From: Amycolatopsis thermoflava N1165
GTDB lineage: Bacteria; Actinomycetota; Actinomycetes; Mycobacteriales; Pseudonocardiaceae
Length of the DNA stretch: 64,000 nt
Assembly: GCF_000473265.1 (NCBI RefSeq)
Contig: NZ_KI421511.1
Location: 795,731-859,730 of the forward strand
Direction of reading: 5' to 3'
Position 1 is the first letter of the stretch; each line of letters starts with the position of its first letter. This document shows positions 1 to 64,000 of this stretch, in pieces. A program made the position numbers and the translations under genes. The notes beneath the pieces were generated by a model that was not told the origin of the DNA, did no database searches, and worked only from the letters and a program-made list of their open reading frames with translations.

Positions 1-490
1 TGGAGGACTACAAGCTGCGGTGATCAAAGTCGGTTTCTCGGTTGCTGATGGCAATATCCAGGGCGTTCGCGACGAGTTTGTGTTCTGGGGTGCTGTCAAT
101 GGACCAGTCCACAGTTCTGAGGCTTACACCAAGAAAACCGCTCTGCGGCTGACCATGATGCCCAGGCACGGCCGCAGCCCCGTCCGTACCCGGGGTGCAC
201 CCGCCAATCGTAGAACCCATAGTGACTTCCAGCAGCTGGCAGGCCAGTTTTCACCGACAGTCCCCGCTCCGCGAGGCTTGGGACCTCCAGCCCGGTCTCC
301 AGTTGGCGGATCCGCCGCTTCACCGCTGCCAGCTCCGCGTGCTCGGTGCTGACTCAGGTGTGCAAACACGACTCCCTGATCCTGAGCTCCCGCGTGGCCT
401 CTCGCACTGGCTTGCCCACTCGAACCGGTGCGACAGCGCGAGCGGGAACTCGGGAGGATACGCCTTCGGCAGCCTTCCAGATGACAAGCC
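1..490 (-). mobile_element. Decayed IS3-family transposase remnant
   Basis: On the minus strand, scattered frames keep IS3-family signatures. About 240-480 carries an OrfA-like piece beginning YPPEF, followed in another frame by VGKPVREATREL and RESCLHT, then the coiled-coil KRRIRQLET. About 20-110 carries an OrfB piece, DWSIDSTPEHKLVANALDIA, which is the block after the second catalytic region of IS3 integrases. In-frame stops and frame changes separate the pieces, so nothing is functional. The element continues off the left edge. It is one of several dead mobile elements in the first 3.4 kb. The family call rests on these short matches by eye. Confidence 0.6.
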
Positions 491-609
491 GCGGGCTCTG
501 GGCGTCGGCGGCATTCGGTTAGGCGGCGGCCCGGTCCCCAACCGCGGTACGCGGCCGGGGGCCGGGTGCGGCTGCAGTCGCGCAAGCCGCTCGGGAAGTG
601 CCTCGGGCG

Positions 610-1500
610 TCATCGCTGCACGGCGAAGGCCAGCAGTTCGTTGACTTCGTCGCAGGGGGCGATGATGTCCTCAACAATCGCCGTCGCCTCGGCAGTGCCG
701 TGCGCGACGTGGACGGCGGGTCGGCCGATGAGGTCGGCGGGCCAGCGGTTCGCCTGCACGACGAGATCGGTCAGGATCGCCGTCCGACCGTGCGCGACGG
801 CTTGCCGGGCGTGGATCCGCGCACCTCTGTGCACTCCCGCCGCCACAACTCTGGTTGCGCGCCCGTACCCGGACATCACGGCGTTGCGCATCGGGAAGCT
901 GTGCTTGCGAGGTGGGGCATCCGACCAGAACTGCGACAGCACAAGCCCGGTTTGGGCGATGCGGGACTGCAGGTCCCGGTCCTCCGGCGGACAGGACCTG
1001 AGGATGCCGGTGCCGCTGACCGCGACTGTGTCCGGGAGCATCGAGCGCCTGGGGGTGCGCTGCGGTGTCGATGCCCCTCGCCAGGCCGGAGATCACCGTG
1101 ATGCCGCAATCGATCAGTCGTTGAGCAAATCGCACGTGCGATGCCCAGGCCGCGGCCTGAGGCCTGACGCGAGCCGATCACCGATCTGCCGATCTCGCCG
1201 GGTACGAGGCTGCCAAGGTGGAAGAGCACCGCTGGGATCTCGCGGATCTCCCGTGGCTGGGCGGAATATTCCGTGTCGAGGAAGGTCAGGAACCCAACTT
1301 CGACTCTCGCCACGCGGCGAGGTCCTGCCTGGCTGGTCAGCCGGTTCCGGCAGTGCGAACGGGTGGCCGGGTTGTGCTCGTGCCACACCGCTGGAGCGCT
1401 CCCGCGGACGCTGACCTCCTCGGTGATGTCGCGCCAGATCATCTAGGCCGAGCGGCACAGCAGCGCGACCAGCGCAGCACGCTCTGCCTCGCCCCATTCT
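610..1500 (-). pseudogene. dprA: DprA/Smf DNA-processing protein, broken
   Basis: Three overlapping minus-strand frames together spell a DprA protein. One (about 1442 down to 1140) carries IPAVLFHLGSLVP and VIGSRQASGRGLGIA. The next continues with RFAQRLIDCGITVISGLARG and IDTAAH, the Rossmann-fold DNA-binding core. A third carries LSQF, KHSFPMRNAVMSGYGRATRVV and a normal C-terminus ending near 610. At least two frameshifts and one amber codon (near 1439) break it. DprA normally loads RecA on incoming single-stranded DNA; actinomycete genomes often carry extra copies on mobile or defence-rich segments. This copy cannot make a full protein, and its neighbours are all remnants. Confidence 0.75.
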
Positions 1501-1829
1501 CCCGGCACGGCAGACAGCGTAAAGCCCCGATCGGCACGCCGTGCTGCCCGTGCCGCGAGCAGAGCATCGCCGCTGCATCAGGTCGGCGGCCGTTGGCTGC
1601 TGTCTCCCCCTCGGCCGCTGCATCCGTGAGAGGAGCACTGAAACCATCATGTCCCACTGGCTGTTCGAGCCTGGAAACGTCGGCCATTTCGCCACGTCCA
1701 GCGATCTCGACGACGAGCTGCTGGAACCGACGCCGCTGTACGAGGCGGTCGTCGACGCCGTGACCACACCCGCGATGCCCGAAGCCCATCCGCCTCTCGT
1801 CGCACCCGAACCTCCGTCGTTCCCCCCAT

Positions 1830-2422
1830 CCGCCCGCGCGGCTGCGCCGGTCGAGTTCCAGGCCGAACAGACCCAATGCGATCTTCGACTGGCTGTAGGC
1901 GCGCGTCCCGTCGTAGGTGCGTTCCCAGTTCAGGTCGGCCCAGTTGATCGAGCCTTGGTTCGCGGCGACGCTCAGTTGCGAGGTCATCCGCGCGCGACCG
2001 GCCCGCAGGAGCGGCATCAGGTGCGCGACGAGCGCGAAGTGACCCAGGTGGTTCGTGCCGAACTGCAGTTCGAACCCGTCGGCCGTGGTTTGCCGGTCCG
2101 GTGGGGTCATGACACCCGCGTTGTTGATCAGGAGATGAATCGGCCGCCCTTCTTCGCGCAACGTGTCACCGAGTGCGGCAACGGAATTGAGCGACGACAG
2201 GTCGAGCTCTCGCAGCGAAACCTTCGCAGCGGGCACAGAATCCCGGATCATGGTGATCGCTGTTTCCCCCTTGCGTGGGTTGCGCACGGGCATGATCACT
2301 TCTGCTCCTGCCTACGCGAGGCGTGCGGCCATACCCAAGCCCATGCCGTCGCTCGCCCCGGTGACGACGGCGAGCTTTCCTGACAGGTCCGGGATAATGA
2401 TGTCGATGGGTGCGCGTGACAT
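1830..2422 (-). pseudogene. Short-chain dehydrogenase/reductase with amber stop, truncated
   Basis: The start at 2422 has a GAGGAG ribosome site, then a normal SDR N-terminus with the cofactor motif VVTGASDGMGLGMAARLA. The next codon is an in-frame TAG (2312-2314), after which the same frame continues with [12 protein letters not shown] and the SDR core: [20 protein letters not shown] and the catalytic AYSQSKIA (Y-x-x-x-K). Past about 1840 the frame no longer looks like an SDR. Family members run about 300 residues, so roughly the last third is missing. The stop could be a recent mutation, since the codons around it are intact. It most resembles the oxidoreductase group that acts on small lipophilic alcohols, but no substrate can be assigned. 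Confidence 0.75.
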
Positions 2423-2630
2423 GGTCGGCTCCTCGATGTCGGGTTCTCGGTTCCACTGTCGCGGAAGCGGACCGCGTTATTCAGGGCCTGACGATCCACC
2501 TCTAACCGCAGGGTTCTCTGCCGCCGCAGCTCCGATCAGCCGCCGTGAGGTCCACAATGGCCGGCACCTCCGCGGCTTCATGATGGGATCGACAGGCCGT
2601 GGCTGTGGGCCCGGGAGGTGGCTTGAATGA

Positions 2631-2837
2631 CGTGATGTCCACTTCGGTGTCTTCACCTCGCCCGACGCGACCCCGGACACGCAGGACAACGTCCGCAACC
2701 TCTGGCCCGGACTTTGGCGCTACGTCGGCGAAGACCAGCGCAACGGTTGCGGGTTCAAGCTTGGGCGGTTCCGTGCCGACGGTGATACTGACCGCGCGCA
2801 ACGGGCTCGGGACCTGCTCCACTGCAACGGCACTTGA
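2631..2837 (+). other. Unrecognised coding fragment
   Basis: A 68-codon reading frame follows an in-frame TGA (2628-2630) and ends at TGA 2835-2837. It reads DVHFGVFTSPDATPD, later VRNLWPGLWRYVGED and RARDLLHC. The codon usage looks like real actinomycete coding sequence, but there is no start codon or ribosome site. I do not recognise the family. It abuts the IS701 remnant and is probably the 3' end of a lost gene. Confidence 0.3.
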
Positions 2838-2849
2838 TTGTGGTGTGGT

Positions 2850-3230
2850 GGATCGTCGTCCGTGGTGGTCGATGAGCGGATCGCGGGCCGGTTCGCTCGG
2901 TCGGAACCGCGGGGGCGGGCGTGGGAGTATGTGTCCGGGCTGGTGACGGGCTGGAGCGGAAGAACGGCTGGACGTGGGCCGAGCAGGCCGGGGAGGTGTC
3001 CCCTCACGCTGTCCATGCCCGCCCGCGCCTGGCTCGCCGTGTCCCGATCCCTTGCCGCGAAAGGGGAACCAGCGCCAACAGGGCGAGTGTGGTGAGCAGG
3101 CTCCGGATCTCCGGTGACGCGAAGTCGATCATGCCTGGTTCAGTGTGTCGTCAACAGCTCCGACCACATCTGGTCCTGGTTGCGCTACGCCGCGGCCACC
3201 CACTCGCCTAACTGCCGTAGCAGCGTTTTT
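2850..3230 (+). mobile_element. IS701-type transposase remnant
   Basis: Plus-strand pieces resemble IS701-family transposases. VVDERIAGRFARSEPRGRA and WEYVSGL lie in one frame, LERKNGWTWAEQAGEVSP in the next, and a C-terminal-like SSDHIWSWLR near 3150-3190. The intact family is about 400 residues, so most of the middle is deleted and the ends are joined out of frame. No terminal repeats are visible. It marks past transposition next to the 2-oxoacid oxidoreductase gene. Confidence 0.6.
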
Positions 3231-3238
3231 CCGAGACG

Positions 3239-3390
3239 GATTGGGTGGCGGCGCTACTACGGGCGATCTCGTTGGTCGGGCCGAAGGGGCTGGTCACGGA
3301 GCGCCGGGCGGCGCTGCGCGAGGCCGGGGTCACCACCCTCCAGGTGACGTTCCTCGAACCCGGCCCCGCGCGCCGCGTCGGGGTAGTGAG
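3239..3390 (+). pseudogene. C-terminal scrap of an LLM-class oxidoreductase
   Basis: The frame reads LLRAISLVGPKGLVTERRAA followed by LREAGVTTLQVTFLE. This matches the end of luciferase-like, F420-type flavin oxidoreductases, where a loop of the form VGP(P/K)G precedes a helix and the AGVTTL strand. No start and no upstream body remain. It converges on the end of the large oxidoreductase at 3399. Assignment is by motif resemblance only. Confidence 0.5.
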
Positions 3391-3398
3391 CGGCTGCC

Positions 3399-6300
3399 TC
3401 AGCTTGCCGAACCGAGGCGTGCGAGCGCCGCGGCGACCGTCTCGTGGAACCGGTCGACGTTGCGAAGTTTCACGTGCTCGTAGCCGCGTACCTCGAAGGC
3501 GGCATCGAGCACGGTCCGTACGTCGTCGGTGTTGTCGGCGGTCACCGTCGTGATCGCGGCCGACGCGGCTGCGCGGTATTCCTGGATCAGGGAGCGCTCT
3601 ATCCGGCGAACTTTCGCATAGCCGAACAGGTCGAGGCGGGTGCCGCGCACCCGCTTCAGGTGGGCGAGGACGAACAGCGCGGGTAGGAACCACGGGCCGA
3701 GCCGGATCTTGTGTTTGAGTCCGAGCGCACGCAGCAGCGGTGGGTGCAGCATGATGCTCGCCTTGGCGTTCGGCCCGAACTCACGTCGTATCCGTTCGCG
3801 CTCGGACGGCAGCAGATGCAGTCGTGCCACCTCGTACTCGTCCTTGTACGCCATCAGGTGGTGCAGGCCGCGAGCGTAGGCGGCGGTGAGGTCACTGGCA
3901 TCCGCGCCGGGAGTTCGCGTCTCCGCCCGGTTGAACTCGGCGACCGAGTCGACGAACGATTGGGCGTACGAGGTGCTCTGATAGTCGACGAGGTCGTCGG
4001 CGAGACGGGCGACCACTTCGCGCACAGCATCGCTGATGTTCGCGTCGGCGATCATCTTTCGCGATGCATCGCGCACTGGGATCGGATCGGTGGGCCTGAG
4101 ACCGGCTGCTTCCAGCACTGTGTGTTCGTCGATGACGAGGGCGCGGCCCCAGTTGAACGCGGCAGCGTTGTTGGATGCGCCGGTCCCGTTCATCTCGATG
4201 GCCTTCATGATCGATTGTTCGCTGACCGGGAGGCAGCCGTGCTGGTAGGCGGCGCCGAGGAGGACGAGGTTGGCGGGCATGTGGTCGCCGAACAGAGCCT
4301 CGGAGAGGTGCAATGCGTCAACGTAGACGTTAGCGTCGCCGAGGGTGCCGGCGTCGACCGTCGCGCGTACGTCCTCCCTGCGGAGCGGGGGAGTGGCGGT
4401 GTCGACCGCCATTGAGGCTGTGGTCAGCGCGCCGGTGTTGACCACCGCGATCGTGCGGGCCGGTGAGCAGGTCTCGAGTGTCGTCGGTGAGGCGGCGCCG
4501 ATCGGGTCGAGCCCGAGCAGCACCGCGACGGACCCGCTCGAAGCGCGTACGCCGGCGTCGATGGGCTGATGGGCGATCCGGACGTCGGAGACGACGGGGC
4601 CGCCCTTCTGTGCCAGCCCGGTCTGGTCGAGGCCAGCCGCGTATCTGCCGTCGAGCATGGCGGCCATTTGCACGATCGCGGAGGTCGTCACCACGCCGGT
4701 TCCGCCCACGCCAGGCATCCGGATGAGGAAGTCGGAAGTGTCGAAACGTGGCTGGGGAGATGTCAGGGTCACCGGCAGCTTCGGCGGTTTGCGTTTCACC
4801 GGCTTGTCCGGAACGTCGACCATCACGAACGAGGGGCAGTCGCCGTGCAGGCAGGACATGTCCGAGTTGCACGACGCCTGGTGGATCTGTGTCTTGCGAC
4901 CGAACTCCGTCTCCACGGGAGCGACGGACAAGCAGGACGATTTCTCACCGCAATCGCCGCAGCCTTCGCAGACGCGCTCGTTGATCCATACGCGTTCGGT
5001 GACGATGGGCAGTAGATCGCGCTTGCGCATTCGTCGTTCCTCGGTGGCGCAGCGGTCGTCGTGGATGATGACGGTGACGCCGTCGACTTTTGCCAGGTCG
5101 GCCGCGACCTCGTCGAAGTCGTCCCGGTGCCGCACTGTCGTGTTCGGGCCGAGTGAGGACCGCGCGTAGCCGCGCGGTTCGGGGGTGGTGATGACGACAC
5201 GCTGCACGCCTTCGAGTTCCAGCCAGCGTGCCAGGTCCGGGACGCTGAGCCTGCCGCTCGCGCTCTGGCCGCCGGTCATGGCAACGGCGTCGTTGTACAG
5301 AACCTTGAACGTCATCGTCACGCCGGCCGCGACGGCGGCCCGGACTGCGAGCGATCCCGAATGGTGGAAGGTTCCGTCGCCGATGTTCTGCGAGAAGTGC
5401 CGGTCGGTGGTGAACGGCGCGATGCCGAACCAGTGGGCGCCCTCACCGCCCATCTGGGGTGCGCCGAGGATGTTCCCACGCGCTTGGGCGGGATCGACCA
5501 TCACCAATGCGTGGCAGCCGATACCGGCACCGACAAGTTCGTCGGACCCGGCCTTCGTCGAGATGTTGTGCGGGCAGCCGGAGCAGAAGAACGCGGTGCG
5601 AGCGGGCAGAACCGTCAGCGGTACCGGCAGCGCCCGCCGATCGGGCGTCACCGCGGGTGTGGCCGGGGCGGGGATGAGCTCTCCGGGCAGAACTCTGTGC
5701 AGGGCCTTCTTGATGTCGTCGGCGGTGAGCGCCCCGAACGCGTCCAGCAGCAACTCACCATCGGCATCGGCCTTGCCGAGGATGACCGGCGCGTCTACGG
5801 CGCCATAGAGCAGTTCCTTCAGCTGGGTCTCGACGAACGGGGTCTTGTCTTCGATCACGAACACGCGCTGGGCATCCGCGAACAGCTGCTCGGCGTCGTG
5901 CGCGGTGAGGGGCCACGGCATCCGCAGTTGAACCAGGCGGACGTTCGCGGCAGCCAGGTCATCGAGGGAGGCGTCGAGTTCGATGAGGGCGCGACGCAGC
6001 GTGGAGTACGCGCCTCCAGCGGACACGATGACCAGTTCGGGGTTCTGGACGTCGTTGACGGCGCGGTTCAGTCCCACGTTCCGGCTGTAGGCCGCCACCT
6101 TCGCCCAGCGGGTGGTGACCAGGTCGGCTTCGGCCTTGACCGAGTTCGTGGCGAGCAGGACAGGTGACTTGCCGCGGGAGGCGGTGGGGGCGGGCGGGAC
6201 GGCGTCGAACGTGTCCTTGAACGTGGTGACCGCGGAGGAGTCGGCCAGGTCGGACACCACCTTGAGGGCCGTCCAGAGCCCGGTGGTTCGTGACATCGCG

Positions 6301-6869
6301 ACCGCGTGCAGGCCGAGTTCCACGATCTCGGCCAGGTTGGACGGCGCGAACAACGGCATCATCAGGCTTCGGCAGATCGATTCGGATGCGCCGGGGATCG
6401 TGGACGATTTCGACATCGGGTCGTCACCGACCAGTGCGACTGCCCCACCGAGGTGGCTGGTTCCGGCGGTGTTGGCGTGTCGGATCGCGTCGGTCGCCCG
6501 GTCCAGACCGGGCGTCTTGCCGTACCAGAAGCCGGTGACGCCGTCGACACGCCGCCCTGGTGTCTGTTCGATGAGTTGTGTCCCCGCGACCGCGGTCGCG
6601 GCCAACTCCTCGTTGACCGCGGGCTGGAACACGAAGTCGTCGTCGAAGTGCTTCTTGCTGCGTGCGATTTCGAGGTCGAGCCCGCCTAGAGGTGAACCGG
6701 GGTAGCCGCTGACGTACATGCCGGTACGCAAGCCACGGGAACGGTCGAGCCGTCGCTGAGTGAGCAGCATCCGTACAAGCGCTTGCGTCCCGTTGAGAAT
6801 GACATCGCCCTCGTCGACCTCGTACCGGTCGCTGAGAGTGACATTCGTTCGGCTCAAGGCTTGGGTCAT
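3399..6869 (-). CDS. Fused indolepyruvate:ferredoxin oxidoreductase family protein
   Basis: This large single-chain 2-oxoacid:ferredoxin oxidoreductase is about 1,156 residues from the ATG at 6869. An upstream in-frame ATG at 6962 would add 31 unconserved residues. The N-terminal half holds the thiamine-pyrophosphate domains with GYPGSPLGGLD and CSGCPHN. The middle has a ferredoxin-like iron-sulfur motif, CEGCGDCGEKSSC. The C-terminal half starts with the IorB-like gamma domain, FLIRMPGVGGTGVVTT and LDQTGLAQKGGPV. Such enzymes oxidatively decarboxylate aryl- or branched-chain 2-oxo acids to acyl-CoA and reduce ferredoxin in the cytoplasm. It diverges from the ABC transporter operon at 7182 across a 312-bp control region, so it may handle a 2-oxo acid made by that pathway; this is an inference. 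The substrate cannot be read from sequence. Confidence 0.88.
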   Translation of the reverse strand: MTQALSRTNVTLSDRYEVDEGDVILNGTQALVRMLLTQRRLDRSRGLRTGMYVSGYPGSPLGGLDLEIARSKKHFDDDFVFQPAVNEELAATAVAGTQLIEQTPGRRVDGVTGFWYGKTPGLDRATDAIRHANTAGTSHLGGAVALVGDDPMSKSSTIPGASESICRSLMMPLFAPSNLAEIVELGLHAVAMSRTTGLWTALKVVSDLADSSAVTTFKDTFDAVPPAPTASRGKSPVLLATNSVKAEADLVTTRWAKVAAYSRNVGLNRAVNDVQNPELVIVSAGGAYSTLRRALIELDASLDDLAAANVRLVQLRMPWPLTAHDAEQLFADAQRVFVIEDKTPFVETQLKELLYGAVDAPVILGKADADGELLLDAFGALTADDIKKALHRVLPGELIPAPATPAVTPDRRALPVPLTVLPARTAFFCSGCPHNISTKAGSDELVGAGIGCHALVMVDPAQARGNILGAPQMGGEGAHWFGIAPFTTDRHFSQNIGDGTFHHSGSLAVRAAVAAGVTMTFKVLYNDAVAMTGGQSASGRLSVPDLARWLELEGVQRVVITTPEPRGYARSSLGPNTTVRHRDDFDEVAADLAKVDGVTVIIHDDRCATEERRMRKRDLLPIVTERVWINERVCEGCGDCGEKSSCLSVAPVETEFGRKTQIHQASCNSDMSCLHGDCPSFVMVDVPDKPVKRKPPKLPVTLTSPQPRFDTSDFLIRMPGVGGTGVVTTSAIVQMAAMLDGRYAAGLDQTGLAQKGGPVVSDVRIAHQPIDAGVRASSGSVAVLLGLDPIGAASPTTLETCSPARTIAVVNTGALTTASMAVDTATPPLRREDVRATVDAGTLGDANVYVDALHLSEALFGDHMPANLVLLGAAYQHGCLPVSEQSIMKAIEMNGTGASNNAAAFNWGRALVIDEHTVLEAAGLRPTDPIPVRDASRKMIADANISDAVREVVARLADDLVDYQSTSYAQSFVDSVAEFNRAETRTPGADASDLTAAYARGLHHLMAYKDEYEVARLHLLPSERERIRREFGPNAKASIMLHPPLLRALGLKHKIRLGPWFLPALFVLAHLKRVRGTRLDLFGYAKVRRIERSLIQEYRAAASAAITTVTADNTDDVRTVLDAAFEVRGYEHVKLRNVDRFHETVAAALARLGSAS

Positions 6870-6963
6870 CGATCTTGGTCCGTTCGTCCGCTGGACACGT
6901 GCACCGCACATGCAACGGGGCGCCTTCGAGCACGGCAACAACCAACTGACATGGTCGGGCATC

Positions 6964-6982
6964 GACGCAGGAAATCTGCGTC
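6964..6982. promoter_or_regulatory. 7-5-7 inverted repeat in divergent control region
   Basis: GACGCAG and CTGCGTC form a perfect 7-bp inverted repeat around a 5-bp spacer. It lies about 95 bp upstream of the oxidoreductase start (6869) and about 200 bp upstream of the transporter start (7182). Its size fits a dimeric regulator operator. No cognate protein is identified; the Lrp and LysR proteins further along are candidates. Confidence 0.4.
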
Positions 6983-7059
6983 ATGCAGCGCCTTCACGCA
7001 GCGTGTATGCGTCGACTGCGCCCCGGCGTTGTGGGTGCCGGCCATGGATCAGGTACGTC

Positions 7060-7094
7060 GAAAGTATCGACAGCTACCGATACGGATATTGGAC
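7060..7094 (+). promoter_or_regulatory. Conserved promoter element, copy 1 (transporter operon)
   Basis: GAAAGTATCG, then 17 bp, then TATTGGAC. Exactly the same two blocks at the same spacing occur at 16767-16801, ahead of the RraA operon. In this copy the left block belongs to a perfect inverted repeat, GTATCG-N8-CGATAC (7064-7083), of the size bound by LysR-type regulators. TTGGAC could serve as a -35 box. The operon start codon is at 7182. The most plausible regulators are the LysR or Lrp proteins encoded at 15042-16471. Confidence 0.6.
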
Positions 7095-7181
7095 CGTGAG
7101 GCCGGTCACTACTTAGTGTCTGCCTACCAGCGCATGCCGCCTCGACGACGAGTACTCAACGACGAGTAAGGGAGTATCCCC

Positions 7182-8732
7182 GTGACCGCTGCCGCCACGC
7201 AGGCTTCCCCCGCGCCCGACCACGTGGACGCGCTCGTCCAGCTTTCCGACATCACTGTCCGGTTCGCCGGCATCACGGCGCTGGACGGGGTCGACTTCGA
7301 CCTCGGCGTCGGTGAGGTGCGCGCCCTTCTCGGTGAGAACGGTGCAGGTAAAAGCACCCTGGGCAAGGTACTGGCCGGTGCGATCCGGCCCAGCAGCGGC
7401 AAGGTCTCGGTCGCGGGCGAGGAACTCGACTTCACACCGATGACCGCGATCCGGGCGGGCGTACGCATCATCTCCCAGGAGATGTCCCTGTATCCGCCGC
7501 TGACGGTCGCCGAGAATCTCGTCACCGGCGGATTCGGGCACTCCGAACGCATCGTCCGGTGGCGACGTGCCCGCACCATCGCGCAGGAACACCTGGACCG
7601 GCTGGGGCTTTCCATCGACGCTCGCGCCAAGATCGCCGATCTGTCGATCGCCGAACAGCAGATGATCGAGATCGCTCGTGCCCTGTTCTCGGGCGGGCGG
7701 ATCGTTGTCCTCGATGAACCGACCTCAGCCCTCGGCGTAGCCGAGGCCGACCGCCTGTTCGACTTCGTGTCGCGAATGTGCGACGACGGCACCTCCTTCG
7801 TGCTGATCACGCACTTCCTCGACGACGTCATGGCCCACAGCCATACGGCGACCGTCCTACGCAACGGCAAGGTCGCGGGCCATCGCATCACGGCCGAGAC
7901 GACCAAGGAGAGTCTCGTCCAGCTCATGGTCGGGGACAGTCGACGACGATCAACCACCACCGGAGCCGAATGTCGGCTCAAGCCCGTCCCCGCCGGCCGC
8001 CCGTATCTGACGATCACGAACTGCGGCGCCCTTCCCCGAGTGAAGGACATGAGCCTCGAAGTTCACCCCGGCGAAGTCGTCGGTCTGTTCGGAGACATGG
8101 GCTCCGGCAGCGTCGAGCTCGCCGAGATCGCGTTCGGAATCCGTAACCACCGAACCGGAGCCGTCTTCGTGGCCGGCCAGGCGGTGCGATCCGCCGAGCA
8201 TTCCGTCCGGCACCTCGGTTCGGCCTACATCCCCCAGGACCGGCGCGACGCGCTGGCGCTGGGCCAGTCGGCCGCCGCGAACGTGACCCTCGCCCAACTG
8301 CACAACCTCGTGGGCCTGCGGCTGTCCAAGAGCCGGGAGACGTCGATCACGAACGACCAGATCGCCCAGCTGTCGGTGAAGAGTTGCCGCCCGAAGACGC
8401 TGCCCGGCACCCTGTCCGGCGGCAACCAGCAGAAGCTGCTGTTCGCCCGCTGCCTGGTGCGAGCACCGCGGCTGATGATCCTCGTCGAACCGACCCGCGG
8501 CATGGACGTCGGCGCCAAGGACGAGGTCGCCCGTCTCATTCGACAGACCGCAGACACCTCTGGCACAGCGATCCTCGTCGTGTCCGCTGAACCCGAGAGC
8601 GTCCTGGCTGTAGCCGACCGTGTCTACGTCGCCCAACAAGGGCGCATCCGTGCCCATCTTCACGACATGTCAGCCAGCAGCTCGGCGCTCATGAGCGCGG
8701 CGCACCTCGGCGAAACGGAGATCACCGCGTGA
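7182..8732 (+). CDS. CUT2-type (RbsA-like) ABC transporter ATPase
   Basis: This 516-residue ATPase has two nucleotide-binding domains, as in ribose/autoinducer-2-type (CUT2) importers. The first has a good Walker A (GENGAGKST) and LSIAEQQMIEIARAL. The second has the degenerate Walker A typical of the family (GDMGSGS) with the LSGGNQQKLLFAR signature. It starts with GTG behind a GGGAG ribosome site and its stop overlaps the permease start by 4 nt. With the permease at 8729 and the lipoprotein at 13903 it makes a complete importer, although the binding protein is separated by six enzyme genes. CUT2 systems import sugars, polyols and similar small molecules. The mix of enzymes here does not look like simple sugar catabolism, so the substrate is open. 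Confidence 0.9.
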   Translation: MTAAATQASPAPDHVDALVQLSDITVRFAGITALDGVDFDLGVGEVRALLGENGAGKSTLGKVLAGAIRPSSGKVSVAGEELDFTPMTAIRAGVRIISQEMSLYPPLTVAENLVTGGFGHSERIVRWRRARTIAQEHLDRLGLSIDARAKIADLSIAEQQMIEIARALFSGGRIVVLDEPTSALGVAEADRLFDFVSRMCDDGTSFVLITHFLDDVMAHSHTATVLRNGKVAGHRITAETTKESLVQLMVGDSRRRSTTTGAECRLKPVPAGRPYLTITNCGALPRVKDMSLEVHPGEVVGLFGDMGSGSVELAEIAFGIRNHRTGAVFVAGQAVRSAEHSVRHLGSAYIPQDRRDALALGQSAAANVTLAQLHNLVGLRLSKSRETSITNDQIAQLSVKSCRPKTLPGTLSGGNQQKLLFARCLVRAPRLMILVEPTRGMDVGAKDEVARLIRQTADTSGTAILVVSAEPESVLAVADRVYVAQQGRIRAHLHDMSASSSALMSAAHLGETEITA

Positions 8733-9829
8733 CCAGCCGACCTTCCTTCCGCAGCCGGGTCCTGCGAAGCTTGCCGACAATCGCCCCGCTGACCGCGCTC
8801 GTCGCGGTGATCATCATCTTCTCCGTGATCGCGCCCGATACCTTCCCGACCACCGCCAACCTCAAGAACATAGCTATCCAGGCATCCGTGCTGGCGATCC
8901 TCGCGACCGGCCTGACATTCGTCGTCATCCTCGGAGAAATCGATCTCTCCTTCGCAGCCGTCGCCTCGGTGAGCGGACTGTCCGCATCGATCGTCGTCTC
9001 CGGCACCGCGTTCCCCATTCCCTGGGTCGGCCAGATCATCGTCGGCGGCGGCCAGGTCGCCGGCCTCGTTCTCGCGATCGCGATCGGTCTGCTGTTCGGC
9101 CTGATCAACGGCCTCGTCGTCACCCGCATCGGCGTCCCGAGCTTCGTCGCGACCCTGTCGGTCCTGCTCGTCGCTCAGGGCCTGGCCTACTACTTCGCGC
9201 AAGGCAACTCGGTCGCCGCCAGCACCGGGCTGGCCACCCACATCGCGCAAGGTACCTGGGGACCCGTACCCCTCATCGCCGTCTTCGCCGCGGCGATCAT
9301 GGCTGTCAGTTACCTCGTTCTCGCCAAGACCCGGATCGGTCGCTACGTCTACATGGCCGGCGCCAACCGCCAGGCGGCGATCCTCAGCGGGGTTCCGGCC
9401 ACCCGCATCGTCATCTACGTGTTCGTCGGTGCCGGTGTCCTGTACTCGATCGGCGGTCTCGTCAACGTCGGCTACCTCGGGTCCGCTCAGGCGGATACCG
9501 GGCTGAACAACCTGCTCCCGGTCTTCGCCTGCGTCGTGCTCGGCGGCAACAGCTTGTTCGGTGGCATCGGCGGAATCCGGCAGACCCTCGTGGGTGTCCT
9601 GCTGTACACGATCCTGCAGAACGGGCTGGATCAGAGCGACCTCAACATCTACATGAAGCCGCTGGTCGGCGGCATCATCCTCGTGTGCGCGGTCATCCTC
9701 AACGTCTGCACGGCCAATATCGCCGCCAGGGCCGCCGCCACCGTCTCTGACGACCCCGAACCACCTGACTTACCCAAACCGATAGTTCAAGCAGATGCGA
9801 AGTTAGTCGCAGGGAGGCGGACGCCATGA
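8729..9829 (+). CDS. CUT2-type (RbsC-like) ABC transporter permease
   Basis: This 366-residue membrane protein has about ten hydrophobic segments and the family blocks ILATGLTFVVILGEIDLS, LINGLVVTRIGVPSFVATLS and VFACVVLGGNSLFGG. It forms the membrane channel for the ATPase encoded just upstream (4-nt overlap) and for the Tat lipoprotein at 13903. The C-terminal 40 residues are hydrophilic and proline-rich, a little longer than usual. Its stop overlaps the next gene by 4 nt, so the transporter and first enzyme are translationally coupled. Confidence 0.9.
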   Translation: MTSRPSFRSRVLRSLPTIAPLTALVAVIIIFSVIAPDTFPTTANLKNIAIQASVLAILATGLTFVVILGEIDLSFAAVASVSGLSASIVVSGTAFPIPWVGQIIVGGGQVAGLVLAIAIGLLFGLINGLVVTRIGVPSFVATLSVLLVAQGLAYYFAQGNSVAASTGLATHIAQGTWGPVPLIAVFAAAIMAVSYLVLAKTRIGRYVYMAGANRQAAILSGVPATRIVIYVFVGAGVLYSIGGLVNVGYLGSAQADTGLNNLLPVFACVVLGGNSLFGGIGGIRQTLVGVLLYTILQNGLDQSDLNIYMKPLVGGIILVCAVILNVCTANIAARAAATVSDDPEPPDLPKPIVQADAKLVAGRRTP

Positions 9830-10278
9830 CGATCGAGATCCACCCCGAGGCCCGCAAGCTCCTGGAATCGCCGGTCAACGCCCATGTCGTGACCATTCGC
9901 GCGAACGGCCGGCCCCACGTTTCCTTTGTCTGGCTGGACATCACCCCGGATGGCGTGATCCAGATCGGCACGCCACCCTGGCGAATCAAGACGAAGAACG
10001 TGCAGCGCGACCCGCACGTCGTCATCTCGATCATGGACGACGTGATCGCCGACAACGGCCTGCATCGCCACCTGCTCATCGAGGGAAACGCGACCGTGGA
10101 CCTCGACCCGGTGAAGGCCAGGCGATTCATGGACAACCTCGCGCTCAAGTACACCGGCAAGTGGGGACTCGACCTCGGCGAGGACGACTTCTGCCTGATC
10201 AACGTCGAGCCAACGCGCATCACCGGGCACGGCCCGTGGCACACCGGCAAGACGACCTCATACGGCACCCCGATCTGA
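9826..10278 (+). CDS. PPOX-class F420-dependent oxidoreductase-like protein
   Basis: This 150-residue split-barrel protein of the pyridoxamine-5'-phosphate-oxidase-like fold is the length of the actinobacterial F420-binding class. The N-terminus AHVVTIRANGRPHVSFVWLD and the block PPWRIKTKNVQRDPHVVIS are typical of that class, where K/R residues bind the deazaflavin phosphate tail. Members reduce unsaturated or nitro compounds, or bind F420 or flavin without known catalysis. Coupling to the permease gene (4-nt overlap) makes it the first enzyme of the operon, presumably acting on the imported compound. F420 rather than FMN use is a family-based inference. Confidence 0.75.
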   Translation: MTIEIHPEARKLLESPVNAHVVTIRANGRPHVSFVWLDITPDGVIQIGTPPWRIKTKNVQRDPHVVISIMDDVIADNGLHRHLLIEGNATVDLDPVKARRFMDNLALKYTGKWGLDLGEDDFCLINVEPTRITGHGPWHTGKTTSYGTPI

Positions 10279-10337
10279 TCGACGCCCAGCGCGCTCCCGA
10301 CACCCATCCGCGAACGACGAAACAGAGGAAGCACGGA

Positions 10338-11126
10338 ATGGACTACCAGCTCAGAAACAAGGTCGTCGTCGTCACTGGCGCCGGCTCGGGAATCGGTCTC
10401 GCCACTGCCAGGGCCTTCATCTCCGAGGGCGCCAATGTGGTGGGCGTCGACCTGAACCCTGGCGAGTCGGAAAGCCTCGCCAGGGAGCAGTTCGTGTTCT
10501 TGAAGAAGGACCTCACCGAGGCGGCGGTCGGCACCGAAACGCTCCAGTCAGCGCGCGACGCCTTCGGCACGCCGACCATCCTGGTCAACTGCGCCGGTAT
10601 CGCCCCGGTCCGCGAAAGCGCCCTCGACGGGACGGACGACGACTGGCGGCGCTCGATCGACGTCAACTTCCTCAGCGTCGTCCGGATGTGTCGCGCACTC
10701 GTCCCCGCGATGGTCGAAGCCGGGGGAGGGTCCCTCGTCAGCGTGGCCTCCGACGCCGCGCGCATGCCCGATCCGTTCTTCGCCGAGTACAACGTCACCA
10801 AGGCATCGATCCTGATGTTCATGAAGACGCTGTCCGTCGAGTTCGGTCCGAAGAACATCCGCTCCAACACCGTGAGTCCCGGCCCGACCCGTACCCCGAT
10901 GTGGGATCGCCCCGGCGGGTTCGCCGATGCCCTGGCGTCCCAGCTGGACATGACGCCCGAACAGGCGATCCACCACTTCGCCACGGAAATGCGCCGGCTG
11001 CCGCTCGCCCGGCTCGCGTCGGTCGACGAGGTCGCTGCCGTGAACGTCTTCCTCTCGAGCCCGCTCGCGAGCTTCGTCACCGGGGCCGAGTACGCGGTCA
11101 ACGGCGGCAGTATCCCGACCGTCTGA
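10338..11126 (+). CDS. Short-chain dehydrogenase/reductase
   Basis: This 262-residue classical SDR has cofactor motif TGAGSGIGLATA, NCAG, and catalytic Ser (SLVSVASDAA) with Tyr-x-x-x-Lys in EYNVTKASI. The C-terminus FVTGAEYAVNGGS is the usual cofactor-side loop. The ATG follows an AGAGGAAG ribosome site. Sequence after the first strand (VVGVDLNPGES) suggests NAD preference because of the acidic residue. It would oxidise a secondary alcohol or reduce a ketone of the operon's substrate. A small hairpin follows the stop. Confidence 0.88.
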   Translation: MDYQLRNKVVVVTGAGSGIGLATARAFISEGANVVGVDLNPGESESLAREQFVFLKKDLTEAAVGTETLQSARDAFGTPTILVNCAGIAPVRESALDGTDDDWRRSIDVNFLSVVRMCRALVPAMVEAGGGSLVSVASDAARMPDPFFAEYNVTKASILMFMKTLSVEFGPKNIRSNTVSPGPTRTPMWDRPGGFADALASQLDMTPEQAIHHFATEMRRLPLARLASVDEVAAVNVFLSSPLASFVTGAEYAVNGGSIPTV

Positions 11127-11132
11127 CGGACC

Positions 11133-11149
11133 CGCCGGCTCAACCGGCG
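11133..11149 (+). other. Small intergenic hairpin
   Basis: CGCCGG-CTCAA-CCGGCG forms a 6-bp stem just after the SDR stop and 38 bp before the cupin gene. There is no T tract. It may mark a partial terminator or an RNA-processing point within the operon; the evidence is only the inverted repeat. Confidence 0.3.
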
Positions 11150-11186
11150 TAGCGAATCCCGACGATCAAGAGACAAAGGACAGAGA

Positions 11187-11594
11187 ATGAGCGACAACGC
11201 GACACCGACGTTCGACACCAGCGAGTTCACCGCCGAGCTGACCGAAGCACCCACCAACTTCGCGGTCGGCAACACCGTGCTGTTCGAGAACGAGTCCGTT
11301 CGCGTCTGGGGTTCCACCATCGAGCCCGGGACGCGGGTTCCGTTCCACAACCACACCATCGACTATTTCTGGATCTGTGTTCGCGCCAGCTCCGCCTACC
11401 AGCGCTTCGAAGACGGAACGGCCCGCTACATCGAGCCCGCGCCGGGACAGGTGTCCTTCCAGCGCTATGGGCCCGGTGAGAACCTCATCCACGACCTCGA
11501 GAACGTCGGAGACGGTCCGCTGGAGATCATCACGGTAGAGCTTCTCGATACCGGCGCTCCCACCCACTCGCACAGCGCGCACCACCGCGGCTGA
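11187..11594 (+). CDS. Small single-domain cupin protein
   Basis: This 135-residue cupin barrel carries the first motif GTRVPFHNHTIDYFWI, whose histidines and acidic position can bind metal. The second motif region around PGQVSFQRYGPGENLIHDLEN supplies another histidine. The tail THSHSAHH is histidine-rich. An AAAGGA site precedes the ATG. Such proteins are often isomerases, hydrolases or dioxygenases for small organic acids, but the family does not fix the reaction. It lies between an SDR and a VOC protein in the operon, consistent with a catabolic role. Confidence 0.7.
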   Translation: MSDNATPTFDTSEFTAELTEAPTNFAVGNTVLFENESVRVWGSTIEPGTRVPFHNHTIDYFWICVRASSAYQRFEDGTARYIEPAPGQVSFQRYGPGENLIHDLENVGDGPLEIITVELLDTGAPTHSHSAHHRG

Positions 11595-11670
11595 GCGAAC
11601 GGCCGAAGCAGCACACCCTTTCACCCACGACCGACTGGGTGTCCACCTGGGACACGCAGGGGAGTTTCTC

Positions 11671-12225
11671 ATGCCTGAAACCCGCACCACGGGAATACCG
11701 ACCGCCACCAACGTTGACCACGTCGCGTGGACCGTCGCGGACCTCGACGCCGCCGTCCGCTTCTTCGTCGAGGTCCTCGGCGGCGAGGAATTGTTCCGCG
11801 CCGGGCCGTTCAGTGACCCGGCCGGTAGCTGGATGAGCGACCAGTTCGACGTGCCGGCCCGGGCCTCCGGTGTGCTGGCGATGGTGCGGCTCGGCCCCTC
11901 GCAGGTCGTCGAGCTGCTCGAATGGGACAGCACGGATCAAAACCCGGCGTGGCCGCACAACCACCACCTCGGCGCGACCCACATCGCGATCCAGGTCGAA
12001 GACATCGCCGCCGCCGGCGACTACCTCCGCTCGCACGGCTGCACACCGTGCGGAGAACCCGTCCACCTGGAAAACATGCCGCATGCCGGAATCACCATCC
12101 AGTACGTGCGCACCCCGATAGGCCTCTACCTCGAGCTGGTGAACACACCGAGCACCAGCCTGCCGTACGAGGCGACGAGCGCCGCCCGGCTGCTGACGCC
12201 GGCATCCGCGTGGACCAACTCCTGA
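11671..12225 (+). CDS. VOC (glyoxalase/bleomycin-resistance/dioxygenase) family protein
   Basis: This 184-residue protein has the paired beta-alpha-beta-beta-beta units of the vicinal-oxygen-chelate fold. Module 1 begins with NVDHVAWTVADLDAAVRFFV and module 2 with GATHIAIQVEDIAAAGDYL. The metal ligands expected for the fold are H in DHVAW, E in VELLEW, H in ATHIA and E in LYLELVN. Members include methylmalonyl-CoA epimerase, lactoylglutathione lyase and extradiol dioxygenases. The size and operon context suggest an isomerase, lyase or dioxygenase step; the exact reaction is unknown. Confidence 0.8.
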   Translation: MPETRTTGIPTATNVDHVAWTVADLDAAVRFFVEVLGGEELFRAGPFSDPAGSWMSDQFDVPARASGVLAMVRLGPSQVVELLEWDSTDQNPAWPHNHHLGATHIAIQVEDIAAAGDYLRSHGCTPCGEPVHLENMPHAGITIQYVRTPIGLYLELVNTPSTSLPYEATSAARLLTPASAWTNS

Positions 12226-12263
12226 CGCCGCGTCCTACCGGCCGACTTTCGAAAGGACTCACC

Positions 12264-13004
12264 ATGACCGCGGTTACCGCAACCGGAACGAACGGCGTCG
12301 TGTCCCTGGAGCGTCAGCTCATCAAGGACGCCCAGATGATGATCATCGCGTACAGGCCGGCGAACGCCGACGCCGTGCGGGACGTCCTTCCGGACGAGCT
12401 GGAACCTCACGACGAGGGTTATGTCTTGCTCAATCTGTGGGTCGCTCCGCACCCCGGCACGTCGTCCGGGTTCGGTGAGTACTCCCAGCTGTCATGCGGT
12501 TACATCGCTCCCGAGGTCGACGGCTGGGACAGCGTGTTCCCCGGCGACGCGGGAACCGGACACGGCCGGTACTTCGCGCATCATTGGCTCGGACACGACG
12601 GGATGCGCGCCTACGCCAAGGAGTCCTGTGGCAATGTCGCCAGCGTCGGCTACGTGACCTACACCGAACCGGAGCCCGGCCGGCTCATCATCGAGCTGCA
12701 TGCCGACGACCGGGTGCTCATCCGCGTCCATGCCTCCGTCGGTATGGACAAGCTCGACACCGTCGGCGGGCACCTGAACTACTTCACCAGCCGCGAGTCG
12801 GCCTCAGCCGGCGGCACCGAGATCGCGCGCGTCCGTGTGCCGTTCGTCGCTGACATCCTCGCCTCGCAGGTCGACGACATCGAATGGCTCTTCCCGGCAG
12901 ACCACCCGGCCGCCGCGCTGGCACCCGCCTCGCCCATCGACATCCGCGACGTCCTCTACGGCTTCATCTCCTGGGTTCCGTTCACCGTCGCCGAGGTTCT
13001 CTGA
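12264..13004 (+). CDS. Acetoacetate-decarboxylase-family protein
   Basis: This 246-residue protein begins with ATG after GAAAGGA and overlaps the next gene by one base (TGATG). The N-terminal stretch RPANADAVRDVLPDELEPHD and the block FGEYSQLSCGY match the acetoacetate decarboxylase (ADC) fold. In true ADC a lysine in the core forms the Schiff base. Here the central region is FAHHWLGHDGMRAYAKESCG, with a lysine in AKES that could play that part, but this cannot be confirmed by eye. Relatives include aldolase-dehydratases of secondary metabolism. A role on a beta-keto acid intermediate is plausible. Confidence 0.7.
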   Translation: MTAVTATGTNGVVSLERQLIKDAQMMIIAYRPANADAVRDVLPDELEPHDEGYVLLNLWVAPHPGTSSGFGEYSQLSCGYIAPEVDGWDSVFPGDAGTGHGRYFAHHWLGHDGMRAYAKESCGNVASVGYVTYTEPEPGRLIIELHADDRVLIRVHASVGMDKLDTVGGHLNYFTSRESASAGGTEIARVRVPFVADILASQVDDIEWLFPADHPAAALAPASPIDIRDVLYGFISWVPFTVAEVL

Positions 13005-13840
13005 TGGGCACGCGGCTCGCCGGCAAGGTCGCGCTGATCTCGGGCGCCGCCCGCGGCCAGGGACGATCACACGCGGTCGCGATGGCGGCTGAAGGTGCCG
13101 ACATCATCGCGTTCGACGTCTGCGGGCCGGTGGACGCGCAAGGAGCTCCAGCCGCGTCCACCGCCGACCTCGAGGAGACGATCGCACTCGTCGAGAAGCG
13201 GGGCCGGCGGATCATCAGCGCCGAACTCGATGTCCGTGACCGCACCGCCCTCAGCACGTTCGTCGAGTCCTCGGCCGACGAGCTAGGCGGCCTTGACATC
13301 GTGGTCGCCAACGCCGGCATCAACGGCCCGGGCGTCAAGATCGCAGACACCCGACACGAAGACTGGGACACCGTCCTGGACGTGAACCTGACGGGGGTGT
13401 TCAACACAGTGATGGCTGCTCTGCCCATTCTCGCCGCAGGGCAGAACGGGGGATCGATCGTGCTCATCTCGTCATCGTTGGCGATGCGGCCCGCCATGCA
13501 CTTCGGTGCGTACACCACGGCCAAGCACGGCATCGTCGGCCTGATGCAGACCCTCGCGGTGGAACTCGGGCCCGCTTCGGTCCGGGTGAACTCAGTACAT
13601 CCCACCGGCGTGGGAACCGACTTGCTTCTCAACGAAGCGACCTACCGGTTGTTCCGCCCAGACCTCGAGAACCCCACCCTCTCCGACGCCATGTCGGCGT
13701 TCTACGGCCTCAACTTGTTGCCGGTGCCCTATGTCGAGGCCGAGGACGTGTCCAACGTGGTCGTGTTCCTCGCCAGCGATGAGGCCCGTTACATCACCGG
13801 AGCATCGATCCCGGTCGATGCCGGCCACCACATTCACTGA
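13004..13840 (+). CDS. Mycofactocin-type SDR oxidoreductase
   Basis: This 278-residue SDR has the hallmark N-terminus KVALISGAARGQGRSHAVAM followed by ADIIAFDVC. This GQGRSHA form and the long insert before LDVRD are typical of the mycofactocin-associated SDR family (carveol-dehydrogenase-like), in which NAD stays bound and mycofactocin re-oxidises it. The catalytic residues are Ser in VLISSS and Tyr-x-x-x-Lys in AYTTAKHG. It is fused translationally to the ADC-like gene upstream (TGATG). The mycofactocin biosynthesis genes are not in this window. It would oxidise an alcohol in the pathway. Confidence 0.85.
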   Translation: MGTRLAGKVALISGAARGQGRSHAVAMAAEGADIIAFDVCGPVDAQGAPAASTADLEETIALVEKRGRRIISAELDVRDRTALSTFVESSADELGGLDIVVANAGINGPGVKIADTRHEDWDTVLDVNLTGVFNTVMAALPILAAGQNGGSIVLISSSLAMRPAMHFGAYTTAKHGIVGLMQTLAVELGPASVRVNSVHPTGVGTDLLLNEATYRLFRPDLENPTLSDAMSAFYGLNLLPVPYVEAEDVSNVVVFLASDEARYITGASIPVDAGHHIH

Positions 13841-13902
13841 CCACGAACGGACCCGCTTCGCAGCACTCACCCATCACCCGACGCTGACGCCGGAGGTTCA
13901 TC

Positions 13903-14973
13903 ATGACCGACTCCAAGCACCACCGGACCGACACCAGACCCGGTGTTTCCCGACGTTCGTTCGCGCAGGCGGGTGCCGGCGTCGCCGGGGTCGGCCTGCT
14001 GGGATCTCTGCTGGCAGCCTGCACGAAGGTAAGCACACCAAGCGACAACAAGGACAGCGGCAACAGCGATTCAAAGACCCTCAACGTGCTGTCCTCGTCC
14101 TACGGCAACGTCATCCCCTGGACCACCCAGGGCTACGCTTCGCAGAAGTACTGGGCCAACCAGTTCAACGTGAATCTGACTCAGCTCGACCCCGGCGGGG
14201 ATCCGGGCAAGCAGCTGAGTCAGATCCAGGATGCCGCGGCGAAGAAGTGGGATCTGGTCGTCCTCAACGGCATCATCCAGGGAAACCTGTCGACGGCGGC
14301 GCAGAAGTTCATCGACGCCGGGACGCCGGTGATCAGCTACCTCAGTGACGTGGCGCTGGAGACCAAACCGGTGGACGGCCTCCTCACGACCATCGAGGCC
14401 GACCACTACCAGATGGGGTTCGACATGACCACGAAGCTGTGCAATGCGCTCAAGGGCAAGGGCAAGGGCAAGATCATCGAGACGCAGGGCATCGCCGGTG
14501 GCAGCAACGTCATCGACCGGCACCGCGGATTCGCCGACGCCGTAAAGGCGTTCCCGGACATCGAGGTTTTCGCCTCGGACTACGGCAACTTCACCACCGA
14601 CAAGTCACAGGCACTGTGGCAATCCTACGTGACGAAGTATCCGGTCATCGACGGCGCGTTCTGCCAGAACGAGGACATGGCCTTCGGCGCGTTCAACGCG
14701 CTGAAGGCGGCGAACCGGCAGGACAAGACCTTGCTGACCGGCGTGGACGGAACAGTGCGTGGCTGCCAGGCGGTGTTGAACGGTCAACTGTTCGCGACGG
14801 TGCGTCACGCGGCGTCCCAGATCTACGCCTGGCCGGTGATCGTCGGAGCCATGCACGTCCGCAAGCTCGTCGGCGAGATCCCGTCCAAGGTCATCGTGAA
14901 CTCGCCCATCGTCGACAAGACGAACGCCGACTCAGTGATCTTCCTGCAGGGCGCGAACGTCGACCTGCTGTAA
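13903..14973 (+). CDS. Tat-exported sugar-type ABC substrate-binding lipoprotein
   Basis: This 356-residue protein starts with ATG behind GGAGG. It carries a twin-arginine signal (SRRSFAQAG) and a lipobox LLAAC at about residue 45, so it is exported folded and anchored to the membrane. The body is the periplasmic-binding type I fold, with AAKKWDLVVLNG, TPVISYLSDV, ETQGIAGGSNVIDRHRGF and LLTGVDGT typical of CUT2 binding proteins. It completes the transporter of 7182-9829. The distance from the other subunits and the enzymes between them suggest one co-transcribed uptake-and-degradation operon. The ligand is unknown. Confidence 0.88.
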   Translation: MTDSKHHRTDTRPGVSRRSFAQAGAGVAGVGLLGSLLAACTKVSTPSDNKDSGNSDSKTLNVLSSSYGNVIPWTTQGYASQKYWANQFNVNLTQLDPGGDPGKQLSQIQDAAAKKWDLVVLNGIIQGNLSTAAQKFIDAGTPVISYLSDVALETKPVDGLLTTIEADHYQMGFDMTTKLCNALKGKGKGKIIETQGIAGGSNVIDRHRGFADAVKAFPDIEVFASDYGNFTTDKSQALWQSYVTKYPVIDGAFCQNEDMAFGAFNALKAANRQDKTLLTGVDGTVRGCQAVLNGQLFATVRHAASQIYAWPVIVGAMHVRKLVGEIPSKVIVNSPIVDKTNADSVIFLQGANVDLL

Positions 14974-15041
14974 CATCCCGGTCAACGTGGACCGAGCAGA
15001 GCTGCACAACACAACCCCGCAAGATCCGGAGGGCGAGCGAG

Positions 15042-15497
15042 GTGTCCAGCCAAGTTGTCGTCGACGACATCGACCGGCGACTGATCGACGCCCTGACGGT
15101 CGACGGGCGGGCGAGCGCGAGCGTCCTGGCGACCAAGGTCGGCCTGTCTCAAACTGCGGTGACTCGCCGCCTCAAGCGCCTCGAAGCGAATGGCGTCATC
15201 GGGGGATACACCGTTCGCGTCGACCAGCGAAAGCTCGGTTTCCCGGTCGAGGCGCTGATCGAGCTGCGGTTCGCCGGCCGGACCCGCCCGAAGTCCATGG
15301 ACGACGCGGCGTCGGCGATGGGGGAAGTCCTCGCGGTGTTCACGGTCTCCGGCAACTACGACGCACTCGTCTGGGTGCGACTGCGTGACGTGGCCCATCT
15401 CACCGAGATCATCGACGCGCTCAGGCAGACGGCCGGCGTGGTCGACACCCGCTCACACGTGATCCTCGCATCTCATGTCGTGCGGATCCCGTCATGA
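15042..15497 (+). CDS. Lrp/AsnC-family transcriptional regulator
   Basis: This 151-residue regulator runs from a GTG with GGAGGGCGAG upstream. The N-terminal helix-turn-helix is seen in DIDRRLIDALTVDGRASASV and VGLSQTAVTRRLKRLEANGVI. The C-terminal RAM domain (about residues 70-150) should bind an effector such as an amino or 2-oxo acid. Its stop overlaps the lysR start by 4 nt, so the two regulators are made together. It is a candidate for the divergent control region at 6870-7181, since a 2-oxoacid oxidoreductase is transcribed from there. Confidence 0.9.
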   Translation: MSSQVVVDDIDRRLIDALTVDGRASASVLATKVGLSQTAVTRRLKRLEANGVIGGYTVRVDQRKLGFPVEALIELRFAGRTRPKSMDDAASAMGEVLAVFTVSGNYDALVWVRLRDVAHLTEIIDALRQTAGVVDTRSHVILASHVVRIPS

Positions 15498-16471
15498 CCG
15501 CCAAACGCCCGGCCGACGGTGCGGCCACGACAAGATCGGCCGCCGGAGGCATGGAACTTCACCATCTGCGGTACTTCCTGGCGGTCGCCGAGGAACTCAG
15601 CTTCAACCGGGCGGCCGCCCGGCTCCACATGGCGCAACCTCCGCTGAGCGTGCAGATCAGGGCGCTCGAGAAGGATCTCGGCGTTACGCTCTTCCTTCGC
15701 CAGAGCCGGGCCATCAGGCTCACCAAGGAAGGTGAAGCCTTCGTCGCCGAGGCTCGACGAATCCTGGACCTGGCCGACCTGGCGCGGCAACGGGTGCACC
15801 GGGCATCTCTCGGGCACAGCGGCACGTTGCACGTCGCGGGAATCGCCCATGCCTTCTGGCAGATTCTGCCCGCTACGATCTCGGCGTTTTCAGCCGCCTA
15901 CCCGGACGTCACCATAGATCTGACTGAAACCGACACCGCCGCGGCACTGCTGCATCTGCGCGAACGCATCATCGACATCGCGTTCGTCCGCGCAGGCATC
16001 ACTGATGACGACCTGGTGCTCAGACCGCTCAAAAGCGAACTTCTCGCTGTCGTCGTCCCGTCGGCCCACCGGCTTGCCACCCGCGCACGGGTCGACATCG
16101 CGGAGCTCGCAGGCGAACCGTTCGTGCTCCCGAACCGCTCGGTGTCCCCGTACTATCACGACCAGGTCGTCGGCGCGCTGCATTCGGCTGGAGTCACGGC
16201 TCGCACCGCGTTCGAAGGCTCGACGATCCAGTCCCAGGTCGGGTTCGTCGCCTGCGGCCTGGGAGTCACGCTCGCGCCGACTTCGGCGCGCATGCTGGGC
16301 ACATCCGGGGCCGTCTGGGTGCCGCTTGCGCAACCCGTTTCGCTCACCGAAATCGCGGCGGTCTGGCTTCGTGACGACCCGCCGGCGCTGGTGCGCAACG
16401 TCCTTGAGGTCATCACCGGTATCTACGGCAACGGCGGCGCCGAAGACGAAACCAAGGGAACCGCGCAATAA
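15494..16471 (+). CDS. LysR-family transcriptional regulator
   Basis: This LysR protein has 325 residues from 15494, or 306 from the internal ATG at 15551 (MELHHLRYF), which is the conserved family N-terminus. The winged helix-turn-helix is clear in FLAVAEELSFNRAAARLHMA and QPPLSVQIRALEKDLGVTLF. The effector domain follows from about residue 110. The upstream ATG overlaps the Lrp-gene stop, so either start fits. LysR proteins bind inverted repeats and contact RNA polymerase near -35. The shared promoter element at 7060 and 16767 has that geometry, making this the most likely regulator of both operons. A MITE begins 5 bp after its stop. Confidence 0.9.
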   Translation: MTAKRPADGAATTRSAAGGMELHHLRYFLAVAEELSFNRAAARLHMAQPPLSVQIRALEKDLGVTLFLRQSRAIRLTKEGEAFVAEARRILDLADLARQRVHRASLGHSGTLHVAGIAHAFWQILPATISAFSAAYPDVTIDLTETDTAAALLHLRERIIDIAFVRAGITDDDLVLRPLKSELLAVVVPSAHRLATRARVDIAELAGEPFVLPNRSVSPYYHDQVVGALHSAGVTARTAFEGSTIQSQVGFVACGLGVTLAPTSARMLGTSGAVWVPLAQPVSLTEIAAVWLRDDPPALVRNVLEVITGIYGNGGAEDETKGTAQ

Positions 16472-16475
16472 GCGA

Positions 16476-16756
16476 TCAGTTCAGAATGGACTGATATGTC
16501 GGTTTTGCCGGTCGCAGGACGTTTCAAGATCACGATCTGGGTGAGGAGGTTCTGACCGAGCGGTGGGCACGTCTCGAACCGTGGCTGGCATCGGCTGCCT
16601 AGTGCCTTGTTCGGCGCCTCGGTCGCCATCTGCCGGCGACGGATGACTCCGGTCGCACGAAGCAGGCGGGATCATGTCGGGCCCAGTCCGATCGCCGACG
16701 CGCACGGCACACCGCTCGGCTCGATGATCTACCTGGGCAAGCTCATTCTGAACTGA
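16476..16756. mobile_element. 281-bp MITE-like element derived from an IS5-family transposon
   Basis: The segment is bounded by perfect 13-bp inverted repeats, TCAGTTCAGAATG (16476-16488) and CATTCTGAACTGA (16744-16756). Inside, on the plus strand, are IS5-family transposase scraps: VLTERWARLEPWLASAA near 16550-16605 and HVGPSPIADAHGTPL near 16675-16720, in which the normal middle is deleted. It cannot encode a transposase but keeps both ends, so it could be moved in trans. No target-site duplication is obvious. It sits between the lysR stop and the promoter of the RraA operon. Confidence 0.7.
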
Positions 16757-16766
16757 CACCAAGGCC

Positions 16767-16801
16767 GAAAGTATCGGCTGGGCATCTTATGAGTATTGGA
16801 C
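16767..16801 (+). promoter_or_regulatory. Conserved promoter element, copy 2 (RraA operon)
   Basis: GAAAGTATCG-N17-TATTGGAC, identical in both blocks and spacing to 7060-7094. The region between differs, and here the second half of the inverted repeat is degenerate (ATCTTAT). The RraA operon begins at 16911, 110 bp downstream; in copy 1 the distance to the start codon is 88 bp. This supports co-regulation of the two operons. The MITE ends only 10 bp upstream. Confidence 0.6.
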
Positions 16802-16910
16802 ATCGCGCCGGGCCGGTTCCAAGATTCAACTACACGGGTTGGTCGGAGGGCTATGTCGAATCGAACTAGTCGCCCGGCCCGTGTCGTGACACAGAAAGAG
16901 GGTAGTCGGA

Positions 16911-17588
16911 TTGACTACGATCGCACATGCCGACGTTCTTGAGCAGCTTGCGCGCTACGACACTTGCGCCGTGTCCGACGCGCTCGACTTCCTCGGCCGG
17001 CCTGGCGCCGTCCACGGCGTTCGACCCTTGTGGGACTGCGAGAAAATCGTGGGTCGCGCACGAACCGTGACGGTCGCCGATCGTGCCCAGTCCGAGACCG
17101 GCACCAATCACCTTGCTACCGAAGCCATCGCCACCGCTGCCCCAGACGACATCATGGTGATGGCGAACAAGGGGCGTCTGGATGTCTCGTGTTGGGGCGA
17201 CATCGTCACTCACGCGGCGAAGAAGCGTGGAATCGCCGGCGTGGTCATCGACGGAGCATGCCGCGACATCGGGGCGAGCAGGTCCCTTGGCTTCCCGGTG
17301 TACGGCCGGGCGGTGGTTCCTATCAGCGCCCGTGGCCGCATCGTGCAGGAGGCGTTCAACGAGCCGGTGGAGTTCGCCGGGGTGACGGTGAACGCCGGCG
17401 ATTACATCCTCGCGGACGCGTGCGGAGTCACGTTCATCTCTGCGGGCGTGATCGGCGAGGTTCTGCGGCTGTGCGAGCTGATCCTCGAACGGGAGCGTCA
17501 AATGATCGAGGCAGTCGAGTCCGGGGCGTCGGTGGTGGAGGTCATGCACGACACTCAGTTCACGAGCATCGTGGGGCGGCTGGCCTGA
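16911..17588 (+). CDS. RraA/HMG-aldolase family protein 1
   Basis: This 225-residue RraA-fold protein starts at TTG (16911) after AGAGGG. N-terminal YDTCAVSDALDFLG and the core block VVIDGACRDIGASRSLGFPV are conserved. Arg118-Asp119 in the CRD motif match the Arg-Asp pair that holds pyruvate and divalent metal in 4-hydroxy-4-methyl-2-oxoglutarate aldolases. It is therefore more likely a class II aldolase or oxaloacetate decarboxylase than an RNase E inhibitor, since RraA regulators lack the need for that site. The product would be pyruvate plus a keto or aldehyde fragment. It overlaps the next paralogue (TGATG). Confidence 0.85.
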   Translation: MTTIAHADVLEQLARYDTCAVSDALDFLGRPGAVHGVRPLWDCEKIVGRARTVTVADRAQSETGTNHLATEAIATAAPDDIMVMANKGRLDVSCWGDIVTHAAKKRGIAGVVIDGACRDIGASRSLGFPVYGRAVVPISARGRIVQEAFNEPVEFAGVTVNAGDYILADACGVTFISAGVIGEVLRLCELILERERQMIEAVESGASVVEVMHDTQFTSIVGRLA

Positions 17589-18256
17589 TGACGACGAATG
17601 GGATCGCCGCCGGTCGAACCAGTCGGCTCGCCGCGCTCGGTACGGCGAACGTGTCAGATGCGCTCGACAAGCTCGGCGCCGCCGGGGCAGCCCTGGGCAT
17701 CACGCCGCTCGATCACGACTTCCGGCTCGTCGGGCGCGCCTTCACCGTGCGCTACGTCCCGGTAGGTCCTCGCACCGCGAACTCCGGCGACTGGCTCGAC
17801 GATGTCCCGGCCGGCGAAGTTCCGGTGATCGACAACGGCGGCCGCACGGACTGCACCGTCTGGGGCGACATCATGACCAGTGTCGCCGCCGCCAAGCAAC
17901 TCCCCGGAACCGTGATCGACGGAGTGTGCCGCGACAGCGCGAAATCCGTCGAGATCGGCTACCCCCTCTTCACGCGTGGCCGGTTCATGCGTACCGCGAA
18001 GGACCGCGTCGAACTGGCCGAGACCGGAGGCGTTGTCAATATAGGCGGCGTGCGGGTCCGGCCTGGCGACTGGGTGGTCGGTGACGCCGACGGCCTCGTG
18101 ATCGTCGCCGCCGACCTCATCGACGACGTACTGAGAATCGGTCAGGAAATCGTCGAACGGGAAGCGATGATCCTTCGGTTCGCGCTTGACAACATGTCGC
18201 TGCGCGCCGCCCGGGAAAAGTACCACTACCACACCCTGCAGCGGCCGGCGGAATGA
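17588..18256 (+). CDS. RraA/HMG-aldolase family protein 2
   Basis: This 222-residue paralogue of the preceding gene has GTANVSDALDKLGA near the N-terminus and VIDGVCRDSAKSVEIGYPLF with Arg115-Asp116. It has a C-terminal tail (LRAAREKYHYHTLQ) absent from the others. It is coupled at both ends: one-base overlap upstream and 4-nt overlap downstream. The three family members are too different by eye to be a recent duplication. They may form a hetero-oligomer, as RraA-fold proteins are trimers or hexamers of identical size, or act on successive substrates; either is inference. Confidence 0.85.
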   Translation: MTTNGIAAGRTSRLAALGTANVSDALDKLGAAGAALGITPLDHDFRLVGRAFTVRYVPVGPRTANSGDWLDDVPAGEVPVIDNGGRTDCTVWGDIMTSVAAAKQLPGTVIDGVCRDSAKSVEIGYPLFTRGRFMRTAKDRVELAETGGVVNIGGVRVRPGDWVVGDADGLVIVAADLIDDVLRIGQEIVEREAMILRFALDNMSLRAAREKYHYHTLQRPAE

Positions 18257-18864
18257 CTGAACCCGGCCTGTATTCAAGGTTCGTCGATTTCGACACCGCC
18301 ACGGTCTACGAGGCGTCGGGACTCGACTGCGCAGTCGACAGCCGGATCGCGGCAGCCTGGCGCGGGGCACGGGTCTGCGGGCCCGCGCTCACCGTGGCCG
18401 GCCATCCGGGTGACAACCTTGCGCTGCACGACGCCGTGGCTGCGCAAGCGCCTCCCGGCGCGGTCATCGTCGCCGACGTCGGCGGGCACCTCGCCGGCTA
18501 CTGGGGCGAGATGCTGGCCGAATCGGCGCTCGCCCGTGGATTCCAGGGGCTGGTCATCGACGGCGGAGTCCGCGACATCACCGAACTCGAACGGCTCGGC
18601 TTCCCTGTCTTCAGCCGCGGGCTGAGCATCAAGCGCACGGGTAAGCACCACCGAGGCCGACTGAACGTCCCGCTCGTCCTCGGGGGAGTTCCGGTCAATC
18701 CCGGTGACCTGGTCCTCGGTGATGCCGACGGTCTCGTCGTTCTGCCGGCAGAGTCGCTGGATTCTGTCCTGCTCGAAGCCCACAAGCGGCGGGATCGAGA
18801 ACGTGCAGCGCTGCCCCGGCTCCGCGAAGGTGAAACGACGCTCGCGGTGTTCGGCATCCACTAG
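18253..18864 (+). CDS. RraA/HMG-aldolase family protein 3
   Basis: This 203-residue third member is the most divergent and shortest. It keeps LVIDGGVRDITELERLGFPV with Arg107-Asp108 and the C-terminal block NPGDLVLGDADGLVVLPAE, which the second paralogue also has as PGDWVVGDADGLVIV. The N-terminal VDFDTATVYEASGL replaces the usual SDAL helix. It overlaps the previous gene by 4 nt and ends 80 bp before an SDR. Family knowledge allows aldolase or decarboxylase activity; which of the three is catalytic cannot be settled from sequence. Confidence 0.82.
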   Translation: MTEPGLYSRFVDFDTATVYEASGLDCAVDSRIAAAWRGARVCGPALTVAGHPGDNLALHDAVAAQAPPGAVIVADVGGHLAGYWGEMLAESALARGFQGLVIDGGVRDITELERLGFPVFSRGLSIKRTGKHHRGRLNVPLVLGGVPVNPGDLVLGDADGLVVLPAESLDSVLLEAHKRRDRERAALPRLREGETTLAVFGIH

Positions 18865-18944
18865 CTGGTCGGGTCCATCGAAGAGTGACCGGGTTCGGAA
18901 CCCGCATACTGCGCCATCATCCCGATAGGAACACGTGTATTCGT

Positions 18945-19676
18945 ATGACCTACACGCTGAAAGACAAGCGCGTCCTGTTGATCGGTAGCGGGTCGGGCAT
19001 TGGCTCGGCCGTTGCCGCTGCTCTGCGATCTGAGGGTGCAGCTGTCGTGCTCGCCGGGCGAAATCCCGACAAGTTCGCCGACACGATGAAGCGCCTCGAC
19101 ATCACCGAGCCGGCCGTGCACATCGATCTCAGCAAGGAGGACACCTTGCGAGCCCTGGCCGGACAGGTTCAAGGGCGCGGCGAATTCGACCACGTCATCA
19201 GCCTCGCTTCAGCGCCGCCGAATGTGCCGGTGGCCGACCTTGACCGTGAAGAGATCATCGCCGCTTTCGACGCGAAGGTTGTCGGTCCGCTACTGCTGGC
19301 CAAACACCTGTCGCCCCTCATCAACGAACAGGGCTCCTTGCTGTTCTTCTCCGGCGTCGCGGCGTGGCGCCCGTCCAGTGGCTTGACTGTCATGGCCACC
19401 ACGAATGGCGCGGTCAGTTTTCTGGTTTCGGCGCTCGCCGTCGAGCTCGCGCCCGTGCGTGTCAACGCGATATCGCCAGGAATCGTTGATTCCGGAGCGT
19501 GGGATGGAGCGCTTGGCGAAGGGAAGGCGAGGTTTTTCGACCAGGTTCGGGCCAGCAACCCCGCCCGGCGGGTCGGCGCCACGGAGGACATTGCCGCTGC
19601 GGCGGTGGCGCTGTTGACCAACCCGTTCATTACGGGCGAGACGTTGCACGTTGATGGCGGCGGGCGCTTCGCGTAG
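18945..19676 (+). CDS. Short-chain dehydrogenase/reductase
   Basis: This 243-residue SDR from ATG 18945 (an upstream in-frame ATG at 18885 would add 20 unconserved residues) has a cofactor motif IGSGSGIGSAVA. After the second strand comes AGRNPDK, suggesting NADP preference. The catalytic region is unusual: the expected Tyr-x-x-x-Lys is replaced around LTVMATTNGAVSFL, with no tyrosine or lysine in the place. It is therefore an atypical SDR, perhaps acting by another mechanism or not catalytic. The C-terminus FITGETLHVDGGGRFA is standard. It closes the RraA operon. Confidence 0.8.
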   Translation: MTYTLKDKRVLLIGSGSGIGSAVAAALRSEGAAVVLAGRNPDKFADTMKRLDITEPAVHIDLSKEDTLRALAGQVQGRGEFDHVISLASAPPNVPVADLDREEIIAAFDAKVVGPLLLAKHLSPLINEQGSLLFFSGVAAWRPSSGLTVMATTNGAVSFLVSALAVELAPVRVNAISPGIVDSGAWDGALGEGKARFFDQVRASNPARRVGATEDIAAAAVALLTNPFITGETLHVDGGGRFA

Positions 19677-19744
19677 GTCTTCCTGCTGAGCCGGTCATGG
19701 GCATCGTGTAACCGATGGCCGTGACCAGCAGTACGCGTTTGGCG

Positions 19745-20050
19745 TCCCAGAGATCAGAAGTCTGCGGGAATCGCGACAGCGGGTGACCGCGGTCGCGATC
19801 ACACCCAAACACACCCGGCCCCACCGTCCGCAGCCAAACGAACGCTTCAACCGCACCTTGCTCGAAGAGCCGGCCTACGCCCAGCCCTGCCACACCGACA
19901 CCGAACGACGACGCCGCGCCTTGCCTTGCCACACTGGCTGCACACCTGCAACCAGCACCGCGGACTCACTGCACTCGCAGGCCAGTCGCCCGCCATCCGC
20001 GTCCCCAACTCACAGGTCAGTCACGGCTGGTACTGCAACGGCAGTTGAGC
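19745..20050 (+). mobile_element. IS481-type transposase 3' remnant
   Basis: One frame carries ITPKHTRPHRPQPNERFNRT followed by LLEEPAYAQP, the third catalytic block of IS481-type transposases. After a frameshift another frame carries NQHRGLTALAGQSPAIRVPN and SQVS, the usual C-terminus. The upstream two thirds are missing. Its last codons run into the left end of the IS3 element at 20046, so this remnant sits directly against the younger insertion. Confidence 0.6.
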
Positions 20051-20112
20051 TTGTCCCCGTGGCTCGGACACCGGTCTTGAGGTGGCCTTGGGTCACCAGG
20101 AAGGATGTTGCG

Positions 20113-20403
20113 GTGCCTGCACCACACCCGCCTGAGTTTCGTCGTCGTGCCATCGGGTTGGCCCGTCAGGGCTCCAAACCGGTCTCTGAGCTGGCCAAAG
20201 AGTTGGGCATCAGCGAGTCATGCTTGCGCAACTGGATGGCCCAGGCCGAGACCGACGAGAACGGCTCAGCGAGCCGGTTGACGAGCGCGGAGAAGAAAGA
20301 ACTTGCCGAGCTGCAGAAGAAAACCCGCCAGCTTGAGATGGAGAATGAGATTCTCAAACGCGCGGCTGCCTACTTCGCACGGGAGAACATCCTCCCAAAG
20401 TAA
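20113..20403 (+). CDS. IS3-family transposase OrfA
   Basis: This 96-residue OrfA starts with GTG. An N-terminal helix-turn-helix (PPEFRRRAIGLARQG and ELAKELGISESCLRNWM) binds the inverted repeats. It is followed by a leucine-zipper coiled coil, KKELAELQKKTRQLEMENEI, used for dimerisation. The gene ends CTC CCA AAG TAA. A -1 slip on the CCCAAAG stretch would continue into the OrfB frame as PPKVIYPLVREL and make the OrfAB transposase. Confidence 0.88.
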   Translation: MPAPHPPEFRRRAIGLARQGSKPVSELAKELGISESCLRNWMAQAETDENGSASRLTSAEKKELAELQKKTRQLEMENEILKRAAAYFARENILPK

Positions 20404-20429
20404 TTTACCCGCTGGTCCGTGAACTCGCC

Positions 20430-21293
20430 GTGGACGGTATCGACGTCGCGGTGGCCTGTCGGGTATTGAAGGTGTCACGGTCGGGCTATTACGACTGGCG
20501 TGACCGGCCGCCCTCATCTCGAGAGCAGGACAACACGTTGCTGCTCAAGCGCATCGAGGCCATTCACGCCGAATCTCGCGGCACTTATGGTTGGCCGCGA
20601 GTGCATGCCGAACTTGTCCTCGGGATGGGCGTCGGCGTCAACCATAAACGGGTGGCCCGGCTCATGCGCGAGGCCGGCATCCAGGGTCTCTACCGACGTC
20701 GCCGCCGTGGCTGCACCGTCCGCAACCCCGCCGAGGAAACCGCCGAGGACCTGGTCAACCGCACGTTCACCAGCAAGGGCCCGAATCGGCTGTGGCTGAC
20801 TGACATCGCCGAACATCCCACGAAAGAAGGGAAATTGTACTGCGCTGCCGTTATGGACGCCTATTCACGACGCATCATCGGATGGTCCATCGACAACCAC
20901 ATGCGCACCGAGCTGGTGATCGACGCACTCGGCATGGCCATGCTCCGCCGCAAACCCGAACCTGGCAACACTATCCTCCATTCTGGCCGCGGATCCCAAT
21001 TCACCTCCTGGGCATTCGGGCAACGACTCCGCGCCACCGAACTCCTGCCCTCCAGGGGCAGCGTCGGCGATTGTTACGACAACTCCATGATGGAATCCTT
21101 CTGGGGCACACTCCAACTCGAAGTACTCGACACGCAAACGCGGGAAACACCCGACGAGCTTGCCGCCGCGATCTTCGAATGGATAGAATGCTGGTATAAT
21201 CTGCAACGGCGGCACTCCAGCCTGGGAATGCTCAGCCCTGTCCAGTTCGAAGCCCACACCCCCGAGCGACCGTCACCACAACACGATCGCTGA
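20430..21293 (+). CDS. IS3-family transposase OrfB (integrase domain), altered active site
   Basis: This 287-residue integrase part has the HTH_21 region ESRGTYGWPRVHAEL and an rve core. The first catalytic Asp is in RLWLTDIAEH and the last catalytic Glu in DNSMMESFWGTLQLE. The second catalytic block reads ILHSGRGSQFTSWAFGQRL, where the family has HSD. A glycine in place of that aspartate (codon GGC, one base from GAC) should abolish strand transfer. The rest, including the C-terminal ECWYNLQRRHSSLGMLSP, is intact, so loss of function looks recent. The open frame extends back to about 20394 for the fused product. Confidence 0.88.
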   Translation: MDGIDVAVACRVLKVSRSGYYDWRDRPPSSREQDNTLLLKRIEAIHAESRGTYGWPRVHAELVLGMGVGVNHKRVARLMREAGIQGLYRRRRRGCTVRNPAEETAEDLVNRTFTSKGPNRLWLTDIAEHPTKEGKLYCAAVMDAYSRRIIGWSIDNHMRTELVIDALGMAMLRRKPEPGNTILHSGRGSQFTSWAFGQRLRATELLPSRGSVGDCYDNSMMESFWGTLQLEVLDTQTRETPDELAAAIFEWIECWYNLQRRHSSLGMLSPVQFEAHTPERPSPQHDR

Positions 21294-21408
21294 CACCACA
21301 CCCCACGTGTCCGACGAACGGGGACAAGCTCAGTTCGCGGTCGATCTGGATCGGCCCCCGTCGACACAGCTCCTGGATCTCGGGTCCGTCGACGTACTGT
21401 GAGGTCGT

Positions 21409-21448
21409 CACGGGATGGCCACATGGCGCGTCAGGAGGCCATCCCGTG
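21409..21448 (-). terminator. Hairpin downstream of the first araC gene
   Basis: CACGGGATGGCC (21409-21420) and GGCCATCCCGTG (21437-21448) form a perfect 12-bp stem with a 16-nt loop. It lies 15 bp beyond the stop of the minus-strand araC gene and can terminate it. The remaining 21333-21408 between the IS3 end and this hairpin holds no recognisable gene. Confidence 0.55.
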
Positions 21449-21463
21449 AAGCTGATGTCGCTG

Positions 21464-22414
21464 TCAGGCAGAACGGCCGGAGCGGTAGGCACGTGGGCTC
21501 ACGCCGAAGCGTGACGTGAATTCCCGGCTGAAGAACGAGGCGTTCGTGAATCCGTAGTGGGACGCGATTTCGGTGATGTTCAGGTGCTGTGCCGCGGGGG
21601 AGTCCAGCGCACGGCGGCAGGCGTCCAGCCTCCGCTGTTTGATCCAGCAGGCCACGGTGAAACCGTGGCGGGCGAACAGCCGGTGCAGGGTCCTCGCTGA
21701 CATGAAGAACTCGCCGGCGATGCGCTGGGGAGTCAGCTCCGTGTCGGCGAGGTTCTCTTCGATGAAGACCTGGATCTTCTGCAGTTGATCATGCTCGGCG
21801 CTGTCGCACAGGGCTTCCCGGCCGGCTTCCCACGCCGTGGTGATGGTCAGTTCCGCCACCTCGGCCGCCAGCCGCACCCCTGTCAGGGGCGACAGCACCG
21901 CGTCGGATTTGGCCAGGGCGGCGAGCAGCGGTGACAAGAAGCTCCCGGCTCCCGCGGTCCCCGAGATCGCCCGGGCCGTGATGCGCTCGGAATCGGCATC
22001 GCTGAGGGTGACCGCGGAGAGTGGCCAGGTGTACACCCGGAGCGTCCAGTCCCCGGTCAGCGACCACGTGAACGGGCGGGAGGTGTCGTAGACTGCGAGG
22101 TCGCCCCCGGCGACGGTGCAGCGGCGGCCGTCCTGTTCGAGGTGCCCGACGCCGCGGTCGACGACACCGACCGCCAGCAGGTTGCGGTCGTCGGTGCCCG
22201 CGAGGCGCTTCGTCCGGCTGAAGGTCTGCGGGATCGAGCGGACCACCGACGCCTGGAGGTGGCCGACCTGGCGCGAACGAACCGAACCGGCGAGGTCCGA
22301 CGCGTCGTCCTGCGTGATGCGCAGAGGCACGAACCGGTGATGGATGACGTCCGTCCATGCGCGCAGCGACCGCGCCGTCTCCACGACGGCCTCCGGCTGT
22401 CCCGTGGGCGTCAT
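21464..22414 (-). CDS. AraC-family transcriptional regulator 1
   Basis: This 316-residue regulator runs from ATG 22414. The N-terminal ligand-binding domain has the AraC-binding-like barrel with LLAVGVVDRGVGHLEQDGR and TVAGGDLAVYDTSRPFTWSL. The C-terminal double helix-turn-helix has RIAGEFFMSARTLHRLFARH and ITEIASHYGFTNASFFSREF, ending in FGVSPRAYR. It diverges from the double-cupin gene at 22590 across 175 bp and probably controls it. A second regulator of the same architecture lies beyond that gene, so the pair may answer related ligands. Confidence 0.9.
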   Translation of the reverse strand: MTPTGQPEAVVETARSLRAWTDVIHHRFVPLRITQDDASDLAGSVRSRQVGHLQASVVRSIPQTFSRTKRLAGTDDRNLLAVGVVDRGVGHLEQDGRRCTVAGGDLAVYDTSRPFTWSLTGDWTLRVYTWPLSAVTLSDADSERITARAISGTAGAGSFLSPLLAALAKSDAVLSPLTGVRLAAEVAELTITTAWEAGREALCDSAEHDQLQKIQVFIEENLADTELTPQRIAGEFFMSARTLHRLFARHGFTVACWIKQRRLDACRRALDSPAAQHLNITEIASHYGFTNASFFSREFTSRFGVSPRAYRSGRSA

Positions 22415-22589
22415 GCCTGACCACGGTAGGCCAGAAGCGCTGCGGCCACCAGCACACACCCGGAAAGCGCCGATGCTCGGCCGAAGCTGTCACGCAGCGC
22501 AAAGGCGGCGACGCGGACAGGACATTCCCGCGGTGGAGACGGTCTTAGCGTCGGGAACCACCTTGAACGTGCTCAATGAGGAGGACGCA

Positions 22590-23429
22590 ATGACAACGCT
22601 GGATGCGCGGCAGATCCACGTCGGGAGCCGGAATCTCAACCCGTCCGAGGGATGGGTTCCCTTCGAGTGGGTCGAGCCGGTCCACGGTCCGCAGGTCAAG
22701 GGGGAGGTGCTGGTCATCCGTCCCGCGGGTACCTCTGGCGACCTCAAGGCCGGGCTCTGGCGCACCGGGCCTGGCATCGCCGGCTGTGCACAGGACGGTT
22801 CCTGCCACGTGAAGTACTCGGCGCCGGACGCGGACGAGACCGTCGTCATCCTGGAGGGCTCGGCTGAGCTGACCGTGACCTCCACCGGCAAGCGGTATCA
22901 CCTGGAGGCCGGGTCGATCATGAGCCACCCGAAGGGGCTCGACATCACCTGGGAGATCAGCTCCCCGTTCCTGAAGAAGTTCTGGGTACTGTGGGACAGC
23001 CCGCACCCGGGCACGTCCGGCACTGACCTGCACGTGTCGCACATCAGCGCCGACCCGGAGAACTGGACTCCGTACAAGTGGGTCGAGCCCGCGCACGGCC
23101 CGCAGGTGTGCGGGGAACTGTTCACGATCCGGGAGACCGGGGCGACCGGGACGTTGCTGTGCGGCTTGTGGCGCACGGGCGTGGGGATCGCCGGCTGCGA
23201 GGCCGACGGGTCGTCCACGGTTGCTTACACGGCTCCGCTCGGCGACGAGACGATGCTGCTGCTCGAAGGGCGCGCGCACCTGGTGAACGAGGAAACCGGC
23301 GAGGAGTACGACTTCGTCGCCGGCGACGTGATCTGCCTGCCCTCCGGACTCCCGGTCCGCTGGACCTCGCAGGCCCCGTTCGTGAAGAAGTTCTGGGTGA
23401 TCACCAACGAAGCACCACCGGCGGCCTGA
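22590..23429 (+). CDS. Tandem double-cupin protein (ureidoglycine-aminohydrolase-like fold)
   Basis: This 279-residue protein consists of two copies of one cupin domain. The repeats are plain: WVPFEWVEPVHGPQVKGE in the first half and WTPYKWVEPAHGPQVCGE in the second. Each is followed by GLWRTG.GIAGC, a DET(V/M) block with a glutamate (ILEGSAEL, LLEGRAHL) and PF(L/V)KKFWV at the end. The pattern matches the cupin_3 (DUF861) group that includes (S)-ureidoglycine aminohydrolase and EutQ-like proteins. Start has GAGGAGG. Function is unknown. The flanking AraC regulators and the strong terminator after it indicate a self-contained, inducible single-gene unit. Confidence 0.8.
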   Translation: MTTLDARQIHVGSRNLNPSEGWVPFEWVEPVHGPQVKGEVLVIRPAGTSGDLKAGLWRTGPGIAGCAQDGSCHVKYSAPDADETVVILEGSAELTVTSTGKRYHLEAGSIMSHPKGLDITWEISSPFLKKFWVLWDSPHPGTSGTDLHVSHISADPENWTPYKWVEPAHGPQVCGELFTIRETGATGTLLCGLWRTGVGIAGCEADGSSTVAYTAPLGDETMLLLEGRAHLVNEETGEEYDFVAGDVICLPSGLPVRWTSQAPFVKKFWVITNEAPPAA

Positions 23430-23587
23430 GCCGGCCGCGTACCGGAAACCTGCTCGTCAGGGCCGCTGAACGAACCGGAGATCACCGACGATGACGTTTG
23501 TCCGTCAACCTTCCTGTGTGCTGTCCGACGCCATCCACCACTTCGTCGCGGCGAGGCGGCCCCGTCCGCGGCCGACGGCGGAGCGGG

Positions 23588-23624
23588 AGTGGCTGGAGCA
23601 CCCGACGGGGGTGCTCCAGCCACT
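23588..23624. terminator. Strong bidirectional hairpin terminator
   Basis: Perfect 16-bp arms (AGTGGCTGGAGCACCC and its complement) enclose a 5-nt loop. It lies between the convergent double-cupin gene (stop 23429) and the second araC gene (stop 23658). Its symmetry lets it stop transcription from both sides. The other bases of 23430-23657 show no gene. Confidence 0.75.
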
Positions 23625-23657
23625 GCCCGGGCCGTCGGGATACCGAGGTCAGCGGTG

Positions 23658-24614
23658 TCAGGACCGTGACTTGGCGCGGTAGGTGCTGGGAGACATTCCG
23701 TACGCCTCCCGAAATGCGCGGCTGAACACGGCGGGATGTGTGAAGCCCCAACGGAAGCAGATCTCCGCGAGGGTGGCGCCGCTCTCCCGGGGGTTGGCGA
23801 GGTCGCGCCGGCAGCGCTCTAGCCGTCGCCGCCGGATGACGTCGGAGACCCTGTGCCCGCGGTGGGCGAACAGGCGCTGGAGCTGCCGGGCCGACATGAA
23901 GTGCGCTTGCGCGACCGTGTCGGTTGACAGGTCCGGATCCGGCAGGTGCTCGTCCAGGTAGGTGTCGATCCGGCGGAGCAGATCCGCATGCCGGCCGTCC
24001 TCGGCGTCGGCGCCGCAAGCGTCGCCCGCGACGGTCGTCACGAGTCGGCCGATCTCGTCGGCGAGCCGGATCGCCCCGGACTCGCCCACGGACGGCCGTG
24101 TTCGGAGCAGGTCGGCGAGCATACGGCTCAGCACCCCGGTCATGCCCTGGTCACCGCGCAACGGCCGGCCGGTGAGGGACGCCGTGTCGCGCGCGTGAAG
24201 GTCGATCGTGTGGCGAGGCCAGGTGAACACGGCGAGGTCCCATTCCGGCGACCGGCGCCCGGACCGCAGGGACCAGCGGAACGGACGCTCGGTCTCGTAG
24301 ATCACGAAGTCGCCGGGCCGCAGCACCGCCTCGTGCCCGTCCTGGGCGACGAAGGCCTCGCCCCGCTGGACGAGCCCGACCTGGAAGTAGTGCCGGCGAT
24401 CGTGGCGCAGCAGCCGTGGGGTACGGCTGATGTCCTGGTTGACCGAGCGGACCGTGGAGACCTGAAGGTGGCCCAGGTGACTGCTGTGGACGGTGCCGCC
24501 GAACGCTGGAGAGTCCTCCTCGACAGCGATGTCGAGGTTGACGAACTGGTCCCGCAGCAGGTCGCACCAGTCGTCGTGCCGGCGGCTGACGATCTCGCCC
24601 GGCGCTGTCGCCAT
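23658..24614 (-). CDS. AraC-family transcriptional regulator 2
   Basis: This 318-residue regulator has the same layout as the one at 21464. The N-terminal barrel has HYFQVGLVQRGEAFVAQDGH and LRPGDFVIYETERPFRWSLR. The C-terminal DNA-binding domain has VAQAHFMSARQLQRLFAHRG and EICFRWGFTHPAVFSRAFRE, ending YGMSPSTYRA. The blocks GDxxVYxTxRPFxWSL and FMSARxLxRLFA shared with the first regulator indicate paralogy. Its promoter region faces the arsR gene at 24839, so it might act there or on the double cupin; the sequence does not decide. Confidence 0.9.
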   Translation of the reverse strand: MATAPGEIVSRRHDDWCDLLRDQFVNLDIAVEEDSPAFGGTVHSSHLGHLQVSTVRSVNQDISRTPRLLRHDRRHYFQVGLVQRGEAFVAQDGHEAVLRPGDFVIYETERPFRWSLRSGRRSPEWDLAVFTWPRHTIDLHARDTASLTGRPLRGDQGMTGVLSRMLADLLRTRPSVGESGAIRLADEIGRLVTTVAGDACGADAEDGRHADLLRRIDTYLDEHLPDPDLSTDTVAQAHFMSARQLQRLFAHRGHRVSDVIRRRRLERCRRDLANPRESGATLAEICFRWGFTHPAVFSRAFREAYGMSPSTYRAKSRS

Positions 24615-24800
24615 GGTCGCACCTCGCTCGGCTCCGGCAACCTGGGCGGCTGCCGCTCCGGGGGAGTGTCGGCGACGTTGTCGCCATCGGTCAAGAACCT
24701 GTCGCCTCGTGCTCGGTGTCGCCGCGGCGTCCCGGTCACCATGTACGGCATGTTCGCGGAGGCGCGGGTGCGGGGCCCGCCCGGTAGGTTACGCTGGATC

Positions 24801-24822
24801 GCGTCATCATCTACTGACATGT
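24801..24822 (+). promoter_or_regulatory. Putative ArsR operator upstream of its own gene
   Basis: GTCATCAT (24803-24810) followed by TGACATG (24815-24821) resembles the 9-bp inverted repeat ATCATGTCA...TGACATGAT at 26620-26645. TAGGTT (24785-24790) could be the -10 box just upstream, placing this site over the transcript start. It would give negative autoregulation. The left half is imperfect, so the call depends on the better site downstream. Confidence 0.45.
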
Positions 24823-24838
24823 TGAGAGGCGACGATCG

Positions 24839-25177
24839 GTGGCAACCGGGCCGGCCTTTGACGCGCTTGCGGACCCTGTGCGGCGGGAGATCCTGAGCGT
24901 GCTCGCCGAACGCGACGAGTGCAGCGTGAACGAGTTGGCCGAAAGCATCGGCAGCGTGGGCCGGACCGCCGTGTCCAACCATCTCCGGATCCTGCGCACC
25001 GCGGGGCTCGTGGTCGAGCGCCGCGCCGGGCGGTATCGCTACTACTCGATCGACCCCGCTGGTTCGGCCCGCGAAGTCATCGCGATGTTGCAGAAGCTGT
25101 TTCAGAGCGCGCTGGCCGACGCCGGGCGCGCCGCCAGCGCTGCGTCCGACCCTGACTCCGATTCTCGTTCAGCTTAG
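24839..25177 (+). CDS. ArsR-family repressor of the nitrile cluster
   Basis: This 112-residue winged-helix repressor starts with GTG after GAGAGG. The fold is seen in FDALADPVRREILSVLAERD and the recognition helix VGRTAVSNHLRILRTAGLV, with the wing RRAGRYRYYSID. There is no CxC metal site, so it probably senses an organic effector or a partner protein. The next gene encodes a sensor-like fusion. In Rhodococcus rhodochrous J1 the cobalt nitrile hydratase is controlled by a small regulator (NhlD) and an AmiC-like protein (NhlC), a similar pairing. This gene heads the cluster and likely represses it. Confidence 0.88.
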   Translation: MATGPAFDALADPVRREILSVLAERDECSVNELAESIGSVGRTAVSNHLRILRTAGLVVERRAGRYRYYSIDPAGSAREVIAMLQKLFQSALADAGRAASAASDPDSDSRSA

Positions 25178-25194
25178 ACACAGGGGAGGGCCCT

Positions 25195-26613
25195 GTGCCC
25201 GAACTCGCGCTCCGTGCGGAGCAGTGGGTCTCCAGCCCGCCCGAGGTCGTGTTCTCCCTGTTCGGCGCGAGTGCGGGCGCGGGATGGGTGTTCGACGCGC
25301 AGTGCGACCGGGTCGTGCCCGGTGAGCCGGTCAGCCTGTCGGCGCCGTTCGCGGGTGGCGATCCGGTAGAGGTCATCGGTCACATCCGGGCGGTCCGGCG
25401 GTGCGCGCTCATCGAGATCTCCCATGACCAGCCATGGCGCGGGCGGGTCAGGCTGCGGTTCGTTCCCGAGCGTGGCGGGACGCGGGTGCGCCTGGTGGCC
25501 GAGCTCGACGAGTCCGGGCTCGAATGGCTCATGCGACGCAACGGTCTGCCGACCGGCCATGGCGCCTCGGGCAATCCGCGCCTGGGCCTGCTGACCACCA
25601 AATCCGGCCCGGGAAGCCTGTTCGCGGCGGCCACGGACAACCTCGCGACGCTGGCGATCGACGAGATCAACGCCGAGGGAGGAGTGGGCGGGCGCCCGGT
25701 CGAACTGCTCGTCGGCGATGACGCGACCGATCCGGCCGTCGGGGTCGCCGAGGCCCGCCGCCTGGTGCGGGCCGGCTGCCGGACGATCCTGGTGGCGACC
25801 ATTTCCGCGACCTTCGTGGCCGTGTCCCGGGCACTGGCTTCCGAGGAGGTCCTGCTCGTCCAGACGCTGATGAACGAGGGCGGCGAGTCGGGGGCGCTGC
25901 GCCTGCAGTACGGCGAACGTCCGGGCGCCCAGCTGGTCGCGTCGGCGGCCACGCTGATGCGAGCCGCGGGCGGACGACGGTGGTTTCTGGCGGGAAACGA
26001 CTACTGCTGGCCCCGCAGCACGCACGCCGCCGCTCGCCGGATCCTGCCCCGGCTGGGAGCCGAACTGGTCGGGGAGCGCTTCGCGGCGTTGGGCACCCGT
26101 GACTTCTCCCCGGTGATCGAAGCGATCCAGGCCTCCCCGGCCGACATCGTGCTGTCCACTTTCGTGGGGGCCGATGCGGCGGCCTTTGAGCGGCAGGCGC
26201 ACGCGATGGGCCTGCGGGACCGGTGCCTCACCCTCGCGCCCGCGATGGACGAATCGACGCTGCGGCGGGTGGGACCCACCGCGTCGGCCGGGCTGTACGC
26301 GGTGTCCGGCTACTTCGAGCAACTCCCGACCGCAGGCAACGAGGAGCTGGTCGAACGGTACCGGGCGACGTACGGCCGATGGGCGCCTCCGCTGTCGACA
26401 CTGAGCGAGTCGGTGTTCGAAGCGGTCCGGATGTGGTGGCTGGTGGCGAGCCGGGTCGGCGCCGCGGAACCACGCCGGATCGCCGAGGAAATCCGGCGCA
26501 CCCGCTTCGAGCTTCCCCGGGGCGTCGTGACTCTTGACGGTGGCGAGCAGGCCACGCAGCGGCTGCACCTCGTCGAAGCGCACGAGACCGGGTTCAGGTT
26601 CACACGACTGTAA
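25195..26613 (+). CDS. SRPBCC-domain / AmiC-like binding-protein fusion, predicted inducer sensor
   Basis: This 472-residue protein has two parts. Residues 1 to about 118 look like an SRPBCC (START/AHSA1) ligand-binding domain: ALRAEQWVSSPPEVVFSLFG, then RFVPERGGTRVRLVAELDES. Residues about 122-472 are a type I periplasmic-binding fold of the branched-chain amino acid/amide group: RLGLLTTKSGPGSLFAAATD, INAEGGVGGRPVELLVGDDA, CRTILVATISATFVAVSRAL and LSTFVGADAAAFERQA. There is no signal peptide, so it stays in the cytoplasm like AmiC, which senses amides for amidase control. It is likely the effector sensor that relieves ArsR. A joined SRPBCC and binding-protein architecture is not one I know; the start could also be internal, but the SRPBCC segment is in frame and has good codons. 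Confidence 0.78.
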   Translation: MPELALRAEQWVSSPPEVVFSLFGASAGAGWVFDAQCDRVVPGEPVSLSAPFAGGDPVEVIGHIRAVRRCALIEISHDQPWRGRVRLRFVPERGGTRVRLVAELDESGLEWLMRRNGLPTGHGASGNPRLGLLTTKSGPGSLFAAATDNLATLAIDEINAEGGVGGRPVELLVGDDATDPAVGVAEARRLVRAGCRTILVATISATFVAVSRALASEEVLLVQTLMNEGGESGALRLQYGERPGAQLVASAATLMRAAGGRRWFLAGNDYCWPRSTHAAARRILPRLGAELVGERFAALGTRDFSPVIEAIQASPADIVLSTFVGADAAAFERQAHAMGLRDRCLTLAPAMDESTLRRVGPTASAGLYAVSGYFEQLPTAGNEELVERYRATYGRWAPPLSTLSESVFEAVRMWWLVASRVGAAEPRRIAEEIRRTRFELPRGVVTLDGGEQATQRLHLVEAHETGFRFTRL

Positions 26614-26619
26614 CAAGTC

Positions 26620-26664
26620 ATCATGTCAGCACTTATTGACATGATAGGTCGTCTCTCCTACTTT
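26620..26664 (+). promoter_or_regulatory. Promoter and operator of the cobalt/nitrile operon
   Basis: ATCATGTCA-N8-TGACATGAT (26620-26645) is a perfect 9-bp inverted repeat. Its right arm overlaps a consensus -35 box TTGACA (26636-26641). Exactly 17 bp later is TACTTT (26659-26664), a good -10 box. A dimeric repressor bound here would block RNA polymerase. The site is 54 bp before cbtB at 26719 and lies right after the sensor gene stop. A related site precedes arsR. Confidence 0.72.
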
Positions 26665-26718
26665 CATGCTTGTCCGCATGCCCGAAGACGGGTTCGAAGT
26701 CCCGCTGAGGAGGCCCTG

Positions 26719-26934
26719 ATGACTGCCCTTCCCGCACAGCCCGCCACGTCCACGCCGGTGGTGGCGCCGGTGGCCGCGTCCGCACTGTGGCTCGCCGGCA
26801 CGGTGTTCCTGGCTGTTGCCCTGTACTACTTCGTCGGCATCGACCAGGGAGCCGTGTCCGTGTTCGGCAGTGACAGCCACGTGCACGAGTTCGTGCACGA
26901 CGCCCGGCACCTGCTCGGGTTCCCCTGTCACTGA
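26719..26934 (+). CDS. cbtB: CbtB cobalt-transporter subunit
   Basis: This 71-residue protein has one transmembrane helix (ALWLAGTVFLAVALYYFVGI) and a histidine-rich end, SDSHVHEFVHDARHLLGFPC followed by His. This is the CbtB signature, with metal ligands on the tail. Together with CbtA it forms a cobalt uptake system usually found next to B12 genes or riboswitches. Here it sits in a nitrile hydratase cluster, so it should feed cobalt to that enzyme. The ATG at 26719 has GAGGAGG. Rhodococcus clusters instead use the NhlF permease. Confidence 0.88.
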   Translation: MTALPAQPATSTPVVAPVAASALWLAGTVFLAVALYYFVGIDQGAVSVFGSDSHVHEFVHDARHLLGFPCH

Positions 26935-26947
26935 GGGCGGGGCAGAC

Positions 26948-27772
26948 ATGAACAAGACCTTAGTACTGCGCGGAATGGCCGCGGGCGGCATCGCCGGTCT
27001 GCTGGCGTTCGTGTTCGCACGGATCTTCGCCGAGCCGCGCATCGAGGCCGCGATCGACTACGAGACCGGGCGGGAGGCCGCTCAGTCGGTTGTGGACAGC
27101 GGCATGCACGTCCACGACCCGGTGCACGCGGCACATGAGGCGGGCGCCGAAGTGTTCACGCGCACCGTCCAGGCCGGCGTCGGCTCGGCCGTGGCCCTGA
27201 TCGTGTTCGGCATCGCGCTGGGAACGGTGTTCGCCGCCGTTTTCACCGTCGCGTTCGGCCGGATGGGTGGGTTGCGTGCTCGTTCGCTCGCCCTGGTCCT
27301 CGCCGGAGCGGGTCTGCTGGTGGTGTACCTCGTGCCGTTCCTGAAGTACCCGGCGAACCCGCCCGCCGTCGGGGCGTCGGACACCATCGGCACCCGGACC
27401 TCGTTCTACCTCGTCGCGGTTCTGGCGTCCGCCGCGGTCCTGGGCGGTGCCGTGTGGCTGGGCCGCGCGCTCCGGTCACGGCTGGGCACCTGGAACGCGG
27501 GCCTTGCGGCCACAGCGGCCTTCGTCCTGGGGGCGGGCGTGGTGCTCGCGGTGCTGCCCGGCTTCGACGAGACGCCTGGCCCACTGCTCGCCCCGGACGG
27601 TGCGATGGTCTACCCGGGGTTCCCCGCCGATGTGCTCGCGGAGTTCCGTCTGTACTCGGTGCTCACCCAGGTCGTGCTGTGGGCGGCCATCGGACTGGTG
27701 TTCGGGCCTCTGGCAGAGCGGGTGCTCCGGAACGGCGATCGTCCAGCGGCCCGCGTGACGGTGGGGCTGTGA
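26948..27772 (+). CDS. cbtA: CbtA-family cobalt transporter
   Basis: This 274-residue membrane protein has about seven predicted helices. An N-terminal GMAAGGIAGLLAFVFARIFA is followed by a periplasmic-type loop with metal-binding histidines (SGMHVHDPVHAAHEAG). The middle contains VYLVPFLKYPANPPAVG and the end VVLWAAIGLVFGPLAERVL, all characteristic of CbtA. It starts 13 bp after cbtB. It is proposed to move Co(II) inward; the identity of the ion is inferred from the family and from the cobalt-type nitrile hydratase downstream. Confidence 0.88.
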   Translation: MNKTLVLRGMAAGGIAGLLAFVFARIFAEPRIEAAIDYETGREAAQSVVDSGMHVHDPVHAAHEAGAEVFTRTVQAGVGSAVALIVFGIALGTVFAAVFTVAFGRMGGLRARSLALVLAGAGLLVVYLVPFLKYPANPPAVGASDTIGTRTSFYLVAVLASAAVLGGAVWLGRALRSRLGTWNAGLAATAAFVLGAGVVLAVLPGFDETPGPLLAPDGAMVYPGFPADVLAEFRLYSVLTQVVLWAAIGLVFGPLAERVLRNGDRPAARVTVGL

Positions 27773-27773
27773 C

Positions 27774-28490
27774 GTGTCCGTCCCCGAGCCGACCGCGGCG
27801 CTCGGGCCGCACTTCGCCGTCGACACCCACCCGGCCGCCGCGGTCGCTGACCGGCCGTGGCAGCCGCTGGGCGACCTGCTCGGGCGCCCGGGCGTCCTCC
27901 GGGGCTGGGTGCGCGAGATCCGGGGCCTGCTGGCCGTCGCGGCCGGTGTGCCCGAGGGCCGGGTCGACCCCAGGGCGGCCGCGTCACTCGCTCATCTCGG
28001 TCTGGTCGCCCGGCTCGTCGCGCCCGCGCTCGCGGAAGCAGCACACACCGGCCGGTTGCTCGACTTGAGCCTGGCCACGACGTGGTGGCAACCCGTGCCG
28101 GGCAGGCCGCTGCCGTTGTCCGTCATGGCCGAGACCGTGCTGTACCCGTCCCGCCGCGCCTCCGGTCATCTGCTCGCCGAACTGGTGGTGGAGGGCCCGG
28201 TGCGCAAGCTCACGACCGCCGTGGCCGAGCTGAACGTCTCACCCCGAGTGCTGTGGGGCAACGTCGCTTCGGCCGTGCACGGCGCGGCCCAGGTCCTCAC
28301 GACCGCCCTGCCGCACCGCGAGCCGGTCGTGCGGGAGCTGTCCACCACGCTGCTGAGATCCGGCGCCCTGGCCGCGACCGGATCCGTTGCGGCGGGCCGC
28401 TTCCGGCGGCGCAGCTGCTGCTTGCTCTACCGCGCCGTGCCCCGGCAGCCGGGGCCGGTGTGCGCCGACTGCGTCCACGGCACCTCCTGA
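27774..28490 (+). CDS. FhuF-like [2Fe-2S] protein of the nitrile operon
   Basis: This 238-residue protein starts with GTG two bases after the cbtA stop. The body is mostly helical, with no membrane segment. The C-terminus FRRRSCCLLYRAVPRQPGPV followed by CADC matches the FhuF-type C-terminal iron-sulfur motif CC-x(n)-C-x-x-C. FhuF reduces ferric iron from siderophores. In a cobalt/nitrile operon such a protein could supply electrons during metal loading, for example to keep cobalt or active-site thiols in the correct state, but this is conjecture. I know of no fixed nitrile hydratase maturation factor of this kind. Confidence 0.65.
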   Translation: MSVPEPTAALGPHFAVDTHPAAAVADRPWQPLGDLLGRPGVLRGWVREIRGLLAVAAGVPEGRVDPRAAASLAHLGLVARLVAPALAEAAHTGRLLDLSLATTWWQPVPGRPLPLSVMAETVLYPSRRASGHLLAELVVEGPVRKLTTAVAELNVSPRVLWGNVASAVHGAAQVLTTALPHREPVVRELSTTLLRSGALAATGSVAAGRFRRRSCCLLYRAVPRQPGPVCADCVHGTS

Positions 28491-28521
28491 CACCGCACGT
28501 CATCCGATCCGAGGAGTTCAC

Positions 28522-30069
28522 ATGTCCTCCCTGCCCGCACCCGATCCCGCGCGGATCTCCGAGCTCGACCGCCATTACGGTTTCGGGCTCTCACGCGCGG
28601 AGATCGAGGAGTTCACCCCGGCTGTTGCCGCCACTTTGGACTCCCCGCGCGTCGTCGAGCGGCTCTACGAGGCAAGTGCCCCGGCCGCCCCGGACCGCGC
28701 GTGGGCGCCGCCGCCGGACAACCCTTACGGGGCCTGGTACGTGACCACCTCGATCACCGAGTCCGAGAGCGGGCCGTTGGCCGGCCGCACTGTCGCCGTG
28801 AAGGACAACGTGTCCGTCGCGGGTGTGCCGGTGATGAACGGCTCACGCACGGTCGAGGGTTTCGTGCCGCGGCGGGATGCGACCGTGGTGCGCCGGCTGC
28901 TCGACGCGGGCGCCACGATCACCGGGAAGGCGGTCTGTGAAGACCTGTGCTTCTCCGGCGCCAGCTTCACGTCGCAACCCGGCCCGGTGCGCAACCCGTG
29001 GGACACCTCCCGCAACGCCGGCGGGTCCTCCAGCGGGAGCGGTGCCCTCGTCGCCGCCGGGGCGGCCGATCTGGCTGTCGGCGGCGACCAGGGCGGGTCG
29101 ATCCGCATTCCCGCGGCGTTTTGCGGGATCGTCGGCCACAAGCCGACCCACGGCCTGGTGCCCTACACCGGCGGGTTCCCCATCGAGCGCACGATCGACC
29201 ACCTCGGACCGATGGCCCGCACCGTCGCGGACACCGCGGCGATGCTGACCGTGCTCGCAGGGGTGGACGGGCTGGACGCCCGCCAGCCCAGCACCCTCGA
29301 ACACGTCGACTACCTGGCCGCGCTGGCCATCCCGGCGACCGGGCTCCGGATCGGTGTGGTGTCCGAAGGGTTCGGCACCGCCGTGTCCGACCCGGCGATC
29401 GACGAATCCGTGCTCGCCGCGGTCGACGGGCTGCGTTCGGCGGGCCTGGCCGCCGAGCGGGTGTCGATCCCGTGGCATACCAACGCCATGCACGTGTGGA
29501 ACGTGATCGCCACCGAGGGCGCCGCCTACCAGATGATCGACGGGAACGCGTTCGGCATGAACGTCGAGGACTTCTACGACCCCGAGCTCATCACCCACTT
29601 CGCACGACAGCGCGGGAGCCACGCCGCCCAACTGTCCAGCACTGTCAAGCTGGTCGGGCTGTCCGGCCGGTACACGTTCGAAGTGGGCGGTGGCAAGTAC
29701 TACGCGATGGCCCGGCACCTCGCCCGCGAACTCCGCGACGCCTACGACGCGGCGCTGAGCCGGCACGACGTGCTGATCATGCCCACGCTTCCCTACACCG
29801 CGAAGGAGATCCCGCCGGCTGACGTCTCCCTGGGGGAGTACCTGCACACCGCGCTGTCGATGGTCGGCAACTGCGCGCCCTTCGACGTCACCGGGCACCC
29901 CGCGTGCTCGGTGCCCGCCGGCCTCGTCGCCGGGCTGCCCGCAGGGCTGATGATCATCGGCCGGCGCTTCGACGACGCCACCGTCCTGCGCGTGGCGCAC
30001 ACCCATGAACAGGTGACCGGCGGCTTTCCCGCGCCGCCGGTCACCGCGACCTCGAGGAGCAACGCATGA
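28522..30069 (+). CDS. Amidase (amidase-signature family)
   Basis: This 515-residue amidase hydrolyses amides to carboxylic acid and ammonia in the cytoplasm. The Ser-cisSer-Lys triad is visible: Lys94 in RTVAVKDNVSVAG, Ser169 in NAGGSSSGSGALVA, and nucleophile Ser193 in GGDQGGSIRIPAAFCG. It resembles the nitrile-hydratase-linked amidases of Rhodococcus in length and in its N-terminal helical extension. ATG has GAGGAG. The stop overlaps the nitrile hydratase beta start by 4 nt, so enzyme levels are coupled. It performs the last step of the aldoxime-nitrile-amide-acid route. Confidence 0.93.
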   Translation: MSSLPAPDPARISELDRHYGFGLSRAEIEEFTPAVAATLDSPRVVERLYEASAPAAPDRAWAPPPDNPYGAWYVTTSITESESGPLAGRTVAVKDNVSVAGVPVMNGSRTVEGFVPRRDATVVRRLLDAGATITGKAVCEDLCFSGASFTSQPGPVRNPWDTSRNAGGSSSGSGALVAAGAADLAVGGDQGGSIRIPAAFCGIVGHKPTHGLVPYTGGFPIERTIDHLGPMARTVADTAAMLTVLAGVDGLDARQPSTLEHVDYLAALAIPATGLRIGVVSEGFGTAVSDPAIDESVLAAVDGLRSAGLAAERVSIPWHTNAMHVWNVIATEGAAYQMIDGNAFGMNVEDFYDPELITHFARQRGSHAAQLSSTVKLVGLSGRYTFEVGGGKYYAMARHLARELRDAYDAALSRHDVLIMPTLPYTAKEIPPADVSLGEYLHTALSMVGNCAPFDVTGHPACSVPAGLVAGLPAGLMIIGRRFDDATVLRVAHTHEQVTGGFPAPPVTATSRSNA

Positions 30070-30764
30070 ACGGAGTCTTCGACCTGGGCGGGACCGACGG
30101 TCTCGGGCCCGTCGTCACCCAGGAGGACGAGCCCGTGTTCCGGGCCGAATGGGAGAAGGCGGCGTTCGCCCTCTTCGCCACCTGCTTCCGGGCGGGACTG
30201 TTCAACGTGGACATGTTCCGGCACGGCATCGAGCAGATGGATCCCGCCGAGTACCTGCTGTCCAACTACTACGAGCACTGGGTCCACACCGCCGAGCACT
30301 TCGGCGCGAAGGCCGGCGTGATCGACCTCGCCGAGCTCGATGAGCGAACCCGGTTCTACCTGGAGAACCCGGACGCGCCACTGCCCGGCCGCACGGACCC
30401 GGAGCTGCTCGCCTTCGTCGACGCCGCGGTCATGGGCGGTGCGCCCGCCGCCCGGGAGTCCGACAAGGCGGCGGCGTTCCAGGTTGGCGACATCGTCACG
30501 GTGAACGCCGACAGCCCGGCCGGGCACACCCGCCGGGCCCGCTACGTCCGCGGCCGCACCGGCGAGATCACCGGTGCGCACGGCACCTTCATCTACCCCG
30601 ACAGCGCCGGAAACAGCGGCCCGGACGCCCCCGAGCACGTCTACACCGTGCGGTTCACCGCCACCGAACTGTGGGGGAGCGACACCGCCGACCCCCATGG
30701 CGTCGTCTACTTCGACGTCTGGGAGCCCTACCTCACCCTCTCCGAAAACCGAGGAGCAGCCTGA
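30066..30764 (+). CDS. nthB: Nitrile hydratase beta subunit
   Basis: This 232-residue beta subunit begins [16 protein letters not shown], the usual N-terminus. The helical part has [20 protein letters not shown] and the C-terminal SH3-like barrel has [30 protein letters not shown] and [10 protein letters not shown]. The beta subunit shapes the substrate pocket and contributes arginines that bond to the alpha-subunit oxidised cysteines. The order beta before alpha is that of cobalt-type operons. It starts on the last bases of the amidase gene and ends two bases before alpha. Confidence 0.95.
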
Positions 30765-30765
30765 C

Positions 30766-31377
30766 ATGGCACCGACCGACACCCGCCTGCGCAGCCAGGA
30801 GGAGATCACCGCCCGCGTGAAGGCGCTGGAAGCCCTGCTCATCGAGAAGGGCATCATGACGACCGAGGCCGTCGACCGTCTCGCCGACATCTACGAGAAC
30901 GAAGTCGGCCCCCAGCTCGGCGCCAAGGTCGTCGCGAAGGCCTGGACCGATCCCGCCTTCAAGTCACGGTTGCTCGACAACGCCACGGCCGCCTGTGCCG
31001 AACTCGGCATCGGCGGGCTGCAGGGCGAGGACATGGTGGTCGTCGAGAACACCGGCGAGGTGCACAACGTCATCGTCTGCACCCTGTGCTCGTGCTACCC
31101 GTGGCCGGTCCTCGGGCTGCCGCCGAACTGGTACAAGGCGCCCGCCTACCGCGCCCGCATCGTCCGCGAGCCACGCAAGGTGCTCGCCGAGGACTTCGGC
31201 TTCCCGGTCCCCGGCGACGTCGAGATCAGGGTCTGGGACTCCAGTTCCGAGCTGCGCTACTGGGTGCTGCCCACCCGGCCCGCCGGCACCGAAGGGCTGA
31301 GCGTGGAACAGCTCGAAGCGCTCGTCACCCGTGACTCGATGATCGGCGTCGGTCCCGCCGCCGCCCCGGCCGCATGA
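30766..31377 (+). CDS. nthA: Nitrile hydratase alpha subunit, cobalt type
   Basis: This 203-residue alpha subunit carries the metal site [10 protein letters not shown]. Cys105, Cys108 and Cys110 bind the metal, and two of them become sulfinic and sulfenic acids. Threonine after the first cysteine marks the non-corrin cobalt class, while iron enzymes have serine. Other family blocks are [19 protein letters not shown] and [19 protein letters not shown]. The enzyme hydrates nitriles to amides. Its stop overlaps the accessory gene by 4 nt, as expected because the chaperone must meet the new subunit. Confidence 0.95.
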
Positions 31378-31784
31378 GCGCCCGGGCACGGCCGGACGCC
31401 ACCGAACTCGGTGACGCCCGCCGCCGCGTGGAGGCCCTCGTCTGCGACTTGCCCGGCTCCGGGGAGAAGGGCTTCGACCAGCCGTGGGAGCTGCGGGCCT
31501 TCGCCCTCGCCGTCGCGGCCTACCACAACGGGCACTACGAGTGGAGCGAGTTCCAGCTCTCGCTCATCGAGGCGATCCGGGAGTGGGAACGCGGCGGCGG
31601 GGACGAGCCGTGGAGGTACTACGAGCACTGGCTGACGGCCCTGGAGGCGGTTCTGTCGGGCAAGGGACTGCTGTCGGAGGCGGTGCTCGACGAACAGACC
31701 CGGACCATGCTGGCCACCCCGCGCAACGCCAATCACCACCAGGCCCACCGCGACCCGGTCGCGATCTCGCCCCGGACCGCCTGA
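31374..31784 (+). CDS. Nitrile hydratase accessory (subunit-swapping) protein
   Basis: This 136-residue protein resembles the N-terminal helical part of a beta subunit: [20 protein letters not shown] and [20 protein letters not shown]. Cobalt-type systems use such proteins (NhlE and relatives) to carry an alpha subunit, load cobalt and exchange it into the apoenzyme, the process called self-subunit swapping. It is coupled to alpha by a 4-nt overlap. Gene order beta-alpha-accessory agrees with known cobalt nitrile hydratases. Confidence 0.9.
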
Positions 31785-31861
31785 ACAACCCGGTGGTGCC
31801 GCCCGCCCGGACGGTGCGGCACCACCGGTCCTCTGCCCCTCTCAAGCCCAGGAGACAACAC

Positions 31862-32920
31862 ATGGAATCCGCAGTCGACAAGCACCTGCAGTGCCCGCGC
31901 ACCCGGTCGCGCCGGGTCGCCGACGACTACCGGCCCCCGTTCCCGATGTTCGTCGCTCGCGCCGCCGAGGACCTCACCCACGTCGTCATGGGTTACTTCG
32001 GTGTCCAGTACCAGGGACCTGAACACCGCGCCGAGGCCCTCGCCGCGCTGCGGGAGATCGTCGGGCACTTCGGACTCGATGACGGCCCCGGGGAGTACGA
32101 CACGACGCACCACCAGGACCGTGAAGGCGCCGACAATCTGATCGCGGTCGGCTACTGGCGCGACGCCGGCCGCTACCAGCGCTGGCTCTCCCGCCCGGAG
32201 GTGGCAGGCTGGTGGAACTCCGCCGACCGCGAACGCGCCGGCGTCGGGTTCTTCCGCGAGATCGTTTCACCGCGAGCCGACCAGTTCGAGACGCTCTACG
32301 CGTTCACCGACGGTTTCCCCGGCGTGGGCGCCATCATGGACGGCGTCAGCGGGGAGATCGAAGAGCACGGCTACTGGGGCTCGATGCGGGACCGGTTGCC
32401 CATATCGCAGACCGACTGGCTCCCCGCGCGGGGCCAGACCGTGGCCGTGACCGACGCCGCGACGCCTGGCCGGGTGATCGTGCGCGGCCACGACAACATC
32501 GCACTCATCCGGTCCGGCCAGGACTGGGCCGACGCCGGCGACGACGAGCGTTCGCTCTACCTCGACGAGATCGAGCCCGTGCTGCGGGCCGGCATGGACT
32601 TCGTACGCGACCACGGCCAGGACGTCGGCTGCTACAGCAACCGGTACGTGCGCTACATCGATCTCGACGGCAACCCGATTGACAAGTCGTACAACATCGG
32701 GCACTGGCGCTCACTCGACCTCCTGGAACGCTGGTCCGAGTCCCACCCGACGCACCTGCGGATCTTCACCACGTTCTTCCGCGTGGTCGAGCAACTGGAC
32801 AAACTGCGCCTGTACCACGAGGTCTCCGTCTTCGACGCGAAAGACCAGTACTACGAATACATCAACTGTCACCCGGCGACCGGCATGCTGCGGGACGCGG
32901 CGGTGCCGTCGGTCGCCTGA
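31862..32920 (+). CDS. oxd: Heme-dependent aldoxime dehydratase
   Basis: This 352-residue enzyme dehydrates aldoximes (R-CH=N-OH) to nitriles using ferrous heme b that binds substrate nitrogen directly. The C-terminal blocks SESHPTHLRIFTTFFRVVEQ and RLYHEVSVFDAKDQYYEYIN are diagnostic. His298 should be the heme ligand and His319 the distal catalytic residue, one residue off the numbering of the Rhodococcus enzyme (299 and 320). The N-terminal part has RPPFPMFVARAAEDLTHVVM. It is last in the cluster, 77 bp after the accessory gene, and makes the substrate for nitrile hydratase. A hairpin terminator follows. Confidence 0.94.
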   Translation: MESAVDKHLQCPRTRSRRVADDYRPPFPMFVARAAEDLTHVVMGYFGVQYQGPEHRAEALAALREIVGHFGLDDGPGEYDTTHHQDREGADNLIAVGYWRDAGRYQRWLSRPEVAGWWNSADRERAGVGFFREIVSPRADQFETLYAFTDGFPGVGAIMDGVSGEIEEHGYWGSMRDRLPISQTDWLPARGQTVAVTDAATPGRVIVRGHDNIALIRSGQDWADAGDDERSLYLDEIEPVLRAGMDFVRDHGQDVGCYSNRYVRYIDLDGNPIDKSYNIGHWRSLDLLERWSESHPTHLRIFTTFFRVVEQLDKLRLYHEVSVFDAKDQYYEYINCHPATGMLRDAAVPSVA

Positions 32921-32927
32921 GCGGGTC

Positions 32928-32947
32928 GCAGGCCGAGGTCGGCCTGC
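32928..32947 (+). terminator. Hairpin after aldoxime dehydratase
   Basis: GCAGGCCGA and TCGGCCTGC are perfectly complementary around a 2-nt centre, giving an effective 8-bp stem with a 4-nt loop. It begins 8 bp after the oxd stop. No T tract follows, as is common in high-GC actinomycetes. It probably ends the nitrile operon. Confidence 0.6.
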
Positions 32948-33095
32948 GGTGCGGGCAGCCCCAGGAAGGCCGTGGATCACCTGGCTTCGTCGAACGACGG
33001 CACCGGGAGGTCGATGAGCAGGAGTTGCCGTGCCCCGGTTCGGAGGTCACGGTAGGCGTTACCGGCATCGGCCGCGCGATCCGATCGCCGGCCGG

Positions 33096-33133
33096 CGCCG
33101 AGGGGATCAGTAGACGCCGAGGGGATCAGTAGA
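33096..33133. repeat. Perfect 19-bp tandem duplication
   Basis: CGCCGAGGGGATCAGTAGA occurs twice in direct succession (33096-33114 and 33115-33133). It lies 62 bp before the oxygenase gene that opens the next operon. It may be a duplicated operator or simple slippage. The surrounding intergenic stretch 32948-33194 holds no other recognised feature. Confidence 0.7.
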
Positions 33134-33194
33134 CCGGCGTCCGCTATCTGAGATCGTCACCCGAGCGCGCGCCGGCGACCTACTCTCGGGCGTC

Positions 33195-34208
33195 ATGACA
33201 CCCCCACTGCCGTTGATCGACATCTCGCGTTTCCGTGACCCCGCAGCCGATCGGGAGGAGTTCCTGGCGCAGCTCCGGCACGCCGCGCACGAGGTGGGTT
33301 TCTTCTACGTCGTCGGGCACGGGGTCCCCGGCGAGCTGAGCGCCGGGATCTTCGACGTGGCGCGGAAGTTCTTCGCACTGCCCGAGCAGCAGCGGCTGGA
33401 GATCGGCAACATCCACTCCCCGCAGTTCCGCGGGTACACCGCCACCGGCCACGAGTACACCGCGGGCGCGCCGGACTGGCGGGAGCAGATCGACATCGGC
33501 CCGGAGCGGGAAGCGCTCGAACTCGCGCCCGGCGACCCGGCCTGGAAGCGGTTGATCGGTCCGAACCTGTGGCCAGCGGCGTTGCCGGAGCTGCGCGAGA
33601 CGACGCTGGCGTGGCAGGCCGAGGCGCTGCGCGTGAGCCGCGAAGTGCTGCGGGCGCTGGCGGCCTCGCTCGGCCAGGACGAGGGCTATTTCGACGAGTG
33701 GTTCGACGCCGAAGCCGCCACCCACGTCAAGATCATCCGCTACCCCGGCCGCGTTCGCGACGACGCCGACCAGGGGGTGGGCGCCCACAAGGACTACGGC
33801 TACCTCGCGCTGTTGCAGCAGGACGAGGTCGGCGGGCTGCAGGTGCAGGCGGCGGACGGCAGCTGGATCGACGCCACCCCGATCCCGGGCAGCTTCGTGT
33901 TCAACATCGGCGAGATGCTGGAGATCGCGACCCAGGGCTACCTGACCGCGACGCGGCACCGCGTGGTCAGCCCGCCCCCGGGCGTGGAACGGTTCTCGGT
34001 GCCGTTCTTCCTCGGGCCACGCCTGGACGCGGTCGTCGAGCCGCTGACCTTGCCCGCCGAGCTGGCCAAGCAGGCCCGCGGCGTCAGCGAGGACGCCGAC
34101 AACCCGCTGCTGGCCGCCTACGGCGAGAACGCGCTCGTGGGCTGGCTGCGGTCGCACCCCGAGGTCGCCCGGCGCTGGTGGTCCGACGTGCTGGCGGAGC
34201 AGGCGTGA
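33195..34208 (+). CDS. Isopenicillin-N-synthase-like Fe(II) oxygenase
   Basis: This 337-residue member of the 2-oxoglutarate/Fe(II) and IPNS superfamily has the N-terminal DIOX domain (LIDISRFRDPAADREEFLAQ, GFFYVVGHGVP). The catalytic barrel has the iron triad His198 and Asp200 in VGAHKDYGYLALLQQ and His255 in TATRHRVVSPPPG, plus Arg266-x-Ser268 for 2-oxoglutarate carboxylate. Such enzymes hydroxylate or cleave C-H and C-S adjacent carbons. It is first in an operon with a MetY-like enzyme and flavin monooxygenases, so oxidative release of sulfur from an organosulfur compound is possible, but unproven. Its stop overlaps the next gene by 4 nt. Confidence 0.88.
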   Translation: MTPPLPLIDISRFRDPAADREEFLAQLRHAAHEVGFFYVVGHGVPGELSAGIFDVARKFFALPEQQRLEIGNIHSPQFRGYTATGHEYTAGAPDWREQIDIGPEREALELAPGDPAWKRLIGPNLWPAALPELRETTLAWQAEALRVSREVLRALAASLGQDEGYFDEWFDAEAATHVKIIRYPGRVRDDADQGVGAHKDYGYLALLQQDEVGGLQVQAADGSWIDATPIPGSFVFNIGEMLEIATQGYLTATRHRVVSPPPGVERFSVPFFLGPRLDAVVEPLTLPAELAKQARGVSEDADNPLLAAYGENALVGWLRSHPEVARRWWSDVLAEQA

Positions 34209-35506
34209 CCGGCTCCTGGTCGTTCGACACCCGGCAGATCCACGCCGGCGCGAACCCGGACCCGGCCACCGGATCCCGCGCCACGCCGATCTACCAGACC
34301 AGCTCCTACGTCTTCGACGGCGCCGACCACGCCGCCCGCGCGTTCGCCCTGCAGGACCTGGAAACCCACGCCTACACGCGCCTGTCGAACCCGACCACCG
34401 CCGTCGCCGAGGCGCGCCTCGCCGACCTCGAATCCGGCGTCGCCGCGGTCGCGGTGGCCAGCGGTCAGGCGGCGGCGTCGCTGGCGCTGCTGAACCTCGC
34501 CCGCGCCGGCGACCACATCGTGTCCGCGGCGAGCCTGTACGGCGGGACCTACAACCTGCTCGCCCACACCTTCGCCGACCTCGGGATCGCTGTCACCTTC
34601 GTCGACGACCCGGACGACCTCGGCCGGTGGCGCGCCGCGGTGCGGCCGGAGACCAAGGCGTTCTTCGCCGAATCGATCGGCAACCCGCGCGGCAACGTGC
34701 TGGACGTCTCGGCCGTGGCCGCCGTCGCGCACGACGCCGGGGTGCCGCTCGTGGTGGACAACACCGTGCCCACCCCGTACCTGGCCCGGCCGCTCGAGCA
34801 CGGCGCCGACATCGTGGTGCACTCGACGACGAAGTTCCTGTCCGGGCACGGCACCGGGATCGGCGGCGTCGTGGTGGACCGCGGCCGGTTCGACTACGCG
34901 GCCGACCCGGAGCGCTGGCCGCAGTTCACCCGGCCCGACCCGAGCTACCACGGCCTCGTGTTCGCCGACGAGTTCGGCGAGCTCGGCTACACCCTGCGGC
35001 TGCGCACCAAACTGGTGCGGGATCTCGGCCCCGCCGTGGCGCCGTTCACCAGTTTCCTGCTGCTGCAGGGGATCGAGACGCTGTCGCTGCGGATGTCCCG
35101 GCACAGCCGCAACGCCAAGGCAGTCGCGGAATGGCTGGCGGCGCAACCCGAGGTGGCCGAGGTGCACTACGCCGGACTGCCGACCAGCCCGTGGTTCGAT
35201 GTGGGAAAGCGCTATCTCGGCGGCGGCGCGGGCGGGGTCCTCGCGTTCGACCTGGCCGGCGGGCTGCCCGCGGGCCGCCGGTTCGTCGACGGCCTGACCC
35301 TGTTCAGCCACCTGGCCAATATCGGCGACGTGCGGAGCCTGGTCATCCACCCGGCCTCGACCACGCACGCGCAACTGGACCCGGACCAGCAGCTCGCCAG
35401 CGGCGTGACGCCAGGGCAGGTGCGGCTGTCGGTCGGCCTGGAGGGCCTCGACGACCTGCTCGCCGACCTCCGGCGCGGGCTCGACGCGACCCACGGGAGG
35501 CACTGA
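34205..35506 (+). CDS. O-acetylhomoserine sulfhydrylase-like PLP enzyme (MetY type)
   Basis: This 433-residue Cys/Met-metabolism PLP enzyme starts with GTG overlapping the previous stop. The PLP lysine is Lys210 in [16 protein letters not shown]. Other family blocks are [34 protein letters not shown] and [20 protein letters not shown]. MetY enzymes join sulfide or methanethiol to O-acetylhomoserine, making homocysteine or methionine. In this operon it could capture sulfide or thiol released by the monooxygenases. Specificity (acetyl versus succinyl ester, sulfide versus thiol) cannot be decided by eye. Confidence 0.9.
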
Positions 35507-36327
35507 TGGCCGAGTTCGCCGGCGTCCGCGGCACCATCCACCACCGGCACTGGACCCCGGAGCACCCGCGGGCGCTGGTGGTGTTCTTCCACGGCCTCGG
35601 TGAGCACACCGGCAGCTACGAGCCGCTCGCGGCGGCACTGACCGGCGCCGGGTTCGCGCTGTGGGCGCACGACCACGCCGGTCACGGCCGCAGCGACGGC
35701 GAACGCGTGCTGATCACCGTGATCGACGACCTGCTCGACGACGCCGCGACTCTCCTCGGGCTCGCCCGCGCGGCCCACCCGGACCTCCCGCTGGTCGTAG
35801 CCGGGCACTCGCTCGGCGCCACCGTCGCCACGTTGCTCACCGCGGAACGGCTGCTGCCGTCGGGCACCCGCCCGGCCGCCGTCGTGCTGGCCGGCTCCTC
35901 GATCGTCCCGGCGCCCGATGCGGGTGGCGGGCTGGCCGAACTCCTGGCCAGCGGCATCGACCCGCTTGACCTGCGCAAGGACCCGGGCGAGCTCACCCGC
36001 CACCCCGGGTACGCCCAGCAGATCCGCGAAGATCCGCTGACCTGGCAGGGCGGCATCCGCGTCGAGACCCTGGCCGCCCTCGCCGCCGCGGCTGAGCGCC
36101 TGCCGGCGGCGGTGTCCGCACTGGACGTCCCGGTGCTGCTGCTGCACGGCGAGAAGGACGACCTCGCCCCGGCCGAAGGTGCGCGGCGGGCGGCGGAACT
36201 GCTGCCCGACGCCGAAGCGGTGATCTTCCCCGACGACCTCCACAACATCCTCAACGAACTCGACCGCGACGAAGTCCACGCCACCTTCGTGGACTTCGTG
36301 CGGCGCCACCTCCAGGGAGAACGATGA
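35506..36327 (+). CDS. Alpha/beta hydrolase (monoacylglycerol-lipase-like)
   Basis: This 273-residue hydrolase has the oxyanion block VVFFHGLGEHTGSY, the nucleophile elbow VVAGHSLGATVA with Ser102, an acid in LLLHGEKDDLAP and a C-terminal histidine in DDLHNILNEL. It belongs to the serine hydrolases of the lysophospholipase/monoglyceride lipase type. There is no signal peptide. It starts within the MetY stop (TGATG) and ends within the transporter lipoprotein start (ATGA). It may de-esterify the imported compound before or after oxidation. Confidence 0.85.
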   Translation: MAEFAGVRGTIHHRHWTPEHPRALVVFFHGLGEHTGSYEPLAAALTGAGFALWAHDHAGHGRSDGERVLITVIDDLLDDAATLLGLARAAHPDLPLVVAGHSLGATVATLLTAERLLPSGTRPAAVVLAGSSIVPAPDAGGGLAELLASGIDPLDLRKDPGELTRHPGYAQQIREDPLTWQGGIRVETLAALAAAAERLPAAVSALDVPVLLLHGEKDDLAPAEGARRAAELLPDAEAVIFPDDLHNILNELDRDEVHATFVDFVRRHLQGER

Positions 36328-37859
36328 GACGCCTCCTGCCTGCCGCGCTGACCGCGGTGGCCCTGCTCCTCACCGCGTGCGGCACCGGCGGCACACCCCA
36401 GGCCGGGACCGCCGTCCAGGCCGCCACACCGCCCGACGACCAGTTGGACACCGCCGCCACCGTCGACGTCCGGCTGGTGCTGGAACCCACCAGCCTCAAC
36501 ATCTTCGGCACCTCGGGCGCCGCGCTCGACCAGATCCTCCTCGACAACGTCTACCAGGGCCTGGTCACCATCGACACGAACGCCAACGACAAGATCGTGC
36601 CCGCGCTCGCCACTTCCTGGGAGACCTCGCCCGACGGCCTCACCTACACCTTCCACCTGGTGCGGGGCGCGAAATTCCACGACGGCTCGCCGCTGACCTC
36701 CGCCGACGTCGTGTGGTCGCTGCAGCAGCAGATCGCGCCGGACTCGAAGGCCGTCTACAGCGCCAACTTCGCCACCATCGACACCGTGACCGCGCCGGAC
36801 CCGGCCACCGTGCAGGTCAGGCTCAAGCAGCGGGACAGCTTCCTGCTGTGGAACCTGACCCAGCGCGGCGGCATCGTCTACAAGCAGGGCACCGACTTCG
36901 CCACGCTCGACGGCGCCGAGAACGGCAGCGGCCCGTTCACCGTCGCGCAGTGGAACCGCGGATCGAGCATCACCCTGGCCCGCGACGAGAACTACTGGGG
37001 CGCCAAGCCCAAGGTCGCCAAGGTGGTGTTCCACTACATCACCGAGCAGAACGCCGCCAACAACGCACAGCTGACCGGGCAGACCGACATCCAGACCGCG
37101 GTCGACCCGACGCTGCTGTCCGCGTTCGCAGGCAACAGCGGGTTCGCCGTCCTCAAGGGCACCACGACCGACAAGTTCACGCTCGCCTTCAACGGCACCC
37201 AGGCGCCGTTCACCGACCCCGCCGTGCGGCACGCGATCCGGCAGGCCATCAACAAGCAGGACGTCATCCGCGCCTACGGCGCCGGCCTGGCCATCGGCAG
37301 CGCGGTTCCGCCACAGGACCCGTGGTACGAGGACCTCACCGGGATCGACGCCTACAACCCGGACAACGCGCGGAAGCTGCTCGCCGACGCCGGGTTCCCG
37401 AACGGACTGTCCCTGACGCTGACCGTCCCGAGCATCTACCCGGCCGCGATCAGCGACGTGCTGGTGTCCAACCTCAAGCAGGCCGGCATCACCCTCACCG
37501 TGCAGCCGGTGGAGTTCCAGACCTGGCTGACCAAGGTGTTCCAGCAGCACGACTTCCAGCTCAGCCTCGTCGACCACGCCGAGCCGCGCGACCTGGCCAA
37601 CTACACCAAGCCGGGCTACTACTTCGGCTACGACGACAAGCAGGTGCAGGACTGGTACGCCCAGGCGCGGCTGGCGGCCACCGACGCCGAGCGGGACGCG
37701 CTGCTCAAGCGGGTCGGCAGGCAGATCTCCGAGGACGCGGCGACCGACTGGCTGCTGCTCGGCCAGGCCAGCACCGTGGTGCGCACCGGTGTGTACGGCG
37801 TGCCGCAGAACGAAACCAGCAACCGCTTCAACCTGAGCACGGTCGCGGTCGCCAAGTGA
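36324..37859 (+). CDS. Oligopeptide-type ABC substrate-binding lipoprotein
   Basis: This 511-residue SBP_bac_5 protein has a lipoprotein signal, LTAVALLLTAC, with Cys19. Family blocks are ALATSWETSPDGLTYTFHLV, GAKFHDGSPLTSADVVWSLQ and AVRHAIRQAINKQDVIRAYG. This cluster C type binds peptides, nickel, opines, glutathione or other organic solutes. With the permeases and ATPases that follow it forms a complete importer, all coupled by 4-nt overlaps. The ligand is probably the organosulfur or ester compound that the operon degrades; this is inferred. Confidence 0.9.
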   Translation: MRRLLPAALTAVALLLTACGTGGTPQAGTAVQAATPPDDQLDTAATVDVRLVLEPTSLNIFGTSGAALDQILLDNVYQGLVTIDTNANDKIVPALATSWETSPDGLTYTFHLVRGAKFHDGSPLTSADVVWSLQQQIAPDSKAVYSANFATIDTVTAPDPATVQVRLKQRDSFLLWNLTQRGGIVYKQGTDFATLDGAENGSGPFTVAQWNRGSSITLARDENYWGAKPKVAKVVFHYITEQNAANNAQLTGQTDIQTAVDPTLLSAFAGNSGFAVLKGTTTDKFTLAFNGTQAPFTDPAVRHAIRQAINKQDVIRAYGAGLAIGSAVPPQDPWYEDLTGIDAYNPDNARKLLADAGFPNGLSLTLTVPSIYPAAISDVLVSNLKQAGITLTVQPVEFQTWLTKVFQQHDFQLSLVDHAEPRDLANYTKPGYYFGYDDKQVQDWYAQARLAATDAERDALLKRVGRQISEDAATDWLLLGQASTVVRTGVYGVPQNETSNRFNLSTVAVAK

Positions 37860-38806
37860 CGCTGTTCGTGCTGCGCCGCGCCGGGCTGCTGGTGGTGTCG
37901 CTGCTCGTCGCCAGCCTGCTCGTGTTCGTGTTGTTGCGGCTGCTCCCTGGCGACGTCGCCGCCACCATCGGCGGTATCCAGGCGAGCCCGGAGCAGCTGG
38001 CCGCGATCCGCGCCGGTCTCGGCCTGGACCGCTCGCTCGCCGTCCAGTACGGCGACTGGCTGACCGGGGTGCTGCGCGGCGACTTCGGCCGCTCGCAGCT
38101 CAACGGCACCTCGGTCAGCGCCGAACTCGCCGCCAAGCTGGAGGTGACCGCGCCGCTGATCGCCGGGGCGATCGCCGTCGCCGTCGCGGTCGCGGTGCCG
38201 CTGGGCACCTGGGCGGCGGTGCGGCACCGCGGCTGGGCCGGCGGCGGCATCAGCGCGCTGGCCCAGATCGGCATCGCGGTGCCGGCGCTGTGGCTCGCGC
38301 TGGTGCTCGTGCTGGTGTTCTCGGTGACCCTGGGCTGGCTGCCGGCTCAGGGCTTCCCCGTCGACGGGTGGGCCGAACCCGGAGCGGCACTGGAAAGCCT
38401 GGTGCTGCCGTGGATCGCGCTCGGCCTCACCGAAGGCGCCGTGCTGCTGCGGTTCGTGCGGTCCGCCGTGCTGGGTGTGCTGCACTCGGACTACCTGCGC
38501 ACCGCGCGCGCCAAGGGCCTGACCCGCACCCGGGCGCTGCTGCGGCACGGGTTCCGCAACGCCGCCGTGCCGGTGGTGTCGGTGCTCGGGTTGCAGCTGG
38601 CCACCCTGGTCGTCGGCACGATCGTGATCGAGCGGGTGTTCACGCTGCCCGGCGTGGGCAGCATGCTCGTCACCGACGTCGGCAACCGCGACCTGGTCAA
38701 GGTGCAGGGCGAGGTGTTCGCCGTCGTCGCCGCGGTGATGCTGATCGGCTTCGCCGTCGACCTCGTGCACCGGATCGTCGACCCGCGGCTGCAGGAGGCG
38801 CGATGA
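37856..38806 (+). CDS. DppB-type ABC permease
   Basis: This 316-residue permease starts with GTG in the previous stop. It has six membrane helices, the N-terminal LFVLRRAGLLVVSLLVASLL then LLPGD, and the cytoplasmic EAA-like loop YLRTARAKGLTRTRALLRHG. The C-terminal VGTIVIERVFTLPGVGSMLV is typical of DppB. It pairs with the DppC protein at 38803 to form the membrane channel. Confidence 0.92.
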   Translation: MTLFVLRRAGLLVVSLLVASLLVFVLLRLLPGDVAATIGGIQASPEQLAAIRAGLGLDRSLAVQYGDWLTGVLRGDFGRSQLNGTSVSAELAAKLEVTAPLIAGAIAVAVAVAVPLGTWAAVRHRGWAGGGISALAQIGIAVPALWLALVLVLVFSVTLGWLPAQGFPVDGWAEPGAALESLVLPWIALGLTEGAVLLRFVRSAVLGVLHSDYLRTARAKGLTRTRALLRHGFRNAAVPVVSVLGLQLATLVVGTIVIERVFTLPGVGSMLVTDVGNRDLVKVQGEVFAVVAAVMLIGFAVDLVHRIVDPRLQEAR

Positions 38807-39678
38807 GCCGCGCCGCCGCGACGCGCCGCCGCCGCGCGCTGCGCACCGTGCTGACGGCGCTCGTCCGCCGCCCGGCCGGCGTGTTCGGGCTGGCCGTGTT
38901 CGCCCTGCTCGTGCTGGGTGCCGTGGTGTCGCTGTTCTGGACCCCGTTCGACCCACAGGCCACCGATCCCGGCCGGGCGTGGCTGCTGCCGTTGCAGGAC
39001 GGGCACCTGCTGGGCACCGACCGGATCGGGCACGACCAGTTCAGCCAGCTGCTCGCGGGCAGCCGCGAAACGCTGGTCGCCGCGGTGGCGTCGGCCGCGC
39101 TGGCGACCGTGCTCGGGCTCGCGCTCGCCCTGCCCGCGGCGCTCGCGCCGCGCTGGATCAGCGCGCCGGTGATCCAGTTGATCGACATCCTCGTCGCGTT
39201 CCCCGTGCTGCTGCTGGCGATGGTGCTCGCCGCGGTGTACGGCAGCTCGCTGGCCACCGTCGTCGCGGCGATCGGCATCGGGTTCGGCGTCGCGGTCGCC
39301 CGCGTCGCGCGGGCCGAGCTGGCCGCGGCGCGCGGCAGCGACTACGTGCTCGCCGCCCGCGCCGCCGGCGCCCGCACCGGGCGGATCATCCGCAAGCACC
39401 TGCTGCCCGCGCTCGCCCCGACGCTCATCGTGCAGCTGTCACTGGTGATGGCGCTGGCCGTGCTCGCCGAGGCGGCGCTGACCTACCTGGGCTACGGCAG
39501 CTCACCGTCCACCCCGTCCTGGGGCGGCATGCTGCACGAGCAGCAGGCCTACATCAGCGCCCGTCCGTTGCTGGTGATCTGGCCGGGACTGGCGGTGGCG
39601 CTGACCGTGCTGGGGTTCAACCTGCTCGGCGACGCGCTGCGCGACGCGACCGACCCACGCCTGCGGAGCAGCCGATGA
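38803..39678 (+). CDS. DppC-type ABC permease
   Basis: This 291-residue permease has an N-terminal cytoplasmic arginine-rich segment, one helix, then LLGTDRIGHDQFSQLLAGSR, the usual DppC sequence before the core. The EAA loop reads YVLAARAAGARTGRIIRKHL and the end WPGLAVALTVLGFNLLGDAL. It is coupled by 4 nt to both neighbours. It forms the second half of the translocation pore. Confidence 0.92.
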   Translation: MSRAAATRRRRALRTVLTALVRRPAGVFGLAVFALLVLGAVVSLFWTPFDPQATDPGRAWLLPLQDGHLLGTDRIGHDQFSQLLAGSRETLVAAVASAALATVLGLALALPAALAPRWISAPVIQLIDILVAFPVLLLAMVLAAVYGSSLATVVAAIGIGFGVAVARVARAELAAARGSDYVLAARAAGARTGRIIRKHLLPALAPTLIVQLSLVMALAVLAEAALTYLGYGSSPSTPSWGGMLHEQQAYISARPLLVIWPGLAVALTVLGFNLLGDALRDATDPRLRSSR

Positions 39679-40460
39679 CCTTGCTGGAAGTGTCCGGATT
39701 GACCGTCCACATCGGAGGGAAACGCGTGCTGGACGGGGTCGGCCTGTCACTGGCGGCGGGGGACAGCCTCGGGCTCATCGGGGAGTCCGGCTCGGGCAAG
39801 TCGCTGACCGCCCTGGCGGTGCTCGGCCTGCTGCCCGAGGATGCCCGCGTCGAGGGCAGCGTGCGGCTCGACGGCGCCGAGCTGGTCGGGCTCGGCGACC
39901 GCGCGTTGTCGCGCATCCGCGGCGAACGGGTCGCGATGGTGTTCCAGGAACCGCTGACCGCGCTCAACCCGCTGATGCGGGTGGGCAAGCAGATCGCCGA
40001 ACCGCTGCGCCTGCACCGCGGCCTGTCGCGGCGGCAGGCCCGTGCGGAGGCGGTGCGGCTGGCGGCCGAGGTGGGACTGCCCGATCCCGAGCACGCCGTG
40101 CGGGCGTTCCCGCACCAGCTCTCCGGCGGGCAGCGGCAACGCGTCGGTATCGCGATGGCGTTGGCTTGCCGCCCTGCGCTACTGATCGCCGACGAGCCGA
40201 CCACCGCGCTGGACGTGACCGTACAGGCGGAGATCCTGCGGCTGATCCGCGGGCTCGCCGAGGAGCAGGGCAGCGCGCTGCTGTTCATCACCCACGACCT
40301 GGCCGTGCTGGCCCAGGTGGCGCGGCGGGTCCTGGTCCTCGGCGGCGGGCGGGTGCTGGAGGAGGGCTCGCTGCGGGAGATCCTGCACGCGCCCGCACAC
40401 CCCTACACCCGCACTCTCCTGGACGTGGCGCGGGCGGAGTCGGTGGAGGTGACGCGGTGA
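39675..40460 (+). CDS. DppD-type ABC ATPase
   Basis: This 261-residue ATPase has Walker A GESGSGKS, signature LSGGQRQRVGIAMALACRPA, Walker B LLIADEPTTALDVT and switch His in FITHDLAVL. The C-terminal HAPAHPYTRTLLD is the oligopeptide-transporter motif that precedes a possible iron-sulfur or regulatory tail, which is short here. It energises uptake with the DppF-type partner that follows. Confidence 0.92.
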   Translation: MTLLEVSGLTVHIGGKRVLDGVGLSLAAGDSLGLIGESGSGKSLTALAVLGLLPEDARVEGSVRLDGAELVGLGDRALSRIRGERVAMVFQEPLTALNPLMRVGKQIAEPLRLHRGLSRRQARAEAVRLAAEVGLPDPEHAVRAFPHQLSGGQRQRVGIAMALACRPALLIADEPTTALDVTVQAEILRLIRGLAEEQGSALLFITHDLAVLAQVARRVLVLGGGRVLEEGSLREILHAPAHPYTRTLLDVARAESVEVTR

Positions 40461-41242
40461 CGGTCCTGCTGTCGGCCGAGGGGCTGCACCGGTCCTTCCG
40501 CCTGCCCCGGCGCTCGCTGTTCGGCCCACGCGGCGAGCGGCACGCCGTGCGCGACGTGTCCCTGTCCGTCGAAGCCGGGCGGCACCTGGGCATCGTCGGT
40601 GAGTCCGGGGCAGGCAAGTCCACCCTGCTGCGGCTGCTGCTCGCGCTCGACCGGCCCGACTCGGGCGCCGTCCACTACCGCGGCCGCCCCGTCGAGGGCG
40701 GGCGGCTGACCTGGTTCCGGGAAGCCGTGCAGGTCGTGCTGCAGGACCCGATGAGCTCGCTGGACCCGCGCAGCGTCGTCCGCGACATCGTCGCCGAACC
40801 GCTGGAGTGCCTGCGGGTGCCCGGCGACCACGACGAGCGCGTGGCCGAGGTGCTCACCGATGTCGGCCTGGAACCGGACGCCGCCTGGCGCTACCCGCAC
40901 GAGTTCTCCGGCGGACAGCGCCAGCGGATCGCGATCGCCCGCGCGCTCGCGCCCCGTCCCGAGGTGCTCGTCGGCGACGAACCGTTCTCCGCGCTGGACG
41001 CGTCCGTGCGTGCCCAGGTCATCGCGCTGGTCCGCGACCTCGCCACCCGGTTCGGGCTCACCCTCGTGCTGGTCTCGCACGACCTCGGGGTCGTGCGGCA
41101 GCTGTGCGACGAGGTGATCGTCCTGCGGGACGGCGCGGTCGCCGAGCGTGGCGACACCGCCGACGTCCTGCAGGCGCCCCGCCATCCCTACACCCGGGCC
41201 CTGCTGGCCGCGGTCCCGCGGCTGCCCGAGGAGGTGCCATGA
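40457..41242 (+). CDS. DppF-type ABC ATPase
   Basis: This 261-residue second ATPase starts with GTG. Walker A is GESGAGKST, the signature FSGGQRQRIAIARALAPRPE, Walker B VLVGDEPFSALDAS and the switch VSHDLGVV. It ends with APRHPYTRALLAAVPRLPEE. It forms a heterodimer with the DppD-type protein. The 4-nt overlap with the next gene ties the transporter to the first luciferase-like monooxygenase. Confidence 0.92.
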   Translation: MTVLLSAEGLHRSFRLPRRSLFGPRGERHAVRDVSLSVEAGRHLGIVGESGAGKSTLLRLLLALDRPDSGAVHYRGRPVEGGRLTWFREAVQVVLQDPMSSLDPRSVVRDIVAEPLECLRVPGDHDERVAEVLTDVGLEPDAAWRYPHEFSGGQRQRIAIARALAPRPEVLVGDEPFSALDASVRAQVIALVRDLATRFGLTLVLVSHDLGVVRQLCDEVIVLRDGAVAERGDTADVLQAPRHPYTRALLAAVPRLPEEVP

Positions 41243-42232
41243 CCGCGTTCAAGCTCGGTTTCCTCACCCACGTCCACGGTCCGGGCAAGGACCGCGCGAC
41301 CGTGCTGCGGGATCTGCTGGAGGTGTTCACGGCCGCCGAGGAGCTCGGGTTCGACCGGGGGGTGGGTGGCCCAGCACGACGTCCGCGGCGACTACGGGCG
41401 TCTGCCCTCACCGCTGGTGTTCTTCGGCGCCGTGGCGGCGCGCACGTCCCGCCTGCGGCTGGGCACCGCTGTCACGGTGCTGCCGCTGGAGGACCCGGTA
41501 CGCCTGGCCGAGGATGCCGCCGTGCTCGACGCGCTCTCCGGCGGCAGGCTGGAGCTCGGCCTCGGCACCGGAGGCGCGAACCAGGAAGCCTTCGCTGTGT
41601 TCGGGCACGATGCCGCGCGGCGCCGCGAGCTGTTCGACGACCGGCTCGCCACCTTGCGCCCGGCGCTGCGCGGCGACCTGCTGCCGGGCGGGTCGCACGT
41701 GCTGCAGCCGCCGGCTCCAGGGCTCGCCGGCAGGCTGTGGCAGTCCACTTCGGACACCGGTCGGGCCGCCGCGATCGGCCGCGCCGGTGACGGGCTGCTG
41801 CTGGGCACCGCGGTGCACGACCCGCGCACCGTGCAACGCCCGCTCGCCGAGGCCTACCGGACGGCCGCGGTGAACCCGCGGTACGCCATCGTGCACGCCG
41901 TCTTCCCCGCCAAGGACCGGCAGACCGCCCGCGACGACCTCGCCCCGGCCCTGGACGTCCACCGCGCGAACTTCGCCGAGCTGGCCGGGCTGTCGGCCGA
42001 GGAGCACCTGGCGCGGATCAACGTCCACCACGGCGCGACGGAGGAGGTCGTGGACAGCCTGCGCGCCGACCCGGCCCTGCTCGGCTACCTCGGTCCGGAC
42101 AGCTGGTTCCTGCCGGTCGTCCAGCACGAGGTGTCCCAGGTGGACGCCGACATCGAACGGTTGCGGATCATCGCCACCGAGATCGCGCCGGCCCTGGGGT
42201 GGCAGCCGTGCGCCCTGCGCTGGGGTTCCTGA
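41239..42232 (+). pseudogene. Luciferase-like FMN monooxygenase 1, frameshifted
   Basis: The gene begins MTAFKLGFLTHVHGPGKDRA and reads correctly to FDRG. At 41357-41362 a run of six G shifts the frame. With five G the sequence would continue as WVAQHDVRGDYGRLPSPLVF, which is what the second frame shows up to the stop at 42232. The intact product would be about 330 residues of the LLM class, near the KPN_01858-type FMN monooxygenases. This is either a true inactivating insertion or a homopolymer sequencing error; the downstream frame shows no other decay. It is coupled upstream by a 4-nt overlap. Confidence 0.82.
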
Positions 42233-43135
42233 CCCACGTCCACGGTGCGGGTGCCGAGCCGGGGCGGCTCTACCGCGACCTGGTCGAGCTGTTCGTCGCG
42301 GCCGAGGAGCTGGGCTATGAGTCCGGCTGGGTGGCGCAGCACCACTTCCAGCCCGAGCACGGACGCCTGCCCGCACCGCTGGTGCTGCGCGCCGCCGCCG
42401 CGGAACGCACCAGCCGCATCCGGCTCGGCACCGCCGTCACCGTGCTGCCGCTGGAGGACCCGCTGCGCCTCGCGGAGGACGTGCTCGTGCTCGACGACCT
42501 GTCCGGTGGCCGGGTCGAGCTGGGTCTGGGCAGCGGGGCGGCGTCGGCGGGGGAGTTCGCCGTGTTCGGTCGCAACGCCGACCGGCGCCACGGTGACTAC
42601 GACCGCAACCTCGGCGTGCTCACGCAAGCGCTGGCCAGTCACCCAGTCGCCGGCCGCCTGTGGGAGTCCACGCTGCGGCCCGATGCGCTGGTGCGCGGCG
42701 CTCACGCCGGGCGGGGGCTGCTGCTCGGCGCCGGCCCGGCGGACCCGGTGCAGGTGAAGCTCGCCGACACCCACGTCGCCGCGCGGCGGGGCCGGACCCG
42801 GATCGCTACCGTGCGGGGTGTCTTCCCCGGCCCGGACGCCGCCACCGCCGCCGCCGAGCTCGCTCCGGGTGTCGCCCGCTACCTGCCGCTGCACGTCCAG
42901 GCCGGGTGGGCGCCGCACGCCCGCGTCGGCGTGCACGAACTGCTCCGGCTGATGAACGTCCAGTACGGTCCGCCTGCGCGGATCACCGAAACGCTGCGAG
43001 CCGATCCGGTGCTGTCCGGCCACGGCACCCACCTCATCGCCGCGGTGCAGGCCGAGTTCGACGCTCGACCAGGCACTGCGGCGGCTCGAGGTACTGGCCC
43101 GCGAGATCGCCCCGCACCTGGGAGGTGACAGATGA
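42208..43135 (+). pseudogene. Luciferase-like FMN monooxygenase 2, C-terminal frameshift
   Basis: This tandem paralogue of the preceding gene (shared LGFLTHVHG, GWVAQHHF, RLGTAVTVLPLEDP) starts at GTG 42208 or 42199, inside the end of gene 1. The frame is good to AVQAEFD near 43062. After that the original frame gives an unlikely TAAARGTGPRDR and stops at 43128. One frame over, LDQALRRLEVLAREIAPHLG and a stop at 43135 match the end of gene 1 (IERLRIIATEIAPALG). The corrected stop also restores the operon's 4-nt overlap with the next ATG. One base is in excess near 43060-43064. Confidence 0.75.
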
Positions 43136-43436
43136 CCACCGCGGTCGGGAAGGGCAACGTCGGTGCCGGGACGGGGGCGATCGCGGCCGAGATGAAAGGC
43201 GGCGTGGGCACCGCGAGCACTGTCCTGCCCGACGGCACCGTGGTCGCCACCTCGGCGGCGCTCACCGTGCCCGAGGCGTACCCCTTCGCAGGCGGGGGCC
43301 AGGACGGGCTGGCGCTGAGCGTGCGCCCGTCCCACGGCCTCGGCGATGGCGACACCGTGTTTTCGGTCGTCACCGGCGCCACGGCGGCCGGGTTCTGTGG
43401 GATCCCCGCCGCCGAGGCGCCGTGGGCTCTCTACTT
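43132..43436 (+). pseudogene. Truncated DmpA-type (P1/S58) aminopeptidase
   Basis: The frame starts at ATG 43132 and reads GKGNVGAGTGAIAAEMKGGV followed by GTASTVLPDGT, then GLALSVRPSHGLGDGDTVFS. These are the blocks around the self-cleavage site of DmpA-type peptidases. The N-terminal third and the C-terminus are missing, and the usual nucleophile after the glycine-asparagine is not serine or threonine here. The frame runs into the convergent binding-protein gene. It is a remnant at the operon end, cut where two modules meet. Confidence 0.65.
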
Positions 43437-44984
43437 GACCGTCGCCTTGTCGAGGATCAGGTACTTGTAGGTGTTCCAGTCCACGCCGCGCACCGAGCCG
43501 GTGTAGACGTTGGTGACCGTCGTCGACACCAGGTTGATGACGAACTGCTCGTCGCTGAGGAGCTGGGTGTAGGCGTCGTACGCGGCGTGTGCCGCCGCGC
43601 TGTCCGGGTCCGGCTGCTCCCAGACCCTCTCGACGAGCGCGGCGTAGTCGGCGGACCGGTAGCCCGACAGGTTGCCCTCCGGCTTGAACGGCGCGGCGCC
43701 GGTCGCCAGGGTGGCCGGGCTGTTCTGGCCGAAGCCGTGCGGGTTGATCCACAGCTGGGACCTGCCGCTGTTGAGGGTCTGGGTCAACGCGGCCCCGTCC
43801 AGCGGTTCGAGTTCGACCTTGATGCCGATATCGGCCAGGTTGTTCTGCACGATCGCGGCGACCGACTTGGCCGGTGCCAGTGCCGTGTTGTACGAAAGGC
43901 GCAGTGGCTGCGCCGGCGCGCCGCCTGCCTGGGTGAGCAGGTCCCTGGCCTTGGTGAGGTCACGGGTGTAGCGCGTGGCGAGTTCCTGGTTGTAGGCCGG
44001 TGAGTCGGGTGACCACGGCGCGCTGTTGACCGACCCGGTGTCACCGAACACCTCGTGCAGGATGCGTTCACGGTCCACGGCGTAGGCGATGGCCTGGCGC
44101 ACAGCGCGGTGGGACAGCGCCGGGTCGGTCACGTTGGCGCCGATGTAGTAGTTGACGTCCCAGATGTTCTCGGGCTCGACGGTGTAGGCGTCGTCGCCGC
44201 GGAACGGGGTGAGCGCCTGCACGCTGGCGTCCACCACTACGTTGGTCTGGCCCGAGCGTACCGAGTTCAGCAGGGCGGTCTCGTCGGGAATGACCTTCAG
44301 GTCCACCTCGTCGACCTTCGGCGCGCCGTTCCAGTAGTCGTCGTTGCGGACCAGCCGCACCTGCTGGCCGCGCTGCCAGCCGGCGAACTTGAACGGGCCG
44401 GTCCCGATGAACTGCTCGCCGGCCTTGAGCTGGTCCGGGGTCTCCCGGTCGGTCAGCAGGACGAACTCGAGCAGGTCGAAGAGGTTCACCAGCGGGTGCG
44501 CCAGGTGCAGGACCGCGACGTGGGGGTCGGCGGTGTCGACCGCGGTGACGGCGGCCGCCGCGGGGCGCAGCTGCGACGCCGCGGCGGCCGAGGCGTAGGT
44601 CTTCAGCGAGTAGGCGACGTCCTCGGAGGTCAGCGGGCGTCCGTTGTGGAATTTCACGTCGTCCCGCAGGGCCAGGGTCACGGTCCGGCCGTCGGGGGAG
44701 ACGGTCCAGGACTTCGCGACGGCGGGCTGCGGTGTGCCGGTGGCCCGGTCGTAACGGATCAGCGTGTCGTAGAGCAGCCTGCCGATCGTCATCGACGTGG
44801 TGCTCTGGCTGTAGATCGCCGACGGGGTGAGGTCCGACAGGGTGCCGACGACGAGTGTGCCGCCGGCCGCGCCGGAGGCTTGCTTCGCCTGGTCGACCGC
44901 GGACGAGCAACCGGCCGCGACGGTGACCGCGGTGAGCGCGGCGGCCAGGCGCAGCAGCCAGGTCCGTGGACGGGAGGGGGTCAT
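43431..44984 (-). CDS. Oligopeptide-type ABC substrate-binding lipoprotein (sulfatase cluster)
   Basis: This 517-residue SBP_bac_5 protein has a lipobox VTVAAGCSS near residue 26. The blocks AVAKSWTVSPDGRTVTLALR, VKFHNGRPLTSEDVAYSLKT and HRAVRQAIAYAVDRERILHE are typical. Its ATG overlaps the stop of the fused ATPase by 4 nt, so it is last in the minus-strand operon that starts with sulfatase 2 at 52465. It should bind the sulfate ester or related solute. It differs clearly from the paralogue at 36324, so the two importers likely serve different ligands. Confidence 0.9.
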   Translation of the reverse strand: MTPSRPRTWLLRLAAALTAVTVAAGCSSAVDQAKQASGAAGGTLVVGTLSDLTPSAIYSQSTTSMTIGRLLYDTLIRYDRATGTPQPAVAKSWTVSPDGRTVTLALRDDVKFHNGRPLTSEDVAYSLKTYASAAAASQLRPAAAAVTAVDTADPHVAVLHLAHPLVNLFDLLEFVLLTDRETPDQLKAGEQFIGTGPFKFAGWQRGQQVRLVRNDDYWNGAPKVDEVDLKVIPDETALLNSVRSGQTNVVVDASVQALTPFRGDDAYTVEPENIWDVNYYIGANVTDPALSHRAVRQAIAYAVDRERILHEVFGDTGSVNSAPWSPDSPAYNQELATRYTRDLTKARDLLTQAGGAPAQPLRLSYNTALAPAKSVAAIVQNNLADIGIKVELEPLDGAALTQTLNSGRSQLWINPHGFGQNSPATLATGAAPFKPEGNLSGYRSADYAALVERVWEQPDPDSAAAHAAYDAYTQLLSDEQFVINLVSTTVTNVYTGSVRGVDWNTYKYLILDKATVK

Positions 44985-46630
44985 GGAGTCTCCTTCTCGG
45001 ATGGGGAGTGGCGGCGACGCTGGATCGCCGGGTCGGGGACCGGCACGGCCGCGACGAGGGTTCGGGTGTAGTCCTGGGCCGGGGAGCCGAACACCGTGCG
45101 CGCGGGCCCGGTCTCCACGATCCGGCCGGACTCGAGGACCGCCACCCGGTCGGCGATTTCGCTGACCACGGCGAGGTCGTGGCTGATGAACAGCGCGGCG
45201 AAACCGAACTCGGCGCGCAGCTGCGTGAACAGCTCCAGGATGCGGGACTGGACCGAGACGTCGAGGGCGCTGGTCGGTTCGTCGGCGACGACGAGCCGCG
45301 GGGACAGGGCGAGGGCGCGGGCGAGGGCGGCGCGCTGGCGCTGGCCGCCGGAGAGTTCGCCCGGACGGCGCCGGCCGGCCGCGGCGGGCAGGTGCACCGC
45401 GTCGAGCAGCTCGGCCACCCGCCGCCGGATCCGGGCGCGGTCGCCGGCTCCGTGCACGACGAGCGGTTCGGCGACGCAGTCGTCGATCGTCCACAGCGGA
45501 TCGAGGGAGGCGGCCGGGTCCTGCGGCACCAGGGCGAGGTCGCGGCGCAGCGCCCGCAGCTCGGCGCGGCGGAGCGTGCGCGGGTCCCGTCCGAGCAGTC
45601 GCACCGTGCCGCTGGTGGGCGGCGTGACGGCCAGGGCGACGCGCCCGATGGTCGTCTTGCCGGAGCCGGATTCGCCGACCAGGCCGAGCACCTCACCCGC
45701 CCGCAGCTGCAGGGACACGCCCTCGAGCGCGGTGAAGGCCGGCGCCCGGCCCCGGCCCGGGTGGACGACGGACACGCCCTCCAGGTCGACCACCCGGTCC
45801 CCGGCAGGCGTCGCGGCCTCCCGCGAGTCCGTCGTGCTCAGTCGCGGCACGGCGGCCAGCAGCTCCTTGGTGTAGGAGGCCTGGGGCGTGCGGAACAACT
45901 CGGCCACACCGGCTTCCTCGACCACGTTGCCGTCGCGGAGGACGACGACGCGATCCGCGAGGTCGGCGACCACCCCCAGGTTGTGGGTGATCAGGAGGAT
46001 CGCGGTGCCGGTCTCGTCCCGCAGCCGGCGCAGCAGGTCCAGGATCCCGGCCTGCACGGTGACGTCGAGGGCGGTGGTCGGTTCGTCGGCGATGATCAGC
46101 CGGGGGCGCCCGGACAGGGCGAGCGCGATGACCACGCGCTGCTTCTGGCCGCCGGAGAGCTGGTGCGGGTACCAGTCCAGGCGCCGCTCCGGATCGGGGA
46201 TCTCGACGGTGCTGAGCAGTTCCACGGCCCGGTCCCGAGCGGTGGCCTTGTCGAAGCCCGGGCGCAGCCGCAGCGCTTCGATCAGCTGGCGGCCGATCGT
46301 CTGCACCGGGTTCAGCGCCGTCTGCGGTTCCTGGAACACCATCGCGGCCACCCCGCCGCGGAGCCGGTTGAGGGTGCGTTCGTCCGCGCCGACCACCTGG
46401 GTTCCGGCGAGCACGATCGACCCCTCCGCGCGGGCTCCGTCCGGCAGCAGCCCGAGAACCGCGCGCGCGGTGAGGGACTTGCCGGAACCGGACTCGCCGA
46501 CGAGGGCGACGATCTCGCCCGGTGCGACGTCGAGGTCGATGCCGTCGACCGCGCGGGCCCGGTCGGAGCGGGTGCCGAAGCTGACTGCCAGGTTCTCGAT
46601 GCGCAGCAGCGAGGCGTCGGTGTCAGTCAC
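44981..46630 (-). CDS. Fused DppD-DppF ABC ATPase
   Basis: This 549-residue protein carries two complete ATPase domains. The first has GESGSGKSLTARAVLG, LSGGQKQRVVIALALSGRPR and LIIADEPTTALDVT. The second, from about residue 280, has GESGSGKTTIGRVALA, LSGGQRQRAALARALALSPR and VVADEPTSALDVS. Such fusions replace the DppD/DppF pair. It starts with GTG and overlaps the permease gene by 8 nt. Confidence 0.93.
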   Translation of the reverse strand: MTDTDASLLRIENLAVSFGTRSDRARAVDGIDLDVAPGEIVALVGESGSGKSLTARAVLGLLPDGARAEGSIVLAGTQVVGADERTLNRLRGGVAAMVFQEPQTALNPVQTIGRQLIEALRLRPGFDKATARDRAVELLSTVEIPDPERRLDWYPHQLSGGQKQRVVIALALSGRPRLIIADEPTTALDVTVQAGILDLLRRLRDETGTAILLITHNLGVVADLADRVVVLRDGNVVEEAGVAELFRTPQASYTKELLAAVPRLSTTDSREAATPAGDRVVDLEGVSVVHPGRGRAPAFTALEGVSLQLRAGEVLGLVGESGSGKTTIGRVALAVTPPTSGTVRLLGRDPRTLRRAELRALRRDLALVPQDPAASLDPLWTIDDCVAEPLVVHGAGDRARIRRRVAELLDAVHLPAAAGRRRPGELSGGQRQRAALARALALSPRLVVADEPTSALDVSVQSRILELFTQLRAEFGFAALFISHDLAVVSEIADRVAVLESGRIVETGPARTVFGSPAQDYTRTLVAAVPVPDPAIQRRRHSPSEKETP

Positions 46631-47516
46631 GGCCTGCCTTCCCGAGTGCCTGGGCGATGAGGTAGAAGCCGACGCTGAGGGCGACCACGACGGCGAGCGG
46701 CGCGACCGCGAACCACGGCCGGATCTCGATGTAGAGCAGGGAATCCGCGATCACGCCGCCCAGCGACGGCGCCGGGGGCCGCACGCCGATGCCGAGGAAG
46801 CTCATCGCGCTCTCGGCGAAGATCGCCCCCGAGAACGCCAGCGCGACGTGGACCGCGACCGGTTCCAGCGAGTTCGGCAGCACGTGCCGCCGCAGCACCC
46901 ACCCGCCGGGCGCGCCGATGACCCTGGCGGACTCGACGAACGGCAGTTCCCGCACACGCAGCACCTGGGACCGGATCAGTCGGCCCACGATGGGCGCTTC
47001 GGTCACCACGATCACGGTGATCACCGTCGGCGTGCCCGGGCCGGCGACGAGCGCGAGCAGGACGCCGAGGATCAGGGCGGGGAACGCGAGGACGACGTCG
47101 AACACCCGCTGTGTGATCAGGTCCGCCAGCGGGCGCGTGGTGGCCAGGAGACCGATGAGGATCCCCAGGACGGTGCCCGCCGGAACGGCGATCACGGCCA
47201 CCAGCAGGCTGGTCCGGGCGCCGTGGAACACGCGGGCGGCGATGTCGCGGCTGAGCTGGTCGGTGCCGAACAGATGACCCGCGCCCGGCGGCAGCAGCTG
47301 CGAGCCCGCGACCTGCCGGACCGGGTCCCAGGAGGTCAGCAGCGGCGCGAACAGGCCGGCCAGGCAGACCATCGCGACCAGCACCACGCCGGCCAGACCC
47401 GCCCCGCGGGTCAATGACGCGGCGAACCGGTGCCGGCTGCGCCAGGAATCCCGCGCGGCGGGCCCGGGCGGCGCCGGTGGTGCGGCCGGTTCGAGCTGGT
47501 GGGACAGTTCGCTCAT
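46623..47516 (-). CDS. DppC-type ABC permease (sulfatase cluster)
   Basis: This 297-residue permease from ATG 47516 has a proline- and alanine-rich cytoplasmic N-terminus and then HLFGTDQLSRDIAARVFHGA, the DppC hallmark. Five more helices follow, with the EAA loop FVESARVIGAPGGWVLRRHV and the end IRPWFAVAPLAVVVALSVGF. It overlaps the upstream permease by 4 nt. Confidence 0.92.
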   Translation of the reverse strand: MSELSHQLEPAAPPAPPGPAARDSWRSRHRFAASLTRGAGLAGVVLVAMVCLAGLFAPLLTSWDPVRQVAGSQLLPPGAGHLFGTDQLSRDIAARVFHGARTSLLVAVIAVPAGTVLGILIGLLATTRPLADLITQRVFDVVLAFPALILGVLLALVAGPGTPTVITVIVVTEAPIVGRLIRSQVLRVRELPFVESARVIGAPGGWVLRRHVLPNSLEPVAVHVALAFSGAIFAESAMSFLGIGVRPPAPSLGGVIADSLLYIEIRPWFAVAPLAVVVALSVGFYLIAQALGKAGRD

Positions 47517-48472
47517 GGCCGGCCCTCCAGGCGGACGCGCGGATCGAGGAACGCGTGGGCGACGTCGGTGACGATCTGAATCACGACGAACACCGCGACC
47601 GACAGCAGCACCAGCGCCTGGACCACCGGGTAGTCCCGGGCTCCGACGCTCTGCGTCAGCAGTTGACCGAGCCCCGGCCAGGCGAAGATCGCCTCGACCA
47701 GCACCGCACCGCTGAGCAGGGCGCCGGTCTGCAGGCCGAGCACCGTCAGGAACGTCGGCAGCGCGTTGCGCAGCGCCCCCCGGGTAAGGATGCGCCGGGC
47801 CGGGGTGCCCAGGGCGCGGGCGGTGAGTACGTAGGGCTGGCGCCATTCCCGCCGCAGCGCCTCCGACAGGAACCGGGTCAGCGCCGCCGCCACCGGCAGG
47901 GCCAGGCACGTCGCGGGGAGCACCAGGTACTGGGCGGTGATGTCCAGGCTGGCGAAGTAGCCCTCGGGTGGGATGCCGCTCGCGGGCAGGACGGGCAGCA
48001 GCACGGCGAACACCAGCACGAGCAGGACACCGCTGACGAACGGCGGCACCGCGATCGACACCGTCACGAGCGTGCCGAGCACGGTGTCCAGCCACCGCCG
48101 CGGGCGCACCACCCAGGCGATCGAAGCCACCAGGCTGAGTGCGACGGCGACGACGACCGCGGTCACGGTCAGCACGAGCGTGTTGGCCACTCCGTGACCG
48201 ATGAGCGAGCCGATCGGTCCGCCGATCACGTACGAGGTGCCGAAGTCCAGCCGCAGCACGTTACCCAGCCAGTGCCAGTACTGGTAGACCAGCGAGTGGT
48301 CCAGGCCCAGCTGGGCGCGGACGGCCGCGATCGTGTCCGGAGCAGCGTCGGTGCCGGCGATGACGCGGGCAGGGTCGCCGGGCACCAGGCGCAGCGCGAC
48401 GAACACCACCATCGAGGCGAGCAGCAGCACCAGCACACCGGAGCCGATGCGGGTGAGCAGGTGGCGGCGCAT
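47513..48472 (-). CDS. DppB-type ABC permease (sulfatase cluster)
   Basis: This 319-residue permease begins MRRHLLTRIGSGVLVLLLAS and has LRLVPGDPARVIAGTDAAPD. The EAA loop reads YVLTARALGTPARRILTRGA and the end AVLVEAIFAWPGLGQLLTQS. Its start codon overlaps the sulfatase stop by one base (TGATG). With the DppC partner it forms the channel. Confidence 0.92.
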   Translation of the reverse strand: MRRHLLTRIGSGVLVLLLASMVVFVALRLVPGDPARVIAGTDAAPDTIAAVRAQLGLDHSLVYQYWHWLGNVLRLDFGTSYVIGGPIGSLIGHGVANTLVLTVTAVVVAVALSLVASIAWVVRPRRWLDTVLGTLVTVSIAVPPFVSGVLLVLVFAVLLPVLPASGIPPEGYFASLDITAQYLVLPATCLALPVAAALTRFLSEALRREWRQPYVLTARALGTPARRILTRGALRNALPTFLTVLGLQTGALLSGAVLVEAIFAWPGLGQLLTQSVGARDYPVVQALVLLSVAVFVVIQIVTDVAHAFLDPRVRLEGRP

Positions 48473-49776
48473 CAGGCCACGCCCTCTTCCAGCCGGGCCA
48501 GGTACGCCGCGGTGTTCTTCTCGGCGACGGCGCTGCCCTCGGTGTCGGAGGGCAGGTGGTCGCCGGTGTCCCGGCGCCACTGGTGCAGCAGCTCGGCCAG
48601 CTCTGCTTGGACCGCGGCGTACTCGGGCCGCCCGGCGACGTTCACGGTTTCGCCCGGATCGGCCACGAGGTCGTAGAGTTCCACGGCCGGCCGCGGTCCG
48701 GCGTAGCGTCCGGCGACCGCGGCGCCGGACGGGCTGCCCGCGATGTCCAACGGCAGCACCAGTTCCGGCCGTGCGGCGTAGTTCTCCAGGTAGCTGAAGC
48801 GTTTGGTGCGCACGGCGCGGATGGGGTCGTAGCTGTCGTGGTAGGTCTTCTCGGTGAAGACCTCTGTGCGGGCGTCGGCCGTCTCGGTGCCGAGCACCTG
48901 CCCGGCATGGGAGACGCCCTGCACCGCGGCGGGGACCTCGACGCCGAGCAGTTCCAGCAGCGTCGGGACCAGGTCGACCCCGCTGAAGAGACCGTCGAGG
49001 CGCCGCGGTGCGATGCCGCGGCCGCGCGGCGGCCGGATCATGAAGGCGATGCCGGTGCCCGCCGCGTACAGGGTGGACTTCGCGCGGGGGAACGCCGCGC
49101 CGTGGTCGGTGTGGAAGACGACCCACGTGTTCCCGGACAGGCCGTGCCGGTCGAGGGCGTCCAGCAAGCGGCCCAGTGCGGCGTCGGCCTTCGCGATCGC
49201 GCCGTGGAAGCCGGCGAGGTCGGCGCGGACCTGCGGGGTGTCGGGCAGGTGGTCCGGCACCGGCACCGTCGCCGGGTCCGGGTGGGTGTAGCGGTCCTCG
49301 GGATAGGGCCGGTGTGTTTCGAAGAAGCCGGCGTTGAGCAGGAAGGGCCGGTCCCCGATCCGGCCGAGGAAGTCCTCGGCGAGCGCGACGACGTGGTCGC
49401 AGAACGAGTTCGAGACGTCGTATTCGGCGTACCCGAGGCGGCCGGGGTCGGAGCTCTCGTGCTGCATCCCGAACAGCGCGGTGTGCCAGCCCTGTGCCGC
49501 GAGCACGGCGGGCAGCGTTTCGACGTCGTCGTGGTACTCCCAGCCGTGGTGCGCCAGGCCGACCAGCCCGTTGTGGTGGGGGTAGCGCCCGGTCAGGATC
49601 GACCCCCGGGCGGGGGAGCACAGGGGCGCGGTGGCGTGGGCGTCGGTGAGGACGATGCTGTCGGCGGCCAGCCGCCGGGTGTGCGGGCTGACGACTCCTT
49701 CGGCGCCGTAGCTGGGCAGGTGCCGGCCCAGGTCGTGCCAGTGGACGAGCACGACGTTGTCGGGGGTGTCGGGCAC
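48472..49776 (-). CDS. Type I sulfatase 1
   Basis: This 434-residue sulfatase starts at GTG 49776 with an AGAAGGAAG ribosome site. Cys53 in TAPLCSPARGSILTGR fits the C-x-P-x-R signature, to be converted to formylglycine. Metal ligands appear in the C-terminal half in VVFHTDHGAAFPRAKSTLY. It has no signal peptide, so it should act inside the cell on a sulfate ester brought in by the ABC transporter encoded next to it. Sequence does not reveal the substrate. It is separated from the FGE gene by 23 bp. Confidence 0.9.
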   Translation of the reverse strand: MPDTPDNVVLVHWHDLGRHLPSYGAEGVVSPHTRRLAADSIVLTDAHATAPLCSPARGSILTGRYPHHNGLVGLAHHGWEYHDDVETLPAVLAAQGWHTALFGMQHESSDPGRLGYAEYDVSNSFCDHVVALAEDFLGRIGDRPFLLNAGFFETHRPYPEDRYTHPDPATVPVPDHLPDTPQVRADLAGFHGAIAKADAALGRLLDALDRHGLSGNTWVVFHTDHGAAFPRAKSTLYAAGTGIAFMIRPPRGRGIAPRRLDGLFSGVDLVPTLLELLGVEVPAAVQGVSHAGQVLGTETADARTEVFTEKTYHDSYDPIRAVRTKRFSYLENYAARPELVLPLDIAGSPSGAAVAGRYAGPRPAVELYDLVADPGETVNVAGRPEYAAVQAELAELLHQWRRDTGDHLPSDTEGSAVAEKNTAAYLARLEEGVA

Positions 49777-49799
49777 GGGTGTGCTCTCTTCCTTCTCTC

Positions 49800-50651
49800 T
49801 CAGGCGGCCACGCGAAAGCCGGCGTGGCCGGTCGAGGTGTCCGGGGTGTTGGCCGTGCGCGCCGAGGTGCGGTACCGGCGGCAGTAGGACGCATGACACA
49901 GGTAGGAACCGCCACGCAGCACCGGGCGGGGATCCCCGGCGCGGAATGTGTCCGCGGTCCACTCCCACACGTTGCCGGTGGTGTTCAGGAGTCCGAACCC
50001 GTTGGGCTCGAAGGAATCCACCGGGACCGTCCCCACCGGCCCTTCGGGCCGGTGCGGGAATTCGCCGCGCCAGACGTTCATCCGGTGGTCGTCGAACTCG
50101 GCACCCCAGGGGAACGGCTGCTGCACCAGACCGCCGCGGGCGGCGAACTCCCACTCGGCCTCGGTCGGCAGCCGGACCCCCGCCCAGCGGCAGTAGGCGA
50201 GGGCGTCGGAGTGGGAGACGTGGACGACCGGGTGCGTGGCACGGTCCTCGATGGCCGACCGTGGGCCTTCCGGGTGCCGCCAGTCGGCGCCGGGCACGAC
50301 ACGCCACCACGGTGCGGCCGCGACAGCCGGTGTAGGCGGGGCGTCCGGCGGCAGGAGCCCGGCGAAGACCAGCGAGTCGCCGTACTGCTCGGCGCTGGTG
50401 CGGTAGCCGGTGTCGGCGACGAAGGCCGCGAACTCGGCGTTGGTGACGGCGTGCGGTGCGATGGCGAACGCGGCCACCTCGACCTCGCGCACCGGTCCCT
50501 CCCCGTCGCCGGGATGGGCGCGGGAGTCGTCACTGCCCATGAGGAAGCGCGCCGCTTGCAGGTCGATCAGGCCGGTGGAACGGGACCGCGTCGCGTTCGG
50601 CGGTGTTCCGGCGTGTTTGCCGGGCGGACGGCCGGGGGTGCAGCAGGTCAT
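49800..50651 (-). CDS. Formylglycine-generating enzyme
   Basis: This 283-residue FGE-sulfatase domain protein oxidises the sulfatase cysteine to formylglycine with oxygen and copper. The two active-site cysteines are Cys252 and Cys257 in RGGSYLCHASYCRRYRTSAR, as in human SUMF1 and Streptomyces FGE. Other hallmarks are RLPTEAEWEFAARGG and LLNTTGNVWEWTADTF. The N-terminus has an unusual extra CC pair (MTCCTPGRPPG). It sits between the two sulfatases, overlapping sulfatase 2 by 4 nt, so it is their dedicated activator. Confidence 0.94.
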   Translation of the reverse strand: MTCCTPGRPPGKHAGTPPNATRSRSTGLIDLQAARFLMGSDDSRAHPGDGEGPVREVEVAAFAIAPHAVTNAEFAAFVADTGYRTSAEQYGDSLVFAGLLPPDAPPTPAVAAAPWWRVVPGADWRHPEGPRSAIEDRATHPVVHVSHSDALAYCRWAGVRLPTEAEWEFAARGGLVQQPFPWGAEFDDHRMNVWRGEFPHRPEGPVGTVPVDSFEPNGFGLLNTTGNVWEWTADTFRAGDPRPVLRGGSYLCHASYCRRYRTSARTANTPDTSTGHAGFRVAA

Positions 50652-52465
50652 GATCCCGCTCCCTGAGCGGTGAAGGCGAATCGCTCCCAGAGGAAGACGG
50701 GAGACTGGGGCGTGTAGGTGCCCTCGATTTGGAACAGCAGGTAGCGGCCCGCGCCGCGCACGTACTCGTGGTCGTCGTCGGCCGCCGCGGCCACGGTGTC
50801 TCGGAAGGGCCGCACATGCTCGGGTGGCAGGGCGGTGAGCGCGTTGAGCGCCTCCAGGCGGACCGGGGCGGGCTGCGCGGCGGCCGAGAGTCCGGAAAGG
50901 ACCGCCACGGCGTTCTCGTCGCCGGCGAAACGGGCGAGGGACTCGGCCGCGGGAATCACGACGAAGGGGTCGGGATCGTCGCCGACGACGGCGCGCAGCC
51001 GCGCCGCCTGCTCGGTCGCCGCGGCGCCGAGCGCGAGGATCCCGATCGCGCCCCAGCGGCGGACCGTCGCGTCGGGGTCGTCCAGGGCGCGGAGAAAACG
51101 GGGCAGTTCCGCGGGATCCTGGCGGGTCACCGCGTCGGCGACGTCGAGGACGCGCTCCAGCGGGTACCGGCCCGGCTCGCGGCTGCGCTCGTAACCCTCC
51201 ACGGGGGAGCCTTCGGGCAGGAAACCGTTGTCGTGCACCGCGAGCAGGTGGGCGCGCAGCGCGCGGGCCAGGCGCTCCTCGACCGCGGCGTGGTGCGGAT
51301 CGCCCGCCAGGTTGACGACCTGGTCGGGGTCGCGGACGGTGTCGTAGAGCTCGACACCGGGCTTGGGGCGCCAGAACGCGTCCTGGACGGGGTCCAGCCG
51401 GCCGGCCCGGTGCTCCTCCTCCCACGACTGGTAGGCCGCGGCGAGCCAGGCGAACCCGAGGTGCCGGCCGTGGGGGCGGTGCGGGTGGTAGTTGCGGATG
51501 TAGCGGTACCGGCCGTCGCGCACCGTGCGGATGACGTCCGGGCGTTCGTCCATGCGGTTGCGCATGCCGAAAGCGAGCCCGGCCGCCGGGTCGAAGGCCG
51601 GCTGCGCGAGGCTGAGTCCCGCCATGTGGCCGGGGATCCCCCCGCCGGCGAGGTCCACCAGGGTGGGCGGGATGCGGATCGTGCTCACCGCGGCTTCGAT
51701 CCGCGTGCCGCGCGCGGGGAAGCGAGCGGCGAAGCGGTCCGGCGCCGCGATGATCAGCGGCACCTGGAGCCCCTCGTCGTAAAGGAACCGTTTGGAGCGC
51801 GGGTGGACGCCGCCGTGGTCGGAGGTGTGGATGACGATCGTGTCGCCGGCCAGCCCGTCCGCGGTCAGCTGGGCGAGGAGTTCGCCGACGAAGGCGTCCA
51901 GGTTCGCGATGTGCCGGTAGTGGCGCGCGAGGTCGCCGCGCACGGCCGGCGTGTCCGGCAGGTAGGCGGGCACGCGGACCGCCGCGGGTGCGACCTCCGG
52001 GGTCTCCGGTGTGAACACCGAGCTTTCGTGTGTGCCGTCGAAGTTGAACACGGCGAGAAACGGGGCACCGGCCGGACGGTTGCGCCAGTGCGCGTCCGGT
52101 GAGCTCTCGTGCCAGATCGCGGCCGGGTCGAGGGTGGCGTTGTAGTCGGTTTTGGCGTTGTTGGTGCAGTAGTAGCCGAGATCGCGCAGAATCTCCGGGT
52201 ACGTCCGCATCCAGCCGGGGATCTTGGCGCGGGCGCGCTGGTGGTTGGCCGGCGCGTTGCTCTCCGGGGCCACGCCGGTGAGCAGCGCGAACCGGGAGGG
52301 CGCGCACACCGGGGCGGCACTGAAGGCGTGCTCGAAGACAACTCCGCGCCGGGCCAGGGCGTCCAGGTGGGGAGTCCGGGCGTGCGGGTCGCCGTAGCAG
52401 CCGAACCGGGGCGGACAGTCCTCGCCGACGATCCACAGGATGTTCGGACGCTGGTCCGGCGGCAT
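50648..52465 (-). CDS. Type I sulfatase 2 with HEAT-like C-terminus
   Basis: This 605-residue sulfatase begins RPNILWIVGEDCPPRFGCYG. Cys54 in SAAPVCAPSRFALLTG is the formylglycine site (C-x-P-S-R). Metal-site residues recur in IHTSDHGGVHPRSKRFLYDE. After about residue 460 comes a helical extension with HEAT-like repeats (LPRFLRALDDPDATVRRWGA, RFAGDENAVAVLSGLSA). No signal peptide is present. It is first in the operon and its promoter region holds the twin LacI operators. The GEDCP start resembles heparan N-sulfatase-type enzymes, but that is only a hint of substrate. Confidence 0.9.
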   Translation of the reverse strand: MPPDQRPNILWIVGEDCPPRFGCYGDPHARTPHLDALARRGVVFEHAFSAAPVCAPSRFALLTGVAPESNAPANHQRARAKIPGWMRTYPEILRDLGYYCTNNAKTDYNATLDPAAIWHESSPDAHWRNRPAGAPFLAVFNFDGTHESSVFTPETPEVAPAAVRVPAYLPDTPAVRGDLARHYRHIANLDAFVGELLAQLTADGLAGDTIVIHTSDHGGVHPRSKRFLYDEGLQVPLIIAAPDRFAARFPARGTRIEAAVSTIRIPPTLVDLAGGGIPGHMAGLSLAQPAFDPAAGLAFGMRNRMDERPDVIRTVRDGRYRYIRNYHPHRPHGRHLGFAWLAAAYQSWEEEHRAGRLDPVQDAFWRPKPGVELYDTVRDPDQVVNLAGDPHHAAVEERLARALRAHLLAVHDNGFLPEGSPVEGYERSREPGRYPLERVLDVADAVTRQDPAELPRFLRALDDPDATVRRWGAIGILALGAAATEQAARLRAVVGDDPDPFVVIPAAESLARFAGDENAVAVLSGLSAAAQPAPVRLEALNALTALPPEHVRPFRDTVAAAADDDHEYVRGAGRYLLFQIEGTYTPQSPVFLWERFAFTAQGAGS

Positions 52466-52500
52466 GCGCTGCTCCTTGCACTGCGTTGCACCGAGGCTTG

Positions 52501-52540
52501 TTACACGTGTAACTTGGTTGCCGCAGAGTTACACGTGTCA
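52501..52540. promoter_or_regulatory. Twin LacI-type operators
   Basis: TTACACGTGTAA (52501-52512) is a perfect palindrome with CG at the centre, as LacI-family proteins prefer. TTACACGTGTCA (52529-52540) is a near copy 28 bp further on. Both lie in the 115-bp gap between sulfatase 2 (minus) and the lacI-like gene (plus), and so can control both. The spacing is close to three helical turns, which suits cooperative binding. Confidence 0.8.
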
Positions 52541-52580
52541 TCAGCTGGGGCAAGTGATCCCAGAATGTGGAGGGCCGCGC

Positions 52581-53594
52581 GTGACCAGTGGTTCCGGGTC
52601 TCGCCCGACCAGCGCCGACGTGGCGCGGCTGGCCGGGGTCTCCAGGGCGACGGTGTCCTATGTGCTCAACGGTAAGGACGGCCACCGGGTCAGCGAGGCG
52701 ACGCGCGACAAGGTGCTCGCCGCGGTGCGGACCCTGGACTACGCGCCGAACGCGGCGGCGCGGACGTTGCGCGCCGGGCACGGCGACGTGGTGCTGATGC
52801 CGCTGCCCAGCCTGCCGCTGAGCCCGCCGATCGACGCGAACATCCAGCACCTGGACCGCGAGCTCGCCGAGCGGGGCCTGCGCCTGTTGCTGCACGGTGA
52901 CCGCTCCGGCGCCGGCGCGGCCGGTGTGCGGTCCTTCGCCGAGCTGCGTCCGGCGGCGGTGTTGCTGGACGCGCACCGGTGCACCCCGTCGGCGGTGCGC
53001 CTGCTCACGGGGGCCGGTGCGGTGGTGCTGGCGATCGGCAAGCCGCGCAGCGCGCGTGTGCCGTACCTGCCGATGGACTCCGTCGCGGTCGCCCGCCTGG
53101 CGACGCGCTACCTCCTCGACCAGGGGCACCGGCGCCTGGCGTGCCTGGTGCCCGGACCGCCGCTCGTGCCGCTGTCCGAGCCGCGGTTCGCCGCGGTGGC
53201 CGGCCTGGCGGCGGACGCCGGGGTGCCGGTGGAACGGGTGGACTGCCGCATGGACGTGGACAGCCTGCGGCCGGCGGTGGCCCGCTGGCGCGGGTCGGCT
53301 CGTCGCCGGCCGACGGCCGTGTACGCCTACAACGACGAATTCGCGCTGCTGCTGATCGAGGCATTGCGCGGGGCCGGTCTGCGGGTTCCCGGGGACATCG
53401 CGGTGATCGGCTCGGGGAGCTTCCCCATGGGAGCCGTGCTGCGCCCGACGCTGACGACGACGCACATCCCGGCCGGGCAGATCGCGCGGGCGCAGGCGTC
53501 GACGGTGCGGCGCCTGCTGGACGGGGAGCCGCTGAACCACGAGGAGATGGCCGCGGCGATGCAGCCGGTCCTCACGGTGCGCGAGTCGGCCTGA
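52581..53594 (+). CDS. LacI-family transcriptional regulator
   Basis: This 337-residue repressor starts with GTG after GGAGGG. The helix-turn-helix and hinge are RPTSADVARLAGVSRATVSY and LDYAPNAAARTLRAG. A periplasmic-binding-type effector domain follows, with ARLATRYLLDQGHRRLACLV and AVYAYNDEFALLLIEALRGA. It probably senses a sugar-like or sulfated ligand and controls the sulfatase/transporter operon and itself through the two palindromes upstream. Confidence 0.92.
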   Translation: MTSGSGSRPTSADVARLAGVSRATVSYVLNGKDGHRVSEATRDKVLAAVRTLDYAPNAAARTLRAGHGDVVLMPLPSLPLSPPIDANIQHLDRELAERGLRLLLHGDRSGAGAAGVRSFAELRPAAVLLDAHRCTPSAVRLLTGAGAVVLAIGKPRSARVPYLPMDSVAVARLATRYLLDQGHRRLACLVPGPPLVPLSEPRFAAVAGLAADAGVPVERVDCRMDVDSLRPAVARWRGSARRRPTAVYAYNDEFALLLIEALRGAGLRVPGDIAVIGSGSFPMGAVLRPTLTTTHIPAGQIARAQASTVRRLLDGEPLNHEEMAAAMQPVLTVRESA

Positions 53595-53596
53595 TC

Positions 53597-54216
53597 GTCC
53601 CTGCCGCCGGGCGGCGAGCGAAGCTCCCGCCGACCACGACGGCCTGACGGGAACCCCCTGCGCGCCGGTCTCCTCGCGGCACTGCTCGCGGCTCGGGCCC
53701 GCGCCCACCGGAGCGGCGTGATGGGGATCAAGCGCCGCACCACGCCGCGGACCGGGCTCGCGCCGGGCGCCGCGGCCGCCCGCGACCGCGCTGCCGGAAG
53801 GCCGTCGTGTGCGTGAACGGCGCGTCGGGAGAGCGTGATGTAGAACGTCACCTTGACCGACGACGTCAGTCCCGCGCTGTCCCGGCCGACGACATCGCCG
53901 CCGTGCTGTTCGCGAGCTGACCCGTTCCACCCAGTGGCCGCCTGGTGGGATTGGTGGTCGATCCTTGCGCGGTCAACTACTGTCGCGATCATGTCGAAGG
54001 CAGTCGCCTTGGCCGGCAGGCGATACGTCGACCTGTGCCGGCTCTTCGGTTCACTCTGTCGCTGATCCCCTCCAGCACGGGCGGCCACGCACCCGTGGCC
54101 GGCTCGATTCTGTTCGTCCCCCGCGATTCCTGTCCCGGGATGCTTCGTCGTGCCCGGCGAATCCCCTGGGGTCCCCGTTTTCCGGTTTTCGGTACCGAGA
54201 GGTTCGGTCTCCCGCC
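53597..54216. other. Intergenic region without recognisable gene
   Basis: 620 bp between the lacI-like gene and the APC permease. Both strands have open frames but none with a family match, ribosome site and start. One short plus-strand frame begins with ATG at 53991 (MSKAVALAGRRYVDL), 24 codons, without a clear ribosome site. Codon periodicity is weak and the composition is slightly less GC-rich near 53930-54060, so it may contain decayed sequence. GAGAGG at 54197-54202 is the likely ribosome site of the permease. Confidence 0.4.
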
Positions 54217-55719
54217 ATGACTGCAGAAAGTTCCACCCCGGCCGGCGCGCCCGCGGTTCTCGACCCGCCAGACGGCGAACTGCGCACCGGCGCCGTGTCC
54301 GGACTGGGGGTTTTCGCCCAGGGCCTGGCCGCCGCGGCACCCAGTGTCGCGATCGCCAGCGTCCCGGGCTCGCTGTTCCTCGTCAGCGGCAAAGGTGCGC
54401 TATGGGCGGCGATCATCGGCGGGGTGCTCGTGTACCTGGTCGCCAGGGTGATCGCGTTACAGGCACGGCGGACGGTCTCGTCCGGTTCACTCGGCACGTA
54501 CGCGGGTAACGGTCTCGGCCCGGTCGCCGCGTTCGTGACCGGGTGGGCACTGATCCTCGGGTACATCGGGTTCGCGGCGGGCGGTGTGCTCGGGGCGGTC
54601 CTGTACTTCAATTCGTTCCTGCAGGAGATCGGTCTGCACACCGATCACCTGGTGGTCAAGATCGTGCTCCTGGTGCTGGCGACCGCCGCGGCGCTCTACA
54701 TCCCCTTCCGCGGCGTGAGCGTGTCGGTGAAGCTGGGGCTGGGGTTCGAAATCGTGTCCCTGGTGGCGATCGCGGTCATCCTGGTGGCCTCCTACGTCGC
54801 CTACGGGGCGCGCATCGACGGTGCGCAGTTCGACCTGTCCCACCTGGGACACAGCACCACGCTGATCGCCGCCGTCACAGCGGTCGGGTCCTACGCCGGG
54901 TTCGAGAGCGCTGCCTCACTCGGGCACGAAGCGCGCGACGCGCACCGCAATGTGCCCCGCGCGATCCTGCGGCTTGTCATCGGACTGGCGGTGCTGTACC
55001 TGCTGGCCACCTATCCGGAAGTCCTCGGTTTCCAAGGGCCCGAACCACTCGGCACGGACAGCACGCCGCTGCCGGTGGTGGCCCAGAACGCCGGGGTCGG
55101 CTGGGTGACCTACGTCGTCGACCTGTCGCTGGGCACCGCGATGATCGTGTTCTCCTCGGCGGTCATCAACTCCGGCGCCCGCAGCCTGTTCACCCTCGCC
55201 CGCGAGGGCGCGCTCCCTGGCCCACTGGGTCGCGTGCACCCGCGCTTCCGCACACCGCATCCGGCGATCGCGCTCGTCGGGCTGGTCGGGTTCGTGATCG
55301 GGCTGATCGGCACCGTCACCTCGGTCGGCCGCTTCCAGTGGGACGTCTACGTGGGCATCGTCTCCAGCTACGCGTACCTGTTCGCCTACCTGCTGGTGAC
55401 GATCGCGACGCCGCTGTGGCTGCGCAGGATCAAGGCGCTCACGCCGGGCGGCCTCGTGGTGTCGGTGCTCGCGGCCGTGGGCATCTTGTACGTGATCTAC
55501 AAGAACCTCGTGCCGGCGCCGGAGGGCGCATACCGGTACCTGCCCTACGTGTTCCTCGTGCTGCTGCTGGCCGGGCTGGCCCGCTTCCTCCGGCTGCGCG
55601 CCGTGCGCCCCGAGGCCGCGGCCAGGGTGGGTTCGATCCAGACCCTGTCCGAATCGGAGCAGGTGCGCCTGGCCGAACTCGGCATCCTCGACACCATCCG
55701 CCGCCGCGACCTCCGTTGA
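54217..55719 (+). CDS. APC-family amino acid/polyamine permease
   Basis: This 500-residue permease has about twelve hydrophobic segments. The first, GLGVFAQGLAAAAPSVAIAS, and SSGSLGTYAGNGLGPVAAFV are typical of the APC superfamily. GSYAGFESAASLGHEARDAH is the conserved helix 6-8 region (FxGFE). The C-terminal 60 residues are charged and cytoplasmic. Substrate could be an amino acid or amine, for example a product of the neighbouring monooxygenase. It is 61 bp upstream of the acetyltransferase gene. Confidence 0.88.
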   Translation: MTAESSTPAGAPAVLDPPDGELRTGAVSGLGVFAQGLAAAAPSVAIASVPGSLFLVSGKGALWAAIIGGVLVYLVARVIALQARRTVSSGSLGTYAGNGLGPVAAFVTGWALILGYIGFAAGGVLGAVLYFNSFLQEIGLHTDHLVVKIVLLVLATAAALYIPFRGVSVSVKLGLGFEIVSLVAIAVILVASYVAYGARIDGAQFDLSHLGHSTTLIAAVTAVGSYAGFESAASLGHEARDAHRNVPRAILRLVIGLAVLYLLATYPEVLGFQGPEPLGTDSTPLPVVAQNAGVGWVTYVVDLSLGTAMIVFSSAVINSGARSLFTLAREGALPGPLGRVHPRFRTPHPAIALVGLVGFVIGLIGTVTSVGRFQWDVYVGIVSSYAYLFAYLLVTIATPLWLRRIKALTPGGLVVSVLAAVGILYVIYKNLVPAPEGAYRYLPYVFLVLLLAGLARFLRLRAVRPEAAARVGSIQTLSESEQVRLAELGILDTIRRRDLR

Positions 55720-55780
55720 CGAGCCGCACCACCCACTACTTCGCCGGCCTCGTCGCGGACGGCGGGAACGGAGGAATCCG

Positions 55781-56980
55781 GTGACAGAGCACATCCGGAC
55801 GTTGACCACCGCGGACGAGATCAACGCCGGCTTCCGCGTGTTCCTGCGCGCCATGGTCGGGCTGCCGATCCACGACGTGGACGCCGTGGAGGTGACCGAC
55901 CCGGGACGCTACCTCGGCGCGCTCGACGGGACCGAGATCGTCGGCAGCACCGACTCCTACGGGAGCTGGCTGGCCGTGCCGGGTGGCGCGCGCGTGCCGC
56001 ACGCGGCGGTCACGCACGTCGGCGTGCTGCCGACGCACCGGCGCCGTGGCATCGTCAGCAGGCTCATCGCGCGGCAGCTCGAGGACATCGCTGCGCGAGG
56101 CGAGGTGGTCGCGTCGCTGCGGGCTTCGGAAGCGGTGATCTACGAGCGGTTCGGGTACGGGGTCGCCAGTTCCGCGCGATCCGCGCGCGTGAACCTGCGC
56201 CGCGCCGGGCTCCGTCCGGAAGTGCCCGCGGGCGGCCGGGTCCGGCTCCTCGACGGCGCGGTGACGACGGAGGCCCTCGCCGGCATCGCCGACCGGGCGG
56301 CGTGGCCGGGCGCGATCGGCCGTCCCGCGGGCTGGTGGCGGCTGCGGGAGATCCTTCGCGCGGCGGACCCGGTCACGCACTACGTCGTGGTGCACAGCAC
56401 CGACGGCGTCGACGACGGCTACGCGGTCTACCGGCCCCTGGACACCGGCGGCTGGTTCGCCAGCCAGGAGAAGACCGTCACCGTCACCGATTTCGTCGCC
56501 CTCACCGACTCGGCGCGGGCGGGGCTGTGGCGCCACCTGCTGTCCCTGGACCTGGTGGACGTGATCGCGTTCGAGTCGCTGCCGCTGGACGATCCGCTGC
56601 CGCTCGCCGTCGTCGACCGCAGGGCGGTCGAGCTGGGTCCCGAGCGCGACGAAACCTGGCTTCGTCTGGTCGACGTCGAGGCCGCGTTGCGCGAGCGCGC
56701 CTGGGGTGAGGAGGACCCGGTCGCGCTCCGCGTCAACGACCCCCTCCTGGATAGCAACAACGGCACCTTCGAAGTGGGCCCGAAATCCGTGGCGCGCACG
56801 AACGCCGCCCCGCACCTGAGCGCCGACGTCGCGACGCTGGCCGCCGCCTACCTGGGCGGTACCCGGTGGCGCCACCTGGCCGCGGCCGGCCGGGTCGCGG
56901 TCCACGATCCGGACGCCCTGCGGCGTGCGGACGCCCTGTTCGCCACACCGTCGGCGCCGTTCTCCGGCACCGTGTTCTGA
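55781..56980 (+). CDS. Eis-like GNAT N-acetyltransferase
   Basis: This 399-residue protein has GTG start with GGAGGA. The acetyl-CoA site is in THVGVLPTHRRRGIVSRLIA (V-x-P-x-x-R-R-x-G). Tyr in AVIYERFGYGVA is the expected proton donor. The size, the second GNAT-like fold and the C-terminal sterol-carrier-like part ending in a carboxy-terminal Phe match the Eis family, which acetylates amines on aminoglycosides or peptides. Its role here is unclear: it could detoxify an amine or belong to a cellular defence unrelated to the neighbours. Confidence 0.85.
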   Translation: MTEHIRTLTTADEINAGFRVFLRAMVGLPIHDVDAVEVTDPGRYLGALDGTEIVGSTDSYGSWLAVPGGARVPHAAVTHVGVLPTHRRRGIVSRLIARQLEDIAARGEVVASLRASEAVIYERFGYGVASSARSARVNLRRAGLRPEVPAGGRVRLLDGAVTTEALAGIADRAAWPGAIGRPAGWWRLREILRAADPVTHYVVVHSTDGVDDGYAVYRPLDTGGWFASQEKTVTVTDFVALTDSARAGLWRHLLSLDLVDVIAFESLPLDDPLPLAVVDRRAVELGPERDETWLRLVDVEAALRERAWGEEDPVALRVNDPLLDSNNGTFEVGPKSVARTNAAPHLSADVATLAAAYLGGTRWRHLAAAGRVAVHDPDALRRADALFATPSAPFSGTVF

Positions 56981-56999
56981 CCCGACAGGAGATTCTTCG

Positions 57000-58300
57000 A
57001 TGACCCGTCAGCTCCACCTGCTGCTCCTGGGCAATCCGCGGTTCGGCAGTTCCTGGCGCTACCCCGGGGTGGTGAACGGTCCCGCCGCCGTCCTGGAATC
57101 CGTGATCGAGGCGGCGAAAACGGCCGAACGCGGAACGTTCGACGCGATCTTCTTCGCCGACACCCTCAACTACGGCCCCGACGCCGCCTGGCCGCACAAG
57201 TCCACCGAGGACTTCGAGCCGTTCACGACAACGGCGGCGCTGTCCCGGGAGACCGAACGCCTGGGGCTGGTCGTCACCGGATCGGCCACCCTGCAGGCGC
57301 CCTACCACCTCGCGCGGCAGCTGATCTCGCTCGACCACCTCAGCGGTGGACGCGCGGGCTGGAACGTGGTGACGAGCTTCGCGCAGGCGGCCGCGGACAA
57401 CTTCGGCGACGCCGGCGTGCTCGCCCACGACGAGCGGTACCGCGTCGCGGGGGAGACCCTGGAAGTGGTGCTGAAGCTGTGGAACTCGTGGGGCCCGGAC
57501 ACGATCGTCGAGGACCGCGACGCCGGTGTCTACAACGATCCGGCCCGGATCCGCGTCCCCGCGCACAAGGGCGAGTTCCACAGCGTCCGCGGACCGCTGG
57601 GCGCTTCGCCGTCGCCACAGGGGCATCCGGTGATCTTCCAAGCGGGATCCTCGCCGGCAGGACGAGCCTTCGCCGCGCGCAACGCCGAAGTCGTCTTCAC
57701 CGGCCAGGGCGATCTCGATCGCGGGCGGGGATTCGTCGAGCAGATCCACGGGCAGGCACGCTCGTCCGCCGCGACGCGGCACCCCTGGTGACACCGTCGC
57801 TGGGGTTCGTCATCGACTCCACCGAGGCGGAGGCGAAGGCGGTCGAGCGGACGCTCTTCGAGCAGTTCATCCCGGAGTACCAGATCGGGTGGCTCCAGGA
57901 GGTCGACATCGACCTCACCGGCGCGGACCTCGACGGGCCCGTACCGCTGGACGCCTTCGCCGACACGACCGAGACCCACCAGACCGCACTGGCCGGCTAC
58001 CGCGCACTGGCCACGCAGGGAACCCCCACGGTGCGCGAGTTCCTGTTCCGCACGGTGACGGCGTTCGGCGCTCGGGTCGTGGGTTCCCCGGAACGGATCG
58101 CGGACGAGATCGAGCGGTGGTTCACCGCGGGCGCCGCCGACGGCTTCATCCTCGGCCCGTCCGGCATTCCCGGGCAGCTGGACGCCTTCGTCGACCACGT
58201 CGTCCCGATCCTGCGCCGTCGCGGTCTGTTCCGGCACGAGTACGAGGGCGAGACACTGCGATCACACCTCGGGATCCCGAACCTGTTTCCCACTTCGTGA
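57000..58300 (+). pseudogene. NtaA/SnaA/DszA-type LLM monooxygenase, frameshifted
   Basis: The first frame runs from ATG 57000 (AGGAG upstream) with LDHLSGGRAGWNVVTSFAQA and FNVV-type blocks of the NtaA/SnaA/DszA family, to GFVEQIHGQARSS. One base is missing near 57765-57770: adding a G would give SGRDAAP and continue into the second frame, which carries LVTPSLGFVIDSTEAEAKAV and ends at 58300 (HLGIPNLF). The intact protein would be about 433 residues, the normal family length. These two-component FMNH2 monooxygenases act on thioethers, sulfones, NTA/EDTA or similar. As with the pair at 41239-43135, a sequencing error is possible. Confidence 0.85.
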
Positions 58301-58411
58301 GCAGGCTCAGGAAAAACCCGCGAACGTATTACATTCGGACGAGTGAACCGAGGTCCGTTGTGGACCGACCTCTCCCCAGCCTTCTCCCCGAGGAAAGAAA
58401 CCCCACCCACC

Positions 58412-60013
58412 ATGCCCTCATCCAAGCGCACACTGCTCGCGTGGACGGCCGTGGTCACGAGCCTCGTACTGACGCTCGCCGGCTGCGGTTCGGACACCGG
58501 CGCGGTCGCGGGTTCCCAGCCCCGCGACGGCGGCACGCTGATCATCGGCCAGTACCAGGAAGTGACGCAGTTCGACCCCAACCGCCAGTACTCCTGGGAG
58601 ACCTGGCGGATCGACCGCAACATCTACGAAACGCTCGTCGACGAGGACCTGTCCGCGCCCACGGGCGTGCCGAAGATCGTGCCCAGGCTGGCGACGTCGT
58701 GGACGGTGAGCCCGGACGCGACGACCTACACGTTCCAGCTGCGCCAGGGCGTGAAGTTCAGTGACGGCACACCGTTCGACGCCGAGGCCGTGCGGTTCAA
58801 CGTGCGGCGGTTCACCGATCCGTCGTTCGAGTACTACGACAAGGTGAGCGCGGCGACGATGTCACTGGTGTACGGGGACCTGGCGTCCTTCGAAGTGGTC
58901 GACGACCACACGGTGCGGTACACGTTCAAGCACCCGTTCCTCGACTTCCTCCGCCAGATCCCGAACAGTGGCAACGCCGCGTCAGGCATCTTCAGCCCGG
59001 AAGCGCTCAAGAAGTACGGCCAGGACGGGCTCGCGGACCACCCGGTCGGCACCGGGCCGTTCGTCTTCACCGAGCGCGTCCGCGGTGACCACACCACGCT
59101 GGAACGCAATCCGGAGTACTGGGGGCAGCGCCCGCACCTGGACAAGGTGATCTTCAAGCCCATCGGTGACGACCAGAGCCGGGTCGCCGCGCTGCAGACC
59201 GGCACCGTCGACGTCATCAGCCGGGTGCCACCCGATTCGGTGTCCACTTTGGAGAGCGGCGGATTCTCGGTGCCCGAGAACAAGGGTGTTCCGCAGATCA
59301 TCTACTACAGCTTCAACTTCGACAACCCGTACCTGCGGGACCAGCGGGTGCGGCAGGCGATCATCCAGGCGGTGGACCGCAAGCAGCTCGCCGCGAACAT
59401 CTACAAGGGCCACGCCGAAGCGGCCACCTCGATCGTCAACCAGGGCAACGAGGCCTACGACGCCTCGGCCGTCGACTACCCCTTCGACCCGGGGGCGGCG
59501 AAGAAGCTGCTGGCCGACGCGGGGTACCAGCCGGGCCAGGTGAAGTTCACGATCCTGTCGGACACCACCGGTCAGCCGACGGCGGAATACCTGCAGCAGT
59601 CCTTGACCGCGGTGGGCATCGACGCCTCGGTGCAGTCGTTCGAATGGATCACCTACGGCACCCGCACCGCCAACCTCCAGCCGCAGGACGGTCTGTACCT
59701 GGGCGAGTGGGGCTACGTCGCGCCCAGCTGGGTCAAGATCGCCCACAACAACAGCGTCGTCAAGCACGGCGGGGACGCGTACTCCGCCACCAGCGCGGCG
59801 ACGGTGCAGGCGATCGACGCGGCCGCGTACAACCCCGACCCGGCCAGGTCGGCCGAGTTGTGGCAGGCGGCGGCCCGGTCCTGGGCGAAGGACGCGACGA
59901 TCTTCCCGCTGCTGTCGTTCAACCGGTACTACGCCGTCGCGCCGCGGGTCGGCGGATTCGTCTGGCCGCAGCAGAACCACTACGACCTGTCCCGGGTCTG
60001 GGTGGCGGACTGA
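58412..60013 (+). CDS. Oligopeptide-type ABC substrate-binding lipoprotein 3
   Basis: This 533-residue SBP_bac_5 protein from ATG 58412 has a lipobox LTLAGC; an upstream ATG at 58343 is in frame but would bury the signal peptide. Blocks are QFDPNRQYSWETWRIDRNIY, TYTFQLRQGVKFSDGTPFDA and VRQAIIQAVDRKQLAANIYK. It heads a coupled transporter set through 63477. The importer follows a DszA-like gene and precedes a DszC-like gene, so its ligand may be an organosulfur compound. The inference rests on context. Confidence 0.9.
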   Translation: MPSSKRTLLAWTAVVTSLVLTLAGCGSDTGAVAGSQPRDGGTLIIGQYQEVTQFDPNRQYSWETWRIDRNIYETLVDEDLSAPTGVPKIVPRLATSWTVSPDATTYTFQLRQGVKFSDGTPFDAEAVRFNVRRFTDPSFEYYDKVSAATMSLVYGDLASFEVVDDHTVRYTFKHPFLDFLRQIPNSGNAASGIFSPEALKKYGQDGLADHPVGTGPFVFTERVRGDHTTLERNPEYWGQRPHLDKVIFKPIGDDQSRVAALQTGTVDVISRVPPDSVSTLESGGFSVPENKGVPQIIYYSFNFDNPYLRDQRVRQAIIQAVDRKQLAANIYKGHAEAATSIVNQGNEAYDASAVDYPFDPGAAKKLLADAGYQPGQVKFTILSDTTGQPTAEYLQQSLTAVGIDASVQSFEWITYGTRTANLQPQDGLYLGEWGYVAPSWVKIAHNNSVVKHGGDAYSATSAATVQAIDAAAYNPDPARSAELWQAAARSWAKDATIFPLLSFNRYYAVAPRVGGFVWPQQNHYDLSRVWVAD

Positions 60014-60015
60014 TC

Positions 60016-60972
60016 ATGGTGCGCCGGATCCTGTGGCGGCTGGCCGGTCTGGTCCCGCTGCTGTTCGTGATCAGCCTGCTGGTGTTCTTCATCGCGCAGG
60101 CCGGTCCCGCCGACCCGGTCAAGGACGTGCTGAGCCAGAAGATGTCGGCCGAGCAGATCCAGCAGATCCGCGAGGCCTACGGCCTGGACCGTCCGGCGTG
60201 GGAGCAGTACCTGACCTGGCTGAAGGAGATCTTCACCAACGGTGGCGGGCTGTCGCTCAGCGTCCGCAGCCCCGTGTCGGGAATCGTGTTCCCGGCGTTT
60301 CTCAACACGCTGATCCTCGGGGCCGCAGCCACCGTGGTGAGTGTGGTCCTCGGCGTCGCGATCGGCTTCGTGTCAGGGATCCGGCACGGCAGGACGGCGG
60401 ACCGGGTCGTGATGCTGTTCGTCCAGATCGGCAGCAACCTGCCGGTGTACTGGTTCGGGCTCGTGGTCATCTGGCTCACCGCGGTGCGCTGGAAATGGTT
60501 GCCACCAGGGGGAATGCACGATCTGCGCGGCGACGGCGGGTTCGGTGACCTGCTGCTGCACCTGATCGCGCCCGCCTTCGCGGCCTCGCTGGTGTCGATG
60601 CTGATCATCGCCCGGTTCGTCCGCGCGGCCGTCATCGAGAGCGAGCAGTCCGACTACGTCCGGACCTACCGGTCACAGGGGTTCGGCCGGGCGGCGATCC
60701 TCGGCAAGCACATCGGGCGCAACATCCTGTCCCCGATCGTGAACACCACCGGGCTGACGGTCGGCTCGGTGATCACCGGGGTGGTGTTCGTCGAGACGAT
60801 CTTCTCCTGGCCGGGGATCGGCAGCGTGCTGCTCAACGCGATCGGTGGTTCGGACTACCCGGTGATCCAGTCGGGCATCCTCCTGGTCGCCACCACGTTC
60901 GTGGTGGTCAACCTGGTCACCGACGTGCTGCTCGACCTCCTGAACCCACGACTCCGGCACGGTGGCGCATGA
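60016..60972 (+). CDS. DppB-type ABC permease 3
   Basis: This 318-residue permease starts 2 bp after the binding-protein stop. It has MVRRILWRLAGLVPLLFVIS, the AGPADP block, the EAA loop YVRTYRSQGFGRAAILGKHI and VVFVETIFSWPGIGSVLLNA. It has a somewhat longer periplasmic region (VRWKWLPPGGMHDLRGDGGF) than the other DppB copies here. It pairs with the DppC-type gene overlapping its stop by 4 nt. Confidence 0.92.
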   Translation: MVRRILWRLAGLVPLLFVISLLVFFIAQAGPADPVKDVLSQKMSAEQIQQIREAYGLDRPAWEQYLTWLKEIFTNGGGLSLSVRSPVSGIVFPAFLNTLILGAAATVVSVVLGVAIGFVSGIRHGRTADRVVMLFVQIGSNLPVYWFGLVVIWLTAVRWKWLPPGGMHDLRGDGGFGDLLLHLIAPAFAASLVSMLIIARFVRAAVIESEQSDYVRTYRSQGFGRAAILGKHIGRNILSPIVNTTGLTVGSVITGVVFVETIFSWPGIGSVLLNAIGGSDYPVIQSGILLVATTFVVVNLVTDVLLDLLNPRLRHGGA

Positions 60973-61832
60973 GCACGAGCACCCACGCGGTGGTCCCGCC
61001 GCGGCTGAGGCGGTCCTTCCCCGCCCGCTTCGTCCGCAATCGCGAGGCGCTCCTCGGTCTCGTCGTGCTCGTCGTCGTGATCGGCGTTTCGGCGCTGGCT
61101 CCCTGGCTGGCGCCGGAGGACCCGAACGCGGGTGACGCCGGCAACGTCCTCGCCCCGGTCGGGGCGCCCGGCCACCTGCTGGGCACCGACGACCAGGGCC
61201 GGGACGTGCTCAGCCGGGTGATCCACGGCGGCCGCGGCGCGCTGGTGGTTGCGATTTCGTCGGTGACAGTCGCGGTGGTCGTCGGCACCGCGCTGGGGCT
61301 GTTCGCCGCGTTCGCCGGCCGCCGCACCTCCGGGGTGCTCATGCGCGTGGTGGACCTGATGTTCGCGTTCCCGGTCATCCTGGTCGCGCTGTCGCTCGCC
61401 GCGATCCTCCAGCCGGGGGCGTGGGTGCTGATCGGGACGGTCGTGTTCGCCGCGGTGCCCTACGTGACCCGGATCGTGTTCGCCGAGGCCAGAATCGAGC
61501 GGGAGAAGGACTACGTCGAGGCGGCACGCTCGCTGGGCGCTTCGGAGGCGGCCATCGTGCGCACCGAGGTGCTGCCCAACCTGATCTCGTCCGTGGTGAT
61601 CTACGGAACCAGCCTCGTCGGCGTCAACATCGTGTTCACGGCGAGCCTGAGCGCGCTCGGACTCGGGATCCAGCCGCCCGACGCGGACTGGGGCCGGATG
61701 ATCTCCGAGGGCGCCAAGGTCCTGGTGACCGGGCACCCCGGCGTGGCCACCTTCCCCGCGGTCGCCATCCTCCTCGTCGCACTGGCCTTCAACTGGCTCG
61801 GCGACGGGCTGCGTGACGTCCTCAACCCGTGA
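60969..61832 (+). CDS. DppC-type ABC permease 3
   Basis: This 287-residue permease has the DppC motif LLGTDDQGRDVLSRVIHGGR after the first helix, the EAA loop YVEAARSLGASEAAIVRTEV and a C-terminal FPAVAILLVALAFNWLGDGL. It completes the channel with the DppB partner. The following ATPase gene starts 16 bp after its stop. Confidence 0.92.
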   Translation: MSTSTHAVVPPRLRRSFPARFVRNREALLGLVVLVVVIGVSALAPWLAPEDPNAGDAGNVLAPVGAPGHLLGTDDQGRDVLSRVIHGGRGALVVAISSVTVAVVVGTALGLFAAFAGRRTSGVLMRVVDLMFAFPVILVALSLAAILQPGAWVLIGTVVFAAVPYVTRIVFAEARIEREKDYVEAARSLGASEAAIVRTEVLPNLISSVVIYGTSLVGVNIVFTASLSALGLGIQPPDADWGRMISEGAKVLVTGHPGVATFPAVAILLVALAFNWLGDGLRDVLNP

Positions 61833-61848
61833 GCTTGCAGGTGATGAG

Positions 61849-63477
61849 ATGACAGCGGTACTCACCGTTCGCGACCTCGGCGTCGACTTCGCGCTGCCCG
61901 GTGCGGTGGTCCACGCGGTGCGCGGCGCCGACCTCGACGTGGGCCGGGGGGAGGTGCTGGCGCTCGTCGGCGAATCCGGTTCGGGCAAGAGTGTCACCGC
62001 CGCGGCCGTGCTCGGCCTGCTGCCCCGGACCGCGCGCATCGCGAGCGGCAGCATCCGGTTCGAGGGCACCGAACTCGTCGGCCTGAAGGACCGGCAGCTC
62101 AACACCTTCCGCGGCGCCGGGATCGGGATGATCTTCCAGAATCCGGTGACCTCGCTCGACCCGTCCTTCACGATCGGCAGCCAGCTCGGCGACACCGCGC
62201 GGCTGCACCTGCGTGTCTCCCGCGCCGAGGCCCGCGATGTCGCGCACACATGGCTCGACCGGGTGGGTATCCGCGACGCGGACCGGGTGTTGCGCGCCTA
62301 CCCGCACGAGCTGTCCGGCGGGATGCGCCAGCGGGTCATGATCGCGCTGGCCGGGTTGTCCGGTCCCCGGCTGCTGATCGCCGACGAGCCGACCACCGCG
62401 CTCGACGCGGCGGTGCAGAAGCAGATCCTGGATCTGGTGCTGGACCTGGCCGGCGAGACGAAGACGGCGGTGCTGCTCATCACGCACGACTTCGGCGTGG
62501 TGTCCCACACCAGTTCCCGTGTCGCGGTGATGCGCGAAGGCGTGATCGTGGAGACGGGCAGCACGGCGCAGGTGCTCAACGCGCCGCAACACCCCTACAC
62601 GCGCACGCTGATCGACGCCGTCCCGGAGATCGGGCGGCGGTATCCGCGCGCCGACCGGGCCTCGTCCGGCGACAAGCCGGTGCTCGAACTGCGCGCAGTG
62701 TCCAAGGAGTTCGTCGCGGGCGGTTTCGGCACCGGGCGGCACCGGTCGGTGGTGCGGGCCGTCGACGACGTCTCGCTCAGCGTGCACCGCGGCGAGATCT
62801 TCGGTCTCATCGGCGAGTCCGGCTCGGGGAAGTCGACGCTCGCCCGGCTCGCCGGCGGCCTCCTCCCGCGCACGGCGGGGACGGTCACCTTCGACGGCGC
62901 CGACATCGGCGACTCCGGCGCCCGCGATCTGCGGCGGCGGTTCCAGTACGTGTTCCAGGACGCCGCCACGGCGCTCAACCCGCGGATCACCGCGGGTGAA
63001 CAGATCGCCCGTCCACTGCGGAGGCTCGGCAAAGCCGCCTCCCGCAAGGAAGCGACCGCGCAGGTGCACCGGGCACTGGAGCTCGTGGGTCTGCATCCCG
63101 GCCACGCCGACCGCTACCCGCGGGAGTTCTCCGGCGGACAGCGCCAGCGCGTCGGGATCGCGCGGGCGATCGCGCTGGAACCGGAGTTGCTGATCCTCGA
63201 CGAGCCGACCTCCGCGCTGGACGTCTCCACCCAGGCGGCCATCCTCGACCTGCTGCTGGACCTCAAGGCCGAACTCGACCTGACGTACCTGTTCATCGGG
63301 CACAACCTGGCGATCATCGCCTCGCTGTGCGACCGGATCGGCGTCATGCGCGGGGGCTCGCTGGTCGAGACGTTCCCGGCGGGCGACCTGTTCGCCCCGG
63401 AGCGGCACCCGGACACCCGTGCACTGCTCGACGCCGTACTTCCCATCGCATCCACCCGAGACAGAGAGGCATCATGA
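61849..63477 (+). CDS. Fused DppD-DppF ABC ATPase 2
   Basis: This 542-residue double ATPase from ATG 61849 (in-frame earlier GTG at 61813 lies inside the permease gene) has a first domain with GESGSGKSVTAAAVLG, LSGGMRQRVMIALAGLSGPR and LLIADEPTTALDAA. The second has GESGSGKSTLARLAGG, FSGGQRQRVGIARAIALEPE and LLILDEPTSALDVS. It serves the transporter of 58412-61832. Its stop overlaps the flavoprotein gene by 4 nt. Confidence 0.93.
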   Translation: MTAVLTVRDLGVDFALPGAVVHAVRGADLDVGRGEVLALVGESGSGKSVTAAAVLGLLPRTARIASGSIRFEGTELVGLKDRQLNTFRGAGIGMIFQNPVTSLDPSFTIGSQLGDTARLHLRVSRAEARDVAHTWLDRVGIRDADRVLRAYPHELSGGMRQRVMIALAGLSGPRLLIADEPTTALDAAVQKQILDLVLDLAGETKTAVLLITHDFGVVSHTSSRVAVMREGVIVETGSTAQVLNAPQHPYTRTLIDAVPEIGRRYPRADRASSGDKPVLELRAVSKEFVAGGFGTGRHRSVVRAVDDVSLSVHRGEIFGLIGESGSGKSTLARLAGGLLPRTAGTVTFDGADIGDSGARDLRRRFQYVFQDAATALNPRITAGEQIARPLRRLGKAASRKEATAQVHRALELVGLHPGHADRYPREFSGGQRQRVGIARAIALEPELLILDEPTSALDVSTQAAILDLLLDLKAELDLTYLFIGHNLAIIASLCDRIGVMRGGSLVETFPAGDLFAPERHPDTRALLDAVLPIASTRDREAS

Positions 63478-64000
63478 CCGCCACCGGCGAACGCACCACC
63501 CTGACCTACCTGCGCCCCGCGACGGCATCCGCCGAGGAGCTCTCGGCCCGCTTCCAGCCGGTCTTCGACCGCGTGGCGGAGGGCAACGTCGAGCGCGAGA
63601 AGAACCGCGTCTTCCCCCACGAGCAGGTGCGCTGGCTCAAGGAGGCGGGCCTGGGCCGGGTGCGGATCCCGGTCGAACACGGCGGCTTCGGCGCCTCGCT
63701 CGAGCAGACCTTCGCCCTGCTCGCCGATCTCGGTGAGGCGGATGCCAACGTCGCGCACATCTGGCGCAACCACCTGGCGTTCGTCGAGGACCGGCTCAAC
63801 GCCGCGCCCTCGGCCACCAACGACCGGTGGATCCGGCGGTTCCTCGACGGCGACTTCGTCGGAGGCGGCTGGACCGAGGCCAACAACGGCACCTTCGCCA
63901 CCCTCAAGACCACCGTGCGCGAGGACGGCGGCCGGTGGCGGGTGAACGGCGCCAAGTTCTACGCCACCGGAAGCCTCTACGCCGACTGGCTCGACGTCCT
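63474..64000 (+). CDS. Acyl-CoA-dehydrogenase-like monooxygenase (DszC/SfnB type), partial
   Basis: The gene starts at ATG 63474 and runs off the right edge after 175 codons. The N-terminal helices hold VFDRVAEGNVEREKNRVFPH and EQVRWLKEAGLGRVRIPVEH, and then GGGWTEANNGTF, where acyl-CoA dehydrogenases have G(F/W)-x-x-(T/S)E. The sequence RWRVNGAKFYATGSLYADWL matches the flavin-dependent monooxygenases DszC, SfnB and relatives that use FMNH2 and oxygen on sulfur compounds. Coupling to the ABC transporter and the DszA-like gene upstream supports a sulfur-scavenging role. The C-terminal half is needed to be sure of the subfamily. Confidence 0.8.
   Translation, partial: MTATGERTTLTYLRPATASAEELSARFQPVFDRVAEGNVEREKNRVFPHEQVRWLKEAGLGRVRIPVEHGGFGASLEQTFALLADLGEADANVAHIWRNHLAFVEDRLNAAPSATNDRWIRRFLDGDFVGGGWTEANNGTFATLKTTVREDGGRWRVNGAKFYATGSLYADWLDV

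Follow-up and report, generated by a model that had tools for sequence, protein, structure and literature searches.

A predicted cobalt importer in a cobalt-type nitrile hydratase cluster of Amycolatopsis thermoflava seems to have exchanged B12 feedback for amide-type control

We probably have here a cobalt nitrile hydratase (NHase) and amidase cluster with an ArsR/AmiC-like control pair, a captured CbtB-CbtA-FhuF gene set and an aldoxime dehydratase (OxdA) beyond a hairpin. The importer is what looks new. CbtAB is known chiefly from the B12 context; in the A. thermoflava cluster an importer that is as a rule linked to B12 has apparently come under amide-type control.

Results

Gene content and enzymes

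Ten genes, every one on the + strand, occupy positions 24839-32920 of the window (the whole 64-kb stretch of DNA that was analysed). The genes named in the initial annotation (ArsR, an SRPBCC/AmiC-like fusion, CbtB, CbtA, a FhuF-like protein, amidase, NHase, activator and OxdA) are all real, and curated Pfam or NCBIfam cut-offs were exceeded for ArsR, Peripla_BP_6, CbtB, CbtA, amidase, NHase beta and alpha, activator and OxdA. The features are:

23658..24614, - strand: AraC-type regulator (HTH_18 and AraC_binding_2), divergent from arsR
24798..24823, + strand: weaker operator-like copy before arsR, 3 mismatches to the palindrome
24839..25177, + strand: ArsR-family repressor, 112 aa (HTH_5 and HTH_20 above cut-off)
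25195..26613, + strand: sensor, 472 aa, SRPBCC-like domain (residues ~1-120) in fusion with a binding domain of AmiC/UrtA type (Peripla_BP_6 at residues 129-464)
26620..26645, + strand: main operator-like site, perfect palindrome ATCATGTCA-N8-TGACATGAT (motif search of the 8.69 Mb host genome)
26636..26664, + strand: predicted cbtB promoter, TTGACA, 17 nt, TACTTT, with its -35 box within the operator-like site
26719..26934, + strand: CbtB, predicted cobalt transporter subunit (Pfam CbtB, 39.8 vs 27 bits)
26948..27772, + strand: CbtA, predicted cobalt transporter subunit (Pfam CbtA, 253.1 vs 30.7 bits)
27774..28490, + strand: FhuF-like protein, 238 aa, CC-x13-C-x2-C (family-level match to FhuF_C)
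28522..30069, + strand: amidase, NF005565 subfamily (NCBIfam NF005565 above cut-off)
30066..30764, + strand: NHase beta (TIGR03888 above cut-off)
30766..31377, + strand: NHase alpha, cobalt motif CTLCSCY (TIGR01323 above cut-off)
31374..31784, + strand: NHase activator, homologue of the beta N-terminus (NHase_beta_N)
31790..31828, + strand: terminator-like hairpin, no T run, between activator and oxd (fold of 31785-31862)
31862..32920, + strand: aldoxime dehydratase, OxdA type (NF050090, 649.4 vs 600 bits)

As had been proposed, enzymes for every step from aldoxime through nitrile and amide to acid are encoded in the cluster. Judged by its sequence, the NHase is of the cobalt type. The alpha subunit carries the CTLCSC motif, its best solved matches are cobalt NHases, and the genes run beta-alpha-activator with a beta-like activator, the order given for cobalt-type NHase in the abstract of PMC3511329.

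OxdA passes the cut-off of its equivalog model, has 3a15 and 3w08 as best solved matches and is a haem enzyme by Pfam Dehydratase_hem. Within the order, Oxd exceeded the cut-off in 19 genomes, with 18 strong matches. Eight of these 18 neighbourhoods, each of ~16-20 kb, were covered (A. thermoflava and loci L152-L158), and an NHase was found in two, A. thermoflava (cobalt type) and L152 (iron-type motif CSLCSCT), so that Oxd next to NHase was rejected as a common arrangement in the order; in genome G243 (L153) an NHase lies ~14 kb from oxd.

The AraC-type gene and the two operator-like sites were absent from the initial annotation. Relatives of this regulator adjoin oxd in L077, L152, L154, L157 and L158, none was detected beside oxd in L153, L155 and L156, and L076 has one with no oxd detected. 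IS3-like transposase genes are located ~3.5-5 kb upstream of arsR, which suggests that insertions may occur in this part of the genome.

Neighbouring genes from cbtB through the activator are separated by -4 to 31 nt, activator and oxd by 77 nt. The stretch 31785-31862 folds with -39.3 kcal/mol (z -4.0), and 13 of 20 relatives have a fold with z <= -2.0 after the activator gene. Lacking a T run, the hairpin falls outside the generic terminator scan, and the generic promoter and terminator scan returned nothing informative. With this predicted hairpin in front of oxd, the evidence speaks against a single transcript of the whole cluster. The description of the locus as a self-sufficient island, read as a single transcript, was thus overstated, both because of this strong hairpin 5' of oxd and because the host genome has three NicO-family transporters, one of them, at host positions 7016685-7017548, behind a cobalamin riboswitch.

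A CbtBA importer without a cobalamin riboswitch

The adjacent cbtA and cbtB both exceed their Pfam cut-offs and do not reach those of NCBIfam TIGR02458 (32.7 vs 182.9 bits) and TIGR02459 (19.4 vs 64.4 bits). It had been suggested that CbtAB replaces NhlF as a novelty of this cluster. A cobalt importer other than NhlF is indeed predicted inside it, but it is no one-off, since CbtAB is found next to a cobalt NHase in nine of 40 order-level NHase loci (eight with CbtA, one with CbtB only; 40 of the best 41 places were examined). Other NHase clusters have NiCoT, CbiM or CbiMNQO as cobalt transporter instead.

CbtAB is listed among predicted cobalt transporter candidates in part of PMC2667541. Silencing of Methylococcus cbtB is described, in a section of PMC13108547, as equal in effect to lower cobalt in the medium, which speaks for cobalt import; on the other side, a passage of PMC2773004 reports no growth gain from overexpression of Methylobacterium CbtAB. 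PMC2667541, PMC7142416 and PMC3596284 each mention both CbtA and nitrile hydratase, with the cbtAB and NHase genes distant from each other in PMC3596284; CbtAB within an NHase cluster was not found among the literature matches listed.

No cobalamin riboswitch reached the gathering score within the window, and none was seen up to E 5 in 26300-27000, which dismisses a hidden riboswitch before cbtB. A riboswitch precedes cbtB in 20 of the 24 loci with a FhuF-like gene next to CbtBA and is present in none of the ten NHase-linked CbtBA loci (nor in L068, which has CbtB alone), a contrast with Fisher p 7.6e-6 that is drawn from related sequences and from loci picked for possession of FhuF; several of the riboswitch matches, at 32.0-32.9, are barely over the gathering score of 31.5. 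In related actinobacteria, then, CbtB appears usually to stand behind a cobalamin riboswitch, and it is this contrast between FhuF-linked and NHase-linked loci that suggests the shift of CbtBA to amide-type control. Furthermore, the tree of CbtA needs four label changes for NHase linkage, at least two of them forced by well-supported branches, and the trees favour capture of the importer by NHase clusters more than once.

The FhuF-like protein

The initial call of a FhuF-like protein falls short on the protein's own FhuF_C score, which is under the Pfam cut-off (17.1 vs 20.5 bits), and stands at family level. FhuF_C was matched by 20 of 20 aligned family members, A. thermoflava included, and the FhuF model PF06276 by four of the 20 (E <= 0.01 for both); the four cysteines are invariant in all 20 sequences, and the family profile finds FhuF (7qp5) among solved structures with E 4.7e-6.

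We examined 40 of the best 41 places after A. thermoflava's own, the 41st being L051, which has CbtBA and NHase. CbtBA lies 48-287 nt from the FhuF-like gene in 24 of the 40 order loci and is absent beside it in the other 16 and in L150 and L151. Outside the order it was near the FhuF-like gene in none of ten loci, and in an eleventh, L149, it is 3.9 kb off. A phylum-wide FhuF-CbtBA rule was accordingly rejected. The proposed genome co-occurrence recurs for CbtAB and cobalt NHase; the FhuF-CbtBA link is confined to part of the order. Among the literature matches listed, FhuF linked with CbtAB was not found; in a section on Frankia (PMC4531530) CbtA and FhuF are counted and no link is drawn between them. 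On the tree, the A. thermoflava FhuF-like protein belongs to a 15-row clade (98/97) in which 12 rows, itself counted, are CbtBA-linked, and that of L051 to a separate, mostly CbtBA-linked clade (99/95).

These data allow the tentative proposal that CbtB, CbtA and FhuF work together as three parts of one system for acquiring cobalt. The FhuF-like iron-sulphur protein would reduce Co(III), held for example by chelates of a siderophore-like kind, to Co(II). This system would have been captured separately by different cobalt-NHase clusters, and in every case the B12 riboswitch would have been left behind, freeing the supply of non-corrin cobalt from B12 feedback. We regard this as possible and hold it well below the overall reading of the cluster.

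The FhuF-like protein might instead serve iron, which it would release from ferric siderophores to supply either the haem of OxdA or the cell at large, and its position beside CbtBA would then have no meaning for cobalt. We consider this unlikely, though it is the strongest of the alternatives. Its kinship to the ferric-siderophore reductase FhuF and the haem of OxdA both fit, as do the loci with no CbtA close to the FhuF-like gene (the 16 order loci, L150, L151 and 10 of 11 outside the order). Moreover, ten of the 24 linked loci begin with FhuF, ahead of where the riboswitch would stand; in nine of the ten a riboswitch is present between FhuF and CbtB, which puts FhuF beyond its reach. Against an iron role stand the close spacing to CbtBA in 24 of 40 loci, with no Oxd or NHase detected in any of these 24 stretches, the riboswitch directly 5' of FhuF in L151, and FhuF-like genes in the cobalt-NHase clusters L051 and L060 with no Oxd detected in either stretch (in L060 a divergent FhuF-like gene follows the activator, without CbtBA).

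Control pair and operator-like sites

Residues 1-127 of the sensor gave no Pfam match for the SRPBCC part; their model (pLDDT 88.5) loosely resembles SRPBCC/AHSA1/PR-10 structures (Foldseek E ~1e-4, TM ~0.5-0.6), and the binding half has a fold like AmiC and UrtA. The fused sensor had been put forward as a new type, which is ruled out by the same fusion beside ArsR in Pseudonocardia loci and in the cobalt-NHase cluster on pNit of R. rhodochrous BAA-870 (full length, 62.6% identity over residues 3-465). Among 18 named loci, all but L080 and L088 have ArsR immediately before the fusion (16 of 18). In L073 and L075, both Streptomyces, the pair and motif precede an amidase, with no NHase within the 8 kb examined beyond it.

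ArsR thus adjoins an AmiC-like protein upstream of a cobalt NHase, an arrangement that we take to be that of NhlC/NhlD, applying the Nhl names (NhlF included) and the R. rhodochrous J1 layout by name and not from J1 sequences. The pair would be of the Rhodococcus NhlD/NhlC kind, for which amide induction is predicted.

The exact palindrome occurs once in the 8.69 Mb host genome; within three mismatches there are three sites, one of them outside the window, and the reversed-pattern control gave 0. Of 22 relatives, 19 have the motif above shuffles (p <= 0.05) ahead of the first structural gene and 13 have it ahead of arsR, with BAA-870 among them. Although the generic scan showed no promoter at 26636..26664, such boxes are present in 22 of 23 loci, A. 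thermoflava included (~0.08 expected from shuffles). Since the right arm contains the -35 box, conservation may be partly that of the promoter; the left arm alone stands out at a fixed distance in 15 of 22 loci, A. thermoflava included. The palindrome 5' of cbtB is likely the operator of the repressor-sensor pair, recurring in relatives, and the shared operator-like sites bear out the earlier view that the pair belongs to the cluster.

Known metal sites of ArsR proteins consist of paired Cys or His ligands. The A. thermoflava ArsR has one Cys and one His in its 112 aa, so that none of these paired sites can be drawn in it, and a role as metal sensor is disfavoured. That ArsR itself senses cobalt, with a cobalt-induced and not amide-induced cluster and the fused sensor as accessory, is in our estimate improbable. 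NCBIfam does place it in the metalloregulator ArsR/SmtB subfamily (NF033788), and CblA, an ArsR-SmtB protein described in part of PMC7689651, is a cobalt-responsive precedent that de-represses the cobalt NHase of R. rhodochrous. The residues of the A. thermoflava ArsR nevertheless speak against such a role, as does the position of ArsR directly upstream of the fusion even in the amidase-only L073 and L075.

It is highly improbable that CbtBA-FhuF is a chance neighbour brought with flanking DNA and without a tie to NHase, as the transposase genes might suggest, given the recurrence of CbtBA by cobalt NHase, its same place in Amycolatopsis sp. GM8, the short gene gaps of 1-31 nt and cbtB being first behind the shared operator-like site.

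Discussion

The reading that we favour, an amide-controlled cluster with a captured importer, can be set out as follows. With no inducer, ArsR would occupy the palindrome covering the -35 box 5' of cbtB, as well as the weaker copy before arsR. Binding of a ligand, probably an amide, by the AmiC-like half of the sensor would relieve ArsR and allow transcription from cbtB through the activator. CbtBA would then import cobalt irrespective of B12 status, the activator would load the metal into NHase, and aldoxime would be converted through nitrile and amide to acid by OxdA, NHase and amidase in turn. The FhuF-like protein would most likely carry out a redox reaction by which cobalt (or iron) is acquired.

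NHase is a non-corrin cobalt enzyme of industrial use, and the move of an importer from B12 feedback to amide-type control, if true, would show how such an enzyme can be fed. The FhuF-like gene may be a third member of the CbtAB system, for whose transport activity there is little direct evidence. A defined putative operator makes NHase control of this kind testable with purified parts.

Comparison with known systems

Like that of A. thermoflava, the pNit cluster of R. rhodochrous BAA-870 (L090) encodes ArsR next to the full-length SRPBCC/AmiC-like fusion, NHase beta-alpha-activator, an amidase and a cobalt transporter, and it too carries operator-like palindromes. In BAA-870, however, the transporter is a NiCoT after the activator, whereas A. 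thermoflava has CbtBA-FhuF before the amidase; the amidase comes last, and there is no Oxd in the stretch and no hairpin of note after the activator.

Most of the Pseudonocardia and Amycolatopsis sp. GM8 clusters (L072, L074, L076-L085 and L087) share ArsR-sensor-amidase-NHase beta-alpha-activator, and none has the whole A. thermoflava set. GM8 has CbtB-CbtA in the same place and no FhuF was found; the Pseudonocardia loci showed neither CbtBA nor a NiCoT motif. P. kujensis (L077) resembles A. thermoflava in having AraC and Oxd downstream.

P47K-type activators accompany iron-type NHase. The A. thermoflava cluster shares Oxd-NHase clustering with Pseudomonas chlororaphis B23 and R. erythropolis N-771, which have P47K-type activators according to a passage of PMC8955678, and differs from them in its cobalt-type NHase, beta-like activator and importer. 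On plasmid pMK-2 of Rhizobium sp. NIBRBAC000502774 (L094), Oxd, amidase, cobalt-type NHase and a cobalt transporter are likewise clustered, but the regulators are arranged otherwise and the transporter is of the CbiM type, its identification as CbtA having been rejected. Finally, the A. thermoflava CbtA and CbtB belong to the same families as the predicted CbtAB transporters in the part of PMC2667541 that treats them, and differ from those candidates in standing without a riboswitch, inside an NHase cluster and with a FhuF-like third gene.

Gene content of the cluster

Family searches backed each of the ten genes named in the initial annotation, all on the forward strand at 24839-32920 of the window: arsR, a fused sensor, cbtB, cbtA, a FhuF-like gene, amidase, nitrile hydratase (NHase) beta and alpha, activator and aldoxime dehydratase (oxd). 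NHase alpha carries the cobalt motif CTLCSCY and has cobalt nitrile hydratases as its top solved-structure matches. The dehydratase scores above the cut-off of the OxdA equivalog model, and its nearest solved enzymes are 3a15 and 3w08. The host genome (8.69 Mb, 2 contigs) yielded a single NHase alpha and a single Oxd, both in the cluster. The FhuF-like protein alone scores weakly against FhuF_C (17.1 vs 20.5 bits). When 20 sequences including the window's were aligned, all four cysteines proved conserved; FhuF_C is matched by 20/20 (E <= 0.01), and the family profile matches solved FhuF 7qp5 (E 4.7e-6). Two adjoining IS3-like genes (19783-21293), encoding a transposase HTH and an integrase core, lie upstream of the cluster, and a 2OG-Fe(II) dioxygenase-like gene (DIOX_N, 2OG-FeII_Oxy; 33195-34208, forward strand) lies immediately 3' of oxd.

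CbtBA and FhuF outside nitrile hydratase clusters

With the window FhuF-like protein as query, matches were found in 88 of 397 genomes of the Mycobacteriales. The best 41 places after the window's own comprise 40 new comparison loci (L096-L135) and L051, which has CbtBA, NHase and FhuF together. In 24 of the 40 new loci CbtBA lies 48-287 nt from FhuF, and neither NHase nor Oxd was detected within those 24 stretches. The order is CbtB-CbtA-FhuF in 11, FhuF-CbtB-CbtA in 10 and convergent in three, with a cobalamin riboswitch (RF00174 or RF01482) before CbtB in 9/11, 9/10 and 2/3 respectively, 20/24 overall, some matches barely exceeding the gathering score. No riboswitch was found before CbtB in L098, L101, L110 (whose contig ends inside CbtA) or L123. 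In FhuF-first loci the riboswitch is placed between FhuF and CbtB and therefore would not control FhuF. The CbtBA-FhuF link is local: two further loci of the order, L150 and L151, lack CbtA, and outside the order 10/11 FhuF-like loci have no CbtA nearby, the remaining one (L149) having it 3.9 kb away. The L151 stretch contains no CbtBA, and its FhuF-like gene (4720-5534, reverse strand) is immediately preceded by a cobalamin riboswitch, a hint of a cobalt-related function for the gene itself.

None of the ten NHase-linked CbtBA loci (window, L038, L039, L042, L051, L053, L066, L070, L071, L072) has a cobalamin riboswitch, nor does L068, which has CbtB only. Set against 20/24, Fisher's test gives p 7.6e-6, a figure that overstates the case because the sequences are related and the 24 loci were picked for having FhuF.

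In the FhuF tree (57 rows) the window falls in a 15-row clade, 12 CbtBA-linked counting the window itself (support 98/97), and L051 in a separate 12-row clade, 11 CbtBA-linked (99/95); L060 is a long, unsure branch. In the CbtA tree (35 rows) the NHase-linked label requires four changes, and branches with good support make two or more of them unavoidable. The closest CbtA to the window's is that of Amycolatopsis sp. GM8 (L072), likewise NHase-linked (64% identity, joined at 96/99). Since the window and L051 occupy different FhuF clades and the CbtA label changes, the trees favour the view that cobalt-NHase clusters acquired riboswitch-type CbtBA(-FhuF) more than once. The transfer direction, from riboswitch-type CbtBA into NHase clusters, is one that we infer, as midpoint rooting served only for display. 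In L060 the divergent FhuF-like gene (8519-9145, reverse strand) directly follows an NHase activator and a hairpin and is itself followed by a partial second copy of NHase alpha, with no CbtBA found near it.

The ArsR-sensor pair

The SRPBCC/binding-protein domain call for the sensor was upheld by structure models and profile search. The C-terminal part of the whole-sensor model (pLDDT 86.4) matches the urea/amide receptors UrtA and AmiC, as does the profile search; residues 1-127, modelled separately (pLDDT 88.5), are loosely matched by SRPBCC/AHSA1/PR-10 structures (Foldseek E ~1e-4, TM ~0.5-0.6, rmsd >=5). The fusion, first taken as new, turned out to be the usual form in this system. One is encoded on Rhodococcus rhodochrous BAA-870 pNit (62.6% identity over residues 3-465), adjoining ArsR, upstream of NHase, and 18 loci with sensor relatives turned up in Pseudonocardia, Amycolatopsis, Streptomyces and others when one genome per species was scanned. 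ArsR lies immediately 5' of the sensor in 16/18; it is 3.6 kb away in L080, and none was seen beside the sensor of L088, which is in two pieces. The window pair probably corresponds to the NhlC/NhlD pair of strain J1.

The window ArsR has one Cys and one His in total, so metal sensing is less likely than a release of repression by way of the sensor. The AmiC fold of the model, together with two Streptomyces loci (L073, L075) in which pair and motif stand ahead of an amidase with no NHase found within 8 kb beyond it, suggests an amide as the signal. In Pseudonocardia asaccharolytica (L074, 5966-14801) two amidase-NHase-activator sets point apart around one ArsR-sensor pair. In Rhodococcus pyridinivorans (L091, 7595-12820) a 44% identical sensor and ArsR stand ahead of an operon annotated as an iron-type ABC transporter, so regulation by the pair may extend to other kinds of genes.

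Predicted operators and operon extent

Two operator-like sites lie in the cluster:

26620-26645, before cbtB: perfect palindrome ATCATGTCA-N8-TGACATGAT
24798-24823, before arsR: copy with three mismatches

The palindrome is absent from shuffles of the window. It occurs once exactly in the host genome and three times in all within three mismatches; a reversed-pattern control gave 0 sites. The third copy (3 mismatches; G000:C1:1517728-1517753) is far from the cluster. Twenty-two relatives were scored against the motif taken from the window, leaving out the window, L046 (a duplicate of L082), L080 (rearranged), L088 (broken), L091 (44% identical, with other genes following) and any locus with a sensor missing its N-terminal part. 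The motif scores higher than in shuffles of the relative's own sequence (p <= 0.05) ahead of the first structural gene in 19/22 (not in L050, L074 and L076) and ahead of arsR in 13/22. Boxes resembling a promoter (TTGA[CT]N, 16-19 nt, TAnnnT) are present in 22/23 loci, window included (~0.08 expected from shuffles), L032 having none. In 16/23 the -35 box falls within the right arm of whichever site scores best. As this box could itself account for right-arm conservation, the left arm was tested alone, and in 15/22 loci, window included, its score at the fixed distance is among the highest 5% of positions. The geometry fits repression by promoter blocking at a predicted operator.

The genes from cbtB to the activator are separated by 13, 1, 31, -4, 1 and -4 nt. 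The activator-oxd gap is 77 nt and folds at -39.3 kcal/mol (z -4.0), and 13/20 relatives have a post-activator fold at z <= -2.0 (100 single-base shuffles each). Those that do not are L039, L051, L072, L076, L078, L080 and L090; GM8 (L072) and BAA-870 (L090), two close comparisons, are therefore without the hairpin. All genes share one direction, but a single operon through oxd is doubtful: given this fold, oxd lies beyond a likely, not universal, operon end and may depend on lower-level read-through or its own control. One gene is a candidate for oxd control by its resemblance to genes beside oxd in L077, L152, L154, L157 and L158; in L153, L155 and L156 no such neighbour of oxd was detected:

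23658-24614, reverse strand: AraC-type regulator gene

A second AraC-type regulator (21464-22459, reverse strand) shares 38% identity with the first where the two align, and its listed start is overlapped by an ORF with a cupin domain (22344-23429) on the opposite strand.

Predicted cobalt importers beside nitrile hydratase

NHase alpha was found in 103/397 genomes of the order. From the 41 places ranking highest below the window's own, 40 were analysed, all except G321:C5. The proposed co-occurrence of CbtAB with NHase was borne out in 9/40, where CbtA or CbtB adjoins NHase (L038, L039, L042, L051, L053, L066, L070, L071 and, with CbtB only, L068). A NiCoT motif occurs in 5/40 (L032, L036, L045, L050, L054), and in 0/40 together with CbtA/CbtB. 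NiCoT was tested by one strict motif, so the remaining loci may hold other transporters.

CbtAB is a mostly predicted cobalt importer (PMC2667541), its overexpression in Methylobacterium gave no growth gain (PMC2773004), and cbtB silencing in Methylococcus resembled cobalt lowering (PMC13108547). Cobalt import by the window CbtBA is likewise a predicted function. The only CbtA found in the host genome is the cluster's own; three NicO-family transporters were found and no CbiM. One NicO match (from 7016685) begins ~180 nt past a cobalamin riboswitch (7016333-7016502). Judged by position, the host seems to supply B12 via this riboswitch-controlled NicO transporter and NHase via CbtBA.

The NHase of Rhodococcus sp. 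M8 (L092, 3191-13950) is on a plasmid typed as conjugative, with an ArsR gene 3' of the activator. CbiMNQO lies close to this NHase, and CbiM is in the NHase cluster of a Rhizobium plasmid. Since CbtBA, NiCoT, CbiMNQO or CbiM occur in different NHase clusters, the importer is, on sequence comparison, an exchangeable part of them: BAA-870 has NiCoT inside its NHase cluster, whereas in the window CbtBA takes that place.
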